This document shows positions 1-64,000 of a stretch of DNA of 64,000 nucleotides, piece after piece. A program made the position numbers and the translations under genes. Numbering within the stretch: the first letter of the stretch is position 1; every line of letters starts with the position of its first letter. The notes under the pieces are model-generated. The model was given only the letters and a program-made list of their open reading frames with translations. It did no database searches and was not told the origin of the DNA. Source of the stretch: Isoetes taiwanensis (Eukaryota; Streptophyta; Lycopodiopsida; Isoetales; Isoetaceae); NCBI GenBank assembly GCA_021234155.1, contig JAJEKV010000003.1, positions 24,586,874 through 24,650,873 on the forward strand, in the 5' to 3' direction.

Positions 1-370
1 CGGGAGTAACGAAGGCATCCGATGGCTTCGGCATGGCTGCTTCTTGGTTTGAACGAGGGTGGAAATATACCGTGGAATATACACGTGGAATATACGTGGA
101 ACATCACCAAAATCCACGCGTGCGTAAAAGCCGCGTGTATCGCCACGCATACGCGGCGTGCGACGGACACACGGAACGACACGCGGTATATACCGGTGGC
201 ATATACGTGGAATATACGCGTGCAATATACCGCGTCGCGTAAAAAGCCCGCGTGTAGGCGTTAAGCATCGCGGCGTGACACGTGGAATAGACCGCGTGGA
301 AAATTCGAAAATCGGCGTATAGAAAAGCCGCGTGGCAAAAAAAAGCCACGTGGATCGTCGCATCGCGGCG
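1..370. repeat. CG-rich short-motif repeat region
   Basis: The segment is a patchwork of short recurring words such as GGAATATAC, CGTGGAATATACG, CCGCGTG and GCGGCGTG. Overlapping ORFs exist in three frames, but they consist of the repeated words and show no domain, so they are treated as non-coding. The same CG-rich vocabulary (GCGGCGT, GTCGCATGCGGCG) returns near 7.25, 17.7, 24.1 and 28.2-28.5 kb. The left end is cut by the window edge. Confidence 0.55.
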
Positions 371-376
371 TGTAGG

Positions 377-401
377 AAAAAAAAAAAAAAAAAAAAAAAA
401 A
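377..401 (+). repeat. Poly(A) run (25 A)
   Basis: An uninterrupted run of about 25 adenines separates the CG-rich block on its left from AT-rich repeats on its right. It could be the tail of a retroposed sequence inserted in plus orientation, but no SINE or LINE body or target duplication was recognised. A plain homopolymer is equally possible. Confidence 0.6.
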
Positions 402-560
402 TATTTATATAAAAATATAAATATAAAAATATTTTTAAATAATCACAAAAGTGTTTTTATATTCATATTTTTAAATAGTCACAAAATTATTTTTATATTT
501 ATATTTTTAAATAATCACAAAAAGTGAATTGTATTTATATTTTTAAATAATCACAAAAGA
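402..560. repeat. AT-rich tandem repeat, ~36-40 bp unit
   Basis: Four imperfect direct copies of a unit ending in TTTTTAAATAATCACAAAA lie near 433, 468, 507 and 543. The rest of each unit is TATTTATAT-like filler. No coding potential is seen. Confidence 0.7.
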
Positions 561-1860
561 CTTCGTTAAGAGGAGTATCCACCCTTTTAGCCTAGAGCTA
601 CTCTCTCTCAGTTGATTGGAGTAGTCATCCAGAGTGCGTAGTTAGAGAGCGCCTCGAACCGCCCGGTATACGGTTGCGATTGGATGGCTCTCCGGCGACG
701 TTTGCGAGATCCCTCGTAGCCCCAGAGCCCCATGTCATGCTCTAGACCTTCATTCATATCCATACTTGCTTCCTATAAAACCAAAAGAATATATGGCGTT
801 AATGTAGTTCATAGAATTATAATAATTTTCTACAACGCACCCCGCATTCCGAATTGTGGGAGAGTTCCCTCGTCATTATAGCTTGTTGTCTGGATAAGCG
901 ACTCCCGTTAAAGTGGCTACTTGTACCTCTTTGCTTGCTAGGGGCAACCCCGTATAGATATTCCTATGACAATATAGCAGTATTAGCTAGTGACATTTAA
1001 AGTTCTTATTAAAATTAATGTGAACTAATATAGCTCTTCGAATCTATAATGAAACCCTTTCGGGCCCGGAGCCCAAATGAGGCGGCTTTTGGCGTGCTTT
1101 TAGTTGCTTTGTCGGTCAGAGCTCTATTTTTTTTGGATCCTTTTTGCGTTCGAATGCAATCGATTGCAAGGCACACAACATTATCACAAGTTAAAGTGAG
1201 CGAATGACAAAAAAAAATAAAATACCTTGATATCTTCCTTGTGGAGATTAAGTGGTTTAGGGACTTTTGACCAATCGCCTCCTTCTTTTTCATAAAGTCC
1301 GCCCGGTTCCTTGACCACATTGTGCCTTTGACATACATCGATAGATCAGCGCCAATATCAAAATAATAAAAACAAGACTATGACTAGGTCATGTACCTCC
1401 TTTTTAATTATAAGCTTCGCCCATCATCGAAGTGAGCTTCTTCGGTCGCGCCTTTGCTTTTTCTATCTACGGGAAACTCTGTTTCATTTTATTTTTGGCG
1501 CTCTCTATTTGGCGTTGGTCATAAGCACCGAGGCCACTCCCTATCTGCGGGGAGGCCATAAGCGAGAGATATTATTTGTGACCCGTCCGTCCCTCGGTGT
1601 AGTATAAAAGACACTTCCCTCATCATCCTTCTTAGGAAGAAGCGTCCACGAAGCATAAATGGTGGGTATATAAAAGCGTGTTTATGTCTCACAGATCAAT
1701 ATACATATCCGTCCGATTAAGAACCTTTTGAGCACTTTACAATGTATTCTAAGTGAAGAGAATGAACAAAACAACAAATTTAGATGACAAAGTACTAATA
1801 TTTAAGGTTGATATCTTAAATAATATGTTCACATAACTTACATCAAAAATTATTATTAAT
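561..1860. other. No recognisable gene
   Basis: This is a mixed-composition stretch with short ORFs only. The longest is 107 codons on the minus strand at 1015-1338, lysine- and serine-rich with no recognisable motif. Nothing marks a promoter, a splice structure or an RNA gene. It is probably decayed transposon sequence, judged only from its surroundings. Confidence 0.4.
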
Positions 1861-1901
1861 ATGATAGTCGGGTATATTAGGGGCCAATTCACCCATGAGA
1901 C

Positions 1902-2423
1902 TTACGTGTCTAAAACAAAGCGAAATGGGCGCTCTTCGCCCGGTGACGCGTGGGCGTCGTCGGGATCCTTCCCTCTCAAGTCGGTGGCGACCATGTTCTT
2001 GGATCCCGAACCCTGTGATGATCGTCGCGATCTTGAGCGTTGTGAGTCTGTTGCTCCACTACTTCTTGACACGGGAAGTAATGAGAGAATGAGCATCTTT
2101 AACATCTGCCGCAACCAAAGAAATGTTTGATGCGTAGTGGATATATATTTTTGTTGAAATCTTCCTCCAAGTTCCTTGCATTAGAAAAATCTGTTCCCGT
2201 CTCTTGCCTAGAAGCGGGGAGTCCATACTACGTCTAGCATTCTCAATATTCTCGAGAGCGTGGAGTAGATAATCAACACTATGTCGTTGGGGAATAGGGC
2301 GGGAGGGCTGCCTAAGCTGGCGTTGGTGTCAAAGAGGCAAAATATCTTTGCAATTTGGTCTCTCTCGGCGGGAGACATGTTTTGCGAGGAAGGCGGGGGG
2401 GGCGAGGGCTGCGAGAAGCACAA
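1902..2423 (-). pseudogene. Unrecognised transposon-like ORF pair
   Basis: Two minus-strand ORFs (2208-2423, 71 codons, and 1902-2114, 70 codons) lie in order and could be pieces of one broken reading frame. The first has a proline/serine-rich start followed by a charged segment (SPAERDQIAKIFCLFD). The second is arginine/serine-rich and then acidic. A plus-strand ORF at 2281-2580 overlaps them. I cannot assign a family. Decayed transposase N-terminal sequence is a guess based on surroundings. Confidence 0.25.
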
Positions 2424-2580
2424 ATATCATGCAAAAACAATTCATTTATTTATTATTTTTATAAAAACTATCTTAATACCCAAACCTGGCTGGTGTAGTG
2501 ATAGGTGGAGGTTGGCGTCTTGGAGGAACATCGGCCACGATTGCCCCTACCTCGTGGAGTCCTCCTCCTATTTTCTCTAA

Positions 2581-3160
2581 ACTTCGTCCCTTTCCTCTAC
2601 ACAACAAATTAAAACTCCATGCATAAACTCACATACCTAATTAGAGGGTAAAGCGTATAATAAAAACTATATAAATACTTACCTTCGTCTTGCTCATTCT
2701 CCGATGCGATTGCGATTACCTCTATTCATCCCGAGAAAAAAGAGCACACCTAGATCAAAAGAAATTGTGAGAGAAACATTTGATAACCATGAATGATATT
2801 GGTTGCAATAATAGAATGATACTTACAAACCATAGAGATGAAAAATAGTATTTTTATGGTTGAAATGTGCCACTAATGAGCCCCGGCGGACTTCTGCCGA
2901 GTCTTGGCCCGTCTTGGCCAGGGGGGGAGGGGGAGGCATAATGCCATGAATATTGCATCAGCGAGAAAAAGGGGCCACAATGAGGAAAACCGCTAAGAAT
3001 TGAGCCTCGCCATGACTATATATATATTAATTTGAACATAGCGAGAATTAGCGAGAGAAAAGCTTTGAACAAGTGTCTTTGAATAAATACCTAAATTTAT
3101 ATTCTTATCTTCTTATTTATATTAGAAAAGTATCTCGTATATAGGTATGGGGTGCATATC
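2581..3160. other. AT-rich spacer, no gene seen
   Basis: The stretch is low in complexity and has stop codons in all frames. It includes a short G-rich patch near 2919-2935. No domain, repeat family or RNA gene is visible. Confidence 0.4.
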
Positions 3161-3164
3161 GAAC

Positions 3165-3430
3165 TCTAGGTTGCCATATTATCGGGCCATGTATCATGTC
3201 ATACAGAACCTAAATTATCCCGTGGCATTTTTTAGTGCCACATCATGAAACCCTCGTTGCGTGTGGCACATCATCAAACCCTAGGTTGTGTCGCGTCGCG
3301 ACTTCCTATTGCCACATCATAGTAAGTGCCATGTCATCAAACCCTAGCTTGCGTGTGCCACATCATCAAACCCTAGATTGTGCCACATGGCATTTACAAT
3401 CTAGGGTTTGATGATGTAACACACAAAACC
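3165..3430. repeat. Short direct repeats around CATCATCAAACCCTAG
   Basis: The words CCACATCATCAAACCCTAG and GTTGCGTGTG recur about four times in direct orientation between 3180 and 3380, with variation. The last copy is followed by an inverted copy that forms the hairpin annotated separately. Repeated CAAACCCTA words look telomere-like but are not in register, so this is not an interstitial telomere. Confidence 0.65.
3353..3424. repeat. Long near-perfect inverted repeat (hairpin)
   Basis: Positions 3361-3381 are the exact reverse complement of 3396-3416 (21 bp), with a 14-base loop between them. The pairing extends outward to 29 bp per arm (3353-3381 with 3396-3424) with two mismatches. Each arm contains CAAACCCTAGATTGT or its complement. 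The left arm belongs to the direct-repeat series just upstream. The structure could be a foldback or MITE-like element, or an inverted duplication of one repeat unit. Confidence 0.85.
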
Positions 3431-3639
3431 TAGGGTTTGGCGTCTATAGCGACACTTTATCTACAAGTTATGATTAATAATTTATTTACCATTAATAATA
3501 ATTTTTTGATTAATAAATTACTTTTTCATTAGTAATTTTGACTAAAAAACATTTATTGGTTGCAACAAGCCTCAAATAGGAAGACAAAATTATATTAATC
3601 ACTTCTTGCAAGCATTTAACTTGATAGCTTAGCCATCTC

Positions 3640-5110
3640 AAGTGGATCACCACACTTCATATGTCGTCTCTCTCTCACAACTATATCGGAAGAAAGCCCT
3701 GTTTGTTTTGAACACATCGACGATCGCGAGCAATAGATGGGCGATCCATGTGCACCGACTCTCTATCCATCATCATTTGGACCTTCATATGTTGGATGAT
3801 GTCCAATGTGCTAGAGTATCGGTCGGTTGGGTTTATCTCAACACACAACCCCATAAAGCGCATTGCACGGACAAAATCAAGGAGCATCTCGTAAATGTAG
3901 CCCGGGGAATATATGTCGGATATCTCATGCCCCCCATGATGCTTGGTCATCGATGATGATGTAAAAACTCTCTTCTCCCACCAAGGATATCATGCCGTTC
4001 CATCTTGTAGTGTATAGCGGCTCTTCAATTTGGGCATTAAGCTCCTTGCAAAAAAGCGGAGGGCCGTGTCCCAATCACCAATAGCCACCCACACATTTGT
4101 AGCGAGTCATCAAAATGGAGTTTGACCCTTTTGCAATTGAGCTTTGTGTGTGTCCAACTGGGCGTGGATGGCATAGACTCCTTACGCAAGGCGAGAGCTA
4201 TTTACGGGGCGTACTTATACCACGAGTCTCATTTTGGCTTTCCACTCGCACTTATCTTCATATCAGCCCTTCTTGGAGCACTATGCATTGCATTTGACCA
4301 TCTCCTATAAGAAGAGAATTGGCTGGGAAGATGGTCAAATAATTCTGCAAAGGTTCCTCCATTCATGAATGGCGGGACTACCATTGGTCCTGTGGCTCAT
4401 CTCCACAAAAAGACCCGGGGGGCAAGTCCAAGGGGTGTGGCCAATCTTTGGACTTGGGCTCTTGAAGCGGATATACTTGTCGCCCAACAACCATGATGCA
4501 GCTCTATCTTGGCCTCTCCACATAATGCCGATTATAATAATCATCTTGATTAAAGTCACGGGGTTCCCAAGATGCGGATTTGGTATATCTGGCGGTCTTG
4601 TTTACTACCAATGCACTTTACAACTCCAGCGGCATCCCGGCGGGAATTTGTCAATAAATCTGACACATTTATCATGAGCATGTAATGATAATCTAGCCCC
4701 CTGCACCAATAGAGCTCCCACCATGGATAAGACTATCTAACTCCTTCACATGTTCATCATTGAGGGCGCTCTTGGCCATCTTGTGATCTTTCGTCGGACC
4801 TTTGCGCCGCCCACGAATTAGCCCATCGTCCCCGTATGCCTCGGCATAGGGGCTCATAAGTGGCACTTTATACTTAAGTAGCATCCTCAATTACGGCTCG
4901 GGGATTGCAAACCCAAGACTTTAAGTTCTTTCTCATCATATCTTCCAACTTTCGGACTCATGCTCGGCCACCTCCCACATAATTGAGGACCGACATTCTT
5001 TCTCAAGCGATGCTACAAAGCGGTTAATTCGATCATCGGTTTGCATATGTCGTTCGAGGTCGATGCGATAGCATATGTGATTGATGAGGATCGCCTAATT
5101 TCACTAAGCA
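3640..5110 (-). pseudogene. Unrecognised broken ORF series, probable transposon remnant
   Basis: Minus-strand ORFs at 4693-4890 (65 codons), 4335-4559 (74) and 3681-3950 (89) follow each other with plausible protein composition (for example YAEAYGDDGLIRGRRKGPTK and EISDIYSPGYIYEMLLDFVR). They are separated by stops and frame changes, which suggests one decayed gene read right to left. Plus-strand ORFs (3642-3956, 4369-4677) mirror them. I do not recognise the family. A transposase or a transposon-associated protein is an inference from the neighbourhood only. Confidence 0.3.
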
Positions 5111-5282
5111 TCTCTGTCCTTACTGAGGCCATTTTTATGCCTACAAACAAAACAAAATAATGAATACAAAAGCCAAGCATGCACAAAGTAAATGCAACAT
5201 AATACGACAATATCAAACATGTATGCGAGACCATATAATCATTACTTATAACAAGCCCTATGGCGACTAATACCTTATCAGA

Positions 5283-5294
5283 CCCCCCCCCCCC
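5283..5294 (+). repeat. Poly(C) run
   Basis: Twelve consecutive cytosines are followed by a purine-rich AAAAGCAAGAAAAAAAAG-like stretch. The length is likely to be unstable in sequencing. Confidence 0.8.
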
Positions 5295-5339
5295 AAAAGC
5301 AAGAAAAAAAAGAAGAAGAAACAAGAAGAACTAAATAGG

Positions 5340-5700
5340 TTAGATTAGGGTATTGGACCCACGGTCAATTTACATTAATTATTACTAGTTAATTAGTTAG
5401 CGAGATAGTCCCAAAATTTAGTTAACTTTTTTTAACCAAAAACACTACCTAAACTTATCTTAGCACCTTGTTAGGATTAGTTAGCAAAATTAACTAAAAA
5501 TTAACTAAATTAGAAATTAGCACTATAGAGGTCACTTTAAGTTTAGTTAATTGTACATATAATTTTTATGCCTTTGACTAACTTAACTAGACATGTTGAA
5601 ATAATTTAGTTAATTAGTTAAGTTATTTTTTACCAGCGCTTTTAGTGTGAATTAGTACTACATTAAGTTAGCCTAACCTTTTTTTTTTAACTACTTGCGG
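5340..5700. repeat. AT-rich segment dense in TTAGTTAA/TTAACTAA words
   Basis: TTAGTTAA, TTAACTAA and TAGTTAGC words occur in both orientations throughout. This gives many small inverted repeats but no clear terminal inverted repeat or target duplication. No reading frame is open. A MITE-like origin is possible but not shown. Confidence 0.45.
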
Positions 5701-5779
5701 GTGTGAAGGGAATCATCGATTCTTGTTAACTTAACCTAGCCCTAGCTACCTCTAGCTAAAGCCCGACAATAAGCGTGAA

Positions 5780-6165
5780 CTAAGGCCGAACACTGGTCCT
5801 CCCCACTTTCGGTGGTGGAGCCGACCATGTCCTTGCCGTAGCCACATCTACCTAAGAATGAGAAGAAAAGTGGACTTGGACCGGACACCTAGTCCTCTCC
5901 CGCAAAGGTGGAGCCGAGCCCGTGCCCTTGAACAAGCCACTACAATTTTATTTTAAACCTAAAAAATAACAAGTGGGCTGGAAGTGGACTTGAACCAGGT
6001 GCGTGGTCCTCTCCACTCTAGGTGGAGCCGGCCGTGCCCTTGAACAAGCCACTCATTAACCTAGGAAACATTTATGATTGTAGTGAAAGTGGACTTGAAA
6101 CCGGGTACATGGTCCTCCCCACTCTAGGTGGAGCCGACCCGTGCCCTTGAACAAGCCACTCCATC
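5780..6165 (-). repeat. Tandem tRNA-like (SINE-head-like) repeat, 4 copies
   Basis: Four copies, roughly 100 bases apart, carry a conserved core. On the minus strand each core has an A-box-like GGCTTGTTCAAGGGCACGG, a hairpin of CTCCA-loop-TGGAG type (17 bases, as in an anticodon arm), and a pol III B-box-like GGTTCAAGTCC. Sequence just outside the core (GGAGTGG and CCACTTC) can pair as an acceptor stem. The T stem pairs poorly and the loop lacks the usual T33, so this is not a functional tRNA. The same core recurs near 23.47-23.75 kb. A tRNA-derived SINE is the best reading, and a coincidental simple repeat is the alternative. Confidence 0.5.
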
Positions 6166-6299
6166 AATTTTTTTAACCTACTTAAAACTATAAAAATAAA
6201 ATGCAAGTGCGATCAACTACTTACCAAAATAAGGACGCGTGTACAAGATCCTGTCGGGTCCAAATCGTAATAGAAAGCTGCAACAGAAGTAACAAAGCA

Positions 6300-7040
6300 T
6301 TAGAAGAATAAGAACAAAGAAGAAAAACATCGAAGAAGAAATAAGGATAGAATAGAGAAGAAATAAGAGAAGAAACAAGAAAGAATGAAGAAAAATAAGA
6401 GGAAATAAGAGAAGGGAAGGGAATAGAATGGAAGGAAGAAATAAGGGAAGGGAAAGAAAAGGATCGAATGGAAAGTGAGGAAGAAATGTGAAGAATAAGA
6501 AACAAATGAAGAATGAAGAAATGAAATTAAAAAGAATGAAGAATAAGAAATGAAAAAAAAAGAAGAATAAGGAAGGGAAGAGAAGAAAGAAATGAGGGAA
6601 GGGAGGGGAAAGAATGAGGAATGAGAAAGCATGAGAAAGAATGGAAATGAGAAACAAATGAGAAAGCATGAGAAAGAAATGAGAAAGAAATGAGAAAGCA
6701 TGAGAAAGAAATGAGAAAGCAAGAAATGAGAAAGAATGAGGAAGAATGAGAAAGAGTGAGGAATAAAGAATGAGAAAGCATGAGGAAGAAAGAAATGAGA
6801 AAGAATGAGGAAGAAAGAATGAGAAAGAAATGAGGGAAAGAAGAAATATGGGAAGAAAGAATGAGGAAAGAATGAAGCATGGAAGAAGGAGGAAGAAATG
6901 AAGCATGAGGAAGAATGAGGAAGAAATGAAGCATGAGAAAGAAAGAAGGAGGAAGAATGAATTCCAGGCATGGAAGAATGGGAATAAAAAAAATCAAAGA
7001 ACAAAGAAGAAGAGGAAGGAAAAAGGAAACCAAAAAAAGA
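6300..7040 (+). repeat. Polypurine tract (GAA/GAAATGA microsatellite)
   Basis: About 740 bases are almost entirely A and G, with recurring words GAAGAAATGAGAAAG, ATGAGAAAGCATGAG and GAATGAGG. The other strand therefore has long open frames (up to 253 codons) made almost only of Phe, Ser, Leu, His and Ile. These are compositional artefacts, not genes. Such a tract could form triplex DNA. Confidence 0.9.
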
Positions 7041-7199
7041 GGAAGGTTGGGCATGCACCATTCAATCCAAAAACCTATTCAATCTAAAAACATGATATAC
7101 TAACCTTAGAATAGTTGCAAGTTAGGTAGATGTCAAATACTAGGGTCGCTGGAAAAACCAAAACAAGAACCTCGAAGAAGTAGGGCAAAAAAGTTAGGA

Positions 7200-7345
7200 A
7201 AATCTTAGACCAAGTATAGCGCGGTTTCAAAATATTCTGAGGCGTCGCATGCGGCGTCCGTTCCGCTTATCGCGGCGTTATTTCATCTGCGTCGCCGCGG
7301 CGTCCCATGGCGTATTTTGTTATAGCGGCGTTATTGTTTTGCATC
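7200..7345. repeat. CG-rich flanking motif, left side of satellite array
   Basis: This contains GGCGTCGCATGCGGCGTCC and a TATAGCGGCGTTATT word. A closely similar sequence in the same orientation lies at 17,665-17,745 on the other side of the satellite array. The array is therefore bracketed by direct copies of a CG-rich element that also occurs elsewhere in the window. Confidence 0.6.
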
Positions 7346-7369
7346 TTTTTTTTAATGTGAAGCTCATTA

Positions 7370-7700
7370 AAGTTTGTCCCTAGGCTTATTTGAGCAGTCG
7401 GTTTGGATCCTTGAGCGGAGGATTCAGCGATCCGGATATATAGGGGAAGCCGAGCCGGGAGGGTGTTCATTAGCATCTGATCCCCGAGGCGGTGCCGGGG
7501 CAGTGCCTCGAGAACATTTTTGGGGTCCGTCTCACGGGGGCGGGACTCTCCCCTCTTGAGGTGGCCATTCAAAGTCGCCTTGTTTGACTTGGGGAAGGGT
7601 GCGGTCATGCTTGCCCAACAACGGCTGCGGGACCGTTCTAACCCTAGCGCTTGGGTGCGGACCTTATCAGAAAATTTTGGAAATTTTCTGTATCTTTGGT
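7370..7700. repeat. Partial, diverged satellite unit
   Basis: This matches the second half of the 1.12-kb unit. Landmarks in order are GAGCGGAGGATTCAGCG, a GGGACTCTCCCCTCTTG word, TTTGACTTGGGGAAGGGTGC, and the junction words CTTATCAGAAAATTTTGG. It is more diverged than units inside the array, as expected for an edge copy. A minus-strand ORF across it (7267-7794) shows no domain. Confidence 0.65.
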
Positions 7701-7799
7701 GATGACCATGGAAGCCGGTGACCAAAAACCATAATTTAATTCCATGCCATGCATTAACTATGAATTTATAAACCATAAATGCAATAAAATGCATAACTA

Positions 7800-8150
7800 A
7801 AAAGTGTGCATCGAAAAAGGCGAGTCTTTGACCGAGGGGGCAACAAAGGCGGTCGCGGACACATTAAAAAATTTTTCACTTGGAAACTATGAAGCAATCT
7901 TTCATCAAAGGTACAATTGTTTTAGAAACAAAACGAGTTCATTACAAGTTAGTTATGCCATCCATGTCAAATAGCTTTGGGGGCGAGAAAAACCAAAACA
8001 AAAACCCTTCTAGAATCACGGCAAGTCCGCGGGGTTTTCGTCCAATGCAATCTTAGACCAAGTATAGCGTCCGGTGAGCCAAAGGTCAACCCCAAGTACA
8101 GCGATCCCACAAACTCCATTCCTTTGACCTTAGCTAACCCTTTGACCTAG
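7800..8150. repeat. Array leader, copy 1
   Basis: A non-satellite segment precedes the first array block. It includes GAGTTCATTACAAGTTA, GCCATCCATGTCAAATAGC and the words CTTAGACCAAGTATAGCG and CAACCCCAAGTACA. The same series is found at 13,360-13,700 before the second block, so the leader and the array start were duplicated together. Confidence 0.75.
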
Positions 8151-11100
8151 ACCTTCTCAGAAAATTTCGAAAATTGGGCTGTGTCTTTGGAGATGGGTTA
8201 GGAATCGGTGGCAAAAAATCAGAATTTATTTTCGTACAATGCATTAATTGCGAATTTATGAATGTCTTGCCCTTTGCAAAAGCCCCCCGACTTCTACTTG
8301 CCACATCGGGAGGAGGACAGGCCCAAACTCCGTTCCGTCAGTTCCCCTTGCTCCGTATTCTCGGCTGCAGCTTCTCGGCCAGGTCCCAAGTGCAACAGAC
8401 CAAGTCTCGGCCCCCAAAACGCCAAACCCTTCTAGAACACGGCAGCCCACTTTGGGTTTCGTTTTGGAGGCCCTCTCCTTGTCGGTCGGGGGACCTTGCT
8501 TGGCGTGACTTGGCGTGGAGTGGGGGTGTTGGCCTTGAGCACGGACCCTAAAATCCCCCCGGAAGCTGCTTGCCCCGAATTTCCTCTCCCCAAGGCCCTG
8601 GGGACGGACGGGCGACCTCCCCTCTCCGGAATCGCGATTTGACTCTGCCAATGGACTCAGAACGTCGACGTTGCCCTGGGAACCAAGTTCCGTGGCCAGA
8701 AGACCACCCGACCTCCAAGAAGCGCCAAAGTAGCTCACTTCCATCACACTCGTAGTCAATTGGCCTAGGATGTGGATGCGGGATACTGTCGTGGAAGGCG
8801 TGAGTGTTTCTTTCTTTTGCAAAACCGACCTTGTAACTTGCTCCCTAGGGTAATTTCGCCATTAGGACGATTTGGCGGGGTCGATTTGCCATTAGGAGCC
8901 TCCCGGTGCCCGAGCGACAAGACACTGCGGTTTCTACAAAGGTCGACCTCGGGGCGCCCATATGGTTTGACAAGTTCTCGGGACCCGATCACGGAATCTT
9001 TTGGGCCTTCCGAAGAGGGCCCCTGAATGGAGGATCAGCGGTGGGATAGGGGCAGAGACTCGGGAGGGTGGTCATTAAGCGTGCAGCCCAGGGGGGCGGC
9101 TGCGGGGAAGGGCTGCCTCGGGGAACTTTTTTGGATCCCGCCTCTTGGGGTCAGGACTCTCCCCTCTTGTGAGGGATCCACGCAAGGTCTGGCCTCGTTT
9201 GACTTGGGGAAGGGTGCATTTCGGTTGCCACAGCGGGCTGCCCGACCGTTCTAATCACTAACCCTTTGACCTAGACCTTCTCGAAAATTTGAAAAAAATT
9301 GGTGTCTTTTGGAGATGGGTTAGGAATCCGGTGGCAAAAATCAAAATTTATTTTCGTACAATGCATTAATTGCGAATTTATGAATGTCTTGCCCTTTGCA
9401 AAAGCCCCAGACTTCTACTTGCCACATCGGAGGAGGGACAGGCCCAAACTCCGCTCCGTCGAGTTCCCCTTGCTCCGTATTCGGCTGCGGCTCCTCGGCC
9501 GGTCCCAAGTGCAGCAGACCAAGTCTCGGCCCCAAAGCGCCAAACCCTTCTAGAACACGGCAGCCCACGGGGTTTTTCGTTTTGGAGGCCCTCTCCCTGT
9601 CCGGTCGGGCGGGACCTTTGCCGTGACTTGGCGTGGAGTGGGGGTGTTGGCCTTGAGCACGGACCCTAAAATCCCGAAGGCTGCTTGCCCGAATTTCCTC
9701 TCCCCAAGGCCACAGGGGCCGGACGAGGCGACCTCCCTCTCAGGAGTGCGATTTGACTCTGCCAATGGACTCGAGCGTCGGCGTTGCCACGGGGACCAAG
9801 TTCGTGGCCAGAAGACCACCCGACCTCCAAAAAGCGCCAAAGTAGCTCACTTCCATCACACTCGTAGTCAATTGGCCTAGGATGTGGATGCGGGATCTTG
9901 TCGTGGAGGCGTGAGTGTTTCTTTCTTTTGCAAAACCGACCTTGTAACTTGCTCCCTAGGGTAATTTAAGCCATTAGGACGATTTGGCGGGGTCGATTTG
10001 CCATTCAGGAGCCTCCCGGTGCCGAGCGACAAGACAACTGCGGTTTCTACAAGGCCGAGCCTCGGGGCGCCCAGCGGTTTGACAAGTTCTCCCGGCCGAT
10101 CACGGAATCTTTTGGGCCTTCGAAGAGGGGCCCCTGAGCGGAGGATCCAGCGGTGGGATAGGGAGCAGGGCTCGGGAGGGTGGTCATTAGCGTCGCGACC
10201 CAGGGGGCGGCTGCCGGGAAGGGCTGCCTCGGGGAACTTTTGGATCCCGCCTCTTGGGGTCAGGACTCTCCCCTCTTGTGAGGGATCCTGCAAGGTCTGG
10301 CCTCGTTTGACTTGGGGAAGGGTGCGGCTTCGGTTGCCACCGCAGCGGGCTGCCCGGCCGATTCTAATGCTAACCCTTTGACCTAGACCTTCTCAGAAAA
10401 TTTAGAAAATTGGGCTGTGTCTTTGGAAATGGATTAGGATTCCAGGTGGCAAAAATAAGAATTTATTTTAGGTACAATGCATTAATTGCGAATTTATGAA
10501 TGTCTTGCCCTTTTACCAAAAGCGCCCCAGGCTTCTACTTGCCACATCGGGGAGGAGGACGGGGCCCAAACTCCGTTCCGTCGGTTCCCCTTGCTCCGTA
10601 TTCACCGGCTGCGGCTTCTCGGCCAGGTCCCAAGTGCAGCAGGACCAAGTCTCGGCCCCAAAGCGCAAACCCTTCTAGAACACGGCAGCCCCACGGGGTT
10701 TACGTTTTGGAGGCCCTCTCCTTGTCGGTCGGGCGGGACCTTGGCAGCGTGACTTGGCGTGGAGTGGGGGTGTTGGCCTTGAACCACGGACCCTAAAATC
10801 CCGAGGTGCTTGCCCGAATTTCCTCTCCCCAAGGCCACGGGGGCCGGGCCGAGGCGACCTCCCTCTCGGAATCGCGATTTGACTACGCCAATGGACTCGG
10901 GAGCGTCGGCGTTGCCACAGGGACCAAGTTCCGTGGCGAAGACCACCCGACCTCCAAGAAGCGCCAAAGTAGCTCACTTCCATCACACTTCGTAGTCAAT
11001 TGGCCTAGGATGTGGATGCGGGATCTTGTCGTGGAGGCGTGAGTGTTTCTTTCTTTTGCAAAACCGACCTTGTAACTTGCTCCCTAGGGTAATTTAAGCC

Positions 11101-13176
11101 ATTCGGACGATTTGGCGGGGTCGATTTGCCATTAGGAACCTCCCGGTGCCCGAGCGACAAGACAACTGCCCGGTTTCTCAAATAGCCACCGGGGCGCCCA
11201 GCGGTTTGACAAGTTCTCGGACCCGATCTGGAATCTTTTGGGCCTTTCAAGAGGGGCCTGAGCGGAGGATCAGCGGTGGGATAGGGGAGGCAGGGCTCGG
11301 GGAGGGGTGGTCATTAGCGTCGACCCGGGGGCATTTGCCGGGAAGGGCTGCCTCGGGAACTTTTGGATCCGCCTCTTGGGGTCGGGACTCTCCCCTCTTG
11401 TGAGGGATCCTGCAAGGTCGGCCTCGTTTGACTTGGGGAAGGGTGCCGGCTCGGTTGCCACTGCAGCGGGCTGCCCAAACCGTTCTAATGACCTAACCCT
11501 TTGACCTAGACCTTCTCAGAAATTTTGAAAATTGGGCTGTGTGCTGGAAATGGATTAGGATTCAGCTGGCAAAAAATCAGAATTTATTTTTAGTACAATG
11601 CATTAATTGCGAATTTATGAATGTCTTGCCCTTTGCAAAAGCCCCCGACTTCTACTTGCCACATCGGGAGGAGGACAGGCCCAAACTCTGCTCCGTCAGT
11701 TCCCCTTGCTCCGTATTCTCGGCTGCGGCTCCTCGGCCGGGTCCCAAGTGCAGCAGACCAAGTCTCGGCCCCCCAAAGCGCCAAACCCTTCTAGAACACG
11801 GCAACCCACGGGGTTTCACGTTTTGGAGGCCCTCTCCTTGTCGGTCCGGGCGGGGACCTTGCGGCGTGACTTGGCGTGGAGTGGGGGTGTTGGCCTTGAG
11901 CACGGACCCTAAAATCCCAGGAAGCTGCTTGCCCGAATTTCCTCTCCCAAGGCCACAGGGGCCGGGCCAGGCGACCTCCCTCTCAGGAATGCGATTTGAC
12001 TCGCCAATGGACTCGAGCGTCGGCGTTGCCACGGGGACCAAGTTAGTGGCGAGAAGACCACCCGACCTCAAGAAGCGCCAAAGTAGCTCACTTCCATCAC
12101 ACTTTCGTAGTCAATTGGCCTAGGATGTGGATGCGGGGATCTTGTCGTGGAGGCGTGAGTGTTTCTTTCTTTTGCAAAACCGACCTTGTAACTTGCTCCC
12201 TAGGGTAATTTCGCCATTAGGACGATTTGGCGGGGTTGATTTGCCATTAGGAACCTCCCGGTGCGAGCGACAAGACAACTGCGGTTTCTACAAGGCCGAC
12301 CTCGGGGCGCCCAGCGGTTTGACAAGTTCTCGGGCCGATCTGGAATCTTTTGGGCCTTCTCGAAGAGGGCCCCTGAGCGGAGGATCCAGCGGTGGGATAG
12401 GGGAACCAGGGCTCGGGAGGGTGGTCATTAGCGTCGCAGCCCAGGGGGGGGCTGCCGAGGAAGGGCTGCCTCGGGAACTTTTGGATCCGCCTCTTGGGGT
12501 CCAGGACTCTCCCCTCTTGTGAGGGATCCTGCAAGGTCGGCCTCGTTTGACTTGGGGAAGGGTGCCGGCTCGGTTGCCACAGCAGCGGGCTGCCGGCCGT
12601 TCTATCACTAACCCTTTGACCTAGACCTTCTCAGAAAATTTAGAAAATTGGGCTGTGTCTTTGGAAATGGATTAGGATTCAGTGGCAAAAAATCAGAATT
12701 TATTTTAGGTACAATGCATTAATTGCGAATTTATGAATGTCTTGCCCTTTGCAAAAGCCCCAGACTTCTACTTGCCACATGGCGGGAGGAGGACAGGCCC
12801 AAACTCCGCTCCCGTCGGTTCCCCTTGCTCCCGTATTCCGGCTGCGGCTCCTCGGCCGGGTCCCAAGTGCAGCAGACCAAGTCTCGGCCCCCAAAGCGCA
12901 AACCCTTCTAGAACACGGCAACCCACGGGGTTTACGTTTTGGAGGCCCTCTCCTTGTCGGGTCAGGCGGGACCTTGGCGGTGACTTGGCGTGGAGTGGGG
13001 GTGTTGGCCTTGAGCCACGGACCCTAAAATCCCGGAGGCTGCTTGCCCCGAATTTCCTCTCCCCAAGGCCACGGGGGCCGGACGGGCGACCTCCCTCTCG
13101 GGGCTGCGATTTGACTCGCCAATGGACTCCGAGCGTCGGCGTTGCCCTAGGGACCAAGTTACGTGGCGAGAAGACC
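8140..13176. repeat. Tandem ~1.12-kb satellite, block A (units 1-5)
   Basis: A landmark CGAATTTATGAATGTCTTGC starts at 8251, 9373, 10,489, 11,610 and 12,726, giving periods of 1122, 1116, 1121 and 1116 bases. Each unit also contains CCCTTTGACCTAGACCTTC, TGACTTGGCGTGGAGTGGGG, a CTTCCATCACACTCGTAGTC word, and TTTTGCAAAACCGACCTTG. ORFs of 60-190 codons recur in both strands of each unit but break differently in every copy and show no domain, so the unit is taken as non-coding. Unit 5 is cut at about 13,176. Differences between copies cluster at CAG, CTG and ACG sites. Confidence 0.9.
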
Positions 13177-13350
13177 AAACTTCGGCTCCCAAAACAAAAA
13201 CCCTTCTAGAATCACGGCAAGTCCACGGGGTTTAGGTTGGATGGGGCCCTCTCCTTGTGGAGATTTGGTGGGACTTTCTTTGCACCGTATCTTGACATGG
13301 AGTGGGGGTGTTGGCCTTGGTGGGACCCTAAACTCCCAGGAAGTTGCTTG
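13177..13350. repeat. Truncated, diverged satellite piece between blocks
   Basis: After the break in unit 5 the sequence jumps back to a relative of the CTTCTAGAACACGG part of the unit. It continues past a GGAGTGGGGGTGTTGGCCTT word and stops near 13,350. It is shorter and more diverged than normal units and marks the junction between the two blocks. Confidence 0.65.
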
Positions 13351-13700
13351 CCCGAATTGAGTTCATTACAAGTTAATTATGCCATCCATGTCAAATAGCT
13401 TTAGGGGCGGTCCGTTGAACAAAGGGCATTCTCGTTTATCCATATGCCTTGATCCGAAACACAACCATCATCACAAGCAACCAAATCTAACTCCCCCCAA
13501 CGGTGGGACTAGTCTTTTTCTTTTACGTAATCATTTATCTTCATTCTAGTAGTTATGATGCTTTGCCTCGTAATCATTTATCTTCATTCTAATAGTTATG
13601 ATGCTTATATTCTCAATGCAATCTTAGACCAAGTATAGCGTCGTTTGAGCCAAGGTCAACCCCAAGTACAAGCGATCCCACAAACTCCATTCCTTTGACC
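13351..13700. repeat. Array leader, copy 2, with 43-bp duplication
   Basis: This repeats the leader seen at 7.9-8.15 kb (GAGTTCATTACAAGTTA, GCCATCCATGTCAAATAGC, CTTAGACCAAGTATAGCG). It carries an extra tract in which CGTAATCATTTATCTTC starts at 13,526 and again at 13,569, a 43-bp tandem duplication absent from copy 1. Confidence 0.75.
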
Positions 13701-16700
13701 TTAGCTAACCCTTTGACCTAGACCTTCTCGAAAATTTGAAAATTGGGCTGTGTCTTTGGAGATGGGTTAGGAATCGGTGGCAAAAAATCAGAATTTATTT
13801 TCGTACAATGCATTAATTGCGAATTTATGAATGTCTTGCCAGCTTTGCAAAAGCCCCCGACTTCTACTTGCCACATCCGGAGGAGGACGGGCCCAAACTC
13901 CGCTTCCGTCGGTTCCCCTTGCTCCATATTCTTCGGCTGCGGCTTCTCGGCGGTCCCAAGTGCAAGAGACCAAGTCTCGGCCCCCAAAGCGCCAAACCCT
14001 TCTAGAACACGGCAACCCTTGGGTTTTCGTTTTGGAGGCCCTCTCCTTGTCGGTCGAGGGGGGACCTTGCGCCCGTGACTTGGCGTGGAGTGGGGGTGTT
14101 GGCCTTGAGCCGCGGACCCTAAAATCCCGGGCTGCTTGCCCGAATTTCCTCTCCCCAAGGCCACGGGGGCCGGGCGGAGGCGACCTCCCTCTCGGAAATG
14201 TGATTTGACTCTACGCCAATGGACTCGAGCGTCGGCGTTGCCACGGGAACCAAGTTCCGTGGCGCGGAAGACCACCCGACCTCCAAGAAGCGCCAAAGTA
14301 GCTCACTTCCATCACACTCGTAGTCAATTGGCCTAGGATGTGGATGCGGGATCTTGTCGTGGAAGGCGTGAGTGTTTCTTTCTTTTGCAAAACCGACCTT
14401 GTAACTTGCTCCCTAGGGTAATTTCGCCATTAGGGACGATTTGGCGGGGGTCGATTTGCCATTCGAGGAACCTCCCGGTGCGAGCGACAAGACAACTGCG
14501 GTTTCTACAAAGGCCGACCTCCGGGGGCCCGCGGTTTGACAAGTTCTCGGGACCCGATCACGGAATCTTTTGGGCCTTCGAAGAGGGCCCCTGACGGAGG
14601 ATCCAGCGGTGGGATAGGGCCACCAGGGCTCGGGGGAGGGTGGTCATTAAGCGTCACGGCCCGGGGGGCGGCTGCCGAGGAAGGGCTGCCTCGGCGTTTT
14701 TTTGGATCCGCCTCTTGGGGGTGGGACTCTCCCCTCTTGTGAGGGATTTGCAAGGTCTCGGCCTCGTTTGACTTGGGGAAGGGTGCCCGGCTTCGGTTGC
14801 CCCCAGCGGGCTGCCCCGGCCGCCGTTCTAATGCTAACCCTTTGACCTAGACCTTCTCAGAAAATTTAGAAAAATTGGGCTGTGTGCTGGAAATGGATTA
14901 GGATTCAGGTGGCAAAAATCAGAATTTATTTTTCGTACAATGCATTAATTGCGAATTTATGAATGTCTTGCCTTTGCCAAAGCGCCCCCAGACTTCTACT
15001 TGCCACATCTTGGGAGGAGGACAGGCCCAAACTCGCTCCGTCAGTTCCCCTTGCTCCGTATTCTCGGCTGCGGCTTCTCGGCGGGGTCCCAAGTGCAGCG
15101 GAGACCAAGTCTCGGCCCCCAAAGCGCAAACCCTTCTAGAACACGGCAACCCACGGGGTTTCACGTTTTGGAGGCCCTCTCCTTGTCGGTTCGGGGCGGG
15201 ACCTTGCGCGTGACTTGGCGTGGAGTGGGGGTGTTGGCCTTGAGCACGGACGGACCCTAAAATCCCGGGCTGCTTGCCCGAATTTCCTCTCCCCAAGGCC
15301 ACAGGGGCCGGGCCAGGCGACCTCCCTCTCGGAATTGCGATTTGACTCTGCCAATGGACTCAGAACGTCGACGTTGCCCTGGGGACCAAGTTCCGTGGCC
15401 AGAAGACCACCCGACCTCCAAGAAGCGCCAAAGTAGCTCACTTCCATCACACTCGTAGTCAATTGGCCTAGGATGTGGATGCGGGATCTTTTCGTGGAGG
15501 CGTGAGTGTTTCTTTCTTTTGCAAAACCGACCTTGTAACTTGCTCCCTAGGGTAATTTCGCCATTCCGGACGATTTGGCGGGGTCGATTTGCCATTAGGA
15601 GCCTCCCGGTGCCCGAGCGACAAGACAACTGCCCGGTTTCTACAAGGCCGACCTCGGGGGCCCAGCGGTTTGACAAGTTCTCGGGGCCGATCTGGAATCT
15701 TTTGGGCCTTCGAAGAGGGGCCCCTGAGCGGAGGATCAGCGGTGGGATAGGGGGCAGGGCTCGGGAGGGTGGTCATTAGCGTCAGGCCCCGGGGCGTTGC
15801 CCGGGAAGGGCTGCCTCGGGAACTTTTGGATCCGCCTCTTGGGGTGGGACTCTCCCCTCTTGTGAGGGATCGCTGCAAGGTCTGGCCTCGTTTGACTTGG
15901 GGAAGGGTGCGGCTTCGGTTGCCACTGCTGCGGGCTGCCCGGGCCGTTCTAATCTAACCCTTTGACCTAGACCTTCTCGAAAATTTCGAAAATTGGGCTG
16001 TGTCTTTGGAAATGGATTAGGATTCGGTGGCAAAAATCAGAATTTATTTTAGGTACAATGCATTAATTGCGAATTTATGAATGTCTTGCCCTTTGCAAAA
16101 GCGCCCCCGACTTCTACTTGCCACATCGGGAGGAGGACAGGCCCAAACTCCGCTTCGTCAGTTCCCCTTGCTCCGTATTCTCGGCTGCGGCTTCGGGCAG
16201 GTCCCAAGTGCAGCAGACCAAGTCTCGGCCCCAAAGCGCCAAACCCTTCTAGAACACGGCAACCCACGGGGTTTCACGTTTTGGAGGCCCTCTCCTTGTC
16301 GGTCGGCGGGACCTTGCGCCGTGACTTGGCGTGGAGTGGGGGTGTTGGCCTTGAGCCACGGACCCTAAAATCCCCGGAGGCTGCTTGCCCGAATTTCCTC
16401 TCCCCAAGGCCACGGGGGCCGGACGAGGCGACCTCCCCTCTCGGAATCGCGATTTGACTCTGCCAATGGACTCGAGCGTCGGCGTTGCCACAGGGACCAA
16501 GTTCCGTGGCGAAGACCACCCGACCTCAAGAAGCGCCAAAGTAGCTCACTTCCATCACTTTCGTAGTCAATTGGCCTAGGATGTGGATGCGGGATCTTGT
16601 CGTGGAAGGCGTGAGTGTTTCTTTCTTTTGCAAAACCGACCTTGTAACTTGCTCCCTAGGGTAATTTAGCCATTCGGACGATTTGGCGGGGTCGATTGCC

Positions 16701-17640
16701 ATTAGGAGCCTCCCGGTGCCCGAGCGACAAGACAACTGCGGTTTCTACAAGGCCGACCTCGGGGGCGCCCGCGGTTTGACAAGTTCTCGGACCCGATCTG
16801 GAATCTTTTGGGCCTTCAGAAGAGGGGCCCCTGAGCGGAGGATCAGCGGTCGGATAGGGGCAGGGCTCCGGGAGGGTGGTCATTAGCGTCACGGCCCAGA
16901 TCATTGCCGGGGAAGGGCTGCCTCGGGGAACTTTTGGATCCCGCCTCTTGGGGTCGGACTCTCCCCTCTTGAGGGATCATTTGCAAGGTCTGGCCTCGTT
17001 TGACTTGGGGAAGGGTGCCATTTCGGTTTGCCACCAGCGGGCTGCCCACGCCGTTCTAATGCTAACCCTTTGACCTAGACCTTCTCAGAAAATTTAGAAA
17101 AATTGGGGGCTGTGTCTTTGGAAATGGATTAGGATTCAGGTGGCAAAAAATCAGAATTTATTTTTCGTACAATGCATTAATTGCGAATTTATGAATGTCT
17201 TGCCCTTTGCAAAAGCGCCCCCGACTTCTACTTGCCACATCGGGAGGAGGACAGGCCCAAACTCCGTTCCGTCGGTTCCCCTTGCTCGTATTCACCGGCT
17301 GCGGCTTCTCGGCCGAGGTCCCAAGTGCAGCAGACCAAGTCTCGGCCCCAAAGCGCCAAACCCTTCTAGAACACGGCAGCCCCACGGGGTTTTACGTTTT
17401 GGAGGCCCTCTCCTTGTCGGTCGAGGCGGGACCTTGCGCGCGGTGACTTGGCGTGGAGTGGGGGTGTTGGCCTTGAACCACGGACCCTAAAATCCCGGAA
17501 GGCTTGCCCGAATTTCCTCTCCCCAAGGCCACGAGGGGCCGGGCGGGCGCCCTCCCCTCTCGGGCTGCGATTTGGCTCTGCCAATGGACTCGAAGCGTCG
17601 ACTTGCCACGGGGACCAAGTTACGTGACCGGAAGACCACT
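13701..17640. repeat. Tandem ~1.12-kb satellite, block B (units 6-9)
   Basis: The same landmark starts at 13,820, 14,952, 16,070 and 17,184, with periods of 1132, 1118 and 1114 bases. Order and orientation match block A. The last unit stops in the middle near 17,640 (after GGAAGACCACTCATG), where the CG-rich flanking motif begins. Units of blocks A and B are about as similar to each other as units within a block, which suggests exchange or recent amplification. Confidence 0.9.
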
Positions 17641-17654
17641 CATGTTCACCCAAC

Positions 17655-17750
17655 TAAGAAATGTGTTTTAAGCGTCGTATGTAATGCGTCGCATGCGGCG
17701 TCAATACGTCGCATCGCGGCGTATTTGATTATAGCGGCGTGGTTTAACTA
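17655..17750. repeat. CG-rich flanking motif, right side of satellite array
   Basis: GCGTCGCATGCGGCGTC is followed by GCGTCGCATCGCGGCGT-like words and a TTATAGCGGCGTGG word. These correspond, in the same direction, to the motif at 7.2-7.34 kb. Confidence 0.6.
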
Positions 17751-18400
17751 TTTTTATTTTTGTTGTGTACATGTTTGATCTTTGGGGCATGTTTGAGCCT
17801 AGACAATGCTTGAGCCTAAGAGGCTTGTTTGAACCTAGGTAGCATGTTAGACCCTAAAGGAAATGCAAGCGCCTACCGTTCAACGTCTATAGGCTCCTCA
17901 TGCTTCACTCTATGTATTTGGACTTGTTCACCCTACAAAATACCATTATTATTATCTGTTTGAAAGGTAGAAGCGTTGATCCCACAATGAAAGCTAGTGG
18001 ATAGCATCAAATTAAGCAATGATCGGGGTTAACTTGGTGGTGGCCTTTGGTTTTAAGGTTTAGAAAATGGAGTAACTAAGATACCATTGAAGACTCTTTG
18101 CATGTTCTAGTCTAGAGGCAATGCTTGAGCCTATGTGGCTTCTTTGAGCCCATGTTCGGCCGTTCTTTATTCCTCCAGATATAATGTATACCAAAGGGGG
18201 AGAAAAAAAATTGAATTGAATGGGTTTTATTGCACCACGAAGACCAATAGACATAGCCTATCGAGGAAGGATTGCGAGGATGTGCATAATATTTGACATA
18301 TAGAATTTAATGATCGTCTCCTCTAGGTGCTAACTAGAATTCGTCATTGTTAGCATTACCAACATTTGTATTAAAATGCACGAAGTACATCGTATTTCGT
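17751..18400. other. No gene seen; short TTGAGCCTA repeats
   Basis: The words ATGTTTGAGCCTAG, TGCTTGAGCCTAAG and TTGTTTGAACCTAGG recur between 17,770 and 17,850, and again near 18,125, as a degenerate short repeat. Nothing else is recognised. A 64-codon minus ORF is not convincing. Confidence 0.45.
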
Positions 18401-21400
18401 GGAATTGCTCACGGTGTAAGATCTTTGCATGAGGCTGGTGGTCCAACCTCTTGATGCTCGTTTTCGGTGAGTTTGAATGCCTTGATCTGCGGAGGGCTCT
18501 TGGGCGTTATTGACTCCTCTAGCACAACACCTTGGAATATTGGCGTCCCCTCGGTGTAGTTTGTATGATAAACCACCATGTTGGGTCTTGTCGTCGGTAA
18601 AAAAAAAATCTGGTCAAAGAAATTTGGGCGTGAGATTGATATTGATGGTCTAAATTTTTGAAGTGGATATGTGTATGTGTGTACTGTTTCACGGTTATGC
18701 GGAAGGACAAAGCGTCTCACTACCGGGGGTACATCTTGCTAGAGTTGATTTGTGAAAAAGCCACTTGTTCTATCATACTTTCTTTGTAGGCTGGCCCCTT
18801 AATTGAAGGTCAAACCAATGCGACGCCGAATATGAAGGTCTTAAAATTGCCACCAACATCCACCTCCATTATAGTCTTTAACCTCAGGCCCAATCACGGG
18901 TGGCTTCGGCGATTACGATCGGCAACACTTGATTGAAACTCCATCGTGAATGATGCCATGACTCATGATCACAAGTCTTCTGTGTATGTCAAGAGAACTC
19001 ACCGCGATAGTGGGTCCCATGCCACCATATCGAGGAGTAAGATATATCTTGTCAAAAGCACCATTAATGTCAATAGATACAATAACATCAAAAAGAAAAT
19101 ACTTTCGATTTCGACATCAACATAATTTGTTGCAACTACCTTTTTCATGACACCTTGTCGTATGCCCATTAAAGTAGGCGTAATATACTCCCCCCTTGTG
19201 ATATGCATCGGTCAAAGCCTGTAGTACCCATTCTCTTTCCATCTTGTCCGGCAAGGGTTCATATCCATCGAGTGCGGGGCTCGTCTATTATGTCGTCTCC
19301 ATTCATGCCTCTTCTCTTCCATTTCTTCTTTTTGCGTTCTCATAGCGAGCAATCCATTTTGCCATTGGTGCGAATTGTAAAGAAGAAATTGATTAACCTA
19401 TAATGATCATATCGGTGGAAATGACTTACGCATACCATTGCCTTACGCCACTACCCCCACAATCTTTCGTCCCCTTCATCACTCCATAGCGAGGTGCATC
19501 ACGGATGTATGCGGCGGAAATATATTACGTCATATAGAAAAGTGACTCTTCGCTTAAGCCATCCCTCGCCATACTACCTTCGGGGCGTGCTCTTTGGCGC
19601 ACCATATCCTTCAATACCTTCATAAACCTTTCCAAGAAAAACATCCATCGGCATATGCGGTTTCATGAGCTCCACTTCCTCAATAAGATGTACCAAAAGA
19701 TGGGTTTGGTGTCAAAAAGCTTCGTGGAAACTCCTTCTCCAACAAGCAACATGCCTCTGCCATTTTCACTTTCATCTCTTCAATTTAGTCTTTCGGTATA
19801 GTTTTTACACATCCACCTATGAGGTCCAAAACAAAAGAAACTTAGCCACAAATAAAATAGGCGGGGACCACTAAATCAACATGGGTAACAACCTTATGAC
19901 CTTTGATAGGGCACTTATTGCCTCAATGGTCCCTTGTCTAAAAACTCCCCTAAAGGTCGGGGGCATGAAGAGCTGCATGATCAAACACCAAATATAAGTT
20001 ATGGGTTACATTTTATAGTAGTGCATATATATGTGGACTTCAATTGCTTACATGCAAGAACTTATGCCGATCATGGGACTTTAAACCGGTCGGCTCCCCA
20101 CTACTTGTGAATGCGGTTCTTAATGATTGCATGTAAACGGTTGGTGTTCTAAGGGCCCTTAAATCATCATAAATAGCTTCGATGGTCAGCCCTAGCAATA
20201 ACCCATTTTCTTGGGAGGAAGTGGTTGCCCTTCACCTCGGATCCATGCCTCTTTCTTTGTATTACTTACCTTAAGGTCCATCGGCATTTGTTGTGTCTTT
20301 TTGACCAAATACATGCTTCCATAAAAAGTTTCCCGTTCTTGAAAGATATGCATCGGGTCTAAAAGGTGTTGAATCAATAGGTCGGTCCAATATGGTAGTC
20401 TATAAAAAGCGGACTTCCTTTTCATATTGGCGATAAAGACTTCCTCCTCGCGGCTTCCTGCGCCACCCTTTGTATAATTCCTCATCCTCCTTTGTCTAGG
20501 TGACTCTCGACCTCCTCATTTCAGGTGCCCCCCCCGCGGATTTCCCCTTGCGGATTTTCCCCTCTTCCTTCTTATCCCAGCGCTCACCCCATTTCGTATG
20601 GTAATTACGCTTGGTGGTTACGTATAGTCTGGTGCCCCCGGGAATTGTCTTATTTGCTTTTTACGAAGGGGTGCGTGGCGGCAAATACTTCCTAAAACCC
20701 TCGTATACTACTTTCTTGGATGCTTAGAGTGGCGGTGCTGCAACTTTTCCCCACATATCATGCAAGGGAAGTGCCCGATGTCTTAAACCGAGAACACTTT
20801 CGGCAAACCGGGGAAAGTCATGCATAGTCCACAATAGTATACCTCTAAGATTAAAAGCGTCATTTTTATGGGCATCGTGGAGACTGAATACTGTGTTCCA
20901 CAAAGGGAGTAACTCATCCACAATTATTCTTAGGTACACATCTAAATTACTTGGTTTTTCTTCCCGGTATCAATAAAGTCATCATAATGTGCCCCTCTTC
21001 ATCAACAACCATGGGGGTATGTTGTAGTTCACTATCATCAGCGGCCATGTAGACCATGCGATCGATTGTGTACCATATGGGTTTCGCCATCGGTGGCCAG
21101 GCCCAAGCGCCGCGTTCGTGGTTCTTTTTCAAAGTCGGGCCATGTCGCATCGACATGCTTCAAAACTGCTTGCGTAAACTCGGGACTCGCATCACATCAT
21201 CACTAGATGCATGTGTAGCCGTGTGAATCCATTAGGCTAGCCAATGTCTTTACAGCGGAACATCAACTTTAACCTATAGAATAAATTATAGGCAACATAT
21301 AAGTACAGAAAATAAGTGAATTTACAACTATTTGTAAGAAGTGGTGATGCATATACCTTGGGATTATTGGAAAGTGTCGAATAACCTTACGAGGTACCGT

Positions 21401-21560
21401 TTTTTTTTCCCTTTAGGTCATTCACGTATCTCGGTTCATTACATACGAGACAATGAGTGGACTTCTCATGCTTTCGGCGGGGGATAGAAGATCATACAAT
21501 CATTTGGACATGCATGTATGACTTTATAACCAAGGCGGTCGCTTGAATCATTTTCTTAAC
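18400..21560 (-). pseudogene. CACTA (En/Spm) transposase, TNP2-like, broken
   Basis: Read right to left, pieces of a TNP2/Transposase_21 protein appear in order. A Cys-containing N-terminal motif (MIFYPPP...HCLVCNEPRYV followed by a region like IPRLQRLY) lies near 21,400-21,530. The segment with TWPLMIVNYNIPPWL and LLIPGRKTK covers 21,156-20,947. VYLRIIVDELLPLWN and LLWTMHDFPRFAESV cover 20,939-20,724. KRKSAFYRLPYWTDLLIQHL with LDPMHIF covers 20,485-20,190. A DUF4218-like part (LLEKEFPRSF, VHLIEEVEL, ARPEGSMARDGLSEESLFY) spans about 19,760-19,490. Open ORFs at 18,999-19,208 and 18,409-18,720 may be the C-terminus. Family proteins cut and paste CACTA-ended DNA. Here many frameshifts and stops break the gene, and no CACTA terminal repeats were found, so the element is dead or miscalled. 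Confidence 0.75.
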
Positions 21561-23390
21561 TTGAGATCTGTCGGTAGGCATATTGTTCTTCTCACGGAAG
21601 GATCTTCTCGTGCAATAACTGCGCATCTAAGAGTGGTAAGATAAAAGATGGAGATGGTGGTAAGATAGAAAGACTTGATAAGTATGTCACCTCAATAGAA
21701 GCGAGAGACACTTGCATTGCTCCACTTGAACTTGGTTTGGAGATTGAGAATTAGCGACGCACGCCGACAAGCGAGAGGTTGAGGCGAGGAAATAAGCTGC
21801 GTTTACGCCCGATAACAATAGGGTCATCGTCGATGCGACCAATCCTCGAAGGGTATCCAACATCTTCTACCATATCCTCTCCACCACCATCCTCGACATC
21901 ATCTAAATCAATATCGGGTAATTCTTGAAGAAGCGTGCAACATATCGAGCATCGGCTCGTCACGAAAGACCGTTCTCGGGTTCGTCAATAGTTTCATCCT
22001 CTTCATATTGATGCGTGCGCAATATCTTCATATTGGTGCGCTCGGCTTGAAATTCACGGCGATAGGTTTCCCTTTGCACGTAACTTAGAACTAATGGATC
22101 GGGATGGAGCCGCTCTGAATGAGTTCATTAAGCGGGGAGTAGCGTATTAACCATCATGTCAAATAATGTAATAAGTATAAAATACATACAACCATTTGTA
22201 TAGACTCACGAATGACAAAAACATAAAAAAAAAAAACCTCTTTATTCCTTTTTTTTAGTACAACAATACTATTGTTCCATCTCAAATGGGAGAGGTCTAT
22301 CATAGCGATAGTTGATAAATAACTCATCTCAATGTTTATGCTTTTAATAGCACACACCATGATATATCGCTTTTTTGGATCTTGTAAAAAATCTTCCTCC
22401 CCTCCTTGACACTCTAAAAATTCACAATTGCATAAGCTCACGGTTGTCAATAGATTTGTTGATGAACCTGCAATATTGCCATGAACCCCTGGCCGACCAT
22501 CAATAAACTTCAACTCCTCATCACATGCCCCCCGACTATCGGCCGCGACATTGGAATTCATTCCATAAATCCTCATCGCCAAGCATATTTAGTCAAAGTT
22601 TGCCAAGTTTTCCAATCATTACTTTCGGGACACGCATATGGCATTAATGGAATGTGGGTATCTCGCTCCACTTCTATCTGGCGTCTTGGGAGATAAGGCG
22701 AATCCGGCTTACGGACAAATGCGGCTCCGCATAATGATGTATCTTCTTCCCCAATAAGCAAATTCTTGATCCATAGGGATAGGTAAGTCACGGCCACAAG
22801 CCAAATGTCTTCTTGCGGTGCCTAACAAGGGTCGGACTAATCTTTGCAATTCTTGAGGAATTTCCGCATTTCGAGGCGGTGAGGCCAAAGCGTTCTTGGG
22901 AAATGTGCGACACATGCAATGTTCTCATGATTGTAGCCCGCCGTGTTCTTTCCGCAGCGGGGAACACTTTCGGCGTTGGCGGCACCCATCCACATTATTG
23001 ATGAATCGGGTTCTTGCCCGGTTTCATATGCCTCTATGGACAACATTAAACCAAAATCCACATCTAGTTTGGAGGAGACATCGGCATCATCTACCTACAT
23101 ATTTAGATATCATAAACATCTTGAATATATACTTGAATTGGGAGAGATACTCTAAAAAAAAAAAAAAAACAAATAATAATTGTATACCAACGATATCCAT
23201 GGCCGAGCATCGGATCGGTGGGTTGTTCAAATGTACCAAATCTTATCGGATGGTCTTCAACAAGCCGTTCTAAAGTCGTCTCTTGACCCCCATACATCTT
23301 TTACAATGCCAAACTATTTTGTCCCTCGCCAATTACAAAAGGTAAGTACTATATCTTTGCACAATAGTTTGAGCGGTGTGATAGATACAA
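21561..23390 (-). other. Unrecognised ORF-bearing region upstream of the CACTA pseudogene
   Basis: Minus ORFs include 21,751-21,963 (an acidic stretch, DIDLDDVEDGGGEDMVED), 22,154-22,582 (142 codons, ending in a hydrophobic run) and overlapping frames at 22,573-23,061. Frame switching between neighbours suggests one decayed coding region read right to left, perhaps the other part of the CACTA element or another transposon. No domain is recognised. Runs of A or T (22,227-22,236; 23,154-23,169) interrupt frames. Confidence 0.3.
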
Positions 23391-23401
23391 TATATGGTAG
23401 T

Positions 23402-23452
23402 ATAAACCCTAAACCCTAAACCCTAAACCCTAAACCCTAAACCCTAAATCCT
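23402..23452 (-). repeat. Interstitial telomere repeat, (CCCTAAA)n
   Basis: Six tandem CCCTAAA units and one variant (TCCTAAA) are visible on the plus strand, which is the Arabidopsis-type plant telomere repeat (TTTAGGG on the minus strand). The tract is short and internal, with transposon remnants on both sides. It is therefore an interstitial copy and not a chromosome end. Confidence 0.9.
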
Positions 23453-23459
23453 AAATGGG

Positions 23460-23760
23460 AGAATTGGGCGGGACCGTAGTCCTCTCCACTCAAGGTGAAG
23501 CCGACCATGCCCTTTCAGAGTCACGACCCTTATATAAGTTTCAATTTCAATAAAGATCTTTTGGAGGCAGCTAGCCCCCGATACATAGAGTCCCCTCCAC
23601 TCAAGGTGAAGTCGACATATGACCTTGACTCTCTAGCGACACCTCAATTTTGTAATCTACATTGTACTTAGTAAGGTATGAAGGTGAGTTTGGGCTGGCG
23701 GCACACTGGTCCTCTCCACTCAAGGTGGAGGCGGCCAGGTGTCCTTGACCAAAAAACACA
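23460..23760 (-). repeat. Second cluster of tRNA-like repeat core
   Basis: Three copies of the core also seen at 5.8-6.16 kb occur near 23,470, 23,585 and 23,705. Each has CCTCTCCACTCAAGGTG followed by AAGCCGACC-like or GAGGCGGCC-like sequence and then a CCTTGAC word. On the minus strand the CTTCACCTTGAGTGGAG-type hairpin is kept, but the B-box part is weaker than in the first cluster. The cluster begins right after the telomere tract. Confidence 0.5.
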
Positions 23761-24055
23761 CGTTTTTTTTTTTTTTACTACTCGCGATTACCGTCCTCTC
23801 CTAGTTTATATATGTCTAGGCTACTAAATACAAGAATCGATAACTTACATGTGGCGGTTCATATCCGGCCTCCCACGGTGGTAAGACAACATCAATCGTC
23901 TCACGGCCATCTCGCGTCGATCATCTTAGATGACCATGGCGATCCATGTAGAGGCGACAACAAGTATAAGATATGGTTAAAAAGAAGAACACCAAAGGCT
24001 AATTTTGGAAGAGGGCGAAAAAAATAACAATGAATCTTGAGAAAAAAGTTGTTTA

Positions 24056-24350
24056 TATAGAAATCGTAGCGTCGCATGCGGCGTGTGGCGTCGCCCGGCG
24101 GCGTAGTGTCAACGGTCACATGCCGGTCACCTACGACTTGGCGGTACACAACAAAATGCGTCTGGGCGTGTCATCGTCGTGTAGACCGCGTCGCATCGCG
24201 ACGTATAGTCAACGGTCAAAATCCGGGTCACATGCGACTGGCGATTACCGCGATGGCGATGCGTCTTGGCGTGTCTTAGGTTACGTAATGTCACATGGCG
24301 TGCATGCGACGTCGACATTTGTCGTGACATTTGTCGTGACATTTGTCGGT
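24056..24350. repeat. CG-rich motif region with GACATTTGTCGT repeats
   Basis: GTAGCGTCGCATGCGGCGTG opens the region. CGTCTGGGCGTGTCATCG and GCGTCTTGGCGTGTC words follow, and then three tandem copies of GACATTTGTCGT (starts 24,314, 24,326 and 24,338, period 12). Single related words recur near 24,493. ORFs across it are made of the repeat. It belongs to the same dispersed family as the regions at 0.1, 7.25, 17.7 and 28 kb. Confidence 0.6.
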
Positions 24351-24359
24351 TATGAAATT

Positions 24360-25250
24360 TATGTATACCTATCTTTGTTACGAGCAACCTAAAATCGAGC
24401 AAGTTTTGTGTAACAACCTAAAATCGCATACCTCAAAACACTTGAACATAGCTTGATTAAATTTGCATCCGCGAGCAAATTGCGTGGCAGGTCGACATTT
24501 TGCCGTGACATTTGTCGTGGGCGATGCGGTGGGCGATGGCATTTTTAGGCAAATTTTGATCGGGCAGCTTTGACACATGGGACATTAATGCCTTGGATTT
24601 GCAAAAAGTCGTCGAAGCGGTTCTCCCACTATCTTTGGACACCAAGTTCCTCATTCAGATTGCATTTTGTTGCTTCTCTAAAGATGTTGGGTGAGGATAT
24701 GGGAGTCCCACTTTTTGACTACCCAATCTTCTCGTTGTAGAAATTCTGGGGGTAAATCCATATGTCATTTCTAATTCCTTCTTTTTTCTCTTTCTGCGGA
24801 TCAACCGGAAGCTAAATTATGAGCTCAAAAATTGCGGATCAACCATCTCCAACTCCATGTCCATCACTAAATTCATACGCTTTTTCAAAATACCCATAGC
24901 ACAAATAGGCCTATATAAATTAAAACAAGCAATATTATTGTCATATCCTTATTCATCGTGGCATTCATCTTCTTGATATCCATCGATCATATTCATCTTC
25001 TTCATATTTTTATCTTCAAATTCCATTTTGAAAAAGCGATTTGAGAAATCTATATCATATCATATATCGGTTTTTGTATTCTACATCATGCTTATATACA
25101 TAAAGGCGATTGCCTCAAAAATTACGGATCAACCATAAGCTAAATTACGAGCTCAAAAATTACGGATCAACCCGGGGAGCTAATCGAGCTCAAAACTACC
25201 ATATTATAGTTATATCAAAAGATAGAATTTAAGTTGCTTCAATACCAAAT
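24360..25250. repeat. AT-rich spacer with a duplicated ~50-bp motif
   Basis: A motif of the form CGGATCAACC..AGCTAAATTA..GAGCTCAAAAATT..CGGATCAACC is present at about 24,795-24,845 and again at 25,118-25,172 in the same orientation. Between them the sequence is AT-rich with recurring TCATCTTCTT words. No gene is seen. Confidence 0.5.
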
Positions 25251-25256
25251 ATCGAC

Positions 25257-25738
25257 TCAAGCGACTGAAAACTTTACGCAAAAGGGCATTTGCATCACCG
25301 CATCAACTTTGTAATTTCCGGCCCCGTGAAGGATCCTTAGCCCGGTGATGTAAATTTTTTTACCTTGGATATCTCTCTCAAGCGAAACCACATCATTCAC
25401 GCAAATTCTTTGCCTTGACAAATCTGCTCCGGCCTTTTGTGAAGACATAACTTTGGGAACTATCCCCGGTATCTAAATTTCCACATGCATTGATTTTCAT
25501 CTTTTTTTTTTCTCCACAATTCCATCGCCAAGGCAAATGTGTGCCTGCGTTGATTTTTGGAATAATGATTTGAAACAAAAATCCAGCGAGAATCGGTTAT
25601 CAAATCAAAGCTGCCCACTTGGTTGCACAAGCCGCGAAATGAAATGCCGGTCTCAAGGACTTTCTTATCTAACCAATCTACACTATCTTGAGAGCCAACT
25701 AGATCCACCCACGAAAATATCGGTGGAGTGTCTAGCAT
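25257..25738 (-). pseudogene. Unrecognised protein-coding fragment
   Basis: Three overlapping minus ORFs (25,460-25,738, 25,393-25,578 and 25,257-25,448) fit one protein of about 150 residues with frame changes. Its composition looks natural (FSWVDLVGSQDSVDWLDKKV, FALAMELWRKKKDENQ, CVNDVVSLERDIQGKKIYIT). I do not recognise the family. It sits left of the SNF2 fragment on the opposite strand, so it may be another captured gene piece or part of the same composite transposon. Confidence 0.35.
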
Positions 25739-25849
25739 AATATCCTCTAAATTTGAACTTTTTGTGTACGCGTGGCTCGATTATCAAGCGTGAATCAAGC
25801 TCTCTTAAAAGATGGCCAGCGCATCATTTTCTATACTCCTTGCCAACCA

Positions 25850-26220
25850 CGATTGTTTGCACCTTGATTGTTTGCCCTAAATCGGCTTTAAAAACAATGG
25901 GAACATGAATTGAAGGAAAAAGTAGTACCATCGTCAAGCTATCGTGTACATATACCATGAAGATCGAGGAGAAGAATAAATTGTGTTGAATTTTGTAAGC
26001 CGCGACATTGTGCTTACTACATATGGAACCATTTGTTACGGATTCTGAGAAAACCATCGAAGAGGATGAAAAAGCGACCCCCAGGGCTAAAGGGGCTGCT
26101 TGTCGAACATTAGGTGGTTTAGAATTATTACGGATGAAGCTCAATCCATTAGAAATGCTCACACTAAAAGTTCATGTGCTTCTTTGGGGCTTAAGGGCAC
26201 AATGAAGATGGTGCCTTTTA
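25850..26220 (+). pseudogene. SNF2-type helicase fragment (Rad5/Rad16-like)
   Basis: Plus-strand translation across two or more frames gives, in order, TLIVCPKSALK (helicase motif Ia region), DIVLTTYGTI, an acidic linker (DSEKTIEEDEKATP) and WFRIITDEAQSIRNAHTKSS. DEAQ is the Walker B motif II of SNF2 ATPases, and the RN following it is typical of the Rad5/Rad16 branch. SNF2 ATPases remodel chromatin or DNA-repair substrates. Motif I (the GKT loop) and everything after the MVPF word are missing, and the frame shifts near 26,020-26,040. This is a 370-base fragment, most likely captured by a transposon. Confidence 0.65.
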
Positions 26221-26267
26221 CGGAACATCGACCTTCTACGACACATATGTCACATCGTCACATATCT

Positions 26268-26290
26268 GAAAGTTCTAGAATGTTCTAGAA
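26268..26290. promoter_or_regulatory. Five-unit heat-shock-element-like site
   Basis: The sequence reads GAA-nn-TTC-nn-GAA-nn-TTC-nn-GAA with perfect spacing (GAA at 26,268, 26,278 and 26,288; TTC at 26,273 and 26,283). This is the canonical binding pattern of plant heat-shock factors. A second, weaker group (GAA-nn-TTC-nn-GAA) lies at 26,368-26,380 and a TTC-nn-GAA-nn-TTC at 26,345-26,357. It sits 50 bases after the SNF2 fragment. Which transcript it would drive, if any, is unknown, and a degenerate TTCTAGAA simple repeat is the alternative. Confidence 0.5.
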
Positions 26291-26399
26291 AGTTTTAAAA
26301 AGTTTTAAAATATAAAGAGAATCTTGGGTGAGCCTAAGGAATCCTTCTAGAAAATTCGAATGTTGTAGAAAGTTCTAGAATGAATGTTCGAGAGAATAC

Positions 26400-27110
26400 A
26401 CTTATTTTTCTTCCCAAAGCATTTTGCTAGATGACCAATTAAAATATTTTGGTTCAACCAACTCCACAATTCTCTTGATTTTCGATGAACAAACTTGTCC
26501 AAAGAAGGCAGCGACCTCCACAACCTCGAGAATGGCCATAATGAAGAAATTAAAAAAGGCGGTTAAAGAGATTTCTCGAAAAAAGCGCGCATGATTTTTT
26601 TTTTAGCGTATGTTGTATTTGTCGGATCATACAATCGATCGGCGACAACCCATAAAAATCTTGGCTCAAAGCGGAACAAGTTCATGAGTCATGAAGCGAA
26701 AACAATCGAGCATGGCGTTAAAAAGCGCACCAAAGGATCGATTTTGGCATGTAGGGGCGAGAAGAGAGGTGCATTTTTTGGTATTGGGTGTTCGTGAAGA
26801 ACCCCGGCGATGTCGGCAAGCTCAACGCCTTGTGATCCCTAAGCTCGGTGAAGCCCATTTTCCTTTGCACCATGACATGCTCTGCTTTGAAGACTTCCAA
26901 AGGTAACGGTGGCGGTTTAGATACTCTTCTGCGGCATAGCGGCCCGAGCTATGTTCAATTCCACTTTCCATGTATGGATCTCGAAACAAGGCCATCAGCG
27001 AGGGTGTAGCCACATAGTATCTCGGCTTTTCAAAATCCTCATCAATGGGGTCGGCTTCATATGGAACTTGTGCAATTGAAGCATAAATTCCTCCACCATC
27101 ATATATCACA
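26400..27110 (-). pseudogene. Unrecognised protein-coding region
   Basis: The best ORF is 26,822-27,109 on the minus strand (95 codons). It has a natural composition, with IYDGGGIYASIAQVPYEADP, KPRYYVATPSLMALFRDPYM and EEYLNRHRYLWKS. Further minus-strand frames to the left (near 26,400-26,560) and right (27,120-27,330, with ESLQELEKYCPNYIKKPKKH) extend it, with shifts between. I cannot name the family. The glycine/tyrosine-rich start and lysine-rich end suggest a real, decayed protein rather than chance. Confidence 0.4.
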
Positions 27111-27990
27111 AAATCATCGGGCGTTTGGCGGGTAAAGTTGCAAGTTCAAGCATTCTTCTTGATTCCAACCTTGATGTTGATCTTTCAACTTCCATAGTGC
27201 CATTAAATTACTTGTATACCCGGCATGAGATTTTTAGATCATAACCTTCTTCCCCCTGTATTGGCGTATCCATATGTGCTTCTTTGGTTTCTTGATATAG
27301 TTCGGACAATATTTTTCAAGCTCTTGCAAGCTCTCAAAGCCCCCAAAAAAAACCATTTTTTCATGATTCGGTTTTACGAAGAGTCTAGATGAAGGAGGTA
27401 ATTGGGGCGTCGCAAACCCCCGTCGTTAAATGACCATTCTCTTTCACATCTAGAGATAAGATTACTTCGAGAAAGACGATGAAGCGCATTGATATGGGCC
27501 GGATCAATGGAGTCAATAATCAATAAATCCCTTTTCGGGGATGTTTTGAATTAGCGCTATGTTTTTGAATTAGCCATCGACCTAAACCTAGAATCGCCAT
27601 TAGGGCGTCGGGACAAGCGGTACCAAGTCATATTAAACACTATAATGCTTGGCGGACAAAAGGTAAAAGTGTGGGATTTTTCTTGTGTTCTTGCACAAAT
27701 TTTAAGGCTTTATCTGTTCTTCTCTCGGCAACAATGATTGACAACAAGCCTATTGTCAAGTTACCTTCAAGGATTGTAAACTTGGAACAACTAGATTTTG
27801 ACCGAGAACAAGCGTCGGTTTTATAATGAACAATTTATAGCGGTAGCATATCTTTGTGATGATGCATCGCGATGGGGTGCTGCAGCTTAAATGAAGGCTG
27901 CGGGTTGGTCGTCGAGTCTTTTTTAGGCGGTATCAATCAGGGCGGCTATTGAATTTGTAATCCTAAAAACCATTAACCGCCGTATATAAA
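27111..27990. other. No assigned gene; decayed mixed sequence
   Basis: Short frames only. A CG-rich word GGGGCGTCGCAAACCCCCGTC with CGTTAAATGACCATTCTC at 27,405-27,445 matches GACGTCGCAAGCCCCGTC with GCTAAATGTCCATTCTC at 28,475-28,515, a direct repeat about 1.07 kb apart. Confidence 0.4.
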
Positions 27991-28009
27991 AATATCGTCA
28001 CATCGACCA

Positions 28010-28150
28010 CCTCGTCACATATACGTCTTGGCGTGTCATATCGTCACATATACATCTTGGCGTGTCATATCGTCACATATCGTCTTGGCGTGTCATATCA
28101 CGTCACATACATCATATATCGTCTTGGCGTGTCATATCGACACATCACGT
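28010..28150 (+). repeat. Minisatellite, CTTGGCGTGTCATAT unit
   Basis: The word CTTGGCGTGTCATAT starts at 28,027, 28,056, 28,084 and 28,123 (periods 29, 28 and 39), linked by CGTCACATAT. A single related word (TCTGGGCGTGTCAT) occurs near 24,160. The repeat passes directly into the CG-rich block that follows. Confidence 0.75.
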
Positions 28151-28500
28151 CACATCGTCACATATCTGGCGTCGCATGCGGCGTCCGTAAATAAACATCC
28201 ACTGGCGAGACACATGTCGTCCACCCGGTAAGCCCACTGGCGCGGCGGATGGGCCAAGCAGCTGCATGCGTCGCATGCGGCCAGCGGCGTATGGCGTCCA
28301 CTGGCGTGACACACAGCCGTCCACACTGGCGCCAAAGCGTCCACGGCATGGCGGATGCGGATCGCGCGCGTCCGCGGTGTCGGGGCGTCGCACCCGCGTC
28401 GCATGCGGCGATGTCTGCGGCGATGGCGTCGCATTGGCGTCGCATGGTGGCGTTATTTGCGGCGTCGCGTCGCCTGACGTCGCAAGCCCCGTCGCTAAAT
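28150..28500. repeat. CG-rich GCGTCGCATGCGGCG block
   Basis: GGCGTCGCATGCGGCGTCC, GCGTCGCATGCGGCCAGCGG and GTCGCATTGGCGTCGCATGG words occur back to back. Frames of 94-209 codons cross both strands, but they follow the repeat and carry no domain. The density of CG dinucleotides is unusual for heavily methylated plant repeats, where C-to-T decay is expected. Confidence 0.6.
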
Positions 28501-28835
28501 GTCCATTCTCTTGTTGTGGGGATGGTGAACATCCCGGGCGAAGGCAGAAGCCCGGGATGGAGGTGGTTACGCACCTTATTTGGGATCTGGCGAGAACCTC
28601 TACCACCTCTGCGCATCACCTGCTGCTCCAAACTTCGGGGTAGAGGGTTTTTCTTCTTAGGACTTAGTAGATAGGGCTCACGAGGCGTTTTGTATATAAG
28701 GCGGTGCCATAAGCGGAAATAATTTGAATTTGCGCCCACATTTTTGTAAAAATCTCCACTATAATATGATATCGCCTTTCTAGTCACTTTACGTGGTGTT
28801 TGCTTCTTGAGCTGTATATCGTTTGTTGATTTTTA
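28501..28835. other. Sequence between the CG block and the gypsy integrase end
   Basis: No gene is seen. It could be the 3' untranslated part or the expected 3' LTR region of the neighbouring gypsy element, but no copy of the LTR candidate at 35.0-35.38 kb is visible here, so the right-hand LTR has no partner. Confidence 0.35.
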
Positions 28836-28839
28836 AACT

Positions 28840-29990
28840 TTACGTGTGATGAAATGTTTTGAGGCGAAAACCATTAACCAAGGTAGGTAATGGAGTGCCA
28901 TCTAACTCTGCCGGTTGGAAAGCTTATTTGGGTCTAACCACTTGAACAATTTGATAAGGGCCAAGCCAAGCGAAACTTGAGTTTACGGGAAAATTTTTGT
29001 ACACGGAATCATAAAGAAGAACCAAATCGCCTTCTTTAAATGTTTTTTTGTCTTGGGGCGTTTGTCATGTAAAGATTTTTTGCAAGCTGTTGTCCATGAA
29101 GAACGACGAATATAAGCATCCCTTGAAGTTCATCCAAGCTGTTCTAATTGATAGACCCTTTCTTTGAGTGCGGTGGTGGATTATGGCGTAGCTTGGTTGA
29201 AAGCAGTGTTGGAAGGATGTATTCAAAGCGGCATGAGAGCTTCGACCATAAACCAATTTAAAAGGAGTGTGGCCGGTAGCAATCTTGAAACAAGTATTGT
29301 AGGCCCAAAGAAACGATAGGAAGTTTTGTGCGCCAATCGTGCGGGAAGCGTCACAAATTTTCTTGAGAATGGTGACCCGAGTTTTGTTGGTGCTTTACGC
29401 CAAACCATTACCTTGAGGATAGTAAGGTGTGCTCTTGTGATGATGTATCGGGGAGATAATCCGTCGGCTCCTTGATAGTATGATTGATGAAATGGACACC
29501 ACGGTCAGCGACCCAGCTCAGGTAGAGGCGGCCGAATCAGCGTGATAATTTGTTGATAGAGGACCCTAGGCTGTGCTTAGCTGCGGTGTTATGCGGAAGT
29601 GCACAAGCTTCCGCCCATTTGGTAGCGTGGTCGGTGAGAACCAGAATGTAGCAGACGCGGGTGTGCGTAGCGGGGAGGATCTATAGGTCCCACAAAAGTC
29701 CATTCCCCATTTCTTTGAAGGGAAGTGGCGTGGTGGCCGGCGTCAAGGAAAAGGCGTCCACGGGCGTGGGGCGTCCCACCCGTGGCAAAGCGTCCTGCGT
29801 CTTGGCGTGGGCGTGAGCATCTTTGAAAGCGTGGGCCAATAATACCCGGCTAGAAGGATTTTTGCGTCTTGGTGGTGTCACCATGAAAATGACCACCACC
29901 TAGCCCTTGATGAGCTTCTCGAACAATATCACGGAACTTCATGAGGTAGAACCGGCGTCGAAGGATGGTGTCCTTACCCTTTTGTAGAGA
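28840..29990 (-). pseudogene. Gypsy integrase
   Basis: The N-terminal histidine pair is visible in REAHQGLGGGHFHGD (near 29,880-29,915), although the following cysteines are not in frame. A catalytic-core segment containing TPYYPQGNGLA, then KKICDASR and LWAYNTCFKIATGHTPFKL, is read across frames at about 29,440-29,220. The C-terminal part KEGDLVLLYDS...WLGPYQIV...DGTPL...VNGFRLK lies at about 29,040-28,850. In the family this enzyme joins element ends to host DNA. Multiple frame changes make it non-functional as written. Confidence 0.75.
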
Positions 29991-29992
29991 TG

Positions 29993-30583
29993 TCACGCAA
30001 CCATGGTGTAGTCCGCGGACCTCTCGGAGAAATTGATGGCGGCAGGATTGTCGCTTGGCGAGGAGAAGGCGTCTCGTCTTACGGTGGAAGAGCACGTGAG
30101 GAGGTGCTGCTGAAAATCATGGAACCAATGTGGTGTTGCGTTACTAAAATTTGCGAGCATCGGGAAAGGCGTCGAGACTCGGTTGAGGATCATCGTGTGG
30201 ATGCGTGAAAGATAATCCGGGACGACATGAGATTTACCCGGCCTTATGAGCGATTTCAAAAGGAGCAAATTCTTGGGAAGAAGGACCCAACGAGCAATGC
30301 GGCCCGTGGGCGTGGACTTGTTGATCAAATAGAGGAGTGCTTGGTGGTCCACAAAAGAACTTGATTTGACTACCCAAAAGGTAATAAAAGCGTTGGACCA
30401 CGAGAAAATGAGACCCAAAGCTTCACGCTCAGGTGGCGAGAATAGTTGCTTCAGTGAGAATTGAGTTTTTCTGCTTTGGCGTAGCGATTTGGTTTCGTCG
30501 GTAATGCGCATCATATTCTTGAAAAAACGCTCCAATAGCAAGCGCCCGAGACATCTACATGAACATGAAAGGGCTTGTCCCAT
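29993..30583 (-). pseudogene. Gypsy RNase H domain
   Basis: A 196-codon open frame contains FSPPEREALGLIFSW (with the conserved Glu), VDHQALLYLINKSTPTGRIA (with the conserved Asp) and KSHVVPDYLSRI. These are the characteristic words of Ty3/gypsy RNase H, which removes the RNA strand during reverse transcription. It directly follows the RT domain. The first ~25 residues are out of register with family sequences, pointing to a frameshift near 30,530. Confidence 0.8.
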
Positions 30584-30699
30584 TGAGGAGGAACAAGAAC
30601 CGGATTACTGAGTAAGCAAAAGCTTCAATTTGTTGGAAGCGACATCCGGGAATTCAAGCCGGTGGATTAGATCACCGTGAGTTTATGAATGGGATGCAA

Positions 30700-31600
30700 T
30701 GGCTGCTAGTCAGGTATGAAGGTGGAGTAATAATTGACCTTACCGAGGAAAAGGCGTGTCTCTTTGATATTGGCTGGTGCTTGAGCCTTGAGCACTGGCC
30801 CGATTTTGGCGAGGATGCGTGGTGATACACCTTTCTTGACAACATGGCCTAAGAAACACGGAGGTGGCCTAAAAGGTGCATTTCTCAGGAGTTGAGACTA
30901 ATCTTGGGACTCATCACATTTACGGAAGGCGAGTTCCAATTTATCCAAATGGTCAGCCATGGGCTGTGGCGAGAGAAGTCATCTTGAAAAATTTGCAAGA
31001 TGGGATTTTCCTTCATGAAATCATGGCGAGAGCATGATCGTTGAAAGCGTTGATGGAGAGTTTGATAATCCAAAAGGAACCACCTTGTAGGCAAAAGTGC
31101 CCCGCGGGGTGGTGAAAGTAGTCTTGAGTTGATCAGATTCTTTGATTGAGATCTGATTGTAGCGGAGAAAAACCATCCATGAAGGGTACATCTCATGTCC
31201 GGCCACCTCTTCGGAGGAACACAGTGCGTGAAGGGAAGTGGAAAATGATCACGCTCCGTGGCTTTGATTGAGTTTCAGATAGTCCACCCTGAGCAGCGGA
31301 TCTTACCATTGTGTTTGAGGGGCAATGGCGATGGGGCTCACCCATTGAGAATGTTTGACCTCATAGATCAAACTGCTGACAAGGAGTTTGTCAATTTCCA
31401 CCTTGGGCGATCCGCGGTAATTAGGGTTGAGCCGTCTGCATCGTTGCTAAACTGGTCGTGCATCAGATTTGGTAGGAATGGTGAGTTCCCCAAGCTTTTG
31501 TTGATTCCCGAAGATCTCTGTAACTCGGCGAAAATGTGTTTGAATTTTATGAACGGCTTGGCGGTACATTACGATAAGGGCGGAAGATTTGCGACAATGC
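30700..31600 (-). pseudogene. Gypsy reverse transcriptase
   Basis: Across shifted frames the order is LTIPTKSDARPV (31,480 region), NGKIR and DHFPLPFTH (31,330-31,220), GHEMYPSWM (31,200), YNQISIKESDQLKTTFTTPR (31,160-31,090), AYKVVPFGLSNSPST (31,090-31,040) and the catalytic Asp pair in QIFQDDF (the two Asp codons at 30,978-30,983). The usual YxDD box reads FQDDF, and FxDDF also occurs in related plant elements. At least three frameshifts are needed to read it through. Confidence 0.8.
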
Positions 31601-32039
31601 GGGACGGGTTGATTGTTGCCCGTCCACAATCTCGACTTAAGATACGAATATGGGGTATTACTTGATTATCTGGACAATGTGTGCGAGGGAGGTTGGGCAT
31701 AACGGATCGTGGCACTGCGTGGTGAAAAGAGGGGTTGCTTTCGGTTTCATCAGCGAGAGGTTGCTTCATGGCGGCATGTACATCAGCGGGGAGTTGCGGG
31801 GAGGTTCGGCATCGAAAAGTGATCAACACGTTGGATTCGATTGCAAGGAGCGGTAAGGGTCAAGCAAAGCGACCCGCGGACTGGTCACGATCAAAAGTCA
31901 TTTCTCCCCAAGGATCGGCATATTCGGGGTAGGATAGCGGAGGCGGACTTCGCGGGTGGAGCACGAACTTGATAAATATTACGAGCTTCTTGAGAATGCG
32001 TATGCGAGAGAGAGGGTTCCGCATGTTCAGCAGAAATGA

Positions 32040-32400
32040 TCACACTTTGTTTGCAAGTCCATGGTGGCATTGAGATGACCATCGGTGATGACTAAGCGGT
32101 CGTGGCCCGATAATGGATACTCTTTGCTGGCGGAGAAAAGGGTGCCGACCAACATTTCATAGTCACACGGATCTTCGCCCGACTTTCCAAACTCCAAATT
32201 CCATGGGAAGCGGAGATCACCGATGTTGATGTGAAGAAGAGGTGTGGCCTTGAGGTCGCGTGATATGGCCATTAGCCAACTTGATGTCATATGGGGACGC
32301 GAAAGAGTTGTGTGATGCCCATTTGTTTTGCGGAGTTTATCCGTGATGAGATTATTTGCGCTACCTCCATCTATTTGAACATGGTTGACTTGCGATTACC
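32040..32400 (-). pseudogene. Gypsy aspartic protease, candidate
   Basis: IDGGSANNLI is encoded at 32,345-32,374, where an aspartic protease active site (usually D-T/S-G) would be expected between gag and RT. A hydrophobic stretch and ITDGHLNATMDL follow in another frame. The active-site word is DGG rather than DTG or DSG, so the assignment rests on position plus the ANNLI-type sequence after it. Confidence 0.5.
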
Positions 32401-32444
32401 CACCGTGGCATGGACCGTGGGTGTAGAGGTAACCACGGCCCCAA

Positions 32445-32948
32445 CTAAAGCGGTTGGGAGTGGTAGCTGGTCCTTGAGGCGGGACGAGTTTCAAAATGGT
32501 TGCCAAGCTTAAAAGGAATTTTGATCTTGGCTAGCTCCTCTTGGAGTTCTAGAGGCACATGAGAAAAAGGATCTGCTTTGGTTCCTTTGGTCTTTGGAGT
32601 CGCGTGGTAGTGAAGCGGCAACTTCTTTGAGTAAGTCAACCTCGGCGGCAATATTGGGATCGTCGAGGCGTGGAGGTTGAGATGTGGAAGGTGTATCTTG
32701 TCTTTGTTGAGCTCGGTGGTGGCATGAACATTTGCCAATGTCGCGGCCTTGACATCTTGCATGAGGTTCAAAATGCTTTGGCGAACTTTTGGCATGACAT
32801 GTGGCATGAGCTTCTCAAGTCGGTGCAAAGTGAACCTTTTTTTAGTCCTCATGAGGAATGGTGTCAGCTGCAAAGGCGGGTTGCGTGCCATTGAATAATG
32901 GTCAAGGGGCGTGATGCCTTGGTCTGGCGTGAAACTAAACCAACCCAA
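32445..32948 (-). pseudogene. Gag-protease linker region of the gypsy element
   Basis: A 167-codon open frame lies between the gag knuckles and the protease candidate. It is rich in His, Pro, Leu and Lys, with HMPKVRQSILNLMQDVKAAT, HVPLELQEELAKIKIPFKLG and a tail running towards the protease. It shows no catalytic motif. Such spacer sequence is normal in long plant gypsy polyproteins. Confidence 0.5.
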
Positions 32949-33239
32949 TTTGATGGCTGGACTGGAGGATTAAGTGCACGAAAAATTTCCTCTTGTGCTT
33001 GTTGATCGGTGAGGTTGATTTCTTTGGAGCTGGTTGATAAGCGTGATTCTTTGGCTCTTGGTGGCTTCTTAAGAACTGGTCTGGGGCCTTGTTTGCCATT
33101 AGCAATCGAGTTGGTAAGCCGTGAGGCGGACCGATGTGGTCTGATTTGTGCGGAAGGCATGCACGAACTTGTGGAAGTTGAGGACCGCGCAGGTGGTGGT
33201 ATGACCCCATTCTTGGCGGTGATAAACGAGCTTTAGAAG

Positions 33240-34735
33240 GATCAAAAGGAGGGCGTGGGTTGGATCCCGTTGTTGCTCATTCTGATAGAGTTGAGTGGGT
33301 TGCACTTTGAAGTGGTGGCTGGCGATGATAGTGCGATTGTTCTTTGAGGTGTGGTTTGCACTTGATAAACCATTTTGTTCTTGGAGCGGTGTGGGATGAG
33401 TGCGAGTGCACTCTTAGGTGGCATGATTGCACATGTTGCATCGCTTGCAATGAGGCGGGCCATTGGTGGAGTTGCACTCATTTGCCAAATGGCCTTGGTA
33501 TTTGCAAATATGGCACCAGATCTAAGCTGCGGCTGTGGATTAGCGTGTTGAGGCTGAAACGGCCGTCTGTGGAACCATGGCAGGTGGAATGAGCGGGAGC
33601 TCTTGAAGAGCCACGCCTCGGGGAGAAACATTGGTGAGTGATTGACAAGGTCGATAGCCTGCTCCAAAGTCTTGGGGCCTTGAGGGTATTGAGTCATGAG
33701 TCGAATAATTTGGAGAAGTCCTTGGAGAAACGGACCAAAATACGGCTCGTGTGGGGTACTCCTTGAGCTTACTTAGCGAGAATGTGAAGTCGATCCATAA
33801 AATCCGGGCGAGACTCAGGTGGGCTCTTGTTGAAGTTCATTGAGTTGCTTGAGATGAAGTTGATCATCATCCGTGGTCCCATAATGAGGCGAAAAGCAGT
33901 TCTCATTTCGGACCCGGTCTTGTTTCCAATGGCTTTTGTTGGACATGAGCCATTGATGAGGGAAACCACCGGGGTGGTGGAAAAAGATGTGGAATTTCAG
34001 TTGAGGTTGCGCATGACCATTTAGGACAGCTAGAGCCTCAAATTCTTCCATGTGGGCTGAGCACTTTGGTCTAAGGGTTTGCCTTTCGTGTTGCCAAAGG
34101 TGGGATAAGTCGGTTTAGTCACGAAAGGTAGATGTGAAAGTGCTTGGGCTGGGGGGAACGGTATAGTGAGGATATTGAGGTTGAGTTGGATGTGGCATGG
34201 TGCACGAAGGACCACGATGAAGGGGTGGCTGCGGTTGGCTGAAGTAGGCTGGAGCATTGGTTTTGAGATGCGTAAAGGTTGTAAGCGGGAAAGGCGATTG
34301 GGAAGCGTAGGGAAAGGATATTCTGGGTAGGCGCAAAGGAGGCGTGTGGATATCCTTGCCCCCGACGGGAGATGATGGTTGTGAAGGAAGAGGCGTATGG
34401 CTTTGAAGAATGATGGATGTAGGCATGTTCGGGGGTATGAAAATGCGGTTGAGAAGGTTGGGCGATAAGGCTCTCGATAGTGATGAGGGGCTGAGGTTGT
34501 GAGCAATGTTTGCACTTGGCTTGGGGCGAGGCTGGGACGAGACAAGACACGAGGGGTTGGTGGCGCTGGATTGAGCCCTAGGCAGAAGATGGCCTCCCTC
34601 TATGTCATAAGCAGATCCATACATGTCATGAGCAGTTTCCCGGCAGCTGATGGCGCTCAAAGCGAGGAGGCCGTCACGAGAAAAGGAGTTCTTGGCGTGG
34701 CCCCGGACGGAACATGGCGGCGGAAAAGAAAGTAG
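33240..34735 (-). pseudogene. Gypsy gag with two CCHC zinc knuckles
   Basis: A Pro/Ser-rich N-terminal part (34,660-34,030, open in three frames) is followed by a gag-core segment with ESRPDFMDRLHILAK and GPRMMINFISSN (33,969-33,769), and then two zinc knuckles of CX2CX4HX4C type. Knuckle 1 (C-HI-C-KYQG-H-LANE-C) is at 33,473-33,515. Knuckle 2 is at 33,418-33,449 and has an in-frame TAA at 33,424-33,426 in place of a residue. Gag packages element RNA, and the knuckles bind it. Frameshifts separate the parts. Confidence 0.7.
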
Positions 34736-34899
34736 GATGGAATCCGGACCCGGCAGCGGCGGCGGTGTTTGGGGTCTGGGTTCGGGAACTCTGGAAGACA
34801 GCCCTCTGTGAGGACCGATGGATCCTACTTGGGGGAAGTCGGGGGACTATGTCACTTGCAGGATTTGCAAGAGAAGAAGAAAGAAAGAAAAGCAGAACA

Positions 34900-35377
34900 A
34901 ATGAGAGGAAAATGATAAGCTTCCTTGATATCAATGATGAACATACATGAGCTCGCAATAGAGAAAAAGCGAAAGGAGACAAGACTCAAAACTCATCTAG
35001 CCATCATATGCTAGCTCTACTCATATATATAGTACAATGGCCTTGGGCCCAATATGAACACTCTGGTGATCACCGGTCTTGAGCTCACGGAAGGCCGATT
35101 CTTGAGAATGTTGGCGGTGCCTCTTTAAATGCCTAGAATCTTGGCCTGGCCCGACACGAGGCGGTGGCAGGTCATCACTTATCTGAGCGGCGCCTCTTGT
35201 TGTGGGCCTTGAGGCTTTGGCTGCGTGGTCAACTGCTTAGTCTTCTGCTGAGCCTTTGATGGCTGACAGGTGTCTTGAGCCTTTGATGGCTGACCCGTGG
35301 TGGCCCGAGGATCCTTGAGCTTGACACAGTGCATGCGTATGCATGAATAGTCTGTGCCGGGAGGCGCGGGACTAACA
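34900..35377 (-). repeat. Gypsy 5' LTR, candidate
   Basis: On the minus strand the segment begins TGTTAGTCCCGCG at 35,377, carries a TATA-like CTATATATATGA near 35,021-35,031, and passes into the gag leader. Its U3 part has a 19-base direct repeat (TGAGCCTTTGATGGCTGAC at 35,249 and 35,276). The inner end could not be fixed because no convincing primer-binding site or second LTR was found, so 34,900 is approximate. Confidence 0.45.
35023..35031 (-). promoter_or_regulatory. TATA-like box in the gypsy LTR candidate
   Basis: CTATATATATGA on the minus strand lies about 350 bases inside the proposed LTR start and upstream of gag, where a retrotransposon pol II promoter is expected. Confidence 0.4.
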
Positions 35378-35382
35378 CCCCT

Positions 35383-37313
35383 ATAACCCTGGCGCCGTGG
35401 ACCACTCCCGTGCTATGACTCCGTATCAGTCCATCCCTTCTTAAAAAGAGATCGCCCGCGATCGTCCGAGTACGTTCCAGTTTGGTCCATCCCTTCTCAA
35501 GGTGATAGTCCCATGTTCAACGTGCACTGGAAGTTCCTAGACCTGCGAACTCAAGAATGGTTATATAAGTTATTGTACTTCCACGATTACCTTATACCTA
35601 TTGGAACCTCCCGTCCCCATTCTTTTAGATCCACGCAAAACTCTAAAAGCGATTATGGATATCGCATACTTCCATGATCGATATATCCTTGTACCTCAGC
35701 GGTGCATTATTATCTTTCATTACCTCGCGGTACTACTTGATTGTACCCCACGATCTGATATCTCCGCGATACCAATCCACCATGGGTACACACAAGAAAT
35801 AAAATTCTTATTCTCTATTAAGGTATAAAGAAAGTCAACTTACAAACTTTACCCATAAGTACGTTCCATAGGAAATAATTTGAGATTCGCATCAAATTTT
35901 AGCATCCATGTCCTTGACATCTTGTCAGTAAAGTAAAGTGTCTTCCCCAATGCTTACTTCCCAATGCTTAACACTAAGCAAACACGCAAACAAGGTCAAG
36001 TGTTAGTATGACTTCCAAAGTCAAATATGTATACCCAGCCGGTAGGCCTTCCGGATCACCGCGATCGACTCACGCAAGCAAGCAAAAGCGGCTTTTATTT
36101 ATTCCACAACCCCCAAAGGATTATAGAAATTTCCCCAATACCCGAACTCATTCTCAACAAATTAGTCCCATGCGGCGAGCATTCTCCGCGAAAGCAAGAG
36201 CTTTCTGCGCTCTTGATGCTCGGCTTCACTTGTTGCGGCGATCCTAAATCCTCCTTACTTGGACTCCCGTTCCAAGGATTAAGCCAAGATTCGCCAGTTC
36301 ACTCATATACTTGGCTCCCAACACACCTTTTTGGCGAAGTTCAACCCAAGCTGTACTTGCAACACAAACTTGCAAGATTTTTGGTGTGTCGTGACCTTAG
36401 AGTATAATAACACCACTAGTTCCATCTTCTTTGATTCAAATCCAAAGCGAGAAATTCAAATTCGGTGATGTTTCCATAGCCTATAGATTCCTACAAGAAT
36501 CGCCAAACTTCGCTCGATACCACTTGATACGATTCATTGTTTATTGGAAATTAAGCGCTGAACAACGACATCTTATTTGAGGAATAAGATCCAAAAGAGC
36601 GTCATATATATCCGGACAAATACATTGATGAGCACGTTTAACCACCCAGCAAGGGTCCACAAGGTTATGGCAATCATCGGCAAGCTGGCTCGACCAAGCG
36701 GTATCTAGCTACTCGGCGTAGACCATGAGCAAACAATATCGGCTACTCGCGTAGACCATGAGCAAAGACTCAATCCATAGCTACTCCCGTAGACCACGGA
36801 TCGAGAAAATAATTGCAAATCTGCTTGAGTCATTTGTAGCGGTTATTTGTGACCCCATGTCATCTTTTCGGCCATTACTCCCTCATACGGATGAACTAGG
36901 ATATGTGCCGCCTCAATTCGGAAACTAGACTCGAGGCGGTTCCAACAAGGTAAAGGTCACCTCAATTGGAGCTCTGGTTGTGGAGATATATCCAAGCTGA
37001 AGTTTAGGTTCTATTTATAGATCTCTGCGACTTTAGCCTTTTTAGCAGACGGTTGCCTTTTTCCTCAAAATATCTCCTTGCCTTTAATTAGATTATATGA
37101 CTTATCATATGGATATTATCTATGGCCTTTTTGTGCAAAATAGTGCGCGCCTTTTTTTGGCGATCATTGATTCCCCTTGATATCTCTCAACCAATGGTTT
37201 CGACCCCATCCTAGATATCACAACCTTGCCATAGTTCTACAACTTTGCCATATTTTGCCATGCCCCATAACCCTGGCGCCATGGACCACTCCCTCGTGCT
37301 ATGACTCCGTATC
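35383..37313 (-). mobile_element. Non-autonomous TGATACG LTR element, copy 1 (left LTR truncated)
   Basis: The right LTR spans 36,525-37,313 (789 bp). It starts TGATACG and ends CGTATC(A), a perfect terminal inverted repeat if the missing A is allowed. Just left of it is a minus-strand primer-binding site. The internal region of about 1.1 kb has no coding domain. Only the last ~46 bases of the left LTR (35,383-35,428) remain, where the gypsy element abuts. The element is read right to left and needs proteins from another element. PBS and size suit a copia-type non-autonomous element. Confidence 0.75.
36512..36522 (-). promoter_or_regulatory. Minus-strand primer-binding site, copy 1 (altered)
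   Basis: GCTCGATACCA on the plus strand equals the reverse of TGGTATC(A)GAGC, the site that pairs with the 3' end of initiator tRNA-Met. One base of CTG is missing compared with the intact version at 50,687-50,698. It lies two bases from the LTR. Confidence 0.75.
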
Positions 37314-38901
37314 GAATATGGGATTATTAAGTAAATGTAAGCTGTTATTTTTCGACCTCTCCACCTGCTTCTTTGTGTTGCCACGTGGCTCTAATTCTTT
37401 TAGGGAATGTTTTTTTTTTTTTTACCACACATTCTCGTTTTTTACCTCACCTTCTAAACTTTTTACCTAACATTCTAAATTTCACCTTACATTCTAAACT
37501 TTTTACCTAGCATTCAAAATTTCACCTTACATTCTTAGTGAAATCAATCAAAAACAAGTTATCACACGAAATTCTGATAAAAACCTTCATTTCATTGATA
37601 CAAAGAGTTACAAGCAGTCTTGAGACCAACACTAGATCACACAAGTTAAAGAGGTCCATAGATCAGAAAATCATCATTAGATAAAAAAAAGCAGAACAAA
37701 GGCTGTAAAATGGTCCATTTGATCAAAAAATGGGTTCAACTCCAAACCTAACTCTTCATCATATTCTGTATGAAAATCCTAAAACTTGCCAAGAAGCGGG
37801 GAAAACTTCATAAAAAGCTCGAAAAACTCAAAAATGGCTGGCGCCGTTCGAACGCCATAGCCATGGCCTGACACCGTTCATAATGGAAGAGAAAGAAAAT
37901 GAATTGCGTCAATTTTTTTTTCAATAAAGATTTCCCACGTCATCTCAAGTGGATGGCGTGTCGGAAAATAATGACTTAACATTCCGTTACAAGAATGGCC
38001 CCACGGCCTAAATTTCGATGGGGTCAACATTGCCTCAGCGTATTTATTTAGCGTCGGCAAATGTTTCCCTACAGAATTTTAGGCGTGGGGCCATTCTTAT
38101 ATACAAAAATCATTCAAGCTTACAATTCCGTTTTAAGAGCGAAATGCGTCATTATCCGAGCTTTTGTAGGAAACAAAAGCGGCTCAAGGACTCCATTATC
38201 CATGGCGACATGGCTATGGCCACAACATGAAAGTCAAATGACTCATTTTTGCCTTGCGTTGAAACAGCGGGGAACTATTTCATCATGCGTCCGCGGCGAC
38301 TATTGAGTCCCAAAATGGTTATGGTTGAAGTTGTTTCTGCTGAATGGAAGGTCCACCTAACGCGATGATCGCGGTATTTGGGAAATCTCGGGTAAAAATT
38401 GTAGTTTTTATTTAAATGACATTTGGATCGGTGAGCTCGATAGTGATTTTGCCTCTGTAGGAATTTTCGTCCATGTGAGTCCTACATATGGTGGAATAGG
38501 GATTTCGCCTTGGGAAGAATGGCTCTGGCGTTCAAGCACATGCGGTTTAAAACCCTTGGTTCCCTAAAATAAATAAATAGAGAATATTCAAAAATTTCCA
38601 TCAAATTATATGCTAGGTAGCGCCATTGATCGACATGTTTGTGGCATTCAATTGCAATTTAAGTGACATCTATATGACATGGTTTTATTGTCTATGTGCT
38701 ACTAAGTGGCATACGTTGTGACATCAAGTGTGTTTGAAATGACATGTATTCTACATGTATGTGTGGTGTTCCACGGCTCAAAGCGCCATTCATTTGACAT
38801 GCTCAAATGCCATTCATATGATATATACCGTGATGTGTATATGTGTTGGTTGGCGGAGGTTGTACCATTTAAGTGCATGTGTATGATAATCGTGATATTT
38901 T
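37314..38901. repeat. Segment G, copy 1 of the 7-kb unit
   Basis: This segment lies between the TGATACG element and the copia insertion. It contains a T-run, the TTTTTACCTAACATTCTAA-type repeats (37,440-37,530), and a 24-bp inverted repeat (37,991-38,014 with ~38,075-38,098) that is perfect in copy 2. It lacks about 215 bases found in copies 2 and 3: the sequence jumps at about 37,826 between two CTC-AAAA words. No gene is recognised. It ends in the copia target duplication ATTTT (38,897-38,901). Confidence 0.8.
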
Positions 38902-39610
38902 TGTTAGAAATGTGATATTGAGTTCATTGCATAATTAGAATAAGTGTTGAGAATTGGCGAAGTATCGACTATTAATTATCTGACGGGGAACCATTGAAAC
39001 ATATCTGATCGAGGAAGATATGAGTTATGAAAGTGCGAGGTTGATTCATGTTCATGCACTCCTTGGTATATGGTTGAAGTTGGATCTAGGTTCCATATTG
39101 ACCTAGGTTTATATGGTTAAGGTTAAGAGAAAGGTTAATGGTTTAAGACCATTATATTATATTGAAGCAGAGACCATTGAGACCATTGAATTATAATGGT
39201 CATTGTTTATAAGCATGTAAATATGAGATAAGATCGAAGACTAGGCGGCAAGGTGGCAAATTTAGAAAATTGTTAAGCGGACGAATCGGCTGACCCTAAA
39301 CATTTGTGAAGAACACGATAAAGATGAATCATTCCTGTAAAAGTAAATATATAGATACGGACATTGATTTGATCTCTCATGGAAATTGAATGAAGAAAGA
39401 TGTTTTGATGATTGCATTGCTTTCGATTGTACAAAGGCCTTTGCTTCTGATAATATATTCAATACCATTGCTCTGATGGTTTGTCTAAGATTATTTTCAA
39501 AGGTTCATGTTGATTGTTAAAGCTAGAAATTGCATTGCAAGTCATTAAGGTTGTTTATGTGATTGCTCTATTGTGGATTTACAAGGATCAAAGCAAGTAA
39601 ACTCTAATAT

Positions 39611-39623
39611 CACGGTATCGAGC
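39611..39623 (+). promoter_or_regulatory. Copia primer-binding site, copy 1 (altered)
   Basis: CACGGTATCGAGC stands one base after the 5' LTR, where copy 2 has CTGGTATCAGAGC, the initiator tRNA-Met site. The two differ exactly at CTG and CAG. As written this site would prime poorly. A base-calling artefact is the likelier explanation. Confidence 0.8.
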
Positions 39624-39959
39624 TTGGTTGTTTGTGGTTGCGGAATGTCTAGCGAGGTTTGGATGAGTTTGTTGGCGGTGTTGATGTGTAGAAGGGAGGT
39701 CTAGGCTTTCAAGTGCGGAAGGATGCCATAACTCATATTCTAGAGGTGGAAGACCTGCGGGGTTTGGTGGATCTGGTAATGTGTCATTGACAAACACCAT
39801 TGTCGGGACAAGTGCAAGGAAGGCGGACTACGAAGGATCATCTATAAATCCACGAAAATGCAGGTGCCAGCGGTGAAGTGAACTCTAGGGCGTCTGTTGA
39901 AGGAGGAACAAGTGCCAAAAGCTGAAAAAGCGAGTATGCAAGGATTAAAAAGCTCAAGG

Positions 39960-40160
39960 GATAATAACCTCAAAGGTAAGTCCCACTATAAGGTTGAAGT
40001 TAAGAAATAAATCTCGAAAGGAAATGTGGATCTATTTTCTTAAGCATTTTGAGGGAAAACGTTCTCACAAATTGACTTGTTGGATAAAGAACTTAGAAAA
40101 CTCAAAATACAAGAAGATGAAGATATTTCGAGTTTTTTACGAGGTTCGATAATATTGTGG
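39960..40160 (+). pseudogene. Copia gag fragment, copy 1
   Basis: The sequence corresponds to the open frame described in copy 2 (47,185-47,382) but is broken by indels (for example near 40,140). It encodes a KKMKI-S-FFTRFDNIVADLG type segment as found in copia gag (UBN2 region). Confidence 0.55.
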
Positions 40161-40239
40161 CTGATTTGGGAGGAGGCTGGGTGGATCTACGAGAAAGGTA
40201 CCAAGTTTTGACTATTGTTTCATGGTTGAGAAAGTTTTT

Positions 40240-40433
40240 GGACAAAACACATTGAATTGAACATTCATTTTATCGGGGATCTAGCTTCCAAGAAATATAT
40301 TCAAATGGCGTATGTAAATCTGAGGAGAAACAGGTTGTAGATATATTCACCAAAGGGATTACGGAAAGGAAAATTCTTGCAGTTCGAGAGATGATCTCAA
40401 GGTTTTATAATTATGCAATGAAGGAGGAATGTT
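40240..40433 (+). pseudogene. Copia polyprotein C-terminus (RNase H end), copy 1
   Basis: Starting at KHIELNIHFI (40,247) and, after a frameshift near 40,315, CKSEEKQVVDIFTKGITERK (from 40,318), this is the conserved end of copia polyproteins (TKHID..HFIRD...DIFTK). It finishes ISRFYNYAMKEEC, and the TAG stop falls inside the first bases of the 3' LTR (TGTTAG). Nothing of protease, integrase or RT lies between it and gag. Confidence 0.75.
40418..40429 (+). promoter_or_regulatory. Copia polypurine tract, copy 1
   Basis: ATGAAGGAGGAA lies directly before the 3' LTR start TGTTAG, where plus-strand DNA synthesis is primed. The tract also encodes the last residues of the polyprotein. Confidence 0.75.
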
Positions 40434-41131
40434 AGAAATGTGATATTGAGTTCATTGCATAATTAGAATAAGTGTTGAGAATTGGCGAAAGTATCGACTA
40501 TTAATTATACTGGGGAACCATTGAAACATATCTGATCGGAAGATATGAGTTATGAAAGTGCGGGGTTGATTCATGCTCATGCACTCCTTGGTATATGGTT
40601 GAAGTTGGATCTAGGTTACATATTGACCTAGGTTTATATGGTTAAGGTTAAAGAAAGGTTAATGGTTTAAGACCATTATATTATATTGAACGAGACCATT
40701 GAGACCATTGAATTATAATGGTCATTGTTTATAAGCATGTAAATATGAGATAAGATCGAAGACTAGGCGACAAGGTGGCAAATTTAGAAAAGCGTTAAGC
40801 GTAGAATAAATGACCCTAAACGTCGTGAAGAACACGATAAAGATGAATCATTCCTGTAAAATAACTATATAGATACGGCATTGATTTGATCTCTCATGGA
40901 GGAAATTGAATGAAGAAAGATATTTTATGATTGCATTGCTATAGTGTACAAAGACCTTTGCTTTCTGATAATATATTGATACCATTGCTACTGATGGTTT
41001 GTCTAAGATTATTTTCAAAGGTTCATGTTAATTGTTAAAGCTAGAAATTGCATTGCAAGTCATTAAGGTTGTTTATGTGATTGCTCTATTATTGTGGATT
41101 TATAAGGATCAAAGCAAAGTAAACTCTAATA

Positions 41132-41662
41132 ATTTTTATATGTCATTGCCATAAACCAATGAGAGTACTTTCGGAAGGCTAGCATTGCCTTTGTAAGTTA
41201 TGGCATGGACTTATCTTGCCCCATTTTGAATTTGAGGCCTCTGCTACTACCAAAAAGAGATTTAGAATGAGCTTAGAAGATGCAAAAACAAAGAGATGTT
41301 GAAAGCAAAGAGATCACGCAAATTTAAAGGGATGCAAAAAGCGGGGGATTTGCAAGTTGAAGCTTCGGTAATAATAGATGGTTCTTTGCAAATCTGCGAA
41401 AAGAGGTGAGTTGTAAAATATTACCTAAGAGTTTCAAAGCCCTTTACTGCGGCTCTGTTATATGAAGAAACATTGAATCATGCAAAAGGCTGCATCGATG
41501 CTCACGAGCGGACTAGAAGATCTTCAAATGCAAGATTTAATCGGCATCAAGGCCCTGTTTTGCACGGCATTTGAGACCCTCGGCTCAGCGGCTAGCAACA
41601 ACAAGCGCATTTCGGACTCACGGCTCCCTCGGATCACATCGAGGAAATGCGGCCGGAAGGAA
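41132..41662 (+). repeat. Segment F, copy 1 of the 7-kb unit
   Basis: This segment runs from the copia target duplication to the next TGATACG element. It carries reading frames described in copy 2. Here they are more broken, and the longest is 41,480-41,683 (MQKAASML, LEDLQMQDLIGIKALFCTAF). The junction with the LTR (GGCCGGAAGGAATCATTG) is the same as in copy 2. Confidence 0.7.
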
Positions 41663-44311
41663 TCATTGTTTATTGGAAATTAAGCGGTGAACAAGCGACA
41701 TCTTATTTGAGGAACAAGATCCAAGAAGCGTCATATATATCACGGACAAATACATTGATGACGCGTTTAACCACCCAAGCGGGTCCACAAGGTTATGGCA
41801 ATCATCGGCAAGCGGCTCGGCAAGCGGTATCTAGCTACTCAGCGTAGGCGATGAGCAAACAATATCGGCTACTCGCGTAGACCATGAGCAAAGACTCAAT
41901 CCATAGCTACTCCCGTAGACCCGCGGATGGAAAATAATTGCAAATCTGCCGAGTCATTTGTAGCGGTGATTTGTAACCCCTTGTCACCTTTTCAACCATT
42001 ACTCCCTCATACGGATGAACTAGGATATGTGCCCCAATTCGGAAACTAGACTCAGAGCGGTTCAACAAGGTAAAGGTAAGCCTCAATTGGAGCTCACGGT
42101 TGTGGAATCGTCAAGCGAAGTTCGGGTTCTATTTATAGATCTCTGCGACTTTAGCCTTTTTAGCATCTGATTGCCTTTTTCCTCAAAATATCTCCTTGCC
42201 TTTAATTAGATTATATGACTTATCATATGGATATTATCTATGGCCTTTTTGTGCAAAATAGTCGCCCTTTTGCGTGATCATTGATTCCCCTTGATATCTC
42301 TCAACCAATGGTTCTCGACCCCATCCTAGATATCACAACCTTGCCATAGTTCCACAACTTTGCCATATTTTGCCATGCCCCATAACCACGGCGCCGTGGA
42401 CCACTCCCGTGCTATGACTCGTGTCGGTCCATCCCTTCTTAAAAGAGATGCGCGATGATCGTCAGAATCGTTCGGTTTGGTCCATCCCTTCTCAAGGTGA
42501 TAGTCCCATGTTCAGCGTGCACACTGGAAGTTCCTAGACCTGCGAACTCAAGAATGGTTATATAAATTATTGTACTTCCACGATTACCTTATACCTATTG
42601 GAACCTCCGTCCCCATTCTTTTAGATCCTGCAAAACTCTAAGCGGTTATGGATATCCGCGTACTTCCAGCGATCGATATATCCTTGTACCTCCGTGGTGC
42701 ATTATTATCTTTTATTACCTCCAGCGGTACTACTTGATTGTACCCGCGATCACGGTATCTCCCGCGATACCAATCCACCATGGGTACACACAAGAAATAA
42801 AATTCTTATTCTCTATTAGGTATAAAGAAAGTCAACTTACAAACTTTACCCCATAAGTACATTTCCATAGGAAATAATTTGAGATTCGCATCCAAATTTT
42901 AGCATCCATGTCCTTGACATCTTGTAAAGTAAAGTGTCTTCCCCAATGCTTACTTCCCAATGCTTAACACTAAGCAAACTGCAAACAAGGTCAAGTGTTA
43001 GTATGACTTCCAAAGTCAAATATGTATACCACGACCCGGTAGGCCTCCGGATCCCGCGATCGACTACGCAAACCAAGCAAAAGCGGCTTTTATTTATTCC
43101 ACAACCCCCAAAGGATTATAGAAATTTCCCCAATAACCCGAACTCATTCTCAACAAATTAGTCCCATGCGGCTTGAGCATTCTCCGCGAAAGCAGGAGCT
43201 TTCTCTGCGCTTCTTGATGCTCGGCTTCACTTGTTGCGGTGATCACAAATCCTCCTTACTTGGACTCCCGTTCCAAGGATTAGCCCAAGATTCGCCCGGT
43301 TCACTCATATACTTGGCTCCCAACACACCTTTTGGCGAAGTTCAACCCAGCTGTACTTGCAACACAAACTTGCAAGATTTTTTTGGTGTCGCGACCTTAG
43401 AGTATAATAACACCACTAGTTCCATCTTCTTTGATTCAAATCCAAAGCGAGAAATTCAAATTCGGTGATGTTTCCATAGCCTATAGATTCCTACAAGAAT
43501 CGCAAACTTCGCTTCGATACCACTTGATCACGATTCATTGTTTATTGGAAATTAAACGCTGAACAACGACATCTTATTTGAGGAATAAGATCCAAGAGCG
43601 TCATATATATCACAGACAAATACATTGATGAGCACGTTTAACCACCCAGCCAGGGTCCACAAGGTTATGGCAATCATCTGGCAACTGGCTCAGCAAACAG
43701 TATCTAGCTACTCTGCGTAGACCATGAGCAAACAATATCTGGCTACTCGCGTAGACCATGGTAAAGACTCAATCCATAGCTACTCCACGTAGACCACGGT
43801 CGAAGAAAATAATTGCAAATCTGCCGGACTTCATTTGTAGCAGTTATTTGTGACCCCATGTCATCTTTTCGGCCATTACTCCCTCATACAGATGAACTAG
43901 GATATGTGCCGCCTCAATTCGGAAACTAGACTCAGGCGGTTCCAACAAGGTAAAGGTCACCTCAATTGGAGCTCGGTTGTGGAGATATATCCAACTGAAG
44001 TTTAGGTTCTATTTATAGATCTCTGCGACTTTAGCCTTTTTATGAGGCGGTTGCCTTTTTCCTCAAAATATCTCCTTGCCTTTAATTAGATTATATGACT
44101 TATCATATGGATATTATCTATGGCCTTTTTGTGCAAAATAGTGCGCCCCTTTTAGCGCGATCATTGATTCCCCTTGATATCTCTCAACCAATGGTTTCGA
44201 CCCCATCCTAGATATCACAACCTTGCCATAGTTCTACAACTTTGCCATATTTTGCCATGCCCCATAACCACGGGCCATGGACCACTCCCTCGTGCTATGA
44301 CTCAGAGTATC
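41663..44311 (-). mobile_element. Non-autonomous TGATACG LTR element, copy 2
   Basis: The left (3') LTR is 41,663-42,425, lacking about 11 bases of its outer end. The right (5') LTR is 43,525-44,311. The altered primer-binding site GCTTCGATACCA lies at 43,511-43,522. On the minus strand the left LTR is preceded by AAGAAGGGATGGAC, a fair polypurine tract. The internal 1.1 kb is non-coding and matches copies 1 and 3. Confidence 0.8.
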
Positions 44312-46098
44312 GAATATGGGATTATTCGTAAATGTAAAGGCTGTTATTTTTTCGACCTCTCCACCCTTTGTTGTGTTGCCGCGTGGCTCTAATTCTTTTA
44401 GGGAATGTTTTTTTTTTTTTTTTTACCCACATTCTCAGTTTTTTACCTCACCTTCTAAACTTTTTACCTAACATTCTAAATTTCACCTTACATTCTAAAC
44501 TTTTTACCTAGCATTCAAAATTTCACCTTACATTCTTAGTGAAATCAATCAAAAACAAGTTATCACTTGAAATTCTGATAAAACCTTCATTTCATGGATA
44601 CAAGAGTTACAGCGGTCTTGCGGACCAACACTAGATCACACAAGTTAAAAGAGGTCCATAGATCGAGAAAATCATCATTAGATAAAAAAGCAGAACAAAA
44701 GGCTGTAAAATGGTGTTGATCAAAAATGGGTTCAACTCCAAACCTAACTCTTCATCATATTACGTATGAAATCCCTAAAACTTGCCAAAAGGAGGAAAAC
44801 TTCATAAAAAAGCTCGAAAAACCTCGAACTTCGTTAAAGCGTAGAACTTCGGCAACAACCTCGAAACTTCGACAAAGGCATGTAGCCACACACCGGTACA
44901 TGGCGAGATTTATCAAATGCAAGAAAATCTAACAAAAACATAAAATGGATCGATGATCATCTCCATAACACCCTAGCACCTACAAAATTCATGTAAGCGC
45001 CATCAAAAACGTTTCAAAATGCCTGGTAGCCCTCAAAAATGGCTGGCCGGATTCGAGCCATAGCCATGGCGACACCGTTCGAGAATGGAAGAGAAAAAAA
45101 AATGGTCCGTCATTTTTTTTTTCAATAAAGATTTCCCGTCATCTCAAGTGGATGGCGTGTCGGGAAGAATAATGACTTAACATTCACGTTACAAGAATGG
45201 CCCCACGGCCTAAATTTCGTGGGGTCAACATTAAGCCTCCGTTATTTGCCGTAGCGTCGGCAAATGTTTCCCCCAATTTAGGCCGTGGGGCCATTCTTAT
45301 ATAAAAAAATCATTCAAGCTTACAATTCCGTTTAAAGCGAAATCGTCATTATTGAGCTTTTGTAGGAAACAAAGCGCTCAAGGACTCCATTATCCATGGC
45401 GACATGGCTATGGCCACAACATGAAAGTCAAATGACTCATTTTTGCCTTGCGTTGAAACAAGCGAGGGAACTATTTCATCATGCCATCCGCGGCATTTTG
45501 TTGGTCCCAAAATGGTTATGGTTGAAGTTGTTTTCTTTGAATGGAAGGTCCACCTAAGCGATGATGCAGTTTTGGGAAATCTCGGGTAAAATTTGCGGTT
45601 TTTATTTAAATGGCCTGTTGGGTCGGTGAGCTTCGGTAGTGATTTTGCCTCTGTAGGAATTTTTAGTCCATGTGAGTCCTACATATGGTGGAATAGGGAT
45701 TTCCGCCTTAGGAAGAATGGCTCTGGCGTTCAAAGTCATGCGGTTTAAAACCCTTGGTTCCCTAAAATAAATAAATAGAGAATATTCCAAAAATTTCCAT
45801 CAAATTATATGCTAGGTAACGCCATTGATCGACATGTTTGTGGCATTCAATTGCAATTTAAGTGACATCTATATGACATGGTTTTATTGTCTATGTGCTA
45901 CTAAGTGGCATACGTTGTGACATCAAGTGTGTTTGAAATGACATGTATTCTACATGTATGTGTGGTGTTCCGGCTCAAAGCGCCATTCATTTGACATGCT
46001 CAAATGCCATTCATATGATATATACCGTGATGTGTATATGTGTTGGTTGGCGGAGGTTGTACCATTTAAGTGCATGTGTATGATAATCGTGATATTTT
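44312..46098. repeat. Segment G, copy 2 of the 7-kb unit
   Basis: This is the fullest version of segment G. It includes a stretch rich in AACTTCG and CCTCGAA words (44,815-45,045) that is deleted in copy 1, and the perfect 24-bp inverted repeat annotated separately. Recurrent GACAT words (CATTTGACATGC, ACATGTATTCTACATG) mark 45,830-46,020. A 62-codon minus ORF (45,602-45,790) has no known domain. Confidence 0.8.
45193..45298. repeat. 24-bp perfect inverted repeat (foldback, ~106 bp)
   Basis: The arm at 45,193-45,216 (AAGAATGGCCCCACGGCC then TAAATT) is the exact reverse complement of 45,275-45,298, with 58 bases between. Copies 1 (37,991-38,098) and 3 (52,368-52,474) have a damaged right arm. 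A foldback or MITE-like insertion is plausible, but no target duplication was identified. Confidence 0.8.
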
Positions 46099-46797
46099 TG
46101 TTAGAAATGTGATATTGAGTTCATTGCATAATTAGAATAAGTGTTGAGAATTGAAGCGAGAATTATCGACTATTAATTATCTGGGGAACCATTGAAACAT
46201 ATCTGATCGAGAAGATATGAGTTATGAAAGTGCGAGGTTGATTCATGTTCATGCACTCCTTGGTATATGGTTGAAGTTGGATCTAGGTTCCATATTGACC
46301 TAGGTTTATATGGTTAAGGTTAAGAGAAAGGTTAATGGTTTAAGACCATTATATTATATTGAACCGAGACCATTGAATTATAATGGTCATTGTTTATAAG
46401 CATGTAAATAACAGATAAGATCGAAGACTAGACGGCAAGGTGGCAAATTTAGAAAATTATTAAGCGGACGAATCGGCGACCCTAAACCTTTTGTGAAGAA
46501 CACGATAAAGATGAATCATTCCTGTAAAATAACTATATAGATACCACGACATTCGATTTGATCTCTCATGGAAATTGAATGAAGAAAGATGTTTTGATGA
46601 TTGCATTGCTACAGTGTACAAAGGCCTTTGCTACAGTAATATATTCAATACCATTGCTACAGTGGTTTGTCTAAAATTATTTTCAAAGGTTCATGTTGAT
46701 TGTTAAAGCTAGAAATTGCATTGCAAATCATTAAGGTTGTTTATGTGATTGCTCTATTGTGGATTTATAAGGATCAAAGCAAGTAAACTCTAATATC

Positions 46798-46809
46798 TGG
46801 TATCAGAGC
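46798..46809 (+). promoter_or_regulatory. Copia primer-binding site, copy 2 (intact)
   Basis: TGGTATCAGAGC, two bases after the 5' LTR, is the canonical plant copia site complementary to the 3' end of initiator tRNA-Met. Confidence 0.9.
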
Positions 46810-47184
46810 TTGGTTGTTTGTGGTTGCGAGAATGTCTAGCGAGGTTTGGATCGAGTTTGTTGGCGGTGTTGATGTGTAGAAGGGAGGTCCGGGCTTTCAA
46901 GTGCGGAAGGATGCCATAACTCATATTCTAGAGGTGGAAGACCTGCAGGATTTAGTGGATCTGGTAATGTGTCATTGACAAACACCATTGTCGGGACAAG
47001 TGCAAGGCGGAACTCGACGAAGGATCATCTATAAATCACGAAAATCACGAGGTGCGACACTGGTGAAGTGAACTCTAGAGGCGTCTGTTGAAGGAGGAAC
47101 AAGTGCCAAAGCTGAAAAAGCTGGTATGCAAGGATTAAAAAAGCTCAAGGGATAATAACCTCAAAGGTAAGTCCCACTATAAGG

Positions 47185-47382
47185 TTGAAGTTAAGAAATA
47201 AATCTCGAAAGGAAATGTGGATCTATTTTCTTAAGCATTTTGAGGAAAAGCGTTCTCACAAATTGACTTGTTGGATAAAGAACTTAGAAAACTCAAAATA
47301 CAAGAAGATGAAGATATTTCGAGTTTTTAACGGGTTCGATAATATTGTGGCTGATTTGGGAGGGGCTGGAGTGGATCTATGA
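47185..47382 (+). pseudogene. Copia gag fragment, copy 2
   Basis: This 65-codon open frame reads EMWIYFLKHFE, then HKLTCWIKNLENSKYKKMKI and FNGFDNIVADLGGAGV. It corresponds to the central UBN2/gag region of copia polyproteins, in which a charged helix is followed by a FxxxFDxIVxxL motif. The start is not the original one: upstream sequence (46,830-47,160) is a frame-broken N-terminal part. The frame ends where pol has been deleted. Confidence 0.6.
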
Positions 47383-47419
47383 GAAAGGTACCAAGTTTTG
47401 ACTATTGTTTCATGGTTGA

Positions 47420-47620
47420 GAAGGTTTTTGGACAAAACACATTGAATTGAACATTCATTTTATCGGGGATCTAGCTTCAAGGAATATATTCAAATGGTAT
47501 GTAAATACGAGGGAAACGGGTTGTAGATATATTCACCAAGGGATTACGAGGAAGGAAAATTCTTGCGATTCGAGAGAGATGATCTCAAGGTTTTATAATT
47601 ATGCAATGAAGGAGGAATGT
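47420..47620 (+). pseudogene. Copia polyprotein C-terminus, copy 2
   Basis: The sequence encodes THIELNIHFIGDL-type residues and later DIFTKG and YNYAMKEEC, equivalent to copy 1, but two indels break the frame. The stop codon again comes from the LTR start. Confidence 0.65.
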
Positions 47621-48330
47621 TAGAAATGTGATATTGAGTTCATTGCATAATTAGAATAAGTGTTGAGAATTGGCAGAAGTATCGACTATTAATTATCACC
47701 GGGGAACCATTGAAACATATCTGATCGGAAGATATGAGTTATGAAAGTGCGAGGTTGATTCATGCTCATGCACTCCTTGGTATATGGTTGAAGTTGGATC
47801 TAGGTTACATATTGACCTAGGTTTATATGGTTAAGGTTAAAGAAAGGTTAATGGTTTAAGACCATTATATTATATTGAAGCAAGAGACCATTGAGACCAT
47901 TGAATTATAATGGTCATTGTTTATAAGCATGTAAATATGAGATAAGATCGAAGACTAGCGGCAAGGTGGCAAATTTAGAAAAGCTGTTAAGCGGTAGAAT
48001 CGGCCGACCCTAAGCCGTCGTGAAGAACACGATAAAGATGAATCATTCCTGTAAAATAACTATATAGATACACGACATTGATTTGATCTCTCATGGAGAA
48101 ATTGAATGAAGAAAAAGATATTTTATGATTGCATTGCTATAGTGTACAAAGACCTTTACTTTCTGATAATATATTGATACCATTACTTCTGATGGTTTGT
48201 CTAAGATTATTTTCAAAGGTTCATGTTAATTGTTAAAGCTAGAAATTGCATTGCAAGTCATTAAGGTTGTTTATGTGATTGCTCTATTGTGGATTTATAA
48301 GGATCAAAGCAAGTAAACTCTAATAATTTT

Positions 48331-48852
48331 TTTATATGTCATTGCCATAAACCAATGAGAGTACTTTCGAAGGCTAGCATTGCCTTTGTAAGTTATGGCA
48401 TGGACTTATCTTGCCCATTTTGAATTTGAGGCCTCTGCTACTACCAAAAAGAGATTTAGAATGAGCTTAGAAGATCTGCAAAAACAAGAGATGTTGAAAG
48501 CAAAGAGATCTGCAAATTTAAAGGGATCTGCAAAAGCGGGGATTTGCAAGTTGAAGCCGATAATAATAGATGGTTCTTTGCAAATCTGCGAAGAAAAGGT
48601 GAGTTGTAAAATATTACCTAAGGTTTCAAAGCCCTTTACTCGGCTCTGTTATATGAAGAAACATTGAATCATGCAAAAGGCTGCATCGATGCTCTGAGCG
48701 GACTAGAAGATCTTCAAATGCAAGATTTAATCGGCATCAAGGCCCTGTTTTGCACGGCATTTGAGACCCTCGGCTCCAGCGGCTAGCAACAACAAACGCA
48801 TTTCAGACTCCTGGCTCCCTCAGATCACATCAGGAAATGCTGGCGGAAGGAA
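48331..48852 (+). repeat. Segment F, copy 2, with 90-codon ORF
   Basis: A clean open frame at 48,395-48,667 (90 codons, MAWTYLAHFEFEASATTKKR...YMKKH) is lysine-rich. It is present in copy 1 only with frameshifts. A second frame follows (LEDLQMQDLIGIKALFCTAF). The family is not recognised. It might be host gene sequence predating the transposon insertions. Open frames on either side of the copia insertion are not continuous. Confidence 0.5.
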
Positions 48853-51490
48853 TCATTGTTTATTGGACATCTTATTTGAGGAACAAGATCCAAGAACGTC
48901 ATATATATCACAGACAAATACATTGATGAGCACGTTTAACCACCCAACTGGGTCCACAAGGTTATGGCAATCATCGGCGGCTGGCTCGACAAACATTATC
49001 TAGCTACTCGCGTAGACCATGAGCAAACAATATCGGCTACTCGCGTAGACCATGAGCAAAGACTCAATCCATAGCTACTCCACGTAGACCACAGATCAGA
49101 AAATAATTGCAAATCTGCAGAGTCGCTGTAGCAGTGATTTGTGACCCCTTGTCACCTTTTCAACCATTACTCCCTCATACAAATGAACTAGGATATGTGC
49201 CACCCCAATTCGGAAACTAGACTCCGAGTCGGTTCCAACAAGGTAAAGGTTGCCTCAATTGGAGCTCTGGTTGTGGAGATACGTCCAACTGAAGTTCAGG
49301 TTCTATTTATAGATCTCTCTGCGACTTTAGCCTTTTTTAGCATACAATTGCCTTTTTCCTCAAAATATCTCCTTGCCTTTAATTAGATTATATGACTTAT
49401 CATATGGATATTATCTATGGCCTTTTTGTGCAAAATAGTCTGCCCCTTTTGCGTGATCATTGATTCCCCTTGATATCTCTCCAACCAATGGTTCTCGACC
49501 CCATCCTAGATATCACAACCTTGCCATAGTTCCACAACTTTGCCATATTTTGCCATGCCCCATAACCCTGGCGCCGTGGACCACTCCCCCGTGCTATGAC
49601 TCCGTATCGGTCCATCCCTTCTTAAAAGAGATGCGCGCGATCGTCAGAATCACGTTCGGTTTGGTCCATCCCTTCTCAAGGTGATAGTCCCATGTTAAGC
49701 GTGCACACAAGTTCTAGACCCTGCGAACTCAAGAATGGTTATATAAGTTATTGTACTTCCACGGTACCTTATACCTATTGGAACCTCCGTCCCCATTCTT
49801 TTAGATCCTGCAAAACTCTAAAGCGGTTATGGATATCGGCGTACTTCCCGCGATGCGATATATCCTTATTACCTCCATGATTGCATTATTATCTTCGTAC
49901 CTCAGCGGTACTACTTGATTGTACTCCACGATCTGGTATCTCCCGATACCAATCCACCATGGGTACACACAAGAAATAAAATTCTTATTCTCTATTACGT
50001 ATAAAGAAAGTCAACTTACAAACTTTACCCATAAATTACATTTCCATAGGAAATAATTTGAGATTCGCATCAAATTTTAGCATCCATGTCCTTGGCGACT
50101 TGTCAGTAAAGTGTCTTCCCCAATGCTTACTTCCCAATGCTTAACACTAAGCAAACGCAAACAAGGTCAAGTGTTAGTATGACTTTCAAAGTCAAATATG
50201 TATACCGACCCGGTAGGCCTTTGGATCCTGCGATCGACTCTCACGCAAACCAAGCAAAGCGGCTTTTTATTTATTCCACAACCCCCAAAGGATTATAGAA
50301 ATTTCCCCAATAACCGAACTCATTCTCAACAAAGTCGGTCCCATGCAGCCAGAGCATTCTCCGCGAAAGCAAGAGCTTTCTGCGCTCTTGATGCTCGGCT
50401 TCACTTGTTGCGGCGGTCACAAATCCTCCTTACTTGGACTCCACGTTCCAAGGATTAAGCCAAGATTAGCCCAGTTCACTCATATACTTGGCTCCCAACA
50501 CACCGTTTTGTGAAGTTCAACAAGCTGTACTTGCAACACAAACTTGCAAGATTTTTGGTGTGTCGTAGCCTTAGAGTATAATAACACCACTAGTTCCATC
50601 TTCTTTGATTCAAATCCAAAGCAGAAATTCAAAGTCTCGGTGATGTTTCCATAGCCTATAGATTCCTAAAAGAATCGCAAACTTCCGCTCTGATACCACT
50701 TGATACGATTCATTGTTTATTGGAAATTAAACAGCTGAACAACGACATCTTATTTGAGGAATAAGATCCAAGAACGTCATATATATCACAGACAAATACA
50801 TTGATGAGCACGTTTAACCACCCAATCGGGTCCACAAGGTTATTGCAATCATCTGGCAACTGGCTCAGCAAACAGTATCTAGCTACTCTGCGTAGACCAT
50901 GAGCAAACAATATCTGGCTACTCCGCGTAGACCATGAGCAAAGACTCAATCCATAGCTACTCCCGTAGACCACGGATAAGAAAATAATTGCAAATCTGCG
51001 AGTCATTGTAGCGATTATTTGTGACCCCATGTCACCTTTTTCGGCCATTACTCCCTCATACAGATGAACTAGGATATGTGCCACCTTAATTCGGAAACTA
51101 GACTCAGAAGGCGGTTCCAACAAGGTAAAGGTCACCTCAATTGGAGCTCTGTTTGTGGAGATATGTCAAGCTGAAGTTTAGGTTCTATTTATAGATCTCT
51201 CTTGCGACTTTAGCCTTTTTTAGCGGGCGGTTGCCTTTTCCTCAAAATATCTCCTTGCCTTTAATTAGATTATATGACTTATCATATGGATATTATCTAT
51301 GGCCTTTTTGTGCAAAATAGTCTGCCCCTTTTGTGCAATCATTGATTCCCCTTGATATCTCTCCAACCAATGGTTCTCGACCCCATCCTAGATATCACAA
51401 CCTTGCCATAGTTCTACAACTTTGCCATATTTTGCCATGCCCCATAACCCTGGCGCCGTGGACCACTCCCTCGTGCTATGACTCCGTGTC
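48853..51490 (-). mobile_element. Non-autonomous TGATACG LTR element, copy 3
   Basis: The left LTR is 48,853-49,608, with the same truncated outer junction as copy 2 plus a ~21-bp deletion near 48,867. The right LTR is 50,701-51,490. The internal 1.1 kb is non-coding. This copy keeps the intact primer-binding site and reads CTCTGCG or CAGCAAACAG where copies 1 and 2 read CGGCG or AAGCGG. Confidence 0.8.
50687..50698 (-). promoter_or_regulatory. Minus-strand primer-binding site, copy 3 (intact)
   Basis: GCTCTGATACCA on the plus strand is the exact reverse complement of TGGTATCAGAGC. It lies two bases left of the right LTR, which sets the element's orientation as minus. Confidence 0.9.
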
Positions 51491-52889
51491 GGAATATGGG
51501 ATTATTCGTAAATGTAAGCTGTTATTTTTCGACCTCTCCACCTTTCTTTGTGTTGCCACGTGGCTCTAATTCTTTTAGGGAATGTTTGGCTCAATCGGGT
51601 TTTTTTTTTTTTTTAACCACACATTCTCAGTTTTTTACCTCACCTTCTAAACTTTTTACCTAACATTCTAAATTTCACCTTACATTCTAAACTTTTTACC
51701 TAGCATTCAAAATTTCACCTTACATTCTTAGTGAAATCAATCAAAAACAAGTTATCCTGCGAAATTCTGATAAAACCTTCATTTCATGGATACAAGAGTT
51801 ACAACGGTCTTGAGACCAACACTAGATCACACAAGTTAAAGAGGTCCATAGATCGAGAGAAAATCATCATTAGATAAAAAAAGCAGAACAAAAGGTAAAA
51901 TGGTGGTGATCAAAAATCGGTTCAACTCAAACCTAACTCTTCATCATATTACGTATGAAATCCCTAAAACTTGCCAGAAATGGGAAAACTTCGCAAAAAG
52001 CTCGAAAAACCTCGAACTTCGTTAAAGCGTAGAACTTCGGCAACAACCTCGAAACTTCGACAAAAAGGCATGCAGCCACACCGGTATGGCGAGATTTATC
52101 AAATGCGAGAAAATCTAACAAAAACATAAAATGGATCGATGATCATCTCCATAACACCCTAGCACCTACAAAATTCATGTAAGCGCCATCAAAAACGTTT
52201 CAAAATGCCTCGGTAGCCCTCAAAAATGGCGGCCGTTTTGAGCATATAGCCATGGCGACCGTTCGAGAATGGAAGAAAAAAATGGTCCGTCATTTTTTTT
52301 TCAATAAAATTCCCGTCATCTCAAGTGGATGGCGTGTCCGGAAATGGCGGCTTAACATTCACGTTACAAGAATGGCCCCACGGCCTAAATTTCGTGGGGT
52401 CAACATTAAGCCTCCGTGACTGCCGTAGCGTCGGCAAATGTTTCCCCCCGAATTTGAGGCGTGGGGCCATTCTTATATACAAAAATCATTCAAGCTTACA
52501 ATTCCCGTTTAAGAGCGAAATCGTCATTATTAGAGCTTTTGTAGGAAACAAAGCCGCTCAAGGACTCCATTATCCATGGCGACATGGCTATGGCCACAAC
52601 ATGAAAGTCAAATGACTCATTTTTTGCCTTGCGTTGAAACAACGCAGGGAACTATTTCATCATGCCATCCGCGGCCGCATTTGTTGAGGTCCCAAAATGG
52701 TTATGGTTGAAGTTGTTTCTGAATGGAAGGTACAATTTTTAGATCCATGTGAGTCCTACATATGGTGGAATAGGGATTTCCTTGGGAAGAATGGCTCTGG
52801 CGTTCAAGGCATGCGGTTTAAAACCCTTGGTTCCCTAAAATAAATAAATAGAGAATATTCTAAAATTTCCATCAAATTATATGCTAGGT
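51491..52889. repeat. Segment G, copy 3 (truncated) of the 7-kb unit
   Basis: This follows segment G up to ATGCTAGGT at 52,889, where similarity to copies 1 and 2 stops abruptly. The copia insertion is therefore absent. About 125 bases are missing near 52,730 relative to the other copies. The foldback arms are at 52,368-52,391 and 52,451-52,474. This point is the right edge of the tandem structure. Confidence 0.8.
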
Positions 52890-54115
52890 GCTTAGAATTT
52901 TGGATTGAGGGATTTTTGGTAGATAAACCGGTGACGGCGCCCCGGGAGTGGCGTCAATCAAAAGCAAAACTCATGGCTCGAGAAGAATCGTCTGCTATAA
53001 TCTTTGCCACAGTGCTATCTTGGATTGTCAAGAAAGGCCTTTGTTAGGTTCTTGGCGATTCGGCGATTATGTAAAAGGGCTTGAAGGTCGCGCAAAAAGC
53101 TTGAGATATTGCAAATCTCTTTATCCTCTTATCGTTGATGTGTTGCACGATGTGCGAGAATCTCATGTGATTTGAGATCAAAGATGTCAGGAGCACTTTC
53201 GGGAAGAGGGAGATCAAAGGAATATTAGTTCTTAGGAAGCCAAGCTTTGCCACTGAATAAAACTTTCAATACTAAACTTCTCAACATCGAGGTGAGAGAG
53301 TTGATAAGACCAAGGAAGTCTTCCCACTTTGCTACCACTAGTGCCATAGCTTTGAAATTCGACAAAAAGCAGTATCAAGGGCAAAACTTCGCTCCAAGCA
53401 AGCCACCCATCTGAGTGGATCAATTAAGCCCATAAAGCTATAAAAAACAAATCTGGAATAGAGATTCCAAGGTGGCCCGGGTAAGCCCTATGCTATTTAA
53501 TTAGCACTAATAATGCGGTGAGAACATTCGGTCGCACTAATTTCGCCATGGCATACTATGTGATAAATTATTCCAAGCTTCGATCATGGTAGAAAGATCT
53601 CCCTCTGCACAAATACATAAATGGCCGGAGTAGAAAAAAGAGAGTAGAAAGCAATTTGGAAACGAGAATAATTTTGGAATAATTTGTAGGAGGACTTATT
53701 TGGAAAGCAGTGAGTAGCTATGAACCACCAAGAACCTCTAAACCCCAAGCGAGCAGTAGCTACAAGCGAGTAGCTCACGAACACGGGAACAAGAACATAG
53801 TAGCTACGGCTGGAAGTTATGGTGGCAATGCAAGCGGTGCCACCAAGAACCTATAAACCCCAAATTACCTTTAATAAACAAACAGGGGAAAATTGAGGAA
53901 TTTCTGCCAAACGGCGGTTTACGTTCCCATAATGGCTTGTTACCGGTATAGTTCCCATTATTTGGAAATCAAGTTCTGGGTAATAACCTCCATTTTTTTC
54001 AATGGTCTAGCACCGTGAGAAGAGTATATTGTGCCAATATAGTGCTGATTAGGGGACGAGATGCGCATCTTTTAATTATAAGCACTGAAACCCCTTGAGG
54101 TCTTACTACTACAAC
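52890..54115. other. Low-copy transition region, no gene assigned
   Basis: Short ORFs only (for example 53,044-53,253 minus, 69 codons, and 53,584-53,784 minus, 66 codons). GAGCAGTAGCTAC and GCGAGTAGCTC words recur near 53,745-53,780. From about 53.1 kb onward, base composition and CAG/CTG frequency become those of the right-hand part of the window. Confidence 0.4.
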
Positions 54116-55020
54116 TAGTGTAAATGCTTCAGAATTTGCTGCTATTGCTACTATTCCACCGCCTGTTGAGTCCAAAACTGTCGTTGTTGTCTCTGTTGAT
54201 ACCCTGGGGGGTTCACCTCTATGTTAGGGGCATATGGCATGTGCGTGCATCAGGTCGGAGAAACCCCTATGTATACAGGTCGCCCTCCATAGAAACCCCT
54301 ATGTATACAGTCTTGTGTTGTCGAAGCAGAATACCCGATTCCATACTTTTACACCAAGTCTAAGCACAATTTGCCCTACCCTTAACCTTATTTGTTGTGA
54401 CGAGACTGCCGAATTGACCCTTCGGGCAACTCGGGATCTTGTCTAACTTTAAGCTAGATTCAAATCGATATAAAAACTCTACGGAAACTCTTGTATTGGG
54501 TGAAGAATTTAATCTTCCATTTTGCAACTAGAAATGATCCATTCTTAACTTCCATTACCCATCAAAGAGTATAAAATTCAAACGATGCACTATCCACAAT
54601 ACTCGCAATATATAGATATAAACAACTGCTAAGCAAGCTAAACAAAAGCTTTAACTCCGGAATTCACCCACAATTCCCAACTGCGTCGCCGCCATCAACC
54701 TCACTGCTGCCTTGCGGATTAACTGCACATGCACTCAATGGGGTTAGTCCTCGTGACTAAGTGGGGATCCCTGGCTGCCGCTGCATGCATGGAAATACTC
54801 TGCAAATCTCGGATAAGCATAAACACAGACAGAAAATCCTACGCGAGTACAGTGCTAAGACAATGACCACGTAATCCAAGGAAATACCAAACATGAACAT
54901 CAGAAGTAAAGAACATAGTCAAAATACCAAACCATCATGACAATAGCTCCGGGACGATGGGAAGCTCAGCCAGCCTACATGCAGGCCCTGTTAGCAGAGA
55001 AATGCCCGGCCAGCTCACAT
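54116..55020. other. No gene assigned; 20-bp repeat
   Basis: AGAAACCCCTATGTATACAG occurs at about 54,259 and again at 54,291, separated by GTCGCCCTCC-type sequence. ORFs at 54,124-54,363 and 54,234-54,446 (plus) contain it but show no domain. Confidence 0.45.
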
Positions 55021-55024
55021 TCCG

Positions 55025-55510
55025 AGCATGGAAAAAATTAGTGGCTAAACTTAGCTAAATGGCGAAATTTTGGCCTTGTTTGGAAAAAAATTGGCTAAAC
55101 TATGGCCCTTTTTGGGCTAAAAAAAATAAAATTTTAGCCAAGTCTATTTCACGCCCCATCTCCATTTCGATGGAGCTTTAGCTAATCATAAGAAAGTGTA
55201 ACTGCCAAAATTTGGAAAGTTTAGCCAAAACTTAGAAGCTTTTACGTCAAATTTTAGTTCATTTTAGCCAAATCCTATAGCCTTTATATTTATTATGGTC
55301 AGTTAATATTTAGGTCTTGAATTAGTGCATAATAATCAAAAGATAGAAAATTTTTTATTTTTATTTATTTTTTAAATAAAAGTTTAGCGAAACGTAAGAA
55401 AGTATAGGTGGCAAAATTTAGAAAGATTAGCTAAACATTATAAGCTTTCACCTCAACTTTTGGCATACTTTAGCCAAGTCTATTTCACCACCTTGAATAT
55501 AAAAGTTCCT
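55025..55510. repeat. TTTAGCCAA/TTGGCTAAA repeat region
   Basis: A ~105-base segment beginning AAGAAAGTGTAACTGCC (55,190) is repeated in diverged form from 55,398 (AAGAAAGTATAGGTGGC). Both run into TTTAGCCAA and a TCTATTTCAC word. Inverted TTGGCTAAA words lie to the left (55,090). This may be a tandem or foldback MITE remnant. Ends and target duplication are unclear. Confidence 0.5.
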
Positions 55511-56240
55511 TAATTTTTTCCCTGATTCCGAGCCCCGTTGGCGGAGTTGGTGGGGTGAACCTCGTATGCGCATACCCTTCCCAGCCCACGTCTGGCGCTG
55601 GAGGACCTCTTACCATGGAGTCACAGGAGTTGACGTAGCATCCTGATCAGGGAGAACTACGCCCGGTGTCACAAAGCACAAGAATACCACAAAGAATCAC
55701 AGATGAACATGAGCATGCTAGACCGAACCTAGAAGTCTGACCCCGGAGGTTCCAATAGACATAATCAAATACCAAGACAACAGTGGAACAATGCAAAGAC
55801 TATGACATGGGGTGTTCATTAGAATGTTTACTATACACGTGCCTAGCTCATACTTGCCGATGTTGCCCATACATGTTGAAGCAGCTTATCCAATGATTCT
55901 TACTATGACATCGAAGTAGATCTCATACTCAGCATTTTCACAATACCCACAGCTTGCACTAAGGCAATCCCCCCCTTAAGGAACGCCATATACTCCTATC
56001 AATTTAATCCATTAGCCATACCAAATTAGTTTCCCAATGACAAAAAGATAAGGCCAACACTTCCCCATGACATCACCACATCATTGAAGTCCCCATAAGG
56101 TTCCGATGGTTCCCTTGACCAAATTCATATCAACATCTCTGTATATAATTCCATCCCACATTCCATATTTGCAATAAACCACCTAGCTAAGGATTTTAAT
56201 ATTTCATATTAAAATTCCACTACCTTATAGCTTACAAGAA
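55511..56240. other. No gene seen
   Basis: This is low-copy, CAG/CTG-rich sequence without an ORF of note or a recognised repeat. Confidence 0.4.
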
Positions 56241-56245
56241 ATTTA

Positions 56246-56269
56246 TTGCGGCGGCCAAGGCCGCCGCAA
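56246..56269. repeat. GC-rich palindrome, 11-bp arms
   Basis: TTGCGGCGGCC and GGCCGCCGCAA are perfect inverted copies separated only by AA, inside AT-rich sequence. Tightly paired GCGGCGG/CCGCCGC ends of this kind are known from small non-autonomous DNA transposons in plants, but no element body is defined here. Confidence 0.75.
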
Positions 56270-56285
56270 ACATTTCTCTTCACTT

Positions 56286-56435
56286 GACTCACATATTGGT
56301 TTGAAAATGTGTGGAAAGTTAGAACAATGTTGTGTTCTACCTCCTAGACATTCTCTATGTGACTCACTTATTGGTTTGAAAATGTGTGCAAAGTTAGAAC
56401 AACGTTGTGTTCTACCTTCTAGACATTTTCTCAAA
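56286..56435 (-). repeat. 75-bp tandem duplication in a 97-codon minus ORF
   Basis: Two copies (56,286-56,360 and 56,361-56,435) differ at a few bases. Because 75 is a multiple of 3, the minus ORF 56,243-56,536 stays open and encodes two 25-residue repeats (CLEGRTQRCSNFAHIFKPIS and CLGGRTQHCSNFPHIFKPIC). No family is recognised. Coding status is uncertain. Confidence 0.6.
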
Positions 56436-56539
56436 TTGCACTCTGATGTGAATGTTCTCCGCGACAAACATTTTACATTCACGCAGATTTGGCATCCCAT
56501 AATCAAATCATGAAGCTTATCACATTGTCCAAGCATCCA

Positions 56540-57565
56540 AAATGGTATTATGCCAAATGTTCTAATCGTTGAAAAAAAAAATAGTAAGTTTTAACTATTG
56601 TGCAATTATAAGAACTATAAATTAGAAACTATTATGTAATAGTTATAATATGTAGAAGTGCAACAAATAACTATTACTTCACAATGCATATAAGAATAGT
56701 AAACTAGAAACTTTAGAACATATAGGTGCTGCTTTTCTCAAATTTTGCCATTTGGTCATAACCCTATGCTTAAGCAAGGCGATGGAGTTGCAATTGGAAG
56801 CAAGGCCATGAAGGCGCAATCGTGGAAGTGGACTACATTAAATGCATCAAACCCCTGAGCCATCTAATATCGTCCAAATAAGACAGAGTTTGATTGTTGG
56901 GCTGATGAGATCTTAGGTAAGATTTTGAAAATGTTAGTCTATACGTGCACTTCATCTAAACCCTATGGTGCACAACAATGGATTGGAGGTATGCCTTGTG
57001 CCTTGATGAAGTTTAATCATCATATTGTTGAGCTTAAAATGTACAATTTTTATGTTTGTGGTTAACCTTGCTTCAGCAAGCAAGACACACAAAGGAAGAG
57101 GCACAACGACTCTCTTCCACTGAACTGAAGACCAATCCATCTTCTTTTCATCCATATTTTGGGTTCTGTTATTGCTGGAAATGCGCTTCGGACCTTCTGC
57201 TTTTGTAGATTGCATGGACACAAGCAACACACAAAAATGCTTGAAACTTCCAATCTTCCAACATGCATTTGTCACAACTATTCTTTAGAAAACGTCCATT
57301 AAATGAAGTGTCATAAAATAACTAAAAACAGTAGAAAAGCACCTTATTTGTATAAATACATTTGTTCAGCACCTGCAATTCTTAGAAAACCATTTGCAAA
57401 GAGATATCCAAGTTAAACAAATATGTTCAATACCATTTAAAAAATCATAACCCAAACATGTTTAATATGCAACATAGATATGCCATGGAATTATTTGGTG
57501 CAGCGGACCTTGCCCTCTATAAAAAACAAAAGAAGACAGAATATGAACATGAGAAAATTTGCCCC
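56540..57565. other. No gene assigned
   Basis: AT-rich sequence. A 107-codon minus ORF (56,952-57,275) overlaps another minus frame (57,062-57,268). Neither has a recognised domain. Confidence 0.4.
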
Positions 57566-57570
57566 TGAGA

Positions 57571-57735
57571 TAAGATATATAGGACACTACAAAGGCACAT
57601 GATTGGCCTTTTAATCCAATCAATACAATCATTGGCCTTTTAATAAGATATATAGGACACTACAAAGGCACATGATTGGCCTTTTAATCCAATCAATACA
57701 ATCATTGGCCTTTTAATCCAATCAATACAATCTGG
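57571..57735. repeat. 73-bp perfect tandem duplication with 31-bp sub-repeat
   Basis: TAAGATATATAGGACACTAC starts at 57,571 and 57,644 (period 73), and the copies are identical over the unit. Within and after them, ATTGGCCTTTTAATCCAATC recurs at 57,602, 57,675 and 57,706. The tract lies just downstream (on the minus strand) of the kinase pseudogene's stop. Confidence 0.85.
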
Positions 57736-57790
57736 CTGGACAATTAGTGCATGCATATCACTAGACAATATTTTATCAAAGCCACCTTCT

Positions 57791-58630
57791 TCATGATTGT
57801 CCATTTTGCCTTGAGGAATTTGCAGAATCGCCATCACCAAGCTCTACAGGGAGTTCATCATCATAATCAGTTAAATTATATTTCTCCCCAAGGGCCCTAA
57901 GAACCTGGAATATTTCATACATAGATGGCGGTCCTTTGGAAATACTACAACACATAACACATGAACATGCCAACTTCACAAACTGACGTAACTCATCATC
58001 CACCCCTGCTCCCACTAAAGTTCTCTCCACTGCATCCAGACTTCGATTTCTACTATAGAGCAATCCTGCCACTCTACCAAATTACCCTGAAAGTTCCCTA
58101 CGTTAACATCTCGGGGTTTTTGGCCTGTCAAGAGCTCCAGAAGTATTACTCCAAAGCTGTAAACATCTCTTTTAGTGGTAGAAACTGCTGTTCTAGAATA
58201 CTTAGGTGGAACATGTTCAGCATCATCAAATACACCATTTGAGATCTCACATGAATAGAGGATGTACCGGCTATCCTGGAGATGCCAAAGTCTACGATCC
58301 TGGCATCAAAGTCCTCGTCTAAAAGAATGCTATGAGGGCTGAAATTTCTGTGAATAATGCAAGGCTTACAACTTTGATGCAACCAAGCAAGACCACGAGC
58401 AGCACCAAGAGCAATCCTCAACCTTGTTGGCCAGTCTAGGTAACCTAAATTCACCATCCACTTCATAAAGCCAATGGTAAAGGGTACCATTAATCATGTG
58501 CTGATATATAAGGAGTCTTTCTGGGCAAGCAATGCAGTAGCCTAAAAGTGGCACAAGATTTTGATGTCTTACCTTCCCCAGGCCATCCATCTCAGATTTG
58601 ATGCAGATTCGCCTCTGCATCGGCAGTTTA
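57791..58630 (-). pseudogene. BIR-type receptor-like kinase fragment (kinase domain only)
   Basis: Read right to left, the pieces are [20 protein letters not shown] with [17 protein letters not shown] (58,560-58,460), [20 protein letters not shown] (58,439 on), HRNFSPHSILL (HRN codons 58,352-58,344), VDFGISRI (DFG at 58,292-58,284), PPKYSRTAVSTTKRDVYSFG, LLELLTGQK, and a C-terminal part DELRQFVKLACSCV...YEIFQVLRALGEKYNLTDYD ending at 57,791. This matches plant LRR receptor kinases of the BAK1-interacting (BIR) group, which are membrane co-receptors in immunity and often inactive. The HRN in place of HRD is typical of that group. The leucine-rich repeats, membrane span and N-lobe are missing, and frameshifts lie near 58,445, 58,248 and 58,065. 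It is a dead fragment unless indels are sequencing errors. Confidence 0.85.
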
Positions 58631-58639
58631 CCTTACCTG

Positions 58640-59590
58640 TGATGCATAGTTACTTTGCTTTTGCCATAAGTGGATCAGATTTATGACGAGATATTGCAGA
58701 GGAGACTGATGCAGGCTATAAACAGGAAGCTGAGTACGGGCGAAATGGAATTGCCAATATCTAGAACCACAGACCAAGTGCCTACATCTCACCTCAGCTT
58801 GGCTATGGCATCAGAGTGCCAAAGCAGACCTCATGTCTTCTTGCTCAGAAACTCCATAGAAGCAGAAGCTGATATAGCACCACAAAGCAGAAGCCGATAT
58901 AGCCGATATAGCACCATAGAAGTAGAAGCTTGGAAGCTCCACAGAAATAGAAGCCGCACAGCTGCTAGAGATCTGTCGAGCCGGAGCATATACAGCTAGG
59001 ATCTCTCTCCATATCCAGACCAGATCTGCCAGAGCAGATTCGTCCTAGATCAAACCATAGATTATCTTGACACCATTTCTTAGGGCAAGGCCCTGGATTG
59101 CAGTCTGAAACTGGCCACTTCAAATAAGGTCTTGAACAAGGAAGAAATGGAAGACGGAGCCTGAAACTGCCTGCTTAAATGGAATAACCGAGACGGATTT
59201 GCATTGCCGCTACAAAGTCTCCGCCAAATGCATGGAGTAGAACAGGGGATTGCTTCGGAAGCAATAAAAGGTTTGCTTGCAGAGAAAGAAACAGAGCAAG
59301 AAATATTTTTCTACTTAAAAAAAAATACACGTGTCACGCTCAGGCTTTTTCCTGGGACGGAAATATTTCATCAAACAATTAAATGATACATGAGCCCAAA
59401 AGAAAACCACATTAAAATTAACCACGAAATTTCCAGACTTAGGAAAACCTGAAGCACCGAATTCGTATCCAAACCCCTGGTTCCGGCCACTTTGGAAACC
59501 CTTCGCTTTACTGTAATTGACGAGTGCACATCGTTCTCTATTCGGCCCCCTGTCCACGTGGAATTTTTTTCCCTTGTACACCTCATCTTT
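58640..59590. other. No gene assigned; AGCAGAAGC repeats
   Basis: A 109-codon plus ORF (58,670-58,999) includes a low-complexity tract (58,858-58,960) built from AGAAGCAGAAGC, CCGATATAGC and ATAGCACCATAG words. No domain is seen. The rest is unremarkable low-copy sequence. Confidence 0.4.
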
Positions 59591-59594
59591 TTTT

Positions 59595-59664
59595 CGCCAC
59601 CTCACCAAAAAAACACCTCTCACAATTTTCGCCACCTCACCAAAAAAACACCTCTCACAATTTT
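59595..59664. repeat. 35-bp perfect tandem duplication
   Basis: The unit CGCCACCTCACCAAAAAAAC... occupies 59,595-59,629 and is repeated exactly at 59,630-59,664. No function is evident. Confidence 0.9.
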
Positions 59665-61460
59665 ATATGATGAAGAGAAGATAGCATGGTGGTTCTTGCA
59701 CCATGGATTCGTTCAAGAGTTTTTAATCATTAAAACATGATGGCCCTTGATGTGGGAGATTCCCATAATCCAAGGGTTCAAAACTAACAATAAAAAAAAG
59801 TAACCATAAAAGGAACAGATGTGGTGTGGGCCTCTAATTGGCCCTTCTTCTTGTTATTCCTTACATTCTCACTTCGAAACTTACAATTAGTCCACCTGTC
59901 TTTTTGCTTTTGTCATCATGGGCTCTAGACCAGATAACCATAGACATCACCCTCAACTTCAAGTAACTCGCTGAAACTTTTCCCGACACAATTTGTTTTA
60001 TACAAGTTTTATACAATCCAATATGATTATTTGCTTCCTCTTGACGTTTCTTGCTTGTACAATCCACTATGATTCTTTGCTTGCATATCACTACCGATTT
60101 GCACATCGCATTACGTCAAGTCTTTGTTCACTACATTAACATGTACAGATGTATAGTTTATCAATGAGCTTATGTGTATTTTAGTTTAGTTCAATTCAAC
60201 TTGTTGTTTCGATTTCTATTGCACAAAAAAACAAAAACAAAAACAAAACAAAAGCAAATTCAAACAAAATGATTGTCTCTATGTAATGATCCATAGTCCA
60301 TCAAGATAAAGGTTCATACAGCATGGAACTTAGCATGCGATCCATATATTCGTCTTCTACTGATTTGGCAATTGTTATTTATGGTTCAGAAAAAGGTATG
60401 AAGCCAATCGAAAGGCTTTCTGCATGGTCGTAATCCAAGCGCAGCTGAGGCAAGAAGGCATTGGAGCAATGGGCGTGCAAATAGTCTAGCAATCTACCTG
60501 TAGTAAAAGGTATTGGTGATCATAATCAATTTCTTCATCTTCATTCTTTGTACCAACGCGAAAGTGTGTAATCCCTTCTCTGTCACCGGAGGTAATCTTT
60601 TGAGCTTTTTTTGTCATGTTCCATTTATGCCCCATAAAACTCTGTTATAGTTGCTATGAACGGATTAGGAAGTACTTAGGCTATGCTTGAAATAGATTCT
60701 ATCGTTATTATAAGGTATCGCCTATATTCTGCGGCTAAAGGCATAAAAATGGCATTCTAGATTTTTGAACCAAGTAGAGCCGGATCTGCTGATGGCATAC
60801 CTTGTCTGTGCTCCATGTTATAGTTCGAATATCATATTAGGCTATGGACGGCTTTTTGAAGGTAAATCTCTATACACATATTGAGTTATGTGAAATGGGA
60901 ACTTGTCCCTCTCTAATGCATGGAATATTATACTTGGAGATATGCAGGACAAATTTCGAAGGGTAAAAGCCCTGCTACGGACTCAAAACAGCTTGTTGTT
61001 GATGGTGTATACACGACTCCAATATTCAGGTTTGTTCTCATCATTCTTATCAATGCTTCAATCTGTTGTTGAAGCAGAAAAGAAGGGCATGTGAACCCCC
61101 AGGGATATGATAGGATTAGATAGAATAGTGGTTGCAGAATTATGTTAGAAATAATTTTTGCATTTGAAGAAAGCAAGGGGTGCCATCCTGTGCGAAGTTT
61201 GCATAACAAAGAGCACCTAGTTCCTCTTTATAACATCACTTTGATGGCTAGGTTAACATTGAGGGTCATGCGAATAAACGTTTGATGTTTCTATTTTTAT
61301 GCATGCAAAGTTCACGGGAGCTTTGATGTTCTTCTAGTTACTTATTATTTCTGTAAGCATAATCACATCTAGGAATGTTTATAGATGCGTGTCTCAGTAG
61401 GCTAGAGGAAATATAGCAGATGCTAAGGACATGATGTTTTATTTACTTAGCAAGAAATTA
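59665..61460. other. No gene assigned
   Basis: Low-copy AT-rich sequence with an A/C simple repeat (AAAAACAAAAACAAAAC) near 60,223-60,260. Frames at 59,861-60,106 and 60,928-61,209 (minus) and 60,903-61,094 (plus) are short and unrecognised. Confidence 0.4.
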
Positions 61461-61469
61461 TAGCACAAA

Positions 61470-61980
61470 CATCTTAGGAGGATTATCATCTTGTGTCAAT
61501 GGACAGGATGAGTGTCGCAATGAAGAAGAATCATTACGTCTCAAATTTGGAGCTCTTATAGCTATCTTACTGGCAAGTATATATGGAGTTCTTCTACCTC
61601 TAATTGCAAAAAGTCTTAAGGTCATGCACACTAATGGCACGGCCTTTGTTGTTGCAAAAGCTTTGGTAGCAGGAGTCATCTTGGCAACTAGGTTTGTGCA
61701 TATCCTTCTAGATGCCATGGAAAATTTGACGATTGATTGCTTGCCTAAACACCCATGAAAAGAATTTCCATTTGTAGGCTTTATTGCAATGCTTGCTTCA
61801 TTGCCCACACTTGCTATTGATTTTGCTGGTACAGAATTCTTTGAATGAGGTCATGCACAGAAAGCAGGTCAAATGCATACAGATCCTTTGGTAAATGGAG
61901 AAGCAAATATGGTTTTGGACTGCCCTTTGCACTGCTCGTCTTGCATCTGCAACTTTAAAGTTTCATCATACACAACAGGT
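61470..61980 (+). pseudogene. ZIP metal transporter (IRT/ZIP) fragment
   Basis: From about 61,476 one frame encodes CVNGQDECRNEEESLRLKFG, membrane segment 1 (LIAILLASIYGVLLPLIAKS), segment 2 (FVVAKALVAGVILATRFVHI, with the family's FxH near the end), LLDAMENLTIDCLP, and segment 3 (FPFVGFIAMLASLPTLAIDF). This is the N-terminal third of plant ZIP zinc/iron transporters, which import divalent metals across membranes. A TGA at 61,756-61,758 replaces what is usually Trp in the PW-x-FPF region. A second TGA lies at 61,846-61,848. The histidine loop and remaining membrane segments were not found, and no start codon context is clear. A possible GT splice-like boundary follows near 61,979. Confidence 0.8.
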
Positions 61981-63170
61981 AATAAGCAACTTCAGTTTAT
62001 TATTTCATGAGATTATCTAATGCCAACTATTTTTAAGCTCTCTTTAGCCACCATTTTGTTTTGTGCTTTAAGATAAGCCACTACTTTATTCTATGCTCTA
62101 AACTATTTTCTTTCCATCTTTTAGCTTTTTGAAGACCTTGGAACATGTTTTATTCAAGTTATGTACCTTCATAGAATTATAGAGCTTAACATTTTTACAA
62201 GAGGTCTTCTGATGACATCGTCCCCATGTTGTTTATTGAATTGAAGCTTCTATATCTATTCTTCGCTTTGTGGAAGTTATGGATAGCTTAGTTTTATCTA
62301 TAAATCAAACTCTATAGAGCACAAATACAATATACCATCTGGAGCTTCGACCCATGAACTGTGCATTTCAGTGTGATCAATGTTTATGTGTAACATAGTT
62401 TGAAGATGTCAGTACATAGCAGCCAAGCTGGGAAATACTGGAACATATTATTATGGTATTCAAGGTACAGTATCTGTTTGGGATCCAAAGGTTCAATATT
62501 TATTGGAGTTTAGCCTTTTTCAGGTTTGACTAGTTGTATCTTTTAAGAACGAGGACCTTAATACCCTGGAGGCAGGATGGCAATTACACGGTATTAGTCC
62601 TATGCTCTTCACAACCATTATCTAACTTATGTTACATTGCAGGTATACCAAAAACTTTATAATGATAATAGACCAAGGTTTTTCATTTTCTGGACTATAA
62701 GTTGAAACAAGCCAACTCCATGACGTTTTGTGATAGTGCATAACCGTTTTATAGATATTCGATATCTGATCTATGTTGTTTAATGGTTTAGGGTGATCCA
62801 TATAGAAAAACAGGATGTTACAACCTTAGATGTCTAGGATTTGTTCAAATTAGCAATAGGATCTTACTATGAGGATCTATATCCCTTACATCTACATCAG
62901 GAAGAAAGCAGATTGACATACGAATTTCCATTTACAAGGTAAAGATAAATATGATTTTAAGTAAGATGCAAAACTTGAAAGAAACAACAAAAGTCTTTAA
63001 TGCTTTGAAGGTTAATTATTTTAGGGGCACATCAGTGGCAACTGGTGGCTCAAGTATGATGAAGAATTGGTTATTGGCCTGCAGCTCTCTTGAGCACTCT
63101 TAAGGATCATGCCTCAAGAGTGCAATGGGAAGCAGAAATAGTGAATGAGAAGAGAAATGGGATCCACAGT
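61981..63170. other. No gene assigned
   Basis: AT-rich sequence with stops in all frames. Downstream exons of the ZIP pseudogene were looked for by eye (TM4-TM8 words) and not recognised. Confidence 0.4.
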
Positions 63171-63179
63171 TCCACATAA

Positions 63180-63521
63180 ATGGGTAGTGGCCAGTTTGCT
63201 GAATCTGGAGGTGGAAAGACTAGCTACTTCATGCATGTTTATTATGTCGATGCTTCTGGCAAGCTTGCTGTGGTTGCACATAATCATTTGCTTCTCATGT
63301 CACAAATCCAAATTGCTATGATCTTATGTTGTTTAAACCAACATATTACTTATGCATTGCACCTTCCTTTTACTATGGTGGACCAGGTCTCAATTTCAAA
63401 TGTTCGTAACCCAAATTATGATATTCTTCAAGAATCTCTTAGTTATACCGGACCGTATTATAAAATTTATGACAATACTTATGACACATATAATCAAGTT
63501 CTCAATCTAGTATGCAACTAG
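63180..63521 (+). CDS. Unrecognised 113-codon ORF
   Basis: An open frame with natural composition starts MGSGQFAESGGGKTSYFMHV and contains a mildly hydrophobic centre (HLLLMSQIQIAMILCCLNQH) and a tyrosine/asparagine-rich end. I recognise no family. Its stop lies within the first copy of a 38-bp tandem duplication, so the natural end may have been altered. It could be an exon of a decayed gene, and coding status is uncertain. Confidence 0.25.
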   Translation: MGSGQFAESGGGKTSYFMHVYYVDASGKLAVVAHNHLLLMSQIQIAMILCCLNQHITYALHLPFTMVDQVSISNVRNPNYDILQESLSYTGPYYKIYDNTYDTYNQVLNLVCN

Positions 63522-63567
63522 GTAGCTTTAATCAAGTTCTCAATCTAGTATGCCACCAGGTAGCTTT
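63492..63567. repeat. 38-bp tandem duplication
   Basis: AATCAAGTTCTCAATCTAGT starts at 63,492 and 63,530. The two 38-base copies differ at two positions (CAACTAGG versus CCACCAGG). Confidence 0.85.
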
Positions 63568-64000
63568 GAACTCCAAAGTATAGCCTTTGGTTGCAATGGA
63601 ATCTACCTCAAAGTGATCTTTAATAGGCAAAAGGGATTTCATGCCTATTAATTTTCCTTATGTTTTTGGGTTGCCCAAAGGGTAAATCCCAGGCACCGTG
63701 TGTGAGGAAATAGAAACATTGATGTGTATTGGCTGGGATTGTCCCAAAGCTAAGAATAGCACTAAGCTAAATATACAATTTAGGCGTCAGTCATGGCAGT
63801 TTAATATGTTGGATGCAGGTTTTCCACGTAATTTGAATACAAATGATCTTCGGGGCTTTTGTCTATGATCAAACTCTTCGAAGCTTGCAACATTTGTAGC
63901 TTGGATGTAAATGTAAGGTAGAGGGTAGGCTACACGAATAAATACTGGACGTACAAATGTAACGGTCTTGGCCCCTTGACACTCTAATATATGTATTTGT
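63568..64000. other. No gene seen to window end
   Basis: Low-copy sequence with short frames only. Nothing is recognised before the window edge. Confidence 0.4.

Follow-up and report, generated by a model that had tools for sequence, protein, structure and literature searches.

A strand-polar, CG-creating change of CHG words in about 57 kb of the Isoetes taiwanensis assembly, very probably a sequencing artefact

In enterobacterial assemblies, nanopore consensus errors gather at the Dcm motif CCAGG/CCTGG; default models perform poorly there, and taxon-trained models nearly remove the errors (PMC6591954). Bacterial outbreak genomes show A/G and C/T ambiguity that depends on the strand and follows the motif RACG/CGTY, at individual positions that number from tens to hundreds in each genome, and the authors report that they found no matching methylation motif in the literature (PMC11610573). 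In telomere repeats, one true word is turned into different wrong words on each strand (PMC9414165). For native plant DNA, a read accuracy of 92-94% was obtained with standard Guppy models, and methylation differences were suggested as a likely cause (PMC9749173). The term CHG has 0 occurrences in the main text of that paper, and we found no breakdown of errors by CHG in it. A literature search found no description of a grammar that turns CHG words into CG words, which is the pattern we describe here.

The window, a 64-kb stretch of contig C1034 (1-based window coordinates are used throughout), holds part of a tandem array whose units measure 7.2 kb; the array has three further, much cleaner units upstream (U1, U2, and U3). 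Self-BLAST and alignment to the upstream units delimit unit A (37827-45031, plus strand) and unit B (45032-52218, plus). To their left lies a partial unit, P (35378-37827, plus; 93.3% identical to unit A by BLAST), and to their right only the start of a further, truncated unit (52219-52731, plus; 86.9% to unit A). P is the right half of a unit (U3/P) that is split by a 39.5-kb LTR insertion with TG...CA ends. The 5′ LTR of this insertion starts left of the window, at C1034:24582754, its 3′ LTR occupies 34766-35377 (plus), and the two are 86.4% alike. Units A and B each carry two short LTR elements, one per strand. The plus-strand elements lie at 38902-41131 in A (LTRs 38902-39609 and 40430-41131, 93.2% alike) and at 46099-48325 in B (46099-46795 and 47618-48325, 91.7%); the minus-strand elements lie at 41660-44303 in A (41660-42420 and 43532-44303, 89.8%) and at 48866-51492 in B (48866-49610 and about 50707-51492, 93.1%). 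Their internal parts measure only ~0.8 to 1.1 kb, and the label copia is that of an earlier note on this DNA. A Pfam scan of 10 window open reading frames gave a single match (RNase H-like, 18.9 bits, below the curated cut-off of 24.8) and none for the two frames taken from units A and B; an Rfam scan of the window returned nothing at gathering scores.

The earlier note had regarded the primer-binding sites (PBS) of these elements as proof of base-calling error. An exact string search finds each of the five readings it quoted once, at the coordinate given for it. The plus-strand elements read CACGGTATCGAGC in unit A (39611-39623) and CTGGTATCAGAGC in unit B (46797-46809). The minus-strand elements read GCTCGATACCA in unit P (36512-36522), GCTTCGATACCA in unit A (43511-43522), and GCTCTGATACCA in unit B (50687-50698). 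The contrasts AACAG/AGCGG and AACG/AGCG that it had also drawn are likewise seen, at 50,870, 36,695, and 41,825. In the plus element of unit B, the LTR match ends at 46,795; the PBS word begins two bases later, at 46,797, and complements the 3′ end of the tRNA-Met genes of this genome, GGCTCTGATA; this is the arrangement of an LTR element primed by initiator tRNA-Met. The PBS alone is insufficient as proof, because initiator tRNA genes in this assembly carry the same change.

Loss at sites where U1 and U2 agree, given for unit A and then for unit B, was 120/157 and 94/157 for CAG/CTG, 38/64 and 28/64 for CCG/CGG, 27/63 and 30/63 for CGC/GCG, and 36/88 and 29/88 for ACG/CGT, but only 11/304 and 12/304 for ATG/CAT. 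This context-specific loss is far beyond chance. The contexts named earlier, CAG, CTG, and ACG, are all affected, and CCG has to be added to them. Changes affected 17-20% of the bases lying at most 3 nt from a CHG or CG site (500/2517 in A, 439/2517 in B), and about 2% of all other bases (85/4528 and 101/4528). The background, U1 against U2 away from such sites, is 1.7% (77/4605). Of the 1363 CHH trinucleotides that lie farther than 3 nt from every CHG and CG, 62 were changed in A and 75 in B; some CHH trinucleotides reach 16-23% in the raw table, probably from overlap with CHG/CG sites. The upstream units are not spotless, which counts against an artefact: U1 and U2 differ at 27 of 184 CAG/CTG sites, and near CHG/CG sites they differ at 5.1% of bases (135/2652). 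In the covered sequence of U3, 11 of 100 CAG/CTG sites are lost.

The changes depend on the strand. At strictly chosen sites, CAG>CGG outnumbers its mirror, CTG>CCG, by 28:0 in unit A and 17:0 in unit B, and CTG>[A/CA/G]CG outnumbers its mirror by 20:0 and 7:0. Counting less strictly, across every BLAST block, gave 103:5, 98:9, and 48:4; mirror changes are thus rare, not absent, a point against the artefact reading. The commonest substitution is A>G (102 in A, 81 in B). A-to-G editing was rejected as a cause, as the CTG changes are not its mirror. At other loci the polarity is plus (L036 and L030), minus (L035), or none (L029 and L038).

Scanning 4-kb bins for depletion of CAG+CTG, excess of CpG, and skew of AGCG to CGCT gave the affected tract edges. 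Besides one region of the contig, the scan covered a few gene loci and 20 PBS loci. The signature spans 54-60 kb (~57 kb): it begins 1-4 kb before the left end of the window and ends near window position 53-56 kb, which corresponds to about 24,583-24,641 kb of C1034, and it is wider than the interval 36512-50930 proposed before. Within the window part of the tract (1-54000), observed/expected ratios are 0.25-0.72 for CAG+CTG and 0.73-1.12 for CpG, and AGCG:CGCT runs from 8:4 to 28:1. Composition is near normal on both sides; the control sequence at 56001-64000 has ratios of 0.91-1.05 for CAG+CTG and 0.41-0.42 for CpG, and lacks the AGCG excess. Transposons and tandem repeats make up most of the tract, and the earlier note had expected the errors in the repeats only. 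Repeat status is ruled out as the boundary by the much cleaner upstream units of the same repeat; the affected entity is the tract. An intact psbA on contig C840, which we take to be unlike land-plant psbA, was dropped as a plastid control, and another sequence is presumably a nuclear copy resembling psbD.

We consider it very probable that the differences between units are sequencing artefacts, from an uncorrected long read of ~57 kb on one strand, most likely from Oxford Nanopore, in which 5-methylcytosine was misread in CHG and partly in CG contexts. These 57 kb of C1034 would derive from what is essentially a single read strand that escaped correction. The base-caller would have misread 5-methylcytosine in the plant CHG words CAG, CTG, and CCG, and partly in CG. 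If its model had met methylcytosine mainly in CG, it might have resolved a methylcytosine signal before AG or TG as a CG-bearing word, with CAG becoming CGG or CG; CTG becoming CACG, ACG, GCG, or CG; and AACG becoming AGCG. Correction of the adjoining part of the contig would explain why the neighboring array units are much cleaner. One exon of a chromomethylase-like gene was found encoded in the genome.

A low-accuracy raw or thinly covered long read, with k-mer confusion by the base-caller and no role for methylation, would also leave a read-sized and strand-polar tract. Telomere miscalls are strand-polar and k-mer-determined, and confuse unlike words with similar current (PMC9414165). However, the losses follow plant methylation contexts, at 60-76% for CAG/CTG, 44-59% for CCG, and 30-48% for CG trinucleotides, and the change farther than 3 nt from CHG/CG hardly exceeds the difference between upstream units, a division that plain low accuracy gives no reason to expect. 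We leave this explanation a small chance.

Real divergence appears very unlikely; in that case the window units would form a branch of the array that is older or evolves faster, under methylation decay, gene conversion, or some other mutational process. Deamination changes C to T or G to A, so that CG is lost and TG and CA are gained, yet at altered CAG/CTG sites the local CG count rose and fell in a ratio of 82:2 among 118 sites in unit A and 59:2 among 92 in unit B. Changes of C-to-T type do occur, with six CTG>TTG in A and seven in B. A copy on contig C946, used as outgroup, agrees with the upstream units at 105 of 117 columns for A and 85 of 90 for B, and with A or B at 6 and 3, which places the changes on A and B. 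Of its 35 CAG/CTG sites, U1 keeps 28, U2 29, A 5, and B 12. A and B have 81 altered CAG/CTG sites in common, and at 36 of these they carry the same allele; this observation favors divergence and counts against an artefact, as shared descent could also have produced it. Nevertheless, we rejected real decay or divergence on context, CG gain, polarity, and outgroup, and identical words change in 5S rRNA and initiator tRNA genes. Together with the cleaner array units and the edges of the composition tract, these results support the earlier judgment of errors rather than evolution.

The same word changes recur at unrelated loci, set by the local word: CAGAG>CGAG and CTGAT>CGAT are common to PBS and tRNA-Met genes, and CAGAA>CGAA occurs in 5S genes. 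Of 70 units in the 5S arrays, 34 have CATCGAAC in place of CATCAGAAC and 27 keep the intact word (70 of 72 units were counted, two having been dropped, and unit ends obtained by extending or joining BLAST pieces are unreliable). Two features of these arrays count against the artefact reading. A frequent change, GTACTGGGA to ATCTT(T)GGGA, brings no gain of CG, so the change grammar is not uniform, and this CTGGG change is of another type. Furthermore, polarity is mixed, with CAG>CGG:CTG>CCG at 9:107 (L015 to L014) and 47:25 (L017 to L014). In the initiator tRNA-Met array, GCTCGATA stands in place of GCTCTGATA in 3 of 15 copies. A PBS search gave 147 matches; since a reversed-pattern control gave 46, part of the list may be chance. 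The median CAG+CTG ratio is 0.72-0.75 around nine CG-type and one CGG-type PBS and 1.09-1.12 around 10 CAG-type PBS (P = 0.013). Exceptions occur in both groups of 10: two CAG-type loci look affected (L038 and L039), and two CG/CGG-type loci look near normal (L035 and L037).

Real co-evolution of variant initiator tRNA-Met genes ending in GCTCGATA with elements carrying matching PBS words (TATCGAGC) could call on the 10 of 100 PBS matches listed that read GGTATCGAGC and on two tRNA copies whose 5′ ATCGAG and 3′ CTCGAT still pair in the acceptor stem, but it is scarcely credible: CAG and CTG face each other in the stem, so the context rule yields paired changes for free, the changed copies are also damaged at other positions, one copy has the 5′ change only and another the 3′ change only, PBS changes are accompanied by surrounding CAG/CTG depletion, and the PBS change in the window adjoins CACGG for CTGG.

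If the differences are artefacts, as we favor, then LTR-divergence dating, counts of repeat subfamilies, 5S and tRNA variants, and frameshift scores in this assembly may partly measure base-calling errors. LTR pairs are 89.8-93.2% alike in the four pairs of A and B and 92.6-97.3% in the five pairs of U1 to U3, ranges that overlap; the U2 pair at only 92.6% counts against an artefact. It is plausible that the transposon frameshifts have the same cause. The context rule can fake covariation, as it makes CG both out of CAG on one stem arm and out of CTG on the opposite arm. A composition scan may locate such tracts without reads. More tentatively, uncorrected tracts might be a written record of CHG methylation, in which a CAG or CTG that reads as CG was methylated on that molecule and a correctly read one was not; we think this rather doubtful. 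If it were true, deposited FASTA files alone would suffice to map the methylation of repeats, strand by strand, and the rule would mimic compensatory pairing in stems as well as tRNA and PBS variants that match each other.

Methylation-induced nanopore errors are already known, and the present tract would be a strong instance of them. As with the Dcm-motif errors, the changes cluster at a C motif, here a presumably methylated one; the plant tract differs in its CHG and CG contexts, in its far denser errors, and in words that turn into CG (PMC6591954). The RACG/CGTY motif of the outbreak genomes is comparable to AACG becoming AGCG here, whereas the plant units are altered at about 10% of letters, with insertions and deletions (PMC11610573). 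The telomere miscalls share the strand-specific wrong words and are explained there by the similar current of repeat words (PMC9414165). Finally, units A and B are 89.6-90.9% identical to U1 and U2, a value close to the accuracy reported for nanopore reads of native plant DNA (PMC9749173).

The window lies at C1034:24586874-24650873 in an assembly of 1.66 Gb and 1110 contigs. It holds the 7.2-kb tandem units A (37827-45031) and B (45032-52218), a partial unit P (35378-37827), and, after B, the beginning of one further unit. Directly upstream are three further units of the same array, U1 to U3; U3 and P are two halves of a single unit, with a 39.5-kb LTR insertion between them whose LTRs are 86.4% alike. 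This insertion contains a G+C-rich tandem array (8043-17639; 8 to 9 copies of a unit of about 1.1 kb, 90 to 91% alike). A purine-rich low-complexity stretch at 6217-7078 has strong strand asymmetry (GC skew 0.28 and AT skew 0.34 in the 6-8 kb bin covering it). Units A and B both contain a pair of short LTR elements in opposite orientations (2.2 and 2.6 kb), whose primer-binding site (PBS) words, if intact, are complementary to initiator tRNA-Met.

An earlier note held that repeat copies differ here through systematic miscalls at CAG, CTG, and ACG, seen at the PBS. Each of the five PBS readings it quoted is exact and unique within the window, and both word contrasts, AACAG/AGCGG and AACG/AGCG, can be seen at the positions it gave. 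U1 to U3 are 96.9 to 97.8% alike, with 24 to 25 CAG+CTG per kb and a CpG observed/expected ratio (o/e) of 0.58 to 0.62; for A, B, and P, the values are 11 to 13 per kb and 0.79 to 0.92. When scoring is restricted to sites shared by U1 and U2, losses in A and B are 120 and 94 of 157 for CAG/CTG, 38 and 28 of 64 for CCG/CGG, and 11 and 12 of 304 for ATG/CAT. Up to 3 nt from a CHG or CG site, 500/2517 bases are changed in A and 439/2517 in B, compared to 85/4528 and 101/4528 elsewhere; U1 and U2 differ at 135/2652 and 77/4605, respectively. Away from these sites, A and B are thus about as near to U1 as U2 is, and their excess divergence is concentrated at CHG and CG. CHH trinucleotides more than 3 nt from such sites are changed at 62 (A) and 75 (B) of 1363. 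Of the 118 altered CAG/CTG sites in A, 82 show a rise in local CG count and 2 a fall; of the 92 in B, 59 show a rise and 2 a fall. Between loci L003 and L004, CAG/CTG-to-CG and reverse changes are balanced (21:18, from overlapping matches that are not independent).

Methylation decay should leave TAG, CAA, or TTG, and TTG was seen 6 times in A and 7 in B; decay was rejected as the cause. Symmetric changes would be the expectation both for real mutation and for a consensus built from reads of both strands. At CAG/CTG sites whose flanks agree, unit A has 28 changes of CAG to CGG and unit B has 17, and the mirror change, CTG to CCG, is absent from both; CTG became ACG, CACG, or GCG 20 and 7 times, again with no mirror in either unit. 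With less strict counting, taking in every BLAST block against the window, mirror changes are present but rare (CAG>CGG:CTG>CCG of 103:5 for L003, 98:9 for L004, and 48:4 for a third locus, L005). To tell which side changed, we used as outgroup L040, a related element from contig C946 (88% to U1 over 1.3 kb aligned). At columns where A departs from a base shared by U1 and U2, this element supports U in 105 of 117 and A in 6; the corresponding figures for B are 85 of 90 and 3 (neighboring columns are not independent in either case). Of its 35 CAG/CTG sites, U1 retains 28, U2 29, A 5, and B 12. The earlier note was right both in its observation and in reading the differences as errors rather than evolution.

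The upstream units show no imbalance between AGCG and CGCT; in the 4-kb bins as far as window 56 kb, the AGCG:CGCT ratio lies between 8:4 and 28:1, and past that point the skew is gone. Its left edge falls between 24,583 and 24,586 kb, and on the right it declines from window 53 to 56 kb (1.5-kb bins), giving a tract of long-read size, 54 to 60 kb. On composition only, CAG+CTG is lowest (o/e 0.25 to 0.36) in two stretches beyond the 7.2-kb array, window 0-8 and 16-28 kb; both belong to the LTR insertion and so do not show that single-copy DNA is affected. Eight 8-kb samples came from within about 220 kb: L025 has the full signature in its first half (CAG+CTG o/e 0.70, CpG o/e 0.88, skew 12:2), L022 is low in CAG+CTG without skew, the second half of L024 has reverse skew (10:21) with CAG+CTG not depleted, and the rest are near normal. 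The signature is also present at 24,664-24,673 kb (L006; o/e 0.67 and 0.79, skew 18:2 and 24:8).

Assembly-wide, GGTATCN{0,3}GAGCTTGG has 147 matches, and the reversed control pattern has 46. Among the 100 matches listed, counted by eye, 84 have CAG, 10 CG, and 6 another form. We compared the 4-kb surroundings of the nine CG forms outside the window, and of the one CGG form, with those of 10 of the 84 CAG forms, taken from the same or neighboring contigs in the list before sequence retrieval. Median CAG+CTG o/e is 0.72 to 0.75 around CG/CGG versus 1.09 to 1.12 around CAG forms (P = 0.013), and median CpG o/e is 0.67 to 0.68 versus 0.46 to 0.51 (P = 0.014). Exceptions are L038 and L039 (CAG form, affected-looking) and L035 (CG form) and L037 (CGG form), both near normal. 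Word skew around PBS loci goes in either direction (23:5 in L032, 2:20 in L033). By pairwise comparison, polarity is plus in L036 (12:2) and L030 (8:1), minus in L035 (0:4), missing in L029 (4:5) and L038 (4:3), and mixed in the 5S loci.

Of 72 units in 5S rRNA arrays (C13 and C907), 9 match the reference exactly; this reference is the form at C13:287343, whose 110-bit score is common to 11 of 47 scored matches. Among 70 usable units, 27 retain CATCAGAAC and 34 have CATCGAAC instead, 32 have GGGCGGAA for GGGCCGGAA, and 17 retain GTACTGGGA; GGATGGGTGA, without CHG/CG contexts, is 96 to 100% intact per base. Since the GTACTGGGA change creates no CG, the rule does not hold uniformly. A 10-kb section of an initiator tRNA-Met array (L054, C534:306001-316000; unit of about 660 bp) has 15 gene copies: 5 identical to the reference, 5 with one or two simple substitutions, and 5 damaged. 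GCTCTGATA became GCTCGATA in 3 copies and ATCAGAG became ATCGAG in 3, the same word changes as at the PBS, and GTGGTGGGCCCATAACCCAC, a stretch lacking both CHG and CG, is preserved in every one of the 15. Two copies are altered at both ends and thereby keep a paired acceptor stem, mimicking a compensatory change. A 21-base piece of this gene has 44 exact assembly matches, many clustered on C971 and C1021 as well. At C152:151927 (L052), the tRNA-Met 5′ part is fused directly to a 5S-rRNA-like piece, a chimera that may be part of a short retroelement; at C1019:18505167-18505393, a 5S-like match and the tRNA piece are on opposite strands with about 100 bases between them.

Other features concern the assembly itself. 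Equal or nearly equal match scores on contig pairs C115/C1090, C926/C1038, C61/C1026, and C277/C1056 suggest that both haplotypes may be present. The 34.6-kb contig C840 (L018) carries an intact psbA, with 27% G+C in the 3.9 kb read; its protein end looks unlike that of land plants, and the contig may thus be algal contamination.

As biology, the tract differences are an artifact; as to cause, we infer methylation and the sequencing platform. Methylcytosine in CHG and CG would have been misread by a long-read base-caller that had probably encountered it mainly in CG, the misread words would have become mostly CG-bearing ones, and the tract would have escaped later correction. A 90-amino-acid exon on C1026 has as its best PDB chains 9mvy, 7ubu, and 4fsx (E values of 2.6e-33 to 2.7e-33), the last of which is the maize chromomethylase ZMET2, with DNMT1 chains as the next-best group (2e-13); judging from these matches, the genome likely encodes a CHG methylating enzyme. 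Such an artifact can mislead estimates of LTR age and create false covariation, and such tracts have a chance of recording methylation. We found no description of this CHG-to-CG grammar in the literature searched, a scope that most subscription journals fall outside. Known relatives are errors at Dcm motifs (PMC6591954), methylation-induced errors in outbreak genomes at RACG/CGTY (PMC11610573), strand-specific miscalls at telomeres (PMC9414165), and the low accuracy with which native plant DNA is read (PMC9749173).
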